This document shows, piece by piece, positions 1 to 36,826 of a DNA stretch of 36,826 nucleotides (the first letter of the stretch is position 1; each line of letters opens with the position of its first letter). This DNA is from a virus, in the IMG/VR virus record IMGVR_UViG_3300029267_003577, positions 1 through 36,826 of that record; one strand, given 5' to 3'. The position numbers were made by a program, and so were the translations under genes. The notes under the pieces were generated by a model. The model was not told the DNA's origin, did not search any database, and saw only the letters and a program-made list of their open reading frames with translations.

Positions 1-1
1 T

Positions 2-2152
2 GACGAGACGACGGGCCTGCCGGTCGGGTGGCGCCAGACGCTCGCGAACGGCAAACAGGTCATCCGCTCGACCGCGTCGATGCTGCACTTCCGCTACCCC
101 AGCTCGAAGGGTGGTGTCATGGGCCTCGCGCCGATGGAGGTCGCGCGTCGCCGAGCGCAGCAGGAGCACCGGGCAGCGATCTACCAGGACTCGATCCTGC
201 GCAACGGTGGCGATCCTGGCGGGATCATCATCCAGAAGTCGGCGATGCGGCCCGAGGTGCGCAAGCGCTTCGAGCGCACGATGCGCGAGAAGTTCAACGA
301 CGGCGCGCAGGCCGGCGACACCCGCGTCCTCTACGGGGACGTCGAGTACCACGCCAACCCGGTCACACCGAAGGACATGCAGTACGCGACGTTGTTCGAG
401 ATGAACGACGCCGCGATCAGCGAGGTGTTCCGCGTCCCCGAGGCCCTCCTGATGGGCGGCGCGAACTACGCCGAGCACAAGTCGCAGCTGCGCGTCTTCT
501 GGACGATCAAGATGCTCGCCGTCTTCGCCCGCTGGGAGGACGCGATCAACGTTCGCCTGCTGCCTCGCCTCCGGGGCACCCGCGGCGCCAACTACCACGC
601 GAAGTTCGACACGTCGAAGGTCGAGGCTCTGCAGGGTGACCTGTTGGAGATGGCCCAAGCGGCGAAGGCGCTTCGCGATCTCGGTGTCCCGCTGAACCAG
701 GCGCTGCGCATGGCGGGCATCCAGACCGATCCGATCCCCGGCGGCGACGAACCGCTCGTCCCGACGACCCTCACTCCGCTTTCGAGCCTTCTGGACGAAG
801 ACGAGGACGCAGACGGAGATACGCCGGCGGGGACTTCCAACGACGACGACGAGGTCGTGGTCGAAGACGACGAGGACTCCGACAGCGACGAGTCGCCGGA
901 GAGTGAGGAGGGCGACGAAGAGCGCTCGAAGCTCGACGCCGAGGTCCGCGCGCTGTCGGGCAAGAGCGTCACCGAGCGTCTGCGCGACGGCGAAACGCGC
1001 GACGCGGTGAAGCGGGTGGTGGCCGAGTCCCTGGCGAAGCTCGGTCTCCGCAGCCCCGATGGGGGGGCGGCCAACGGGAGCGGCGACACATCTGGCCGTG
1101 CCGTCGCTCCCACTGCCGCCGCGAAGGAGACGCCCGAGGAGGGCTACAAGCGGCGCCGCGCGCTGATGCGGAACATGGAGCGTCGTCGCGAGAAGAGCGA
1201 CGCCCGCATCGCCGCCCGCGCGCGGAAGTGGGGTCGCGCGCAGCGGGCTGCGCAGCTCGCCCACCTCGACAAGGTCGCGAACGGTCGCTCGAAGTCCGCT
1301 CCGGCGCCCACCCGTCGTCGCTGGGGCATGAGCCGCAGCCAGGCCGAGGGGCTCGTCGACGCCCTCGGCTTCGATCTGTGCCTCACGGTCGAGAACGAGA
1401 AGGCGATCGAGCAGTGGTGCGCGCGCAACCGTCGCCTCGCGACGACGCGCAACCTGGACGACCTGATCACCGAGTCGCTGCTCGTGAAGGCGCAGCTGAC
1501 GAAGAAGGAGCTGGACTCCCTCATCGTCGCGGCCCGCGCGCCGAAGCACTGGGAGGCCGAGTTGCGCAAGCTGTTCCGCGACGCGTTCCGCTCGGCCTAC
1601 GACGACGGCGCCGCTGCCGTCGCGAGCGAGCTGGGCGCCGAGGCGCTCGACTTCGACCGCGCCGCGCAGGACTTCATCTCCTCGAAGCTGATCAAGGTCT
1701 CCGAGGGCGTGAACTCGACGAACGCCGACCTCCTGCGTCGCGCGCTCGCGAAGGCGTTCGCCGAGTCGCCGACAGACTCGACGGGCACCATTGCCGAGCG
1801 GCTGCGTGAAGTGCTCGAACCGGCCAAGACCGCCTCGCGCGACGTCTACACTTCGTTCCACAAGCGAGCGAAGACCATCGCCCGCACCGAGACGGGCGCG
1901 ATCGACAGTCACGTTCGGCAGGAGTCGTTCATCGCGAGCGGCGTCGAACTCCACGAGTGGGTCGCTGCCGGCGACGACCTCGAACGCCCGACGCACGATT
2001 CGATCGACGGAGCGACCGTTCCGGTCGGCGAGTCGTTCGAGCTGCTGCAGGCGAACGGGTCGATCGTCGAGATGAAGCATCCCCACGATCCTTCGGGGCC
2101 AGCCCACGAAGTCGTCAACTGCCGCTGCGGCGCATTCCCCGTGATCGAATAG
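2..2152 (+). CDS. Portal protein fused to Mu gpF-like head morphogenesis domain (5' partial)
   Basis: The frame is open to the left edge, so the N-terminus lies outside the window; 716 residues are visible. The first part has HK97-type portal features: a GLAPMEVARR segment, a region on nonspecific oligomer contacts, and a VPEALLMG segment followed by the C-terminal stem helices. A very acidic Asp/Glu/Ser linker (about 780-930) and a basic Arg/Lys helix-rich stretch (about 1140-1320) follow. The last 120 residues match the Mu gpF/SPP1 gp7 family: ARTET motif, W..AGDD..RPTH core, and a C-terminal NCRC. The portal forms the DNA-entry dodecamer; gpF-like proteins are minor head proteins, so one chain may do both jobs. 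The next gene starts 2 nt after the stop. Confidence 0.85.
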   Translation, partial: DETTGLPVGWRQTLANGKQVIRSTASMLHFRYPSSKGGVMGLAPMEVARRRAQQEHRAAIYQDSILRNGGDPGGIIIQKSAMRPEVRKRFERTMREKFNDGAQAGDTRVLYGDVEYHANPVTPKDMQYATLFEMNDAAISEVFRVPEALLMGGANYAEHKSQLRVFWTIKMLAVFARWEDAINVRLLPRLRGTRGANYHAKFDTSKVEALQGDLLEMAQAAKALRDLGVPLNQALRMAGIQTDPIPGGDEPLVPTTLTPLSSLLDEDEDADGDTPAGTSNDDDEVVVEDDEDSDSDESPESEEGDEERSKLDAEVRALSGKSVTERLRDGETRDAVKRVVAESLAKLGLRSPDGGAANGSGDTSGRAVAPTAAAKETPEEGYKRRRALMRNMERRREKSDARIAARARKWGRAQRAAQLAHLDKVANGRSKSAPAPTRRRWGMSRSQAEGLVDALGFDLCLTVENEKAIEQWCARNRRLATTRNLDDLITESLLVKAQLTKKELDSLIVAARAPKHWEAELRKLFRDAFRSAYDDGAAAVASELGAEALDFDRAAQDFISSKLIKVSEGVNSTNADLLRRALAKAFAESPTDSTGTIAERLREVLEPAKTASRDVYTSFHKRAKTIARTETGAIDSHVRQESFIASGVELHEWVAAGDDLERPTHDSIDGATVPVGESFELLQANGSIVEMKHPHDPSGPAHEVVNCRCGAFPVIE

Positions 2153-2154
2153 CC

Positions 2155-3903
2155 ATGAGCCTGACCCTCGCAGAGAAGGTGCGCCTCGGCGCCGCGACCC
2201 CGGCCGAACTCGAATCGTTGTCGGCCGACGACCTGTTCGAGATCAAGACGAACGACGACCACACGCACTACCGCGGCAATGCGGTTCGTGCGATCGAGGC
2301 TCCGGCCGGATACGCGAAGGACCGCAAGGTGCTGCGCCTGGTCGCGTCGACGAACGACAAGGACTACTACGGCGACTCGATCGAGGTCACCGGCGGGAAG
2401 ACGAAGACCGGCGAGCAGGGCGCCGGCTGGAAGATCGACGACTACAACCGCCAGGGCGGCGTGTACCTGTGGTCGCACAACCTCGGGTCGGTGAAGGCTC
2501 CGATCGGCCAGGCGCTGAAGACCTGGAAGGGTCGCATCGGCATCGACGAAGCCGGGCAGGACAAGCTGAAGGCGAAGACCGGTGGCCAGACGAAGAAGGC
2601 GCTGCTGCAGGACGTCGAGTTCCTGTCCGCCGACGACGGGCCCGACGACCACTTCAAGTTCGCCGAGACGATCTACCTGCTGATGAGCGGCAAGGGCACG
2701 CGCTCGGGCAAGGGCGTCGGCGGCAGCTCGGTCGGCTTCATCCCGACGAAGTGGATCCGTCCCGAGAACGCCGAGGAGCGCGAGAAGCTCGGCCTCGGCC
2801 CGTGGGGGATCAAGTTCCTGGAGCAGACTCTCCTGGAGAACAGCGCGACGCCGACCCCGGCGAACCCGTTCGCCTCGGTGATCCCCGGCGCGGCCTCCCA
2901 GAAGGCGAAGGGTGCGTTCGAGCGCACCGTGCTGGAGGAGCTGAAGTTCATGGAGGCCGAGTGCCGCCACCTGATCAGCCCGACCCTCGTGCGCTTCTTC
3001 CGTGAGCGCGCGGTGCTCGGCCACGACGACGCCGCCGAGAAGCTGGAGGCGCGGGTCCGCTCGCGGGTCTTCATCTTCGACGACGTGGCGAAGGCGGCCG
3101 GCTTCGACGTGACCACGGGCGACGCCACGGACTGCCTGGTCGTTCCGAAGGCGATCCCCGACGAGACCGGCGAGGTCGAGGAGCCCGCGGACCGCGGCGG
3201 CCAGGGAGCCCTCCTGCGGGCCCTGGGCGGCTCCGAGGGCGAAGAGGCCCCGGAGGGCGCGGAGGAGGCCCCGGAGGGCACCGAGGCGCAGGAGGCGAGC
3301 CCGGAGGCCCCCGAGGCCGGTAGCGAGGGGAAGTCGGCGGTCCCCCAAGAGTCGGCCGCGTTCGGCGTGTGGAACGCTGAGGGCAAGCTGGTCGCCGTCT
3401 CCGACGATCAGGACGACGCCCAGACTGCGTGCCCCGAGGGCGGTAGCTGGGGCGAGATCACCGTCGTCCCGAAGCTGGCGGACGCCGAGAAGGCGGGCGC
3501 CCCGGCCCGTCCGGAGATCCGCGCCGACCGCGGCGAGGACGAGGTCCGCATCGTCATCGACGGCGAGGCCCGCAGCGTGATCGAGCGCGCGTACGACGCC
3601 GCCGACCTCGCGATGGCGACCCTCGGCGCGATCCTCGACGCGACCGAATCGAAGACCACCGACCCCGAGTTCGAGTCGTCTCTCGGGGGCGGCACCGCTT
3701 TGGACCAGCTCGTCGAGCGCCTGGACAAGGTGCTCGACCGGCTGGAGACCGAGCCCGGCGAGAAGGCGACCTCGCGAACGGGAAGCGATCAGAACGTGAC
3801 GGAGGCCGAGGGCGACGAGTCCGAGGCCGAACCCACCACCACCGAAGAGGCCGTCGCGAAGACGCTGAACGACCTCCTCCGAATCCTTTCCGACCAGCAG
3901 TAG
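2155..3903 (+). CDS. HK97-type prohead serine protease with long acidic C-terminal extension
   Basis: This 582-residue protein looks like a family U35 prohead protease, which cleaves scaffold and capsid delta domains during head maturation. The start is the ATG 2 nt after the portal stop; the frame is open further upstream, but that part overlaps the conserved portal C-terminus. Candidate catalytic residues are His108 in LWSHNLG and Ser191/Ser192 in SSVGFIP, followed by the family's LLENSATPTPANPFA segment (226-240). After about residue 340 the protein becomes Glu/Ala/Pro-rich with EEAPEG-type repeats and then helical acidic segments, ending shortly before the capsid gene. No separate scaffold gene exists, so the extension is a plausible built-in scaffold (inference). 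No clear Shine-Dalgarno sequence is seen. Confidence 0.8.
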   Translation: MSLTLAEKVRLGAATPAELESLSADDLFEIKTNDDHTHYRGNAVRAIEAPAGYAKDRKVLRLVASTNDKDYYGDSIEVTGGKTKTGEQGAGWKIDDYNRQGGVYLWSHNLGSVKAPIGQALKTWKGRIGIDEAGQDKLKAKTGGQTKKALLQDVEFLSADDGPDDHFKFAETIYLLMSGKGTRSGKGVGGSSVGFIPTKWIRPENAEEREKLGLGPWGIKFLEQTLLENSATPTPANPFASVIPGAASQKAKGAFERTVLEELKFMEAECRHLISPTLVRFFRERAVLGHDDAAEKLEARVRSRVFIFDDVAKAAGFDVTTGDATDCLVVPKAIPDETGEVEEPADRGGQGALLRALGGSEGEEAPEGAEEAPEGTEAQEASPEAPEAGSEGKSAVPQESAAFGVWNAEGKLVAVSDDQDDAQTACPEGGSWGEITVVPKLADAEKAGAPARPEIRADRGEDEVRIVIDGEARSVIERAYDAADLAMATLGAILDATESKTTDPEFESSLGGGTALDQLVERLDKVLDRLETEPGEKATSRTGSDQNVTEAEGDESEAEPTTTEEAVAKTLNDLLRILSDQQ

Positions 3904-3907
3904 AACC

Positions 3908-5194
3908 ATGAACATCACCAGCACCGACACGGCCGAGCAGATCGCCGAGAAGCTGAAGAGCATCGTCAACAAGCGCGTGGCCGAGGAGTCGGCCGCTCGC
4001 GACGAGAAGACGAGCGACCTGGAGCAGCGCTACATGCAGCTCAAGGAGGGCCTCGACGCGATCTCCGAGCGCCTCAAGTCGAACGCCCACCACGGCGCCT
4101 CGTACGTCGAGGGCGCCGACGACGCCTTCAAGACCGACAACCCGGACAAGCAGTTCAACCTGCACCGCGGGCTCGTCGGCTGGCACACCGACTTCAACTA
4201 CGACAAGACCCCGTACGGCGACCTCGCCGGCGAGAAGTCGCTCTGGCCCGAGCGTGACATCCTGATGGAGGCGACGAAGAAGGCGCAGAGCGCCGACGTC
4301 GACATCGAGGGTGGCTTCGCCGTTCCCGAGCAGTTCATGGCGGACTTCATCCCGATCCTGCTCGCGCGTTCGATCGCGGCGCAGCTCGGCGTCCGCTTCG
4401 AGACCGGCTTCTCCGGCTCGCCCGTGGTCTGGCCGAAGATCACCCGCGCCGCGCAGGCGTACTGGGTCGGCGAGAACACCGCGCCGACCGAGACCGACAT
4501 CGAACTCGGTCAGGTGAGCATGGAGCCGCACGACCTGGCGGCTCTCGTCCCGATGTCGAACCGCCTGCTCCGCATGAGCGCCGGCGGCTTCGAGGCGATG
4601 TTGCGCAACCACCTCGCGCGGATCATGGCCCTGAAGCTCGACCTCGCGGTCTTCAAGGGCACCGGTGCCAGCGGCGAGCCGCTCGGCATCCAGAACGTCC
4701 CGTCGGTCCCGACGCTCGACTGGGACACCGTCCCGGCCGCCGCGGAGAAGGGCGACGCGTCCACCATCCAGAACATCACCGACAAGCTGTCGATCATGAT
4801 GGAGACGGTGGACACCTCGAACGCCCTCGAAGGCGAACTGGGCTGGGCTGCGCACCCGCAGGTGCTCGGCTACTTCCGCGAGGTCAAGGACACGGACGGC
4901 CACCCGCTGTTCAAGTTCGGCGACCCGAACGAGACCGGCGAGCGTCAGCTCTACGGCTACCGCCTGCTGACCTCGACGCAGCTCGCCAACGGCGACCCGG
5001 CCGACTTCATCTTCGGCAACTGGGCCGACGCGATGGTCGGGCAGTGGGGGACGATGGTCCTCGACAGCTCGATGCACGCCGGCAACGCGTTCTTCAAGCG
5101 TCAGACCTACATCCGCGCGCACCTCGCCGCGGACGTCGGCGTGATGCACGAAGAGTCCTTCGTCCAGGCGACCAACTTCGACGCCACGGCCTAG
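3908..5194 (+). CDS. HK97-fold major capsid protein
   Basis: 428 residues, usual for the family. Residues 1-60 are charged and predicted coiled coil, as in the HK97 delta domain that acts as scaffold and is removed by the protease. The mature core seems to begin near residue 130 (ADVDIEGGFAVPEQF), the typical 'GGxxVP' entry to the HK97 fold, followed by PVVWPKITRAAQAYWVGENT, a VPMSNRLLRMS strand/helix region, a GTGASGEPLGI loop, and the C-terminal region with YRLLTSTQL and DFIFGNWADAMVGQWG. The exact cleavage site cannot be read. The gene lies 4 nt after the protease stop, again without an obvious ribosome binding site, so coupling to the upstream gene is likely. Confidence 0.93.
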   Translation: MNITSTDTAEQIAEKLKSIVNKRVAEESAARDEKTSDLEQRYMQLKEGLDAISERLKSNAHHGASYVEGADDAFKTDNPDKQFNLHRGLVGWHTDFNYDKTPYGDLAGEKSLWPERDILMEATKKAQSADVDIEGGFAVPEQFMADFIPILLARSIAAQLGVRFETGFSGSPVVWPKITRAAQAYWVGENTAPTETDIELGQVSMEPHDLAALVPMSNRLLRMSAGGFEAMLRNHLARIMALKLDLAVFKGTGASGEPLGIQNVPSVPTLDWDTVPAAAEKGDASTIQNITDKLSIMMETVDTSNALEGELGWAAHPQVLGYFREVKDTDGHPLFKFGDPNETGERQLYGYRLLTSTQLANGDPADFIFGNWADAMVGQWGTMVLDSSMHAGNAFFKRQTYIRAHLAADVGVMHEESFVQATNFDATA

Positions 5195-5248
5195 GCCGTA
5201 GCCGAGAACGAACCCGCTCGAACAGACTCGAACGACAAGGACAAAGCC

Positions 5249-5692
5249 ATGACGGCCAACAACCTCGACAGCCACATCAACCACTCGGCGCTTCCGTCGA
5301 TCGACATCAAGACGACGTCGGACGCCGCCGGTACCACCACCACCGCAGCCGTGGACCTGCAGGACAGCTCGGGCTGCCTGTGGATCTTCGACCTGACGGA
5401 CATCAACACCTCGGGCACGGTCGATTCGATCACCGTGCAGACCGACGACAACTCGGGCTTCTCGTCCGCGGCCACGGCCACGGACGGCGACGGCAACAAC
5501 ATCGCGTACACGACGCAGATCACGGCGACGGGGATCTTCATGGTCCGCGTCGACGCGAAGCACTGCGAGCGGTACGTGCGCCTGGCGATCGTGGACGCGA
5601 CGGCCAACGTCGCCTTCGCCGTCGCCTCGCTGCCGTTCGGTTCGCAGTACAAGCCGAACCACGACTCGACCGAGCTGATCCTCTCGGCCTAG
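5249..5692 (+). CDS. Small virion protein, first of three tandem paralogues (candidate head decoration)
   Basis: 147 residues, rich in Thr/Asp/Ser with a beta-type pattern and no membrane segment. An AAGGA ribosome binding site lies 8-10 nt before the ATG. The second half shares a pattern with the next two genes: a VDAKHCERYVRLA segment (compare IDAKNVKRYLSA in the third gene), then an Ala-rich strand ending PFGSQYKPNHD and an acidic/Ser C-terminus. The spot just after the capsid gene is where decoration or cement proteins often lie, so a capsid surface role is suggested, but no named family is recognised. A hairpin follows the stop. Confidence 0.6.
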   Translation: MTANNLDSHINHSALPSIDIKTTSDAAGTTTTAAVDLQDSSGCLWIFDLTDINTSGTVDSITVQTDDNSGFSSAATATDGDGNNIAYTTQITATGIFMVRVDAKHCERYVRLAIVDATANVAFAVASLPFGSQYKPNHDSTELILSA

Positions 5693-5709
5693 AACGACTC
5701 TCCTCCTTC

Positions 5710-5745
5710 GGAGCGGCGCCGGTTGGACATGGCCGGCGTCGCTCC
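5710..5745 (+). terminator. Hairpin after the capsid/decoration genes, possible weak terminator or RNA-stability element
   Basis: The arms at 5710-5722 and 5733-5745 are complementary over 13 bases with one mismatch (GGAGCGGCGCCGG with CCGGCGTCGCTCC), with a 10-base loop. The tract after it is pyrimidine-rich (CCTTCCCC) but not a clean run of T. It could lower transcription into the tail genes or protect the 3' end of the highly expressed capsid message. Confidence 0.45.
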
Positions 5746-5777
5746 CCTTCCCCTGAACCAGACGACCAGACGACGAC

Positions 5778-6344
5778 ATGGGAGCCACGCAGAACTCGAT
5801 CGACGCGCAGGTGGGCGAAGCCTTCGACCTGCTGCCTCTGCTCGCCTACCCGAACGGGACCTACAACCCGACGCCGTCGACCTACACCGGAGCGTTCGAC
5901 GCCGGCCTGGGTACGTCGCGGGAAGGCTCGGGCATCGTCGACGTCTCCGACTACCGCGGGATCGTGATGCAGTGCGTCGTCTCGCGGCCGAGCGGTTCGG
6001 GTACGCCCGCCGTCTCGATCATCCCCCACCACGGGCCCTGCCCCGACTTCGTGACCCACGACCCGTTCGGCACGGGATGGGGATTCTACGTCAACGGCAA
6101 GGGCGCCGGCGCTCCGGGTACGACCGTGATGCGCAACGTCTTCATCGACACGCGCCGGATCATGTCGCACCTCTCCGTCGAGGTCACCGTCGCGGGCACG
6201 GCCGCCGGCTGCCTCCTCGGCGTCTACGCGATCCCGATCGGGCCGAAGGGATCGCGCTCCCAGATCGACTTCGACTCGGACGACCTGCTCGACCTCTACA
6301 GCTCGGGCGATCGCTCCTTCCCCATCTCCACGAAGATCCCCTAG
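5778..6344 (+). CDS. Small virion protein, second of three tandem paralogues
   Basis: 188 residues. It aligns by eye with the next gene along its length: MGA.-N.SI.-VG at the N-terminus, a DYRG-IV strand, a GWGF motif, an (I)DTRRIMSHLS segment in place of IDAKNVKRYLS, then A-PIGP and an acidic DDLLDLYSSGDRSFP C-terminus. No transmembrane segment or signal peptide. The ATG has only a weak upstream ribosome binding site. It is probably a beta-rich structural component of head or neck; function unknown. Confidence 0.6.
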   Translation: MGATQNSIDAQVGEAFDLLPLLAYPNGTYNPTPSTYTGAFDAGLGTSREGSGIVDVSDYRGIVMQCVVSRPSGSGTPAVSIIPHHGPCPDFVTHDPFGTGWGFYVNGKGAGAPGTTVMRNVFIDTRRIMSHLSVEVTVAGTAAGCLLGVYAIPIGPKGSRSQIDFDSDDLLDLYSSGDRSFPISTKIP

Positions 6345-6353
6345 AGCACCGAC

Positions 6354-6902
6354 ATGGGCGCTTCCAACAAGTCGATTCGAACGATCGTCGGGCCGCCGGT
6401 CATGCTGATCCAGCCGCAGTTCTGGAACAACTCGACCGACCCGGCGACGGACAAGGTGTTCGGGCTCGACGCCGACACGCTCGCGGGCGCTGCCGGTGAC
6501 CCGGCGCCGTCGGTGCTCGACCTCAACGGCTACCGCGGCGCGATCGTCACGGTCTGGCACTCGCCTCGCGCGGGTGGCGCGGGGGCCCAGTCGCAGTTCC
6601 GCATCAAGCACGGCGACGCGGCGGATAGCGACACGCACGAATTCCTCGACGACGACGTCGGGGGCTGGGGCTTCTTCCGCGTGTCGACGGCCGGCCTCGG
6701 CTTCCCGCGTCCGCTGACGTTCCTCATCGACGCGAAGAACGTGAAGCGCTACCTCTCGGCGAGCCACGAGGCGAACGGGAACCAGTACTACGCGGCGACG
6801 GCGATGCCGATCGGGCCGATCTACGCGAAGAACGACCTGGACGACACGCGCGATCTCTTCATCACCGGGAGCGGCGAGCTGTCGTTCCCGGATCTCTCCT
6901 GA
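6354..6902 (+). CDS. Small virion protein, third of three tandem paralogues
   Basis: 182 residues, beginning 9 nt after the second paralogue. It shares with it the MGA N-terminus, the GYRGAIVTV strand, GGWGFF, the FLIDAKNVKRYLSA segment, AMPIGP, and the closing DDTRDLFITGSGELSFP. The IDAK-RY segment also links it to the first gene at 5249. The arrangement points to tandem duplication of an ancestral virion gene followed by divergence. Function is not recognised; a trimeric or heteromeric capsid decoration role is a guess from position. Confidence 0.6.
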   Translation: MGASNKSIRTIVGPPVMLIQPQFWNNSTDPATDKVFGLDADTLAGAAGDPAPSVLDLNGYRGAIVTVWHSPRAGGAGAQSQFRIKHGDAADSDTHEFLDDDVGGWGFFRVSTAGLGFPRPLTFLIDAKNVKRYLSASHEANGNQYYAATAMPIGPIYAKNDLDDTRDLFITGSGELSFPDLS

Positions 6903-6926
6903 ACCTGAAACCCAAGGGGGCCACCC

Positions 6927-7397
6927 ATGACCCGCAAGCGAGGACGCGCACAGGCGCACGAGATCGTCGAGAAAACGGAGCAGGCCCAGGCCGGCGTCGT
7001 CACGGAAGAGCCGCAGGCCGAGACGAAGGCGGATGGCGAGGTCGTCCCGATCTACGTCGTCAAGAAGCACGGCGCGATCTACTGGGAGCGCGGCGGCGAG
7101 CTGCGAGGCACCGAGGGCTACGCGGTGCGCGGCGACGACCCGTTCATCCAGTACTACTTCCGCGAGGACCAGCCGGGCATGGTGCCGGCGATGCTGGTCC
7201 GCGACGACACGGCGACGCCGGACCCGCCGTCGAACTGGCCGCAGCACTACCGCAAGAAGGCCGGCCCGGCGTTCATGACCGCGCTGGAGAAGCAGTCGAT
7301 GGCGGCGGCCCGCGAGCGCAAGCTCAAGGAGGCCGCAGAGGCGAAGGCGAACGCCGAGAAGATCCTCGGCGAGATCCCGGAGCAGGACGAGCTGTGA
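6927..7397 (+). CDS. Hypothetical phage protein in head-neck region
   Basis: 156 residues with a strong AAGGGGG ribosome binding site. The N-terminal 45 residues are charged and low in complexity (Glu/Gln/Ala/Lys), the centre (about 45-110) is a compact mixed region with VVPIYVVKKHGAIYWERGGELRG, and the C-terminal 40 residues are a charged Ala/Glu/Lys helix. No family is recognised. Its stop overlaps the GTG start of the next gene (GTGA), so the two are translationally coupled. Confidence 0.6.
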   Translation: MTRKRGRAQAHEIVEKTEQAQAGVVTEEPQAETKADGEVVPIYVVKKHGAIYWERGGELRGTEGYAVRGDDPFIQYYFREDQPGMVPAMLVRDDTATPDPPSNWPQHYRKKAGPAFMTALEKQSMAAARERKLKEAAEAKANAEKILGEIPEQDEL

Positions 7398-7672
7398 GCA
7401 TCTTCGTGCCGCAGAAGGTCGCCGACGAGATCGAGCGCGAGCGTGCCCGCAAGGTGCGCCTGGAGACGACCCTACTTCGCTTCGAGGTAGAGGTCGCGGC
7501 GAAGGACGTCGTGTCGATCCAGCGATCCTCGGGGCTTTTCCGCGGCGAGCATGCCGGCGGCACGACCCTGCGCATGCGTGACGGCAAGAGGGTCTTCGTC
7601 GCCGACTCGACCGAGGTCGTCGCCGCGAAGTTCCGTGCCGCCGACATCCCCTGCCCCGAGGAACTCTGCTGA
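7394..7672 (+). CDS. Hypothetical small head-neck protein
   Basis: 92 residues from a GTG start overlapping the previous TGA by 3 nt; its own TGA overlaps the ATG of the adaptor gene (TGATG). It has a helical charged N-terminus and a beta-rich remainder (LRFEVEVAAKDVV, TTLRMRDGKRVFVADSTEVVAAKF). It reads like a small OB- or SH3-type strand-rich protein, but no family is recognised. The tight stop-start overlaps on both sides support it as a real gene. Confidence 0.6.
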   Translation: MSIFVPQKVADEIERERARKVRLETTLLRFEVEVAAKDVVSIQRSSGLFRGEHAGGTTLRMRDGKRVFVADSTEVVAAKFRAADIPCPEELC

Positions 7673-8292
7673 TGCCCGCACTCGCTCTGACCACGCTGGC
7701 CAACGTCAAGGTGCTCGCGAAGGAGACCGGATCCTCGGATACCGACTTCGACGCGATCGTCGGTGCGTTGATCACGGCTGTGTCGGAGCGAGCGCAGAGC
7801 TACATCGGGCGGGAGTTCGCGACCGCGGCGCGCACCGAGCTGTACTCGATCGGCATGCGTACGCGGTCGATCTTCCTCCGCAACCCGGCGGTCGACACGG
7901 GGCAGACCTTCGAGATCCGCAACGACCTCCTTCGGAACTTCACCGGCGACGCGATGAGCGACGACACGTACTCGCTCGACGCGGAGTCGGGCGAGATCTA
8001 CTTCGTCTCCTCGCTGCTTGCTGGCCCGAACGTCCTGCAGGTGATCTACACCGGCGGGATGGCCGCCGACGCGGCCACCCTGCAGGCCACGTACCCCGAC
8101 CTGGAGTTCGCCGCCCGGCGCCAGGTGCTGCACGAGTTCAACCGGCGCATGTCGCCCGGCGTGAAGCGCGCGACGTCTCGTCGTGGCAAGCAGAGCACGG
8201 AGGGCGAGGGCGAGCTGAACTGGCTCGACTCGACGCGCGAGGTACTCGACTCGTTCCGCCCGACGTGGATGGGCGAAGAGGGGGTCTTCTAG
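7672..8292 (+). CDS. Head-tail adaptor (HK97 gp6-like connector)
   Basis: 206 residues. The N-terminus, with LTTLANVKVLAKETGSSDTDFDAIVGALITAVSERAQSYIGREF, is the helix pair typical of gp6/gp15-type connector proteins, in which short helices lead to a Y-I-G-R-E/F segment. A beta segment follows with LRNPAVDT and the 'D..Y.LD...G.I.F' pattern (SDDTYSLDAESGEIYFVSS), then VIYTGGM, typical of the family, and a C-terminal helix. Such adaptors form a ring under the portal. The long tail after residue 165 is basic, then acidic, and less conserved. Confidence 0.75.
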   Translation: MPALALTTLANVKVLAKETGSSDTDFDAIVGALITAVSERAQSYIGREFATAARTELYSIGMRTRSIFLRNPAVDTGQTFEIRNDLLRNFTGDAMSDDTYSLDAESGEIYFVSSLLAGPNVLQVIYTGGMAADAATLQATYPDLEFAARRQVLHEFNRRMSPGVKRATSRRGKQSTEGEGELNWLDSTREVLDSFRPTWMGEEGVF

Positions 8293-8937
8293 GTGGTCGA
8301 GGTCAAGACCAACGCCGACGACTTCGATCGGCGGGTTCGCGCGTTCGCTCGCATCTTCCCCGAGGAGTTCGACACCGCGCTGAACAAGCTCGGCGCGCGC
8401 TGGCTCCGCGGCATGGCCGGCCGGCTGAGTCGCGACTCGCGCAACCGTTCGCGGACCAAGGTCCGCTGGCGAACCGGCCGTCTCGCACGCTCGTTCTTCT
8501 TCAACCTGAACGGCAAGGGCGGGAAGCTCGAAGGCAAGGAGCTGGCGTTCGGCTCGCGCATGCCGGGGCAGACCAACTACGCCGGTGTCCACGAGCTGGG
8601 CACGCGCGGCGCCGGCGGCACGCTGCCGACGATCCGCCCGACCCGCAGCCAGTACCTCGCGATCCCGCTGCAGGCGGCGTTTGAGGGCACTGCCGAGGCG
8701 CGGCCGACGTCGGCGTTCCGGCCCGACTCCTTCGTCCTGAAGGCCGCCGACGGGCGCCTGTTCATCGTGCGGCGCTCGGGCGACGGCCTGCAGCTGCTCT
8801 TCAAGCTCCAGAAGACCGTCGACATCCCGCCGCGGCTCGGCATGCGCGACACGATGCGCAGCGTGCTGAAGAACAACCTCCGGCGCGAGACGCTCGCCGC
8901 GCTCGACCGGGCGGCGAGGAAGGCGTTCGTAGCATGA
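8293..8937 (+). CDS. Tail completion/neck protein (HK97 gp10 or Mu gpG-like)
   Basis: 214 residues starting at a GTG directly after the adaptor TAG. The N-terminal helix (FDRRVRAFARIFPEEFDTALNKLGARW) leads to a basic segment with the family-like 'R.RTGRLARSF' pattern, then YAGVHELGTRG, the 'A..hE.G' motif of gp10/virion-morphogenesis proteins. The family links the connector to the tail terminator. A long beta-rich insertion (about 120-175) makes it larger than usual. Its stop overlaps the next ATG (ATGA). Confidence 0.7.
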   Translation: MVEVKTNADDFDRRVRAFARIFPEEFDTALNKLGARWLRGMAGRLSRDSRNRSRTKVRWRTGRLARSFFFNLNGKGGKLEGKELAFGSRMPGQTNYAGVHELGTRGAGGTLPTIRPTRSQYLAIPLQAAFEGTAEARPTSAFRPDSFVLKAADGRLFIVRRSGDGLQLLFKLQKTVDIPPRLGMRDTMRSVLKNNLRRETLAALDRAARKAFVA

Positions 8938-9293
8938 CCTCGTTCGCCACCGTCGACGTCCTCGACGTCCTGCTCCCCTTCGAGGGCTTCACCGAGACCG
9001 GCTCGATGCAGGCCGAGTCGACGAACTCGGGCGACCTGGTCGTGCAGGCGCGCGCCTTCTCGGGCCGCGTCGAGCGCTCGTGGTCGTGGGAGGTCACCTT
9101 CGACACGGTCGTCGCGCGCGATCGACTCCTCGACCTGCACGAACGCTCCGGGTACGGCGTGCTCCCGCTTCGCTGGACGCCTCCCGGCGAGAGCGAGATC
9201 AGCGTGTTCCTCACCTTCCCCGACGGCCTGCCGACGCGCGAGAACCCGGACCTCGGGCACTCGTTTCGGATCCAACTGGACGAGGTGCTCTGA
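8934..9293 (+). CDS. Small structural protein with gpM-like C-terminal motif
   Basis: 119 residues, overlapping its neighbours by 4 and 1 nt. The C-terminal part has LPLRWTPPGE followed by a strand-rich segment ending FRIQLDEVL. This echoes lambda minor tail protein M (pattern FLWTPP-E followed by strands and an acidic end) and the gpM-like segment of the 1211-residue protein at 14702. Position between the neck and tail-terminator genes is unusual for gpM. I infer a neck or tail-end role; the link to gpM rests on a short motif and length. Confidence 0.5.
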   Translation: MTSFATVDVLDVLLPFEGFTETGSMQAESTNSGDLVVQARAFSGRVERSWSWEVTFDTVVARDRLLDLHERSGYGVLPLRWTPPGESEISVFLTFPDGLPTRENPDLGHSFRIQLDEVL

Positions 9294-9760
9294 TGGCGAC
9301 CGCTACCGCCGCCGAGCAGGTGCTCCAGGAGCTGAAGACCGCGCTCGAAGACATCACCGTCGCGAACGGCTACAAGACCGACATCGGCGTGGTCGAGTTC
9401 GAGGAGAAGATGCCCGAGAACATCTACTCCTACCCCGCGATCGCGATCAGCGAGATCGGGACGGACGAGGACCAGGACTCATTTGCCGACTACAACGCGT
9501 ACTGGATGCGCTGCCTGCTCGAAGGGTTCATCGAGAGCACCCTCGACAAGAAGGGGCTGGCCGGCCAGCTCTGCGGCGACATCCGCGACCGCCTGTTTTC
9601 CGAGCTGCCGGCGGTGCTGGGCAGCCTCTCCAGACAGGTCAAGATCGACTCGACGTTCCGCATCTACGGAGACGAGAGCGACCCGAGGGCCGGCTTCCTG
9701 ATGGTGATTCGGATCTACTTCCGAACGCCCATCCAAGACTCTTTCACTCTGATCCCCTAG
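9293..9760 (+). CDS. Tail terminator-like protein
   Basis: 155 residues; the start is the ATG overlapping the preceding TGA (TGATG), although the frame is open further upstream. The N-terminal helix (AAEQVLQELKTALEDITVANGYKTDIGVVEF) and the following PAIAISEIG and helix/strand alternation fit gpU/HK97-type tail terminators, which cap the tail tube and join it to the head. Length and position immediately before the tail tube gene agree. No catalytic motif is expected or seen. Confidence 0.6.
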   Translation: MATATAAEQVLQELKTALEDITVANGYKTDIGVVEFEEKMPENIYSYPAIAISEIGTDEDQDSFADYNAYWMRCLLEGFIESTLDKKGLAGQLCGDIRDRLFSELPAVLGSLSRQVKIDSTFRIYGDESDPRAGFLMVIRIYFRTPIQDSFTLIP

Positions 9761-9773
9761 CCCCGACCGACTC

Positions 9774-11315
9774 ATGGTTCTTCTCACTCAACGGAAGCAG
9801 CTCGGGCTGAAGATCGAAGCCGTCGAGGGCACGCCCGAGACGATCACGTCTTCCGAGCTGGTCACGGTTCTCTCTCCGAACCCCACCATCAACCTGAACA
9901 ACGTCCGTCGCCCGGTGCTGCGCGGCACGTTCTCGAAGCTCGCTTCGCTGACCGGCATCCAGGACGCCGCGCTCTCCTACCAGCAGGAGTTCGCGGGCAA
10001 CCTCGCCGGCGACCCGACCATCGCCCCGGCCATCGGTGTCTCGATGAAGGCGTGCGGGTTCCGCGAGGTCGATCTCTACGCGGTCGAGATCGCGTCGTTC
10101 ACGGGCGACCGCGTCGTCGTCGGCGACATCCTCACCGGCGACAACAACGCGTCGGGCACGGACACCGTCCGCGTCATGGCGACGATGAAGAAGGACACGT
10201 TCGACGACGCCGGCGGCGACAAGAACACGCACGCCGACATCCTCTTCTTCGAGCAGCTCACCGGCGCCCTCACCTCGTCCGACACGTCGCTGACGTGCCT
10301 GAACCCGAACCTCGCGGTCGGCGTCTCGCACTCGCTCGCGGCTCCGGTGCTCGGCCTCTCGTCGCAGACCCCGACGCGTGTGGGCACGGCCTACGTCCCG
10401 ACGTCGCAGAAGATCCTGCGTGCGACCGGCGCCATCACCGGCACGTTCACGGTCGGCGAGAACGTCTTCCAGCTGATCGACACGACCAGCGCGGCGACCG
10501 CGCTCGACGTGGCTTACGGCCGCGTCGTGGCGACCGGCGGCTCGGGCGGCTCGGCGTACGTCGACATCCAGACGTACGACTCGTCGTTCCCGTTCGCGAT
10601 CGAAGCTGCGCCGCCTGCCGACATCACCGGCGTCGACTCCGGCGCGACGCAGGCGACCACGGCCGTCGAGCTGGTGCAGGGTCAGTCGCTCACCGCGAAG
10701 TTCTTCGAGGACGGTATCTCGAAGACGTTCGCCGGCTGCCGGGGCTCGAACACCTTCAACCTGCCCACGGGTGGCTTCCCCACGATGGACGTCAACCTGC
10801 AGGGCGCCTACAACGCTGTCGCCGACGAGGCGAACCTCTCGACCGGCGGTGCGACGCAGGCCGCCGTTCCGACGTTCCTCGGCACCGAGTTCCGCGTCAA
10901 CCGGACCTGGCTCCCGTGCGCGTCGCAGATCACGATCGACATGGGGCAGACCCTCGTGCGTCGGACCTGTCAAAACAACGCCGCAGGCCTGGAGGGCTTC
11001 ATCATCACCGATCGCACGCCGACGCTGACGATGGACCCCGAGCAGGTGCAGGAGATCGTCTCCGGCGCCTACACGAAGGCGAAGAACGCGACGACGTTCG
11101 ACATGCAGCTGCGCTTCGGCAACTTCACGAGCGGCTCGGGCGTCGACGCCTGGCTGATCTCGATGGACGTCTGCCAGTACGAGGCGCTCAACGCCGGCGA
11201 TCGGGACGGACTGATCACCTACGACGCGACCGTCCAGATCAACTCGTACGACTCGGTGGAGGACGCCGAGATCGCCATCTGCAACTACGACCGCGCGGTC
11301 GTGGACGCCATCTGA
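9774..11315 (+). CDS. Major tail (tube) protein
   Basis: 513 residues, about twice the lambda gpV length. The N-terminus reads like the phage tail tube family (KIEAVEGTPETITSSELVTVLSPNPTINLNNVRRPVLRGTFSKLASLTG), with an early beta-sandwich pattern and the 'gt' capping typical of tube proteins. The C-terminal third (TFNLPTGGFPTMDVNLQG and MDPEQVQEIVSGAYTKAKN) resembles the second half of a tube domain. The middle (about 110-290) is extra, Thr/Ala/Asp-rich and strand-rich, possibly an inserted surface domain. Location between terminator and tail chaperones fits. High expression is expected. Confidence 0.7.
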   Translation: MVLLTQRKQLGLKIEAVEGTPETITSSELVTVLSPNPTINLNNVRRPVLRGTFSKLASLTGIQDAALSYQQEFAGNLAGDPTIAPAIGVSMKACGFREVDLYAVEIASFTGDRVVVGDILTGDNNASGTDTVRVMATMKKDTFDDAGGDKNTHADILFFEQLTGALTSSDTSLTCLNPNLAVGVSHSLAAPVLGLSSQTPTRVGTAYVPTSQKILRATGAITGTFTVGENVFQLIDTTSAATALDVAYGRVVATGGSGGSAYVDIQTYDSSFPFAIEAAPPADITGVDSGATQATTAVELVQGQSLTAKFFEDGISKTFAGCRGSNTFNLPTGGFPTMDVNLQGAYNAVADEANLSTGGATQAAVPTFLGTEFRVNRTWLPCASQITIDMGQTLVRRTCQNNAAGLEGFIITDRTPTLTMDPEQVQEIVSGAYTKAKNATTFDMQLRFGNFTSGSGVDAWLISMDVCQYEALNAGDRDGLITYDATVQINSYDSVEDAEIAICNYDRAVVDAI

Positions 11316-11343
11316 TCCAACCTAGCCGAAAGGGGCCGTACCC

Positions 11344-11808
11344 ATGCAGCGCATCACCCGGAAGCCGAAGCTCCACGAGTTCATCCCGACGTCGCAGAAG
11401 CGCGTCGTCGAACCCGGACGCATCGAGCCCATCCTCGACGACGACGGCGAGCCCGTTCTCGACGAGGATGGCAACCCGACGCACGAGGTCATCGATCCCG
11501 TGCGCGAGCCGATCGACGAGCCGCTGACGTTCGTCTATCGGGAGCTTCGGCGTGCGGAGTTCTCCGCCGTGTCGGAGATCGTTCTTCGCGAGAAAGGCGA
11601 GTTCCAGTTCACGATCGACACCGCCTACGAGGTGGTCGAGATCGTGACCGAGGAGATCCGCAACGCCGAGATCGAGGAGGACGACGGGAGCGTGAGGCCG
11701 ATCGAGATCCCCGGCGACCTCGACCTGCTCCCCGCTGCCGACGTCGCCGAGTTCGGCCTGCACGTCTTCGCCGAGGCGCGACTGCGAGGCGACCAGGGGG
11801 AAAAGTGA
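11344..11808 (+). CDS. Tail assembly chaperone, first frame (gpG-like)
   Basis: 154 residues, acidic, with a GAAAGGGG ribosome binding site before the ATG. It is a small helical protein just before the tape measure, the place of the lambda G gene. The centre has repeats of DDDGEP/DEDGNPTHEV. Its 3' end overlaps the next gene at GTGA, and that gene lies in the -1 frame, as in the lambda G/GT arrangement. No sequence motif beyond position and size supports the name. It would bind the tape measure during tail assembly. Confidence 0.6.
   Translation: MQRITRKPKLHEFIPTSQKRVVEPGRIEPILDDDGEPVLDEDGNPTHEVIDPVREPIDEPLTFVYRELRRAEFSAVSEIVLREKGEFQFTIDTAYEVVEIVTEEIRNAEIEEDDGSVRPIEIPGDLDLLPAADVAEFGLHVFAEARLRGDQGEK
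11796..11808 (+). other. Candidate -1 frameshift site between tail chaperone frames
   Basis: The first frame ends CAG GGG GAA AAG TGA; the run G5-A4-G lies just before the stop. The second frame is -1 and open across it. A peptidyl-tRNA on GGG (11797-11799) could re-pair perfectly with 11796-11798. This is not the canonical X-XXY-YYZ heptamer, as the GAA codon would mismatch after a slip. GTGA stop-start coupling, common in this genome, is the plain alternative. Confidence 0.35.
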
Positions 11809-12251
11809 TCGCGGCGGCGCATCGCGTGCATCGGCTCGACGACGGCGCGCCGGACTGCACCGTGTGCCGTCGTCCTAGTCGCGCCGCGCTGCGCGAGCGC
11901 TGGGGATGCGATCGACCGGCCGTCAGCGAGGTCTTCCGGTCGACGTGTACCGAGTGCCACAACACCCGCGACGACTGCGAGACGTGCGGCGGCTCCGGCT
12001 CCCAGGGCTGGTACCGCTGCCCGTCTTCGCAGACCGACGACTTCGGCATGATGGTCGCCGAGGTCGCCGAGAACCTGACGGCGTGGGGCGAGTGGCCTGA
12101 CGGGAAGCCCTGGCAGGACCAGCCGAACTCGCTCTACGAGGCGGTGAAGCTGTACCGGAGCGAGGTGGGTCGAATCCGTGAGGCGCAGCGCGAGTCGGCG
12201 CAGCGCGAGGCTGAGAGCGCGCGCAGGGCCGCGCAGGCGAAGCACCGATGA
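11805..12251 (+). CDS. Tail chaperone second-frame protein with zinc-finger N-terminus
   Basis: 148 residues from a GTG overlapping the preceding TGA, ending in an ATGA overlap with the tape measure. Positions 18 and 21 (CTVC), 35, 48 and 51 (CTEC), 58 and 61 (CETC) and 72 are Cys; CETCGGSG matches the DnaJ CxxCxGxG repeat. The C-terminal part (AENLTAWGEWPDGKPWQDQPNSLYEA) resembles the tail-chaperone downstream module that precedes tape-measure genes, with a W-G-x-P...Q-P pattern. A charged Ala/Arg/Glu helix ends the chain. It may be made alone, or as a fusion to the first frame. Zinc binding is inferred from the Cys pairs. Confidence 0.6.
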   Translation: MIAAAHRVHRLDDGAPDCTVCRRPSRAALRERWGCDRPAVSEVFRSTCTECHNTRDDCETCGGSGSQGWYRCPSSQTDDFGMMVAEVAENLTAWGEWPDGKPWQDQPNSLYEAVKLYRSEVGRIREAQRESAQREAESARRAAQAKHR

Positions 12252-14698
12252 CCGACCGCAGCGAATTCGTCGTCTCCTTCCGCAGCGAGGACCAGGGCCT
12301 CGTCGGCGACTTCAAGCAGATCGGTACCGCGGGCAAGCGCGCCGGCGACAAGATCGAGGATGCCTTCGAGGACGCCGGTCGCGAGGTGCGGAAGTTCGGT
12401 CAGACGACCGACCGCACGATGAACCGCGTGCGTCGGAGCACGTCGAGCGTGACGAAGGCCGCGACGAGCCTCCGTGGTGCGTTCCTCGGGCTCGGCGTCG
12501 GTCTCGCTGCCGCTGCCGGCGGGCGGGCGGCGTTCTCGCTCGGCACCGACCTCCTGAGCCAGGCCAGCGACGCCGAGGAGGCGCAATCGAAGTTCGACGT
12601 CGTGTTCCGCGGTGTCACCGAGGAGGCGACCGACGCGGTGCAGCGCATCGCCGACGAGACTGGCCGCTCGCGCTTCGCGCTGACCGACTTCTTCTCGACG
12701 CTGCAGGACACGTTCGTCCCGCTGGGCTTCGCGCGCGACGAGGCGCTGGAGCTTTCTGAGACGCTCGTGCAGCTCGGCGTCGACCTGGGCTCGTTCAACA
12801 ACCGCGCGGACGCCGAAGTCATCAAGGCCCTGCAGTCGGCGATCGTCGGCAACACGGAGACGCTGCGACAGTTCGGCGTCGTGATCACCCAGGAGACTCT
12901 CAACCAGGAGCTGCTCGCGCAGGGGATCGAGGGCGGCGTCAAGGCTGCGACCGAGGCCGAGAAAGCGTACGCCCGTGTCGCGATCACGTTGCGCTCCACG
13001 ACCGACGCGCAGGGCGACGCGGCTCGCACCGCGGAGTCGTTCGAGAACCGCGTCAAGCGCCTGCAGGCGGCCTTCGAGGAGGTCCGCGTCGAGCTGGGCG
13101 GCCAGCTGATCGAGCTGGTGAACGAGTTGGTGACGGACCTGGGTGGCCTGGACGAGATCGTCGACCTGGTCACGATCGGCCTGACCGCCGGTGCCGAGGC
13201 GTTCGAGATCATCCTCAAGGCCGCCTTCGCTGCGGCCGAGGGCTTCCTGCAGACGGGGCAGGACGCCGACACGCTGACCGAGAACATCAGCGGGCTCTCC
13301 GACGACTTCGAGGGATTCTTCGAGATCGCCGAGGACGTCGGCGAGGGCGTGAAGCGCTTCACGGACACAGTCGCCGACGCCGGGCCGATCTTCAGTGCGC
13401 TGGGCCAGACCGGCGCGATCGTCTTCAACGCACTCCAGGTCGGCGTCGACTCGCTGATCCTGGGCTTCACGGCCTTCCAGGGGACGATCCTCCCGATCCA
13501 GGAGCAGCTGCTGGGCCTCGCGCGCAGCGGCTTCGAGCCCCTGCAGGCGGCCTTCTCGTTCTTCGTGCGGGAGGGGATCGAGGGCTTCGCCGACATCCTC
13601 GACGGCGCCGCGCGCTTCGTCGCGTTCTTCGACAAGGATCTCTCGTTCGCGGCGAGCGGTGCTGCGGCCGTGATCCGCGGAAGCGCGTCGAACATCGCCG
13701 AGGGCTTCACCGAGGACGTCGACAACCTGCTCACCGCTGCCGAGGCGACCGCGAAGGACGCCGGCGAGCGACTGGGCGAGATCCAGCGCGACGCCGTCGA
13801 GCGCATCCTCGGCGCGCGCCCCGACGGCACCGGCGCGCTCGGTATCGACGATCTGCTCGGCTTCGGCGACACGTCGCTCGGCCCGCTCACCGGCGAGGGC
13901 AACGCCGAGGAGTTGGCGAACGCGATCGACAAGTTGTGGGAGGCCGCGGTCGAGATCGCGAACCCGGCCGAGATCCCCGTCGAGGTGCTTCCGCCGATGC
14001 CGGAGGAGGTCAAGGAGACGGTCATGCAGATCGAGGCCGAGGCGCCGCCGGTGAAGGTGGAGGTCAAGGTCGAGGGCGACACCGAGGAGACGAAGAAGAG
14101 CGTCGAGGAGACGAAGGACGCAATCGACGAGTTCTCCGCGGTCGCGCAGGACTCGTTCGAGGGCCTCCTCGTCAACCTCTCCGACGGCGAGCGCGGCTTC
14201 GAGGACTTCGCGAACACGGCGATTCGCTCCCTTGCACGCGTCGCCGCGCAACAGCTGACATCTTCGATCTTCACGGGGCTCGGGTTCAGCGAGGGTGGGA
14301 CGCTCTCGTTCTCGCAGGGTGGCACGCTCACGAGCGGCGGGAAGCCGATCAGTTTCGGCGCGTTCCCGACCGGCGGGGTCGTGCGTGACCCAACCGTCGC
14401 CCTGTTCGGCGACCAGTCGCCCGCGTTCAAGGGCGAGGCGTTCGTGCCGATCCCCGGCGACGCGCAGGGCATCCCCGTCGACTTCCGTGGCGGCTTCCCG
14501 GAGCAAGCCGCGGGCGGCGACTCGGCGCCGATCTACAACTTCCGCTTCGACGTCAGCGCGACGGACGCCGCATCGTTCAACGATCAGCTCGTGCGCAGCT
14601 CCACGCGAGATCTGCTCACCGGCATCGTCGCCGACGGGATTCGTGGGGCGAGCCCGGGGCTCCGCGCCGAGGTTCGGAGTGTCGCGAACAGCGCATGA
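12248..14698 (+). CDS. Tail tape measure protein
   Basis: 816 residues; the length sets tail length in this family, so a tail of roughly 120 nm is suggested by the usual 0.15 nm per residue. An Ala/Gly-rich hydrophobic segment lies near residues 75-100 (FLGLGVGLAAAAGG), followed by long helices and coiled coils. The last 130 residues are Gly-rich with FSEGGTLSFSQGG, GAFPTGGVV and KGEAFVPIPGD, the usual C-terminal signature of lambda-type tape measures. The ATG overlaps the chaperone stop. The next gene starts 3 nt after its TGA. Confidence 0.85.
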   Translation: MTDRSEFVVSFRSEDQGLVGDFKQIGTAGKRAGDKIEDAFEDAGREVRKFGQTTDRTMNRVRRSTSSVTKAATSLRGAFLGLGVGLAAAAGGRAAFSLGTDLLSQASDAEEAQSKFDVVFRGVTEEATDAVQRIADETGRSRFALTDFFSTLQDTFVPLGFARDEALELSETLVQLGVDLGSFNNRADAEVIKALQSAIVGNTETLRQFGVVITQETLNQELLAQGIEGGVKAATEAEKAYARVAITLRSTTDAQGDAARTAESFENRVKRLQAAFEEVRVELGGQLIELVNELVTDLGGLDEIVDLVTIGLTAGAEAFEIILKAAFAAAEGFLQTGQDADTLTENISGLSDDFEGFFEIAEDVGEGVKRFTDTVADAGPIFSALGQTGAIVFNALQVGVDSLILGFTAFQGTILPIQEQLLGLARSGFEPLQAAFSFFVREGIEGFADILDGAARFVAFFDKDLSFAASGAAAVIRGSASNIAEGFTEDVDNLLTAAEATAKDAGERLGEIQRDAVERILGARPDGTGALGIDDLLGFGDTSLGPLTGEGNAEELANAIDKLWEAAVEIANPAEIPVEVLPPMPEEVKETVMQIEAEAPPVKVEVKVEGDTEETKKSVEETKDAIDEFSAVAQDSFEGLLVNLSDGERGFEDFANTAIRSLARVAAQQLTSSIFTGLGFSEGGTLSFSQGGTLTSGGKPISFGAFPTGGVVRDPTVALFGDQSPAFKGEAFVPIPGDAQGIPVDFRGGFPEQAAGGDSAPIYNFRFDVSATDAASFNDQLVRSSTRDLLTGIVADGIRGASPGLRAEVRSVANSA

Positions 14699-14701
14699 GC
14701 C

Positions 14702-17700
14702 ATGCACGTCATCCCCTCCGACGACTCCTTCGACTACGGCAACGCTGGTTCCGATCCCTACGGAACCTTCTTGCTCGGGTACTTGGGCTGGGAGCCGAAG
14801 AGCGGCGTGGACGCTGGGCTCCTCGTTCGCAGCGGCGCGGTCGGTCCGGGGCGCGCGTGGGCGATCGGCGAAGAGGACATCGCGACGAACGACGACGTGC
14901 CCGTCGCGTTCATGCGCCGGCAGTCGTTTCAGGCCGACTGCTCTGTCCGGGCGGCCTTCAAGTTCACTGCGCGTCAGGGTGTTGCGACCCAGGATCACGG
15001 GTACGAGCTGGGCGTCTTCGCTCGCGCTACTGGCGGCACCCTGACCGACGACGGGACCGAGTTCGTCCACTACGTCGATGGAAGCGCCTACGCCGCGCTG
15101 CTCACGCGGACCGGCACCGATGCGTACGACCTGACGATCGCGCGGTGGAGCGGCGGGACTGAGACGACGCTCGCGACGAAGTCGCTCACGCTGATCGCTC
15201 CGACGCTCGTCAGCAAGGCGCTGCGGCTGCGCCTCGACTGCGTGACGAACGTCTCAGGCGACGTCGAGCTGTCCGCGCAGGTGCAGAACCTCGCGGCCTA
15301 CGACGTCACGCCGAAGAAGCCGTCGCGCCCGGTCGGCGGCTTCCAGCTTCCCGGCGCCTCGGTCGGCATCCTGGACATCGAGGACGACTGGACGGAGCTG
15401 CTCTCGCACACCGACAGCTCGGGCTCGAAGCTCACTTCGGCTGGCCGCTGCGGGTTCCTGATCGAGCGCGAGCGCGAGTACGACTCCGGCGCGACGCGGA
15501 TCGTGACGGCGATCTCGAACTTCACGGTGCGCACCGAGGCGGAAACGATCCTGTTCGCCGACGGCTTCAAGCGTGCGGCGATCAACCTCGGGCGCCCCTT
15601 CACTGACGCGTGGTCGGACCCGGCGACCTCGGTGCAGGGCGACTGGACGCACGACCTGTTCAGTGTCGAGCAGGACGCGAGCGTGATGCTGCGCCGCGAC
15701 ACCGCTGCCGAGGAGGTCACGCAGACGCCGACCGCGTCTCCGGGCTCGTCGATGAACCTGACGCCGGCGACGAGCGACTACCTCTCGATCGACCTGAGCG
15801 ACGCCGGCTACGTCGGCGCGATCCCGCTGCGCTCGGCGACCCTGTTCACCTGGGCGTGCCGCACGAACCTCGACGCGAACGCCGCGGGCAACGTGCTCTG
15901 GGACGACTTCCTCTCGCTCGGCAACGGGCAGTCGATCGGGTTTACGCTCGGGCTGACTCCGGGCGGCGCGGCGAACACGTTCCGCATGTACGCGATCGTC
16001 AGCGGCACGGGGACCTCGTCGGGGACCACCTACGAGACCGCCGACATCGCCGAGGCGTCGATCCTCTCGACGACGGCGCACCTGGCCTGGACCCTCAGCT
16101 CGGCGAACGACCGGGTGCGCTTCTACCTGAACGGGACCCTGCAGGTGGAGCGCGCGATGACCGAGGACCCGGAGATCCGCGGCGCGACCGAGACCCGGGT
16201 GGGCTGGAACGGCACGGCCGGCGCCACGACCGCGAACTTCCTCGACGGGCGCGTCGACGACCTCCGGCTCTACTGGCTGGAGCTGGACGCCGCGGCCCTG
16301 CAGCACCTCGCCGCGACCAGCCTCTCCGGGGTCGGGACGGGGATCGACTTCCCGTCCCTGGGACTCCTGATCGACTTCGAGGCGGCTCAGAGCCAGGTCG
16401 CGACCCTCGGCGGGTACTTCCCGGCCACGCACGGCGTCTCTCCTGGCGTCTCCTGGGCTTTCGAGGGGTCTGCGGCGACGACGACCGGGATCAGCGCCGC
16501 GGCCCGTACGCGGGCGTACAGCGCCTCCCAGCGCCCCGTCGACGACGACCGGAACCAGAACCGGGCCGTGACGGTCGAGCTGGCCGACGTGAACACCACG
16601 GCCGGGCCCTTCGTGCGGGGCGCGCTGGCGGCCGACGGGACCTTCACGGGCTACCGCCTGGACGTCCGCCCGGCCCCCGACGCCGTCGCGCTGCTCTACC
16701 GGGTCAACTCCGGGGCCGAGACCCTGCTGGCGCAGGCGTCGATCACGCTGGCCCTCTCGACCCAGTACGTCGTCCAGCTGCAGGTGAGCCGCTCGAATTC
16801 CGGGCAGCCCGACTCGGCCAGCACGCTCGCGGCCTACCTCGGCGGGACGCAGATCGTGCTCGTCGCCGAGACGGCCGCCGACAACGTGTTCGCGGACAGC
16901 GCGGGGACGATCCGCGACGCGAGCACCAACCGGATCGCGTCGGGCAAGCTGGAGGGGTTCCACATCCTCACGCCCGGCGGGACCGGCGCGACCGACATCG
17001 ACACCTGGGCCCAGGGCCCCCTCGACAACCTGACCTTCGCGATCGAGGGCGACTCGATCGTCCTGCGGTCGGAGGTCAGCGGGGTCACCGGGAACCTGAC
17101 GGACGGCGTCGGGACCGGGAACGCTCCGCTGCAGCCGCTGCGCCGCGCGCAGCTCGCGCACATCGACGTCGCCCGGTACGAGTCGTCCCACCCCGTGCGC
17201 AAGCTGCGCGGGGAGGTCTCGCGGCGCGGGTTCGAGAGCGTGTCGTTCCTGCTCTCCGACTCGGAGCTGACGGCGTTCCGCACGTTCTTCAACGACCACC
17301 GCGCGAGCGAGATCCCGTTCCTCTGGACGCCGCCGGACGAAGCGCAGGGGACCTTCTCGTTCGGCCGCCCGCAGTTCACCGCGACGCCGATCGTCCCCGG
17401 GCAGACGCAGGTTACCTTCGACCTGATCGAGCGGCTCGACTACGTGGACAGCCCGCCCGCGCTCCTCACGCCGGCGCAGGCGCCCGGTCGCCTCTTCTGG
17501 TGCTCGGCGCAGACGAACTGCTTCACGATCTCGCCGACGCCCGACGCGGTCCCCGACGACAAGACGAAGACGTTCACCTCGCTCCTCGGTCCCGTCGATC
17601 GCTGGTCGAACGCCGACGCGCAGTACCCCTCCCCGACGGACGGCTCGGTCGGTCGTCACCTCAGCGCGGCCTTCTCGGACTCGGTGGGCAACGGCACCCC

Positions 17701-18337
17701 GCGCTGGGGGCTCGTCGAGTTCGCGTCGACGGCGGTCATCAACGGCAAGCGCACGATCGAGTCGCGCGAGAACGACGTCTACTACCTCGCGAATCCGAAC
17801 CTGAACTTCTACGTCCTGCCGTGGTGGGGCGAGTCGGGGTTCACGTTCATCGCACACATCATCCCGCCGACGTCGGGCTACGGCGCGAGCGAGCACATCC
17901 TCCGGCTCGCCGACCCCAGCGGGAACGAGATCTGCCGCGTCGGCTGGACGACGTCGCAGTTCTACGCGGTGCCCGGTGTCGTGATCGCGGGGGGTGCGCT
18001 CTCTGGCTACGACCTCGGCGGCTCCACGGCAGCGAAGACGATCGTCGTGCGCTGGCAGCCGAACTCGCCGATTCGGATCTACGACGGCGGCGGCGCGGCA
18101 GTGGCCTCGACCTCGGCGTCCATTCCGGCGCTGCCGCTGGCGGTTCCCCTCTTCCAGTCGATCTTCCAGTCGTCGACCTCGGAGGGCACCGCGCTCTCGC
18201 CTGACGCCGACATCGGCACGCGGCTGTTCCTGCAGGAGGTCGCCGCCTTCTCGCGCGGCCTCACCGACGACGAGATCAACGGCATCGGGAGCTACTTCGC
18301 CGCGCAGTACGGCTCGACCTGGACGGACTTGGCATGA
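14702..18337 (+). CDS. Tail tip protein: gpM-like domain inside a multi-lectin protein
   Basis: 1211 residues, where lambda has the 109-residue gpM. Residues about 1-200 and 590-800 are concanavalin-like beta segments with 'L.L.....Y.L.....G' strands. Residues about 348-535 form a LamG-like domain (FYLNGTLQ, DGRVDDLRLYWLELDAAAL). Residues about 815-920 (HPVRKLRGEVSRRGFES and IPFLWTPPDEAQGTF) match the gpM pattern KV-KV.FGDGYSQ-FLWTPP. A further LamG-like domain (about 930-1211) has IRIYDGGG and VAAFSRGLTDDEING. It would sit at the tail tip and probably binds surface sugars. Glycine and arginine codons shift to GGG/CGG around 16100-17100, unlike the ends of the gene. Confidence 0.75.
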   Translation: MHVIPSDDSFDYGNAGSDPYGTFLLGYLGWEPKSGVDAGLLVRSGAVGPGRAWAIGEEDIATNDDVPVAFMRRQSFQADCSVRAAFKFTARQGVATQDHGYELGVFARATGGTLTDDGTEFVHYVDGSAYAALLTRTGTDAYDLTIARWSGGTETTLATKSLTLIAPTLVSKALRLRLDCVTNVSGDVELSAQVQNLAAYDVTPKKPSRPVGGFQLPGASVGILDIEDDWTELLSHTDSSGSKLTSAGRCGFLIEREREYDSGATRIVTAISNFTVRTEAETILFADGFKRAAINLGRPFTDAWSDPATSVQGDWTHDLFSVEQDASVMLRRDTAAEEVTQTPTASPGSSMNLTPATSDYLSIDLSDAGYVGAIPLRSATLFTWACRTNLDANAAGNVLWDDFLSLGNGQSIGFTLGLTPGGAANTFRMYAIVSGTGTSSGTTYETADIAEASILSTTAHLAWTLSSANDRVRFYLNGTLQVERAMTEDPEIRGATETRVGWNGTAGATTANFLDGRVDDLRLYWLELDAAALQHLAATSLSGVGTGIDFPSLGLLIDFEAAQSQVATLGGYFPATHGVSPGVSWAFEGSAATTTGISAAARTRAYSASQRPVDDDRNQNRAVTVELADVNTTAGPFVRGALAADGTFTGYRLDVRPAPDAVALLYRVNSGAETLLAQASITLALSTQYVVQLQVSRSNSGQPDSASTLAAYLGGTQIVLVAETAADNVFADSAGTIRDASTNRIASGKLEGFHILTPGGTGATDIDTWAQGPLDNLTFAIEGDSIVLRSEVSGVTGNLTDGVGTGNAPLQPLRRAQLAHIDVARYESSHPVRKLRGEVSRRGFESVSFLLSDSELTAFRTFFNDHRASEIPFLWTPPDEAQGTFSFGRPQFTATPIVPGQTQVTFDLIERLDYVDSPPALLTPAQAPGRLFWCSAQTNCFTISPTPDAVPDDKTKTFTSLLGPVDRWSNADAQYPSPTDGSVGRHLSAAFSDSVGNGTPRWGLVEFASTAVINGKRTIESRENDVYYLANPNLNFYVLPWWGESGFTFIAHIIPPTSGYGASEHILRLADPSGNEICRVGWTTSQFYAVPGVVIAGGALSGYDLGGSTAAKTIVVRWQPNSPIRIYDGGGAAVASTSASIPALPLAVPLFQSIFQSSTSEGTALSPDADIGTRLFLQEVAAFSRGLTDDEINGIGSYFAAQYGSTWTDLA

Positions 18338-19017
18338 GAGACATCCCCGAAGAGTTCCGGCTCGCGAAGGACGAGCGGTTCCAGCAGTACCCGTGGGTGT
18401 GGCTGGTCGAGACGAGCGTTCCGACGACGCCGATCAAGCCGCTGCGCATCTGCAACTACACGAAGGTCGTCGAGTTCGACGCCGACAACACCGGCATCCC
18501 GCAGAAGTTCTACCCCGCGCCGTTCTCGTTCGGTGACGTGCGCATCGACACGGAGGGCTCGCTCCCGTCGCTGCCGCTGACGATCGGGAACGTGACGCGG
18601 GAGGTGCTCGCGATCCTGCTGAACAACGACTACCTCGTCGGGCGCGACGCGAAGCTGACGCTCGTCAACGCCGCGTCGCTGGACAACGCCGACGCCAAGA
18701 TGGAATTCCCGGTGCAGATCCGCTCCGCGTCGGAGAACAACTCGACGATCACGTTCAACCTGTCGAGCTTCGCCCTCAACAACGTCACCGCGCCCCAGTT
18801 CCGCGTCTCGCGTACGGGCTGCTGGCACAACTACGGCGACGACGGCTGCGGCTTCGATATCGCCGGGCTCGACCCCGGGCAGGCCACGCTGGGCGCCTGC
18901 GGGAAGACGATCCCCGAGTGCGAGGCCCGCGGCGCCCTTGAGGTGGCGGACGGCCGTCCGCAGGATCACCCGAAGCGGATCGGGCTGTTCCCTGGACTCC
19001 CGCTGGCTGGACAATGA
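18334..19017 (+). CDS. Minor tail tip protein L-like, probable Fe-S protein
   Basis: 227 residues, close to lambda gpL (232). The ATG overlaps the previous TGA (ATGA). Four Cys at 163, 172, 189 and 196 are spaced C-x8-C-x16-C-x6-C. The x8 and x6 spacings equal those of lambda gpL, whose C-terminal domain binds a [4Fe-4S] cluster; the middle spacing is shorter than in lambda. The RIGLFPGLP ending fits the family. The protein joins the tape measure region to the tip hub and works with K, I and J. Confidence 0.85.
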   Translation: MRDIPEEFRLAKDERFQQYPWVWLVETSVPTTPIKPLRICNYTKVVEFDADNTGIPQKFYPAPFSFGDVRIDTEGSLPSLPLTIGNVTREVLAILLNNDYLVGRDAKLTLVNAASLDNADAKMEFPVQIRSASENNSTITFNLSSFALNNVTAPQFRVSRTGCWHNYGDDGCGFDIAGLDPGQATLGACGKTIPECEARGALEVADGRPQDHPKRIGLFPGLPLAGQ

Positions 19018-19424
19018 CCTCGCGCGACTTCAAGGACCTGATGGAGATTCCCTGGCGGGAGCTGCACTGCGGGCAGCTCGCCTACCGGGTCCTGACCGAG
19101 TTCTTCGACATCGACGTCCGCGAAAGCGACCTCTGGATGTCGAGCAAGGACATCGGCACCGCGGAACTGGAGCGCCTCGTCGATCGCTACCTGCAGACGC
19201 AGGGGCATCGCTGGCAGCTCGTCGAGGATGCCCAGATCGGCGACGTCGTCCTCTCCGCTGGCTCGCAGGAGTTCGGGCGGCACCACCTCTCGGTGGTCAT
19301 CTCGACCGAGCCGTTCGCGAAGGTCATCACCACCTCGCGCAAGGCCGGCTACCCGTTCATCCAGCACCTCGATCGCACGCCGCAGGTGATGGGGATCTAC
19401 CGCTTCGTCGGAGACCAGGGATGA
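19014..19424 (+). CDS. NlpC/P60-type tail tip protein (lambda gpK-like, short)
   Basis: 136 residues, lacking the N-terminal MPN/JAB domain of lambda gpK. The catalytic Cys is probably Cys19 in RELHCGQLAYRVL and the His is His90/His91 in GRHHLSVVI, with the QIGDVVL ('GDvv') strand before it. The family cleaves cell-wall peptides (D,L-endopeptidase activity), and in the tail tip may open the murein at infection. The gene overlaps L and the J gene. It is the only recognisable murein-active candidate in the window. Confidence 0.7.
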   Translation: MTSRDFKDLMEIPWRELHCGQLAYRVLTEFFDIDVRESDLWMSSKDIGTAELERLVDRYLQTQGHRWQLVEDAQIGDVVLSAGSQEFGRHHLSVVISTEPFAKVITTSRKAGYPFIQHLDRTPQVMGIYRFVGDQG

Positions 19425-22400
19425 AGCACGTTGTCGCAGTCAGGCCGCGGAACTGGTTCGACGTCGAGATCGAGCGTGACATCGTCTCGTGGCGCGAGGG
19501 ACTCAAGGTCGCCGACCTCCACCCGACCGCCGATCACGCGAAGGCAATCTTCCGAATCGGTGGACGCATCGCCGAGCCCGACGAGGACGTCCTCCCCGGC
19601 GACGTCGTGATGTGCATCGAGTCGCCCGGCGACCCGGTGTCGGCCGTGACCTGGCTCTTCACGAAGGCGATCGAGATCGCGATCTACGCGGCGGTCGGCG
19701 CGCTGGTCTCGAAGCTGATCGGCAAGCCCGACCCGCCGAAGGCGATCGGCGACGACTCGAAGCCCTCGGAGTCGTTCACGTTCGGCGGAACGCGAACGCT
19801 CTACTCCGGGGTCGGCGTCCCGCTCCCCGTCATCTACGGCGAGCGAGCCGTCGGGGGCATCGTGATCGGGCAGCGCGTCGTGGCGACCGGATCCCCGCAG
19901 CCGCAGCAGTTCCTCACGCTGACGCTCGCGCTCTCCTGGGGCGAGGTCGAGTCGATCGCTGGCATCACGGAGGACCGCGACAACATCGCCGGCAGCAAGC
20001 TGCCGAAGTCGATCCTGATCAACGAGAACCCGATCACCGAGTACGAGGGCGTCGAGCTGGACGTGCGGATGGGCACGCCGGATCAGGAGCCGATCCCCGG
20101 CGCTCCCACGACCGCGGTCATCTCGGAGATCGGCCTGCCGCTGACGAACAACCACATCGACGACGGCCTCGCGGCGGTGACCGACTGGACGAACGCAGTC
20201 ACGTACACGATGCCCGAGGCGGGCGACGGCGTGCTGCTGAACTTCGGCTTCCCCCTCGGCCTCTACAAGCAGGGCGGCGCTTCGCTTCTCGCGGAGAAGG
20301 TCGAGCTGCAGATCCGGTACCGCGCGCTCGATGGCGGCGGGTCTCCGACCGGCGACTACTTCCCCGGCGGTTCGGCTTCGCCGGAGGATGGGATCGCGTT
20401 CGACGTCGAGCGCGCGCTGCTCTCGCCGTTCAGCGAGTCGTTCTTCCTGCCGCTGTACGACCCTGCGCTCGGCCCGGCGCTCCTGGTACCCGAAGGCATC
20501 TTCTTCAACTCGTTCATCTCCAGCGGGGTGACGCAGGGCTACAACGCCGGCAGCGACCTCGACACCACCTGGCCGCTGGAGGGGCAGAACGTCGAGAAGC
20601 TCTCGATCGAGATGTGGGTGCAGCTGACTGGCTCGAACGTCTCCGGCGTCTTCGAGTCGGTGCTCATGCACATCACCGACGATCTCGCTGGCGCGCTGAA
20701 CTCGTTCCAGGGCCAGGATCCCGACGCGAACGCAGGCCCGGCGGCGTTCACTGGCCTCGGCATCTACGATCGCTCGGTGGGGCAGAACAAGGTGATCGGT
20801 TTCTACTGGGGCGACGGCGTCGGCCTCGGTGAGGACACCGGCTGGGTTCGATGCGAGGCGAGCGACTTCATCGTCGACTGCCCGGAGGGGACGTTCCTCC
20901 CCGACGACTACCAGGAGCAGGTGAACGGCCAGACCTCCGGCTTCAACGAGAAGGTCCAGGTCTTCATCACCTACGAGCGGGACTTCGATGGCAGCGGCAA
21001 CAACCGCGGGCGCATCTACATGAACGGCACGCTGCAGGCCGAAACGATCTCGACGATCGAGTTCAAGTGGCCTGCGAACGCCGACCTTCCTGCTGCGAGC
21101 ACCGGCGCTGGGCCCGTCGTGATCAACTCCGTCGGCGGCCAGGGGATCCGCTTCAAGGTCTACAGCGGCCGCCGCATCTACGACCGCGTCGTGATCTACA
21201 ACGACGTCATCGAGTCCGACGCCATCTTCTTCAAGTACAGCAGCGCCTCGATCCCCGATCTCGCGAACGAGGACGTCGAGGCGTGGTGGGAGATGGACAC
21301 GCCCGACGTCCAAGACATCGGCGGCAGCCAGCAGCGCCTGCTCGACCGTTCGGGCAACGGGCACTCGATGCGGTTCTACAACTCGTCGACGGGCGGCACG
21401 TTCCAGTACTACACCGCGTCGTTTGGCCCGAACCTTGGTGCCGGCGCCGGCTGGTCCTCTGGAGATTGGCCCGACAGCACGATCGGCGGATCGCTCGGGA
21501 TCGGTAACGTGCGCGGCCTCACCGGTTCTGCGCAGCCGTTCGCCGGGTCCCCGCTTCGCGGTCGGTACGCGATCGAGGTGCAGCGGGTGGACCTGGTCGA
21601 GAACGCCGACGACCTCGCGGACAAGGTCGAGCTTTCGACGGCGTCGGTGATCTCGACGACGGAGTTCTCCTACCCGAAGGTCGCGGTCGTCTCGATCCGC
21701 CTGCCGGCGCAGGACCAACTCTCGAACCTGCGGCCCAACATCTCGATCCCGGTGCGCGGCCTGCGCGTCAACGTGTGGGATGGCGTCGACGAAGACGCGC
21801 CGGTCTTCAACAAGATCTGGACGCGGAACAACGCGTGGATCGCGCTCGACATGCTGACGAACCCGCTCGTCGGGCTCGACCAGTTCTTCTCGATCGACCA
21901 GTCGCCCGTACTGCCGAAGTTCCTCGCCTGGGCGGAACATTGCGCCTTCAACGTCAGCAACCAGTCCGAGGTGTGGTCGCCGGCGCCCTCGGGATCGGGC
22001 TACGTCACGGAGATGCGCTGGGTCGCCGGCGTGCCGAACCGGCTGATCTTCACGGTGACGAACGTCAACAGCGACCCGGCGGTGAAGGCCGTGCCGGTCG
22101 GCTGGAACAACAGCACGACGCAGGTGACCGTCTCAGGCATCCCCGCGGCCCAGGTCGCGCAGGGGTGGCCGAACGACTTCACCGCCGACCTACTCTCCGT
22201 CGATCCGTCTGGGAACATCCAGTCGATCGAGTTCGACCTCGCCGACATCGGCAACCCGACGATCCTCGATCCGCCCGGCCCGTCGATCCTCCTGCCCGAG
22301 GCGACGTTCACGGCGGGCACTGCGGTCGAGCCGCGGCACGAAGCCGACGTTGTGCTCGACGCCGAGAACCAGAGCGCGTGGGACGCCATCGTGCAGGTCG

Positions 22401-24484
22401 CGCACGCCGGGCGCGCGTCGCTCTTCCGTGTCGGCAACCGCGTCTCCGTTGCGATCCAGAATATCCGCGAGCCGGTGCAGATGTTCAGCGACGCGAACAT
22501 CATCCCGGGTACGCTGACGACGTCCTCGATCGCGGCCGACGAGGAGTTCAACTCGGTCGGCTACACGTTCCCGAACCGGAACAAGCAGTACCGCTCGGAC
22601 TCGCTACCGGTCGACGACACGGGGCTGAACAACGCGTCGACCGATCGCCGCGTGACGCGTGCGCTCTCCTCGTCGGTCGTCACACGCCCCTCAGAGATCC
22701 GCCGTGCGGGTCGCTTCGCCATCAACGCGAACCAGCTCACGCGCCAGTGGGTCGAGTTCGAGACGCTGGCCGAGGCGCTCGCGGTCGAGCCTGGTGACGT
22801 CTTCCTCCTCTCCGCTGCCCGCCCCGCGCTCGGATTCGCAGGCAGGCTCCCGGCGATCGCCGGCGGCACGACGTTCACGCTCGACGTGCCCGTCACGCTC
22901 CAGCCGACCGAGAGCTACAAGGCCGCGCTGCAGACGCAGGACGGCTCGATCTTCGTCGCCAACGTCGTGACGGCGGCCGGTTCCTACGAGGCCGGCGACA
23001 CGATCACCCTGGACGCGGTCATCACCTCGGGCGGTGGCGGCGTCGCGCTCGCCGACGCGCACTGGGCGATCGGCTCGACCGACGAGGTGACGCGCGAGTT
23101 CCAGGTCGTCGCGGTCGAGATGACGATCGACCTCCGGTTCAAGATCCGGGCGGCGGCCTACTACGACGAGGTCTACGACGAGACCGGGTTCCCCGACCTC
23201 CCCGACGAGTCCGGCTCGGAGCTGTACGACCCGTCCGAGGTCTCGATGCCGCCCCCGCTGCAGTCGGTCGCGGTCGAGGAGGCCGCGGGCCCGTCGAGCT
23301 TCGGCACCTCCGGCTCCGAGGGGCTCCTGGTGAGCGTCCAGCGGGCCCCCAGCGACAACCTCTCGGCCGCGGCCGGGGACGTCCAGGTGTTCGCCCGCCG
23401 GGCCTCGGGGGGCGGCGTGGGGCAGCCCCTCCCCTGGTCGGCCGTCGGGACCATCCCCGCCGGCAGCAACCTGGGCACGTTCCCCCTCCCGGGCGGCTCC
23501 TGGGCCCCTGGCGACGTCGTCGAGGTGGCAGCGTCCCACAGGGGCCTCGCTGGAGCGTCCCTGGGGCCGCTCAGGGCCCGCAAAGCCCGCGTGGTCCTCA
23601 CGGGCCGCGGACCGGCCCCGAGCGCACCACGGGGCCTTGAGGCGCGTCAGACGGGGACCTCCGTGCTCTACCGCGTCACCGAGCCGACCTCGACGGAGCG
23701 CGCGCGGCCCGTTCGGACCGAGGTCCGCGCCGGCGGCTGGAAGCTCGGGCAGCACATCGCGACCCTCGTCCCCGGCGAGTGGAGCCGCCCCACCGACGCC
23801 TGGCTCTCCCTCCCGACGTCCTCCCAGAGCCGCACGGCACCGAAGCTGGTCGTCAGGCACGAGTACGCGAACGGGCAGTTCAGCGAGGCGATCGTCAGCC
23901 GACCGACCTTCACGGCTCCGGGCACGACGCTGAAGGAGGACTCGTTCGAGGACGGGCCCTGGAACAGCGTGACCGGCGACTCGGGTAGCGTGGCGCTCAG
24001 CGAGCTGGAGAACGAGACGCAGATCGACGGCGACGAGGTGCTGCGCTTCACGGACGCGAGCACCTCGACGGTCGGCACCTGGACCTCGCCCGAGTACGAC
24101 CTCGGCTCGCGTCAGCAGGTCGCGGTGTTCTGGTACATCGAGGGCTCGCAGATCCACCCGATCAGCCTGCAGGAGTTCACCGAGCCGTTCAGCGGACGCG
24201 GGCCGGTGCGCGACTGGTCGGTCGAGGGCCCGCTGTCGGACTACCCCGACATCCCGACGCAGTACCAGGGCGACGTCGAGCTGACGCTGGAGATCGCGTT
24301 CAGCGACACCGCGACGCCGGGCACCGACTGGCAGGAGTATCGGCCGGGTCTCTACACCGGGCGCTCGTTCGCGTTCCGCATCTCGATCGAGCGACCGAGC
24401 GAGGACTGGAACGTCGAGGTCTGGCGCGGCGCGTTCCGCATCACCGAGCCGGCGCAGGTCGTCACCTTCGGGGGGAGCTTCTGA
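19421..24484 (+). CDS. Fused gpI-gpJ-like tail hub/host-specificity protein with LamG insertion
   Basis: 1687 residues from the ATG overlapping the K-like stop. The first 100 residues, with the VTWLFTKAIEIAIYAAVGALV hydrophobic stretch, resemble gpI-like proteins; LYSGVGVPLPVIYGERAVGG then starts the J-like part (hub fold, about 115-370). A LamG-like lectin segment is inserted at about 380-660 (IEMWVQLTGS, IYMNGTLQAE, LLDRSGNGHSM). The J core resumes with GPSILLPEATF, AWDAIVQVAHAGRAS and a FN3-like segment near 1285-1410. The last 150 residues (TLKEDSFEDGPWNS onward) form another beta domain. It probably forms the trimeric tip hub and receptor-binding base. GGG/CCC codon use rises around 23270-23760. 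Confidence 0.8.
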   Translation: MKHVVAVRPRNWFDVEIERDIVSWREGLKVADLHPTADHAKAIFRIGGRIAEPDEDVLPGDVVMCIESPGDPVSAVTWLFTKAIEIAIYAAVGALVSKLIGKPDPPKAIGDDSKPSESFTFGGTRTLYSGVGVPLPVIYGERAVGGIVIGQRVVATGSPQPQQFLTLTLALSWGEVESIAGITEDRDNIAGSKLPKSILINENPITEYEGVELDVRMGTPDQEPIPGAPTTAVISEIGLPLTNNHIDDGLAAVTDWTNAVTYTMPEAGDGVLLNFGFPLGLYKQGGASLLAEKVELQIRYRALDGGGSPTGDYFPGGSASPEDGIAFDVERALLSPFSESFFLPLYDPALGPALLVPEGIFFNSFISSGVTQGYNAGSDLDTTWPLEGQNVEKLSIEMWVQLTGSNVSGVFESVLMHITDDLAGALNSFQGQDPDANAGPAAFTGLGIYDRSVGQNKVIGFYWGDGVGLGEDTGWVRCEASDFIVDCPEGTFLPDDYQEQVNGQTSGFNEKVQVFITYERDFDGSGNNRGRIYMNGTLQAETISTIEFKWPANADLPAASTGAGPVVINSVGGQGIRFKVYSGRRIYDRVVIYNDVIESDAIFFKYSSASIPDLANEDVEAWWEMDTPDVQDIGGSQQRLLDRSGNGHSMRFYNSSTGGTFQYYTASFGPNLGAGAGWSSGDWPDSTIGGSLGIGNVRGLTGSAQPFAGSPLRGRYAIEVQRVDLVENADDLADKVELSTASVISTTEFSYPKVAVVSIRLPAQDQLSNLRPNISIPVRGLRVNVWDGVDEDAPVFNKIWTRNNAWIALDMLTNPLVGLDQFFSIDQSPVLPKFLAWAEHCAFNVSNQSEVWSPAPSGSGYVTEMRWVAGVPNRLIFTVTNVNSDPAVKAVPVGWNNSTTQVTVSGIPAAQVAQGWPNDFTADLLSVDPSGNIQSIEFDLADIGNPTILDPPGPSILLPEATFTAGTAVEPRHEADVVLDAENQSAWDAIVQVAHAGRASLFRVGNRVSVAIQNIREPVQMFSDANIIPGTLTTSSIAADEEFNSVGYTFPNRNKQYRSDSLPVDDTGLNNASTDRRVTRALSSSVVTRPSEIRRAGRFAINANQLTRQWVEFETLAEALAVEPGDVFLLSAARPALGFAGRLPAIAGGTTFTLDVPVTLQPTESYKAALQTQDGSIFVANVVTAAGSYEAGDTITLDAVITSGGGGVALADAHWAIGSTDEVTREFQVVAVEMTIDLRFKIRAAAYYDEVYDETGFPDLPDESGSELYDPSEVSMPPPLQSVAVEEAAGPSSFGTSGSEGLLVSVQRAPSDNLSAAAGDVQVFARRASGGGVGQPLPWSAVGTIPAGSNLGTFPLPGGSWAPGDVVEVAASHRGLAGASLGPLRARKARVVLTGRGPAPSAPRGLEARQTGTSVLYRVTEPTSTERARPVRTEVRAGGWKLGQHIATLVPGEWSRPTDAWLSLPTSSQSRTAPKLVVRHEYANGQFSEAIVSRPTFTAPGTTLKEDSFEDGPWNSVTGDSGSVALSELENETQIDGDEVLRFTDASTSTVGTWTSPEYDLGSRQQVAVFWYIEGSQIHPISLQEFTEPFSGRGPVRDWSVEGPLSDYPDIPTQYQGDVELTLEIAFSDTATPGTDWQEYRPGLYTGRSFAFRISIERPSEDWNVEVWRGAFRITEPAQVVTFGGSF

Positions 24485-25089
24485 TGGGCGGGCGCGACTA
24501 CGACGGCCAGGTCATCCATCGGCACCGCACGGGCGACAGCGCGGATCGTACCTCGATCACGCCGCTGAACGGCGAGCTGATCGTGACGCAGGACGGACCG
24601 AGCCCGCGCGTCTGGGCGCAGGGCGACACGCCGATCGCGGGCGGCTATCTCGTCGGCCCGGCAGGCAAGTGCTACGTCCACCAGTCGGCGAACCAGGATA
24701 TCGGCACGTTCACGGCGTTCCCGTGGAACCAGCAGCGCACGGTCACGCCGGAGTTCACGCACTCGACGTCGACGAGCAACAGCGAGGTGACGGTCGAGGA
24801 GGACGGCGAGTACAACATCGAGGCGAACCTGTCCCTGCTCTTCGTAAACGCGACGACGTTCGAGATCGACATCCAGCGTTACAACGGCTCGTCGTGGAAC
24901 ACGCTGCCCGGCGGCAAGGCGATCGTCAGCGGCGCTGCGTCGTCCTCGGCCAACCTCCACGCCGTTGTCAGCGTCGGGCTCCTGGCGACCTGGAAGATCC
25001 GCGTGCTCGCGTTCAACTTCCTCTTCGCCACGGGCAACACGACTGTCTACGGCACGTTCGGCAACCTGAACATCACACGCATTCGATGA
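24484..25089 (+). CDS. C1q/TNF-like tail tip or fibre protein
   Basis: 201 residues; ATG overlaps the J stop (TGATG) and its own stop overlaps the next ATG. The C-terminal 100 residues have the jelly-roll pattern of C1q-like domains: SEVTVEEDGEYNIEANLSLLF, DIQRYNGSSWNTLPGG, ANLHAVVSVGLLATWKIRVLAFN, and a terminal GTFGNLNITRI. The N-terminal half is Gly/Pro-rich with a repeat-free linker. Such heads bind receptors in other phage fibres. Receptor and oligomer state are unknown. Confidence 0.55.
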   Translation: MGGRDYDGQVIHRHRTGDSADRTSITPLNGELIVTQDGPSPRVWAQGDTPIAGGYLVGPAGKCYVHQSANQDIGTFTAFPWNQQRTVTPEFTHSTSTSNSEVTVEEDGEYNIEANLSLLFVNATTFEIDIQRYNGSSWNTLPGGKAIVSGAASSSANLHAVVSVGLLATWKIRVLAFNFLFATGNTTVYGTFGNLNITRIR

Positions 25090-26012
25090 ACCGAAACACC
25101 CTGGCCGCCTGCGCGGCCTTCACCCTTGCGTTCCTGATCCCCATGAGCACCTTCCCCCTGTCCGACGCGCAGCCCGAGGTTGCCGTTTCGAAGCTGGCCC
25201 GCGAACTGAACCAGCGGGCGAACGCCGTGCGCTCGAACGAGGCGGCGACGTCGTTCCCCACCAACCCCGTCGCGGGGCAGTTCGCGTACCGCACCGACCT
25301 CGGGTGGGTGTACCAGCGGAACAGCGCGAACACGGCGTGGATCGCGATGTGGGAACTCGACAACGGCCCGCGCGCGCCCGAGTACTTCTACGAGTCGAGC
25401 ATCAGCGACAGCGAGTGGGTGAGCACGACCGAGGTCGCGGTCTCGCCTGGTGGCGGCGCTGAGACCGAAGGTGTCGACGTCGTCGTGTTCGTGAACAAGC
25501 TCGGCGCGCAGAACTTCGACGTGAAGCTGAACGACGACGCCGATTGGAACGGGCGCAACGCGCGCATCGTCCACGGCCAGGGGCTGAACCAGTACTACAT
25601 CGACGTCCTGAACGAGAGTGACGACTCCCAGATCGTCCGGCTTCACTACCCCGGCGAGTGGATCGAGCTTCAGAACGTCGCCGGCGGATGGACGCCCGTC
25701 GCCTGGAAGCTCAACGGCTTCAAGGAGATCACGGCCGACGAGTCGCCGTGGCTCTCGACGAACTGGTGGGTCACGCGTTGGTTCTGCGACGCGAGCGGAG
25801 GAGCTTTCAACGTCACGCTGAACGACCCGAGCAATATCACGACGATCGCCGAGACGCCGCTCTACTACAAGAACGTCGGCAGCTCGAACAACGTCACGCT
25901 CACGACGAGCGGGAACCTGATCAACGGCAGCACGAGCACGCACGTTCTCACGCCGGGCGACTCTGTGACTCTGATCCCGGATCCGGCGGCGGGCGTCTAC
26001 TACACGTTCTAG
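25086..26012 (+). CDS. Tail fibre-like protein with hydrophobic N-terminus
   Basis: 308 residues. The centre shows the fibre-type motif PVAGQFAYRTDLGWVYQRNSANTAW, as in proteins near tail fibres. The rest is beta-rich Asn/Ser/Thr sequence, DVVVFVNKLGAQ and WNVTLNDPSN type strands. Residues 1-30 (MNRNTLAACAAFTLAFLIP, then DAQP) look like a signal peptide, which is odd for a virion protein. A later ATG at 25143 (MSTFPLSD) would remove it, but that start has no visible ribosome binding site, while the 25086 ATG overlaps the previous stop. So either the start is uncertain or the protein is exported. Confidence 0.5.
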   Translation: MNRNTLAACAAFTLAFLIPMSTFPLSDAQPEVAVSKLARELNQRANAVRSNEAATSFPTNPVAGQFAYRTDLGWVYQRNSANTAWIAMWELDNGPRAPEYFYESSISDSEWVSTTEVAVSPGGGAETEGVDVVVFVNKLGAQNFDVKLNDDADWNGRNARIVHGQGLNQYYIDVLNESDDSQIVRLHYPGEWIELQNVAGGWTPVAWKLNGFKEITADESPWLSTNWWVTRWFCDASGGAFNVTLNDPSNITTIAETPLYYKNVGSSNNVTLTTSGNLINGSTSTHVLTPGDSVTLIPDPAAGVYYTF

Positions 26013-26018
26013 GCACCA

Positions 26019-26501
26019 ATGGACCTCAGGGAGCTAGCGGATATGGCTTCGGAGGAGTACCGCGCGACACGAGAGGATCGCGCGATGCTCTACGCTGCTT
26101 TGGACGCGCTCCCTGTCCCTTTCTGGATCAAGGAGCCCGACGAGAGAGACGGGCGCATGGTTTGGATCAACAACGCATATTCCCTGCGTTGGGCTGTCCC
26201 AAAGGAAAAATACGTTGGCGCTCGTGACTCTGAGGTCTGGGGTGCCGAGCTTGCCCTAACATTTGCAAGGAATGACATGGCTGCACTCGAAGCTTCCCCG
26301 CGGCCCTACTTCACCGAAGAGCCTGTCCCCGAAGTGCCTGGTGACCCCCTGGAGGGTGCCCCGATCTGGCAGATCATCAAGCAGTCCATCGAGTGGAAGG
26401 ATCGCAGCTGTGTCGTGGGCATCGCCGTATTCGGCGGCGACGCTGCGCGGATGGTCGCGAAGCTCGGTGCCGTGTACGGGGCAGGCGGTGAAACGCGATG
26501 A
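26019..26501 (+). CDS. Small PAS-domain protein
   Basis: 160 residues. After an N-terminal helix (DLRELADMASEEYR), residues 28-140 follow a PAS fold: a LDALPVPFWIKEPDERDGRMVWINNAYSLRWAVPKEKYVGARDSEVWG pattern like other PAS domains, then AALEASPRPYFTEEPV and a WKDRSCVVGIAVFGGDAA strand pair. It is a stand-alone PAS unit with no kinase, cyclase or HTH domain. Codon use here (GCT, GTT, GCA, GGT, AAA) is less extreme than in the tail genes, which suggests later acquisition. Ligand and partner are unknown. Its stop overlaps the XhlA-like gene (ATGA). Confidence 0.65.
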   Translation: MDLRELADMASEEYRATREDRAMLYAALDALPVPFWIKEPDERDGRMVWINNAYSLRWAVPKEKYVGARDSEVWGAELALTFARNDMAALEASPRPYFTEEPVPEVPGDPLEGAPIWQIIKQSIEWKDRSCVVGIAVFGGDAARMVAKLGAVYGAGGETR

Positions 26502-26869
26502 CCGAGGATGTGAAGCTCGTCGAGCAGCTCTTCACCAGACTGGCTGCGGAAATCACGTCACTGCGCGAGGGCCTTACGGACGTTCGCGAGACGATGATCC
26601 GAATCGAATCCGACGTTCAGGTTCAGGCTCGCATGGCAACACAGGTAGAGAAAGTCTTCGAGCGCGTGGAGGAGATCTCTCGCTGGCGCGCTGCGGCTGA
26701 ACCCGAGATGGCGAGGCTTCGCGTGGACCTGGACGAGATGCGCGAGGAGCGCGACGAGGCCCGCGCTGACGTTCGCAAGATGATGCTCGGCGTCCTCGGC
26801 TCGATTCTCGCGACGGGCGTCATGGGTGGGCTCTTGCTATGGATGAAGTTCGGAAATGGCGCCGGGTAA
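26498..26869 (+). CDS. XhlA/holin-like protein: coiled coil plus C-terminal membrane segment
   Basis: 123 residues. Residues 1-95 are a charged helical coiled coil (LVEQLFTRLAAEITSLREG, then repeated Glu/Arg heptad-like segments). Residues about 97-118 are one membrane segment, MLGVLGSILATGVMGGLLLW, with a short charged end. This layout is that of the XhlA haemolysin-type lysis proteins and similar small phage proteins. It overlaps the following gene by 31 nt, a common trait of lysis cassettes. No experimental link can be made from sequence. Confidence 0.5.
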   Translation: MTEDVKLVEQLFTRLAAEITSLREGLTDVRETMIRIESDVQVQARMATQVEKVFERVEEISRWRAAAEPEMARLRVDLDEMREERDEARADVRKMMLGVLGSILATGVMGGLLLWMKFGNGAG

Positions 26870-27213
26870 TCGGACGCGCGTCCGTCGCGTTCGCGACGGC
26901 CTGGTTCTTAGTGGCCCTGATCGTGGGGCTTTCGTTTGTTCCTAGAGAGACAACCGTAGAGGGAGACATTCGGATGTTCCCTGATTACATCGATTGCTGG
27001 CAGTACGAAGCCCCGCCCGGGAGTGGAAACAAGGCGTCCACGTGCGTGCTCACGACCTGCGAACCTGACGAGACGGAGGAGGAGTGCGAAGCGCGCCACG
27101 ACGCCAAGGTCGCGCGTCGCCAGGCTTCGAAGCCGCCCTGCGCTCCGATGGCTCCGGTGATCATGGGGTCCCCTGCCCTCGCGCCGATCCAGCCGAGCCG
27201 CGAGGGTCGCTAG
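26839..27213 (+). CDS. Single-pass membrane protein in lysis region (i-spanin candidate)
   Basis: 124 residues. Residues 1-15 are basic (DEVRKWRRVIGR), residues 16-37 form one membrane segment (SVAFATAWFLVALIVGLSFV), and the rest, with CWQYE and CVLTTCEP cysteines, would face the periplasm. The N-in/C-out topology matches an inner-membrane spanin, but it lacks the long coiled coil usual for the family and is Pro-rich at the end. Its TAG abuts the TTG of the next lipoprotein gene. A role in lysis is inferred from place only. Confidence 0.45.
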   Translation: MDEVRKWRRVIGRASVAFATAWFLVALIVGLSFVPRETTVEGDIRMFPDYIDCWQYEAPPGSGNKASTCVLTTCEPDETEEECEARHDAKVARRQASKPPCAPMAPVIMGSPALAPIQPSREGR

Positions 27214-27579
27214 TTGAAACCCGCCGCCGTCATCGTTCTCGTCCTGCTTCCGTCCTGCCACGGGATTCGCGCGGGGTTCTTCGGCGGCGTCCTCGAGCAG
27301 CGCACGCAGCTCGACGATCCGTTCTCCGTAGTCGCTGCCGACGCGAGCGGTCCGTTCTACGGAGCCTTCGCGTCGTTCCAGCTCACGCCGGATATGCCGC
27401 CGGAGCGGTTCGGCGGCAGCGTCATCCTCAATCGACCCGACCCCGATCCGATCGACCCGTACGCGCAGCCCGATGCGGTCGCGCCGACGTTCGACCCGGC
27501 GGGGCCATACGCCATCGCGACGTACATCGCGACCGCGCTCGCGATCGTCGTCAAGGCGATGGGCGGGCGGAAGGACTGA
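27214..27579 (+). CDS. Putative lipoprotein (o-spanin candidate) with C-terminal hydrophobic segment
   Basis: 121 residues from a TTG immediately after the preceding TAG; GAGGG lies about 10 nt upstream. The N-terminus is Lys-Pro-Ala-Ala, a hydrophobic stretch and LLPSC, a near-lipobox with Cys15. A Pro/Asp-rich central part follows, and the C-terminus has a further hydrophobic stretch (AIATYIATALAIVVKAMG). Spanin partners are often lipoproteins next to a single-pass membrane protein, but the C-terminal hydrophobic segment is atypical. Function is not established. Confidence 0.45.
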   Translation: MKPAAVIVLVLLPSCHGIRAGFFGGVLEQRTQLDDPFSVVAADASGPFYGAFASFQLTPDMPPERFGGSVILNRPDPDPIDPYAQPDAVAPTFDPAGPYAIATYIATALAIVVKAMGGRKD

Positions 27580-27582
27580 ACC

Positions 27583-28230
27583 ATGAACCGACTGCTGAAC
27601 ACCGTGGCCCTCGTGCCGTTCCTCTTCGCGCCGATCGGGCTCGCGACGAGCTGCCGCGCGCCGTACCCGGCGCAGGACCCGAACCCCGCCGTCGTCGAAG
27701 AGCACGCGAAGCGCACGGCCGAACTGGATGCCGCCTACAGCGCCCTGGAGCTGGCGAGGGCGACGTACGCCGCGAACCCGACGGTCGAGACGCGCGCGGC
27801 GCTGGACGCCGCCCAGGCCGACTACGACGCGAAGGAGGCGGCGTTCGTCGAGTGGGAGCGGAACTACACCCGCGAGAAGTGGGGGCCGGTCGCGAGCTTC
27901 TTCGCGACGACCCTCGGCACGCTCCACCCCGCGCTCCAGGCTGTCGCGCTCCCTGGCGCTGCCTTCGCGACGAACATCGCTGCAGGCCTCGCGACGCGCC
28001 GTGGACGCAAGCACGCGGCGAAGGCGGTGAAGCATTTCACGCCGTGGAAGAACGCCGACGGCACGCCGTTCAAGCCGGTCGAGGCTGCGGCAGACCTCGC
28101 GCGCATGCTCGGCTGGAAGCACAGCTCGGAGGCCACGGAGCTGGTCGCCGACGGGAAGGTGTTCATCACGGCGAACCCCGACGCGGAAGTTGCCGGGCCG
28201 ACGCCTGACAACGCCTCGACGCCGACCTAG
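27583..28230 (+). CDS. Putative lipoprotein of lysis/accessory region
   Basis: 215 residues with a clear GAAGGA ribosome binding site. A signal peptide ending LATSC (Cys24, lipobox weak at the -3 position) is followed by a helical Ala/Glu-rich domain (about 40-90), then an amphipathic or hydrophobic stretch (PVASFFATTLGTLHPALQAVALPGAAFATNIAAGL) and a basic RRGRKHAAKAVKHF segment. The C-terminus is a small mixed domain. No family is recognised. It is the last gene before the strong terminator at 28262, which closes the rightward transcript. Confidence 0.5.
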   Translation: MNRLLNTVALVPFLFAPIGLATSCRAPYPAQDPNPAVVEEHAKRTAELDAAYSALELARATYAANPTVETRAALDAAQADYDAKEAAFVEWERNYTREKWGPVASFFATTLGTLHPALQAVALPGAAFATNIAAGLATRRGRKHAAKAVKHFTPWKNADGTPFKPVEAAADLARMLGWKHSSEATELVADGKVFITANPDAEVAGPTPDNASTPT

Positions 28231-28261
28231 GATCGGGTGGTCAAACGGCCCCGGCCACCCC

Positions 28262-28296
28262 GGCCCCCCACCGACTTCTCGGTTCGGTGGGGGGCC
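28262..28296 (+). terminator. Strong terminator at convergence of two transcripts
   Basis: A perfect 13-bp GC-rich stem (arms 28262-28274 and 28284-28296) with a 9-base loop is followed on the + strand by TCTTTCGTTTC. It closes the late rightward transcript. The leftward transcript ends at 28306, so the same stem may also act there, but without a T-run on that side. Confidence 0.8.
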
Positions 28297-28305
28297 TCTT
28301 TCGTT

Positions 28306-28629
28306 TCACTTCGACGTCCGCCAGAAGCCGGCCATCGGCATCAGCACGCCGTTCCGCTGCCGGTGCCAGTCGAGGTCGTCGGTCGCCTTGATCGCGACGA
28401 CCTCTTCGCGGAACTCCTCGCCCTCCATGCGGAGCACGGTGAAGCACGAGACGAACGCGTGCGGGTAGTTCGGCTTCACGTTCGCCTCGATCTCGTCGGA
28501 GTACTCGATCGCCTTGCTGATCACGCGAGCCCGCGCGCTCGCGTCGCCTTCGATGATCAGCTCGTGATGGTGCTCGGCAGAGTCTCCGGGCGCGGTCGTG
28601 ATGCAGAGCTTCAGTCGGTGGTGGAACAT
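28306..28629 (-). CDS. Hypothetical protein, last gene of the leftward cluster
   Basis: 107 residues, with a GAGGGG ribosome binding site before the ATG; it starts 17 nt after the sulfatase stop, so the two are probably co-transcribed. The N-terminus has HHRLKLCI strands and a His/Glu-rich loop (SAEHHHELIIEGD), then a helix (ARVISKAIEYSDEIE), PNYPHAFVSCFTVLRM and a charged C-terminus. No signal peptide, no membrane segment and no known family. Its place right after the sulfatase makes it a candidate partner, which is a guess. Confidence 0.6.
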   Translation of the reverse strand: MFHHRLKLCITTAPGDSAEHHHELIIEGDASARARVISKAIEYSDEIEANVKPNYPHAFVSCFTVLRMEGEEFREEVVAIKATDDLDWHRQRNGVLMPMAGFWRTSK

Positions 28630-28646
28630 GGTCGGCCCCTCTTCGG

Positions 28647-30152
28647 CTAGGTGGTAGGAGTGATGGCGTCGAACTCGCGCTGCAGACGGCGCAGCGCGGT
28701 GTAGGCGTCGCAGTCGCCGGCGCACGACTCGAAGGTCTCGGTCACGCCGGCGCGGAGCAGGTTCTCCTTGGGGCGCTCGAACTGCCCGACATCCAGTCGG
28801 TACAGCTCGCTTCGACGAATCGTGCCGTCGCGCTCGTCGTAGAAGCGGATCAGCTTCCAGAGGCCGTCGGAGCCGTAGTCGCCGGTCAGGCCGCGACGGA
28901 GGAAGGTGAAGCCCGCCGACTGGAAGCCGTCCTCCGTGAAGATAGGCACGCCCTCGGGCGACCACTGCTCGGAGAGCGAGACGGTGCGACCGGTCGAGGC
29001 GCTGACGTCGGCCAGCGTCGCGGTGAAGTCGTTCGCGTCCTCGGCCCCGGTCAGCGTCTCGCCGTCGAGCGTGGCGATCGCGGCGCAGAGGTCGGTGGCG
29101 TTGACCAGGCCGTCGCAAACGCCCGTGTCGGAGACGTCGGCGCCGCGGACGATCAACGGGACCAGCGTGCCGGTGTCGTAGACCGTGCCCTTCGAGTTCT
29201 GGCCTAGCTCGGGCGGGACGACGACCTCGAAGTCGGGCCCGTTGTCGCCGGTGATCCAGATGGTCGTGTCGGTCGCGAAGTTGATGTCGCCCGACCCTTC
29301 GAGCGTCGAGATCAGTCGCGCGATCTCCGTGTCGAGAGCCTCCATGCCGAGGCGGATCAACTCCCAGCGGTACTCGTTCTCGTTGCGCAGGCCGAGCCCG
29401 GAGTACTGGTTGAAGAGCGACAGCGCTGAGATGCCGGCGTTGGGGTCGTCGTTGTCCTGTGCGTCGATGATGTGCTGACGGATGACTTGGGAACCCGCAG
29501 ACAGGAGCGCCGCCGGGGGGAGGTGCAGCGGGTCGTGAACGGTGTTCATCGCGAGGTAGAGGACCCAGTCGCCGGACTCACCCTGGACCCAGTCGATCGC
29601 ATCATCGACGAGCACGGTCGGGTTGTAGTTGTCAGGGTTCTCGATGACGAACCCATCTTCGTCACGCTCCCCGATCAATGCGGTCTTCGTGCTCGCGCTG
29701 TCGAAGCGATCCCAGTAGTAGAAGCCCATCGACCCGGAGCCGAGGACCGAGTTGCCCACCAGGTTGGCGAGCGGGCCGACGTAGCGGTCGAATCCCATAT
29801 ACCCGGTCGGGTCGAATCCGTTGCCGGCGTGGCCCAGGTGGAACTTCCCGATGAGCCCCCAGGGGCGCGAGTCCTGCGCGGGGATCCAACTCTCGGTGCC
29901 GTTGGGCAAGAGCGACGAGCTGAAGACGTTCGTGCCGATGCCGGTGCGCCAGGCCGCCTGCCCGGTAAGCCACTCGACGCGCGTCGCGCCGCACACCGGG
30001 TTCACGCGGCAGTTGGTGTAGCGGACGCCGGCGGTCGCGAGCGCGTCCATCGTCGGCGTCAGGGGCGGGCGTTCGATCTGGATCTGCGCAGCGTAGGCGC
30101 CGACGCCTGCGATGCCGATGTCGTCGATGGAAAGGAAGATGGCTTTGCTCAT
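28647..30152 (-). CDS. Type I sulfatase (formylglycine-dependent), phage-encoded
   Basis: 501 residues, usual for arylsulfatases of the alkaline phosphatase superfamily, which hydrolyse sulfate esters. All main active-site positions are present: Asp10-Asp11 (LSIDDIG) and Asp303-Asn304 (ITGDNG) for the metal; Cys54 in CGATR (C-x-P/A-x-R), changed to formylglycine by a host enzyme; Arg58; Lys103-x-His105 (GKFHLGH); His206 (VHDPLH); Lys321. No N-terminal signal peptide is seen, so it is cytoplasmic, virion-bound or released by lysis. Phosphonate monoester hydrolases share the CxxxR site and cannot be excluded. The ribosome binding site is weak. Codon use resembles the structural genes. Confidence 0.92.
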   Translation of the reverse strand: MSKAIFLSIDDIGIAGVGAYAAQIQIERPPLTPTMDALATAGVRYTNCRVNPVCGATRVEWLTGQAAWRTGIGTNVFSSSLLPNGTESWIPAQDSRPWGLIGKFHLGHAGNGFDPTGYMGFDRYVGPLANLVGNSVLGSGSMGFYYWDRFDSASTKTALIGERDEDGFVIENPDNYNPTVLVDDAIDWVQGESGDWVLYLAMNTVHDPLHLPPAALLSAGSQVIRQHIIDAQDNDDPNAGISALSLFNQYSGLGLRNENEYRWELIRLGMEALDTEIARLISTLEGSGDINFATDTTIWITGDNGPDFEVVVPPELGQNSKGTVYDTGTLVPLIVRGADVSDTGVCDGLVNATDLCAAIATLDGETLTGAEDANDFTATLADVSASTGRTVSLSEQWSPEGVPIFTEDGFQSAGFTFLRRGLTGDYGSDGLWKLIRFYDERDGTIRRSELYRLDVGQFERPKENLLRAGVTETFESCAGDCDAYTALRRLQREFDAITPTT

Positions 30153-30173
30153 GGTTCGCCGGGCGTAGCAGAA

Positions 30174-30204
30174 GGCCCGCGCCGCCGCAAGGACGACGCG
30201 GGCC
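30174..30204 (-). terminator. Hairpin upstream of the sulfatase, possible internal terminator
   Basis: Arms at 30174-30181 and 30197-30204 pair over 8 bp (GGCCCGCG with CGCGGGCC) around a 15-base loop. Read leftward it is followed by TTCTGCT, a weak T-tract. It lies 22 bases upstream of the sulfatase start and may reduce read-through from the methyltransferase side, or serve as an mRNA structure. Confidence 0.3.
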
Positions 30205-30234
30205 CAGGTCCGCGTGAAGGGTCAGGACAGAGCG

Positions 30235-30369
30235 TCAACCGGGCCGAGAGCCCTTCGCGCGGTCGGCGACGACGATCAGCGCCAGGAGGAGCGCCGCCTC
30301 GACGGGCCGGTGAGAGAGGATCAGGACGGCGAGCAGCGGGAAGCCGAAGGCGTGGATGATGGATCTCAT
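30235..30369 (-). CDS. Small membrane protein (44 residues)
   Basis: 44 residues, starting 2 nt after the methyltransferase stop. Two hydrophobic stretches (AFGFPLLAVLILSH and VEAALLLALIVVA) are split by HRP, followed by a charged end. The size and hydrophobicity suggest a small membrane peptide with two short membrane passes. No ribosome binding site is clear, so translation would depend on coupling. It may be a holin-type or export-assisting peptide for the sulfatase operon, or spurious. Not recognised. Confidence 0.4.
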   Translation of the reverse strand: MRSIIHAFGFPLLAVLILSHRPVEAALLLALIVVADRAKGSRPG

Positions 30370-30371
30370 GG

Positions 30372-31289
30372 CTAGAAGAGCTGTGTCTGTTTGAGTTCCG
30401 CGTCCGCTTGCCGGAGGTTCTTGACCGCAAGGTCGTAGTAGCTCGGCTTCAGCTCGATCCCGACGAACCGGCGCCCCATCTTCACAGCGCAGTAGCCTTC
30501 GCTGCCGATGCCCGCGAACGGGCTCAGAACGACGTCGCCCTCGGCGCTCCATAGCTGGATGCATCTTTCGATCACGTCCAGTTGCAACGGGCAGATGTGG
30601 CGTTCGTCTTCCTTCTCGCGGGCGGCGCGGTACTGCAACGTCCGTGACGGGTTGATGTCCGACCATACCGGCGAGGCGTACCTCTGCCAGATGTCGATGG
30701 AGAGGTTGCCGTCGTTGCGAAACGACTTGTCTCCGCGCCATTCGGACAGCTCGCCGCTAACCGGATCGGGGTTCTGTCCCGGCTTCCGAAACGTGCACAC
30801 GTAGTCGGGGATCCCCATGCGGGACATCGCGGAGTCCTTGCAGATCTGCTTATGCAGGAGGCCCAACGCCTTCGTCCGTTGCATCGCCGTCACTGGATCT
30901 TTCCAGATGCACACCTCGGAATGGTAGATCCACCCGGCGCGCTCCATCTCCCGGATGATGTCGCCTCGGAAGTCCTGGATCCCGATGTACCCGTGCCACT
31001 GCTTGGTCGTCGGCAGGTTCATGCAATGGATCGAGCACAGCCGCCCCGGCTTCGTGGCACGCAGGATGTCGGCGAGGATGAACCGGAAGTGCGCCCAAAA
31101 CTCGTCGTAGTCGGTGCTGTTGCCGAGGTCGCGAGAAGACGACGAGTAGGTGTAGAGCGATGCAAACGGCGGCGAGAACACCGAGAACCCCACGGAGTCG
31201 TCCGGCATGGCCTTGAGAACCTCGACGGAATCTCCGTTATAGAGGGTCCAGTCGTCGCCGTGCTCCTGCGTCGTGCACTTTACATCCAT
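30372..31289 (-). CDS. DNA methyltransferase, beta-class-like
   Basis: 305 residues. The start is the ATG at 31289, with GAGG 9-10 nt before it and a 10-nt overlap with the helicase 3' end; the frame is open further upstream. The catalytic motif SPPF (39-42) precedes the AdoMet-binding FAGIGSEG (258-265), followed by GIELKPSYYDLA. This order (IV before I) fits beta-class N4-cytosine or N6-adenine enzymes; SPP-type motifs are common in N4-cytosine enzymes. The HICPLQLDVIER segment (231-242) is motif X-like. No restriction enzyme is nearby, so it is an orphan methyltransferase; it may protect phage DNA. Target site is unknown. Confidence 0.85.
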   Translation of the reverse strand: MDVKCTTQEHGDDWTLYNGDSVEVLKAMPDDSVGFSVFSPPFASLYTYSSSSRDLGNSTDYDEFWAHFRFILADILRATKPGRLCSIHCMNLPTTKQWHGYIGIQDFRGDIIREMERAGWIYHSEVCIWKDPVTAMQRTKALGLLHKQICKDSAMSRMGIPDYVCTFRKPGQNPDPVSGELSEWRGDKSFRNDGNLSIDIWQRYASPVWSDINPSRTLQYRAAREKEDERHICPLQLDVIERCIQLWSAEGDVVLSPFAGIGSEGYCAVKMGRRFVGIELKPSYYDLAVKNLRQADAELKQTQLF

Positions 31290-32659
31290 CGCGGCACCCT
31301 CACCTTCTCTTGCGGGTTGTAGCTGTCCATGTGGCCATACTCGTTCCGTGTTGCGTGCTGCATGTGCGCCAGCATGTGTGACACGACGCTCTCGAACATC
31401 CTTGCCGCGTCGCTGTTCTTGCGCATGACGTTGCGCACCACGCCCGATTCCTGCGACGAGACGATGTAGTGAGCCTTCACCGTGCGCGTCTGCCCGAACC
31501 GCCAGAATCGGCGAATCATCTGGTACCACTGTTCCCACGAATCGGTCGGGAAGATCGCAGTATTCGGACAATGCTGCCAGTTCAACCCGAAACCGCCGAT
31601 GCGGGGCTTGGTGATGAGCACCCGGTCATTGCCCAGCGTGAACGACTCCAGCCGGTCCTCTTTCTCGGCCGTGGTATGCCGCCCGGCAACCTCCACAGCG
31701 TCGGGTATCAAAGCTGCGAGCCTCTCGCCCTCGTCGTTGAGGTTGCACCAGATCACCCACGGCTCGCTGCTGTCGTTCGCCAGGTCAGCAGCGCGCTCGC
31801 ACCTTTCGTCGAGAGACATGCGCCGGGCGGCGCGACGCTCGGCAAGCGTCGAAGCCTCAGACTCGAACAGCATGCCAGGCTCGCGAGCGTTCGTTTCGAT
31901 GATGTGCGGCACGTACTCCATCGGCGGCAAATCGTAGCCGTTGGCATCGAAGCCGATATCCGCTGGTGAGCGCATCATCACCGCCCATGACGCCAGCCAC
32001 GCCCAAAAAGCGTCGTGGGCGTGCCCCTTCAGTCGCCACTTCGATGTCTCGCCTCCGTCGTGGATGAAGTACGTGGCGAGCATCTCCATTCGATCGAGGA
32101 CGCCGCAGAACTCGCTCTGATTGCCGATCTCCATGTAGTCGTTCGGCGCGGGTGTCGCGGTCCACGTTTGCCGGTACGGAACGCCCTTGAACATCGACAG
32201 AACTTGCGCGCGGATCTTGCCGTCCACGCTCTTGATGATGCTCCCCTCGTCGAGAATGACCCCGGCGAAGCGTGCAGCGTCGAAGAGGTGTAGCCGCTCG
32301 TAGTTGGCGACGTTGATCCCGGGCCGGACATCGTCCGATGACCGGCAGACCGTCACGTCGCAGGCGATGTCGAACTTATCAGCCTCGCGTTTCGTTTGGG
32401 CTGCCACCGCGAGGGGGGCGAGGATCAAGACGTTGCCGCCGGTTTCACGCACGATCTGACGCGCGCATTCAAGCTGTTGCAGCGACTTGCCGAGCCCGCA
32501 GTCCTCGAAGCCGCCGAACCTGCCGCGACGGCACGCGACGCGAACGATGGCCGCCTGCCAGTCGAACAGACGATGGTTGATGTCGTCCGCCTCGAATCCG
32601 GCGTGTACGGTCCGCCGCGATTTTCTGGACAGGAACTCTTGGTAGGTAGCGGCGGTCAA
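31280..32659 (-). CDS. SNF2/DEAD-like helicase
   Basis: 459 residues from a TTG that overlaps the preceding TGA (TTGA); an ATG further upstream would lie inside the neighbouring gene. Motifs: Walker A DCGLGKS (53-59), DEGS (137-140) for motif II, TATPAPND (167-174) for motif III, ITKPRIGGFGLNWQ (349-362) for motif V, and QMIRRFWRFGQT (380-391) for motif VI. This is a short SNF2-type ATPase as found in many phages next to a methyltransferase. It probably remodels DNA-protein complexes or unwinds DNA in phage replication; no activity can be read. GC is lower and codon use is more relaxed than in the tail genes. Confidence 0.88.
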   Translation of the reverse strand: MTAATYQEFLSRKSRRTVHAGFEADDINHRLFDWQAAIVRVACRRGRFGGFEDCGLGKSLQQLECARQIVRETGGNVLILAPLAVAAQTKREADKFDIACDVTVCRSSDDVRPGINVANYERLHLFDAARFAGVILDEGSIIKSVDGKIRAQVLSMFKGVPYRQTWTATPAPNDYMEIGNQSEFCGVLDRMEMLATYFIHDGGETSKWRLKGHAHDAFWAWLASWAVMMRSPADIGFDANGYDLPPMEYVPHIIETNAREPGMLFESEASTLAERRAARRMSLDERCERAADLANDSSEPWVIWCNLNDEGERLAALIPDAVEVAGRHTTAEKEDRLESFTLGNDRVLITKPRIGGFGLNWQHCPNTAIFPTDSWEQWYQMIRRFWRFGQTRTVKAHYIVSSQESGVVRNVMRKNSDAARMFESVVSHMLAHMQHATRNEYGHMDSYNPQEKVRVPRWM

Positions 32660-33087
32660 ATCACCACCGCCGTCCCGTACTGCGCGTCGCGCAGCTCCTG
32701 CCAGCGGTCCCAGACGAGGGCGCTGATCGGCTCGACGTGGCTGGAGTCCACGAGCACGCCGCAGAACGCCTTCGAGACGTGCTCGGTGGGGACGTCCTGC
32801 TCGATGTCGCCGCCGCCACCGATGGTGTGCTCGCCCAGTACGAGTTGCCATCGCTTGTCGCCGCGTCGGGCGTAGTGGCACCAGCCGTCGTCGTAGCGGA
32901 ACTCGCTCACGGCAATGGACTCCTCGTGCTGCTCGCAGTGCGCGCAGCCGATCGACCGCTCGCAGGCGTCGCACATGGCCGCGCCGCACGCGGGGCAGGA
33001 CGACGTCCACGGCTGGTTCTCGCTGCAGCCTTCGCACCAGGAGCCCTCGGGCTCGTCGCGGTAGGGGTTCAGGTCGGGGGCGCTCAT
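32656..33087 (-). CDS. Zinc-binding protein, four CxxC motifs
   Basis: 143 residues. The ATG overlaps the upstream stop (ATGA), and its stop overlaps the helicase TTG. Four CxxC pairs at 18-21, 31-34, 39-42 and 48-51 could hold two zinc ions. The C-terminal part (FRYDDGWCHYARRGDKRWQLVLGEH and VSKAFCGVLVDSSHVEP) is beta-rich and not recognised. It may bind DNA, RNA or a partner; no family is assigned. Confidence 0.65.
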   Translation of the reverse strand: MSAPDLNPYRDEPEGSWCEGCSENQPWTSSCPACGAAMCDACERSIGCAHCEQHEESIAVSEFRYDDGWCHYARRGDKRWQLVLGEHTIGGGGDIEQDVPTEHVSKAFCGVLVDSSHVEPISALVWDRWQELRDAQYGTAVVI

Positions 33088-33305
33088 CGGATCTGCTCCT
33101 CCTTCAAGGTCTTCTCGATGGCCGCGTCGATCGCGGCCTCCTCTTTGGGTGTCAGTTCGGGGCCGGTGCCGTCCCAGGCGGCGCCGCGGGCGAGCTTCAT
33201 CGAGCGCTCCCACTGCGCGAGCACCTCGTTGGCGCCGATCGTGATTCCGCGGGCGAGGCCCGCGCGGTAGATCGCGCGGGCCTCCTTCGTGCTGAGGTCA
33301 GCCAT
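33084..33305 (-). CDS. Small hypothetical protein of the leftward operon
   Basis: 73 residues, largely helical and charged: MADLSTKEARAIYRAGLARG at the start and PELTPKEEAAIDAAIEKTLKEE at the end. Its start overlaps the previous gene by 8 nt and its TGA overlaps the zinc protein ATG, which supports an authentic operon gene. No family, signal or membrane segment is recognised. Confidence 0.55.
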   Translation of the reverse strand: MADLSTKEARAIYRAGLARGITIGANEVLAQWERSMKLARGAAWDGTGPELTPKEEAAIDAAIEKTLKEEQIR

Positions 33306-33624
33306 TGCTCTCGGCGGCCTTGCGGGTGGCCGACAGCGTGTCCTGGAGCTTGTTGATCAGCCGCTTCACCGCGGCCGTGTCACCCGGATCGCCGGCGTAC
33401 CCGCCGCTCTTTCCCTGGGCCGCCGGGCAGCCCTGGAGGGATCGGAGGAACTCCTTCGCGTCGGCGAACTGGAGGGTGACCTCCACGTGGCCTCGGGATC
33501 CACGCTCGTGAGACCAGTGGCCCCTGTTGAGCGGGTGGTTCCCCTCTGCGATGGCGTCGTCGAGCCCCGCGGCCGAGAAGGCCCGGTGTCCGATGGTGAT
33601 GGTGATTACCGTCTTAGTGGTCAT
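33298..33624 (-). CDS. First gene of the leftward operon, hypothetical
   Basis: 108 residues from the ATG at 33624, which has an AAGGA ribosome binding site 8 nt away; a longer upstream start would cover the promoter region and lacks a site. The N-terminus is TTKTVITITIGHRAFSAAGLDDAI and a Gly/Arg/His loop (GHWSHERGSRGHVEVTLQFADAKEF) follows; the C-terminus is a helix (AAVKRLINKLQDTLSATRKAAE). Small phage early protein of unknown role. It would be transcribed from the promoter at 33678-33705. Confidence 0.65.
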   Translation of the reverse strand: MTTKTVITITIGHRAFSAAGLDDAIAEGNHPLNRGHWSHERGSRGHVEVTLQFADAKEFLRSLQGCPAAQGKSGGYAGDPGDTAAVKRLINKLQDTLSATRKAAESNG

Positions 33625-33665
33625 GGCTCTGTCCTTTCGGTTGGTGGTGGGCGTCGCCGCCCTCG

Positions 33666-33689
33666 GTTGACGGGTGAATATTAGCGCCA
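33666..33689 (+). repeat. Direct repeat copy 1, candidate operator
   Basis: Begins GTTGACGGG, then an AT-rich middle and ends GCGCCA. It contains the -10 box (33678-33683) of the leftward promoter, so a bound regulator would block it. Confidence 0.45.
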
Positions 33690-33705
33690 TCGGCTATCGC
33701 GTCAA
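33678..33705 (-). promoter_or_regulatory. Leftward sigma70-type promoter
   Basis: On the minus strand, TTGACG (33705-33700) is followed after 16 bases by TAATAT (33683-33678), matching the -35 and -10 boxes well. The -10 lies about 54 bases upstream of the first leftward ATG. It would drive the eight-gene cluster ending at 28306. Confidence 0.6.
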
Positions 33706-33754
33706 TCGACCTGAGCCAAAAATGCGCCCGGAAATATCAACATCACACAAGCCC

Positions 33755-33780
33755 GTTGACGGGGCAACTTTAGGGCGCCA
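33755..33780 (+). repeat. Direct repeat copy 2, candidate operator
   Basis: Begins GTTGACGGG and ends GCGCCA like copy 1, with a similar AT-rich middle ending TTTA and two extra G. It lies about 72 bases before the XRE regulator gene, a fitting place for autoregulation. Confidence 0.4.
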
Positions 33781-33851
33781 CCATCCCTGCGAGGTGAAAG
33801 AATCCCTGTCACGCGCCTCGTCTTCCGGGCCTTCGCCGCTACTGTTCCGGC

Positions 33852-34130
33852 ATGGAAACCACGAAGACGCGGGCGGCGGCTGGCCGCTGCCCCCACTGCG
33901 GGCGGGCGACACCGGGGCGGAAGCCTCGGAAGGTCCCGCGGGGCTGGCCGACGCGACTCAAACGAGCACGCGAGGCCGCGGAGATGACCCAGGGCGACCT
34001 GGCGAAGCTCCTCCTGGTGAACCGCCGGACGGTCGGCACCTGGGAGCGTGGCGAGGCGACGCCGAACGTGACGCAGTCGCGCTCCCTGGCGAAGGCCCTC
34101 TCCGATCCGAAGCTGGAGCTGAAGCGATGA
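33852..34130 (+). CDS. XRE-family transcriptional regulator with N-terminal CxxC
   Basis: 92 residues. Residues 36-84 form a Cro/CI-type helix-turn-helix: LKRAREAAEMTQGDLAKLL, then NRRTVGTWERGEATPNVTQ. A basic N-terminus carries one CPHC pair (13-16), too little alone for a full zinc site unless it dimerises. No Shine-Dalgarno sequence is seen before the ATG. It is the first gene right of the control region and is the likely binder of the two repeats there. No peptidase domain, so it is not a LexA-type repressor. Confidence 0.8.
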   Translation: METTKTRAAAGRCPHCGRATPGRKPRKVPRGWPTRLKRAREAAEMTQGDLAKLLLVNRRTVGTWERGEATPNVTQSRSLAKALSDPKLELKR

Positions 34131-34633
34131 CCGCGGCCGGGGCCATGACACCGCCGCGGATCCACAACGGCACCTACACGCTCTCCCACCCCGAGCGCGG
34201 GCACGTCACCCTGAAGCTGCACACCGTGGCGAGGGGCAAGTTCGCGGGGAAGCGGATCCTCTCGCTGCTGACCGGGTCAGACAACGAGACGAGCTACACC
34301 GGCGTCGGCTACTGGTTCGACGACGAGATGCGCGCTGTCGTCTGGCGTCGCTTCCGCGGTGAGCGGAGCCGCCTCCCGATCGACGGCTACAACTGGGACG
34401 AGGGGTGGTCGACCGAGGAGCGCAAGGTCGCGCTCTGGGCCGACCTCGCTATCCGTGGTCCGCTGTTCGACATCAAGGGCGAGATGAGCTTCGCGCCGGA
34501 GCGATCGTCACACTGGGCGAAGAAGGGCTGGGAGATCCAGCTCGCCGGCCGCTGCGCGAAGTGCAACAAGAAGCTGACCGATCCCGAGTCGATCCGCACC
34601 GGCCTGGGGCCGAAGTGCGGCGGCCGAACCTGA
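34127..34633 (+). CDS. DUF6011-like zinc protein
   Basis: 168 residues; ATG overlaps the regulator stop (ATGA). The first 140 residues have a beta-rich domain (IHNGTYTLSHPERGHVTLKLHTV, GKRILSLLTGSDNETSYTGVGYW), Trp-rich later. The C-terminus, CAKCNKKLTDPESIRTGLGPKCGG, is the DUF6011-type zinc ribbon (C-x2-C...GxGPxC), seen in many phage replication-region proteins. Role is unknown; the ribbon could bind DNA or a partner. The frame is open far upstream but the start fits the overlap. Confidence 0.7.
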   Translation: MTAAGAMTPPRIHNGTYTLSHPERGHVTLKLHTVARGKFAGKRILSLLTGSDNETSYTGVGYWFDDEMRAVVWRRFRGERSRLPIDGYNWDEGWSTEERKVALWADLAIRGPLFDIKGEMSFAPERSSHWAKKGWEIQLAGRCAKCNKKLTDPESIRTGLGPKCGGRT

Positions 34634-34652
34634 TCCCCACGAGGGGCCAACC

Positions 34653-35036
34653 ATGAACCTGACCGAGAAGATCAAGCGCGCCTGGCGCGCATTCAACGAG
34701 CCGCCCCCGGAGCCGCCCCCGCGCGTCACCTACGCGGTGATCACGAGGGTGCCCGACTCCGACGACCCGGAAGAGGCGAAGGGCAACCTCGCCCTTCGGA
34801 CCGCCTACCACCCCGAGGCCCATCGCCCGCTCGACTTCCCCACCTACGGCGAGGTCTTCCTGCTCGGCGAGATCCTGATCCTCGATGCCCTCGGGCATCG
34901 CGAAGAGGGTGGCGAGCAGAGGTGCCCCGCGAAGTGGGACGTCGAATTCGAGCTGTTCGGGAACGACGTCGAGGCTGCGGTGCGTCGCGCGAACGACGTG
35001 ATCCGCGAGAGCTGGAAGGGACTGGTGGCCGAATGA
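34653..35036 (+). CDS. Hypothetical phage protein
   Basis: 127 residues with a GAGGGG ribosome binding site. A short N-terminal helix and a Pro-rich stretch (NEPPPEPPPR) precede a mixed alpha/beta domain with Tyr/Phe and Leu strands (YGEVFLLGEILILDAL), then a charged helix (FGNDVEAAVRRANDVIRESWKG). No family is recognised. Its stop overlaps the nuclease ATG (ATGA). Confidence 0.6.
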   Translation: MNLTEKIKRAWRAFNEPPPEPPPRVTYAVITRVPDSDDPEEAKGNLALRTAYHPEAHRPLDFPTYGEVFLLGEILILDALGHREEGGEQRCPAKWDVEFELFGNDVEAAVRRANDVIRESWKGLVAE

Positions 35037-36037
35037 ACACCTTCACCAACAGCTCGCTGTCGGTCGCACGCTCCTGCCTGCGCAAGTACGACCTGAAGTA
35101 CAACGGCAGGCTCGGGCTCGCGCACCGGGAGGAGAGCGAGGCGCTCGCTGTCGGAACGTGCTGGCACGGGATCCAGGAGACGTTCGGCAGGGAGATGGCT
35201 GCCCCGCCGCCGAGGCGCGACCCGGTCGCCGCTGCGGTCCAGTACGCGACGGAGCACGCCCCGAACCCGCTGTGGGCCGAGAAGCTCCGGCGGCTCTTCG
35301 TCGCGCACGCCTGGTACTGGAGCGACCACCCGCTGGAGTACGTCGCGCAGGAGAAGCAGTTCGAGATCGAGATCGCGGGCGCGAAGGTCGCCGGCGTGCT
35401 CGACGGCATCATCAAGGTCGACGGCCGCCTCGGTCTGCACGAGTACAAGACGACCGCCGACTCCCTCGATGCCGAGTCGAACTACTGGACGAAGCTACGG
35501 ATGGACACGCAGGTCGGGATCTACGCTCTCGCGATGCAGGAGCTGTACGGGTCGCCGCCGGAGTTCATCCTCTACGACGTCACGCGGAAGCCGACCATCA
35601 GGCCGAAGCGTGTGCTCAAGAAGGAGATGGAGCGCATGCGGCGCGAGGCTGTCGGCGGTGCGACGACGACCTATTACGGCGAGGCGTTCGACGAGCTGGC
35701 CGTCCTGCAGGCGTTCGAGAACGACGAGGAGACGATCGCCATGTACGGCGCGCGCCTCACCGCTGACATCGGCAACGAGCCCTCGAAGTTCTTCGCTCGC
35801 CGCGAGGTCCCTCGCACCGCCGCCGACTTCGGCTCGCTGCGCAAGGATCTCGCCGACCAAATCCAGTTGCTCGAACAGGCTATGCTGAGCGACAACATGC
35901 ACCGGAACCCGAACGCCTGCGGTGACTACGGCACATGCGAGTTCTTCGGGCTCTGTTCGCGCAACGTCTACCCGATGGGGACCGAGGTCCCCGACGGGTA
36001 CGTTCAACGAGAGAAGCTCCACCCGGAGTTGGACTGA
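35033..36037 (+). CDS. PD-(D/E)XK nuclease, Cas4/RecB-like, probable Fe-S
   Basis: 334 residues. His45 in GTCWHGIQE, Asp124 in LDGIIK, Glu137 and Lys139 in HEYKTT, and Gln160 in DTQVGIYALAM give the RecB/Cas4-type PD-(D/E)XK set. Cys15 together with Cys296, Cys302 and Cys308 matches the layout that binds a [4Fe-4S] cluster in AddB/Cas4 proteins. It would act in phage recombination or DNA end processing, probably with the ATPase that follows 31 nt later. No cas1/cas2 are present in the window, so this is not a CRISPR gene. Confidence 0.85.
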   Translation: MNTFTNSSLSVARSCLRKYDLKYNGRLGLAHREESEALAVGTCWHGIQETFGREMAAPPPRRDPVAAAVQYATEHAPNPLWAEKLRRLFVAHAWYWSDHPLEYVAQEKQFEIEIAGAKVAGVLDGIIKVDGRLGLHEYKTTADSLDAESNYWTKLRMDTQVGIYALAMQELYGSPPEFILYDVTRKPTIRPKRVLKKEMERMRREAVGGATTTYYGEAFDELAVLQAFENDEETIAMYGARLTADIGNEPSKFFARREVPRTAADFGSLRKDLADQIQLLEQAMLSDNMHRNPNACGDYGTCEFFGLCSRNVYPMGTEVPDGYVQREKLHPELD

Positions 36038-36068
36038 TCCCCGCAACCCTCAGACACATCGAACCGTC

Positions 36069-36826
36069 ATGAGTGAAGCACCTCCCGCACCCGCGGCACC
36101 TACCGCCCCGGCTGCACCGACCGCGCCCGCGGCTCGGAAGTCACCCCGCTCGACGATCCCTGCGACCGTCGCGCTCAACCTGCAGACCGGAGAGATCACC
36201 GGGTCCGATCGGATCCTCATCTTCGGCACCGGCGGCATCGGCAAGTCGACAGCCGCCGCCTACCTTCCCGCCCCGATGTTCCTCGACCTCGAAGGCTCGA
36301 CGCGAAGGATGAACGTCCTCCGCGACACCGCCCTCGACTGGGAGGAGCTGCGCGGCAAGCTCGCCTCGATCGCGACGGCGCCGCCCGAAGGTGTGCGCTC
36401 GCTCGTGCTCGACACAGCGACCGTCGCGGAGGAGCTGGCGAAGGAGTACGTCATCGACACCCGACGCACCGAGAAGGGCCACAAGGTCGACTCCATCGAG
36501 GGGTTCCCCTGGGGCAAGGGGTGGCAGTTCGTCTACGACGAGTACTGCGCGCTCTTCGCCGACCTGGACCGCATCGTCGCGAAGGGACTGAACGTGTGCA
36601 TCATCGCGCACGACGTGAACTCGCCCGTGCCGAACCCGGCCGGCGAGGACTACATCCGTTGGGAGCCCCACCTGTATCGCGGCGACAAGAACGGTCGCGG
36701 ATCGATTCGCGATCACGCGAAGCAGTGGGCCGACCACGTCGTCTTCATCGGCTACGACGTCTACACCGAAGACGGCAAGGGCCAGGGGACAGGAACGCGT
36801 TCGATCTACACGCAGGAGCTGCCGAC
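36069..36826 (+). CDS. Sak4/AAA-like ATPase of the recombination module (3' partial)
   Basis: 252 codons are visible; the gene runs past the right edge. A Pro/Ala-rich N-terminus (1-22) leads to Walker A GTGGIGKST (53-61) and a Walker B-like LVLDT (112-116). FADLDRI, GLNVCIIAHD and FIGYDVY strands fit the RecA-like AAA_24/Sak4 family of phage single-strand annealing or recombination ATPases. The gene follows the PD-(D/E)XK nuclease, a common phage pairing. No ribosome binding site is clear. The full length and C-terminus cannot be judged. Confidence 0.75.
   Translation, partial: MSEAPPAPAAPTAPAAPTAPAARKSPRSTIPATVALNLQTGEITGSDRILIFGTGGIGKSTAAAYLPAPMFLDLEGSTRRMNVLRDTALDWEELRGKLASIATAPPEGVRSLVLDTATVAEELAKEYVIDTRRTEKGHKVDSIEGFPWGKGWQFVYDEYCALFADLDRIVAKGLNVCIIAHDVNSPVPNPAGEDYIRWEPHLYRGDKNGRGSIRDHAKQWADHVVFIGYDVYTEDGKGQGTGTRSIYTQELP

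Follow-up and report, generated by a model that had tools for sequence, protein, structure and literature searches.

Many microbes are coated with sulfated polysaccharides or live among them, and a phage enzyme acting on the sulfate groups has apparently never been characterised. Viral sulfatases appear in the auxiliary-gene lists of a fish-gut study (PMC11077953) and a review of the deep biosphere (PMC10029852), and the few papers that we found give them as annotations only. A literature search, preprints and most subscription papers aside, returned neither a characterised phage sulfatase nor a description of the phage clade reported here. The closest described enzymes are the S1 glycan-acting sulfatases, such as S1_16 (9fo1), the carrageenan sulfatases 6bia and 6prm, and PyuS (7stt). 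For sulfatase activation, CxAxR has been named alongside CxPxR as a signature (PMC11482014). The calcium site of PyuS reads DNG (PMC8746622), and the choline sulfatase SmeCOSe has Asp296-His297 at its metal site (PMC9063841). Furthermore, some Pseudoalteromonas phages encode a formylglycine-generating enzyme (FGE) (PMC10232697).

The window analysed here is the whole stretch of 36,826 nucleotides of the IMG/VR record IMGVR_UViG_3300029267_003577. Its leftward gene cluster extends from about 33.6 to 28.3 kb, and the seventh of its eight genes encodes the sulfatase P0001, between a 44-residue hydrophobic peptide and a 107-residue protein, as the earlier note on this DNA had described. The features of the cluster are the following, and the rest of its genes are small and unknown.

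33677..33705, minus strand: promoter-like site TTGACG-N16/17-TAATAT heading the cluster, a consensus match only
31280..32659, minus strand: SNF2-like helicase, with weak but consistent matches
30372..31289, minus strand: DNA methyltransferase (N6/N4 type)
30235..30369, minus strand: 44-aa hydrophobic peptide, upstream of the sulfatase
28647..30152, minus strand: S1-type (formylglycine) sulfatase P0001, 501 aa, ATG start, called from family, residues, fold and the lack of an upstream start
29979..29993, minus strand: codons of CGATR (residues 54-58), the predicted formylglycine site and motif, placed from the translation
28306..28629, minus strand: 107-aa protein without a family match, last gene of the cluster
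28262..28303, no strand assigned: GC-rich hairpin where the sulfatase cluster meets the rightward genes that converge on it, probably a terminator, recovered in part by the scan that gave the promoter-like site

Promoter-consensus matches in the region numbered 3, against 0.8 expected.

We are highly confident that P0001 is an S1/PF00884 formylglycine-type sulfatase. In the Pfam search proposed in the earlier note, residues 5-362 matched PF00884 at 56 bits (E 5e-15), against a cut-off of 25. Alignments of bacterial and phage sulfatases show D10, C54, R58, K103, H105, H206, D303, N304 and K321 conserved in all or nearly all sequences (C54 and R58 in all), and D11 in nearly all. Together, the Pfam score and this conservation bear out the claim of a complete enzyme. 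The predicted metal ligands are D10, D11, C54, D303 and N304, with K103/H105, H206 and K321 as the other catalytic residues. The alignment with bacterial sulfatases places the calcium ligand set D, D, D, N at D10, D11, D303 and N304, the same set as in PyuS (PMC8746622), and the activation motif C54-G-A-T-R is of the CxAxR type. P0001 is apparently encoded by a working sulfatase gene. Its codon score, from scoring trained on other genes of the same phage, is the 8th highest in the window. P0001 and its relatives also match PHROG family 19870 (1e-12 to 1e-29), a family without a functional label. The protein opens with MSKAIFLSIDD, the first core strand, which begins at residue 3, and there is no start codon among the 23 open codons upstream of the ATG; thus, the reading that P0001 has no signal peptide holds.

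It is important to consider which kind of sulfatase this would be. The AF2 model, which provides the structural support with a mean pLDDT of only 66 (pTM, 0.78), has the sulfatase fold, its best Foldseek match being 9fo1 (S1_16; E 2e-16, TM 0.57-0.62); Foldseek also places SpPMH (4upk, 6.5e-16) near the sulfatases. A profile of 12 phage homologues scored GalNAc/carrageenan-type enzymes best (7stt, 8e-67; 9fo1 S1_16, 8e-65; 6bia, 1e-63), and gave 4upl, a member of the PMH/arylsulfatase group, a much weaker score (7e-38). The protein does not lie among the phosphonate hydrolases, a placement that the earlier note had named as fatal to its reading. The metal site of P0001 is DNG at 303-305. The Asp-His pair expected of a choline sulfatase or phosphonate monoester hydrolase is absent, with Asp303-Asn304 instead, and the choline-sulfatase model scores P0001 at 25.6 bits versus a cut-off of 433. 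Taken as sequence evidence, the DNG site and the profile ranking favour a glycan sulfatase over a choline sulfatase or phosphonate hydrolase. P0001 shares with the S1 glycan-acting enzymes their fold and the residue set DD...CxxxR...KxH...H...DN...K, from which FGly chemistry is expected, but it differs from them in its identity of about 20%, its phage location, its CxAxR motif and its lack of a signal peptide.

The sulfatase gene is phage DNA, neither a chimera nor a host segment. A second contig, IMGVR_UViG_3300017989_000017 (56,806 bp), matches window positions 10376-36826 (26.4 kb) and, with its other end, positions 1-10498, each with one mismatch, and it has a 123-bp terminal direct repeat. 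The overlap at both window ends and the repeat indicate that the genome is circular, at about 56,683 bp. Around the sulfatase, this closed genome encodes TerL, portal, major capsid, tape measure, central tail fibre J, a RecD2-like helicase and primase. TerL and portal are only 23-29% identical to those of deposited phages among the matches listed, which are spread over many hosts. In IMG/VR, TerL and capsid searches gave no close kin beyond the same contig, with two capsid matches at 27-28%.

The closed genome contains no FGE (PF03781) and no anaerobic sulfatase-maturing enzyme, as its one radical-SAM protein scores as QueE. Consequently, formylglycine must come from the host, as had been proposed, and a self-sufficient sulfatase system was rejected. 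The tested records of the phage sulfatase clade were also free of FGE. This need for a host maturation enzyme predicts which bacteria can be hosts. In some phage sulfatases (L103:4920-6245, L113, L115, L116 and L118), the P/A position of CxPxR/CxAxR is taken by N or Q (CANTR, CSQSR, CGQSR), which raises the question of how or whether maturation occurs.

The earlier note had also regarded such enzymes as rare in phages. This stands for isolates, since INPHARED contained no credible isolate-phage homologue of P0001, but not for metagenomic phages, as the IMG/VR scans recovered relatives on about 20 distinct phage contigs. The INPHARED sulfatase matches that we inspected were rejected as host DNA. 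Two records deposited as phages have bacterial-looking content: MG065691 (Campylobacter phage A11a) has a stretch of enterobacterial-looking genes, and MT836299 (a fecal scaffold) has a bacterial-looking stretch with Bacteroides-type loci. Fold matches in BFVD were giant-virus proteins, with no phage among them, and single-protein scans of genome contigs yielded no relatives.

IMG/VR phage sulfatases are of two main kinds, one choline-sulfatase-like and the other a diverse set, P0001 included, whose contigs also encode terminase, portal or tail proteins. The choline-sulfatase-like gene, with a DHG metal site, is found in AT-rich phages (L022, L026, L030 and eight similar contigs), and L022 matches the NCBIfam choline-sulfatase model at 1.5e-33. 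These genes share the PF00884-type fold with P0001 but belong to a different branch, and they represent a second independent acquisition of sulfatases by phages. In our tree, 20 phage proteins including P0001 and one bacterial protein form a clade (support, 100/99), within which 19 phage proteins group at 97/95. The clade members are L016, L028, L035, L038, L041-L047, L073, L083, L100, L103, L109, L113, L115 and L116. They resemble P0001 in their supported common clade, their DNG metal site and their location on phage contigs, and differ from it in identity (<=31%), in lying near tail or terminase genes and, for about half, in a hydrophobic N-terminus. P0001 groups with L100 and the phages of group M described below (84/79), all without signal peptides. 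Its branch is long (1.48) and its top identity is 31%, so its exact place within the clade is uncertain.

The sole bacterial protein found inside the clade is a plasmid sulfatase of Persicobacter sp. JZB09 (L008), which shares 38% identity with the phage enzyme of L041. It differs from the phage enzymes in being secreted, with a lipoprotein-like N-terminus, and no phage genes were recognised nearby. The bacterial references in the tree came almost only from plasmids; thus, fuller chromosomal sampling could add bacterial members to the clade.

Group M consists of 23 contigs obtained by a TerL search, nine of which extend far enough to show the sulfatase locus, and all nine (9/9) have the gene at one locus. 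In the closest phages of this group, TerL is 99.8-100% identical while the sulfatase is 55-80% identical (aa), and DNA identity is 51-86% inside the sulfatase gene and 95-100% just past it. For one pair, dS is 0.84 in the sulfatase versus 0.087 in TerL, a contrast that points to allele exchange. The dN/dS of the group M sulfatase is about 0.16-0.19, indicating purifying selection and thus an enzyme that is kept functional. Strong divergence of the sulfatase and of the DNA directly upstream was seen among the near-identical phages L039/L090, L072/L074 and L073. L039 has an additional 91-aa gene after the sulfatase, which is absent in L037.

In other relatives, the gene lies in modules of host interaction. 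In L041 and L046, it follows homologous tail-fibre and small genes in a baseplate module, and in L100 it is between very large tail-like genes. One neighbour family, whose tested members have no informative Pfam/PHROG match, recurs next to the sulfatase in the following contigs.

L116:3621-5333, neighbour-family gene
L044:8972-10456, neighbour-family gene
L043:9133-10821, neighbour-family gene
L041:9213-12788, neighbour-family gene
L115:2905-4326, neighbour-family gene
L113:4616-7135, neighbour-family gene

L044, L115 and L116 have two more genes in common. The hydrophobic N-termini, which are signal-peptide or lipoprotein-like in L041, L042, L044, L103 and L109, suggest that routes out of the cell vary among phages. 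A gene that is always present and under selection (group M), swapped between phages, and placed in host-interaction modules (other phages) argues for a host-specific target outside the cell, with sulfated glycans as the simplest candidate.

Among the three roles that the earlier note had offered (removal of sulfate from host surface polysaccharide, altered host sulfur supply and superinfection control), surface-glycan desulfation is thus the one favoured by the tail-module context and the allele swapping of the relatives. P0001 would be made in the host cytosol from a gene near the distal end of the leftward cluster. A maturation enzyme of the host would oxidise Cys54 of P0001 to formylglycine, and the protein would bind one calcium ion. 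Lacking an export signal, it would be released at lysis or carried out with the virion. It may then strip sulfate esters off a sulfated polysaccharide that coats or surrounds host cells, and this could help the phage to reach, leave or escape trapping by the glycan. We lean slightly towards this host-matured, virion-borne or lysis-released enzyme, the glycan target being taken from the relatives; the lean is slight because the position of the gene differs from that in the relatives and their neighbour family is absent from the P0001 genome. The clustering of P0001 with a methyltransferase and an SNF2-like helicase, outside the tail module, counts against this reading, as do the hydrophobic N-termini of about half of the relatives, which suggest export rather than virion packaging. 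Moreover, the allele-swap evidence comes from group M, as the P0001 phage has no close relative for comparison.

Other explanations deserve consideration. The enzyme may act inside the cell as an auxiliary metabolic gene product, freeing sulfate from small sulfate esters for cysteine or methionine synthesis during infection. The missing signal peptide and the grouping with intracellular DNA-metabolism genes are consistent with such a function, viral sulfatases have been reported as sulfur AMGs (PMC10029852), and a separate choline-sulfatase-type phage family exists (L022 and ten similar AT-rich contigs). However, P0001 has DNG rather than DHG and falls outside the choline-sulfatase group of the tree, polysaccharide sulfatases rank first in the profile comparison, its relatives include exported and tail-module forms, and the swapping of alleles between near-identical phages is unexpected for housekeeping sulfur supply. 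Hence, we regard the metabolic function as unlikely, though it is the strongest competitor of glycan desulfation. Alteration of the infected cell's own sulfated glycan, which would block further adsorption or the re-adsorption of progeny, appears less probable still. In the relatives with signal-peptide or lipoprotein-like N-termini listed above, the enzyme would work at the infected cell's envelope, but P0001, lacking an export signal, would act only after lysis, and no lysogeny functions were noticed in this phage.

Two further alternatives concern the protein and the DNA themselves. The same fold could serve another chemistry, that of a phosphonate monoester or phosphodiester hydrolase, or the protein could be a catalytically dead glycan binder. 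The proximity of SpPMH in Foldseek and the promiscuity of alkaline-phosphatase superfamily enzymes, illustrated by the phosphatase activity of PyuS (PMC8746622), speak for other chemistry; nevertheless, PMH-type enzymes score well below glycan sulfatases in the sequence profile, the metal site is DNG, the catalytic residues are all kept and the relatives are under purifying selection, so that we see little room for it. That the sulfatase is host DNA, through misassembly or accidental carriage, is the least credible of all, even though sulfatase matches in deposited phage records do prove to be host DNA. The gene reads the same in two overlapping contigs and the circle closes, which contradicts the host origin envisaged in the earlier note and led us to reject contamination and misassembly; the codon usage of P0001 is phage-like, and its phage homologues form a clade.

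More broadly, tailed phages may own a dedicated, anciently diverged sulfatase clade serving as an exchangeable host-glycan module, dependent on host FGly formation and often accompanied by an undescribed neighbour protein, a generalisation that we put forward more tentatively than the role of P0001 itself. The proposed use resembles that of phage capsule depolymerases in altering a surface glycan, and the relatives of P0001 also have the tail-module context and the allele swapping. In contrast, depolymerases cut the chain, whereas P0001 would remove a substituent, and its virion association is putative. With its conserved active sites and swapped alleles, the phage clade offers concrete enzymes for expression and testing.

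Other genes of this phage are also worth recording. A 152-aa protein encoded at window positions 26043-26501, with the tail genes on one flank and the lysis side on the other, has a PAS-fold match (PF08448), which is unusual for a phage. Past the right end of the window, the same genome has the QueE-like radical-SAM gene (L005:11952-12569) adjoining a 225-aa gene (L005:11278-11955) whose likeness to the DpdA type was seen by eye only, and a possible function of this pair is 7-deazaguanine DNA modification.
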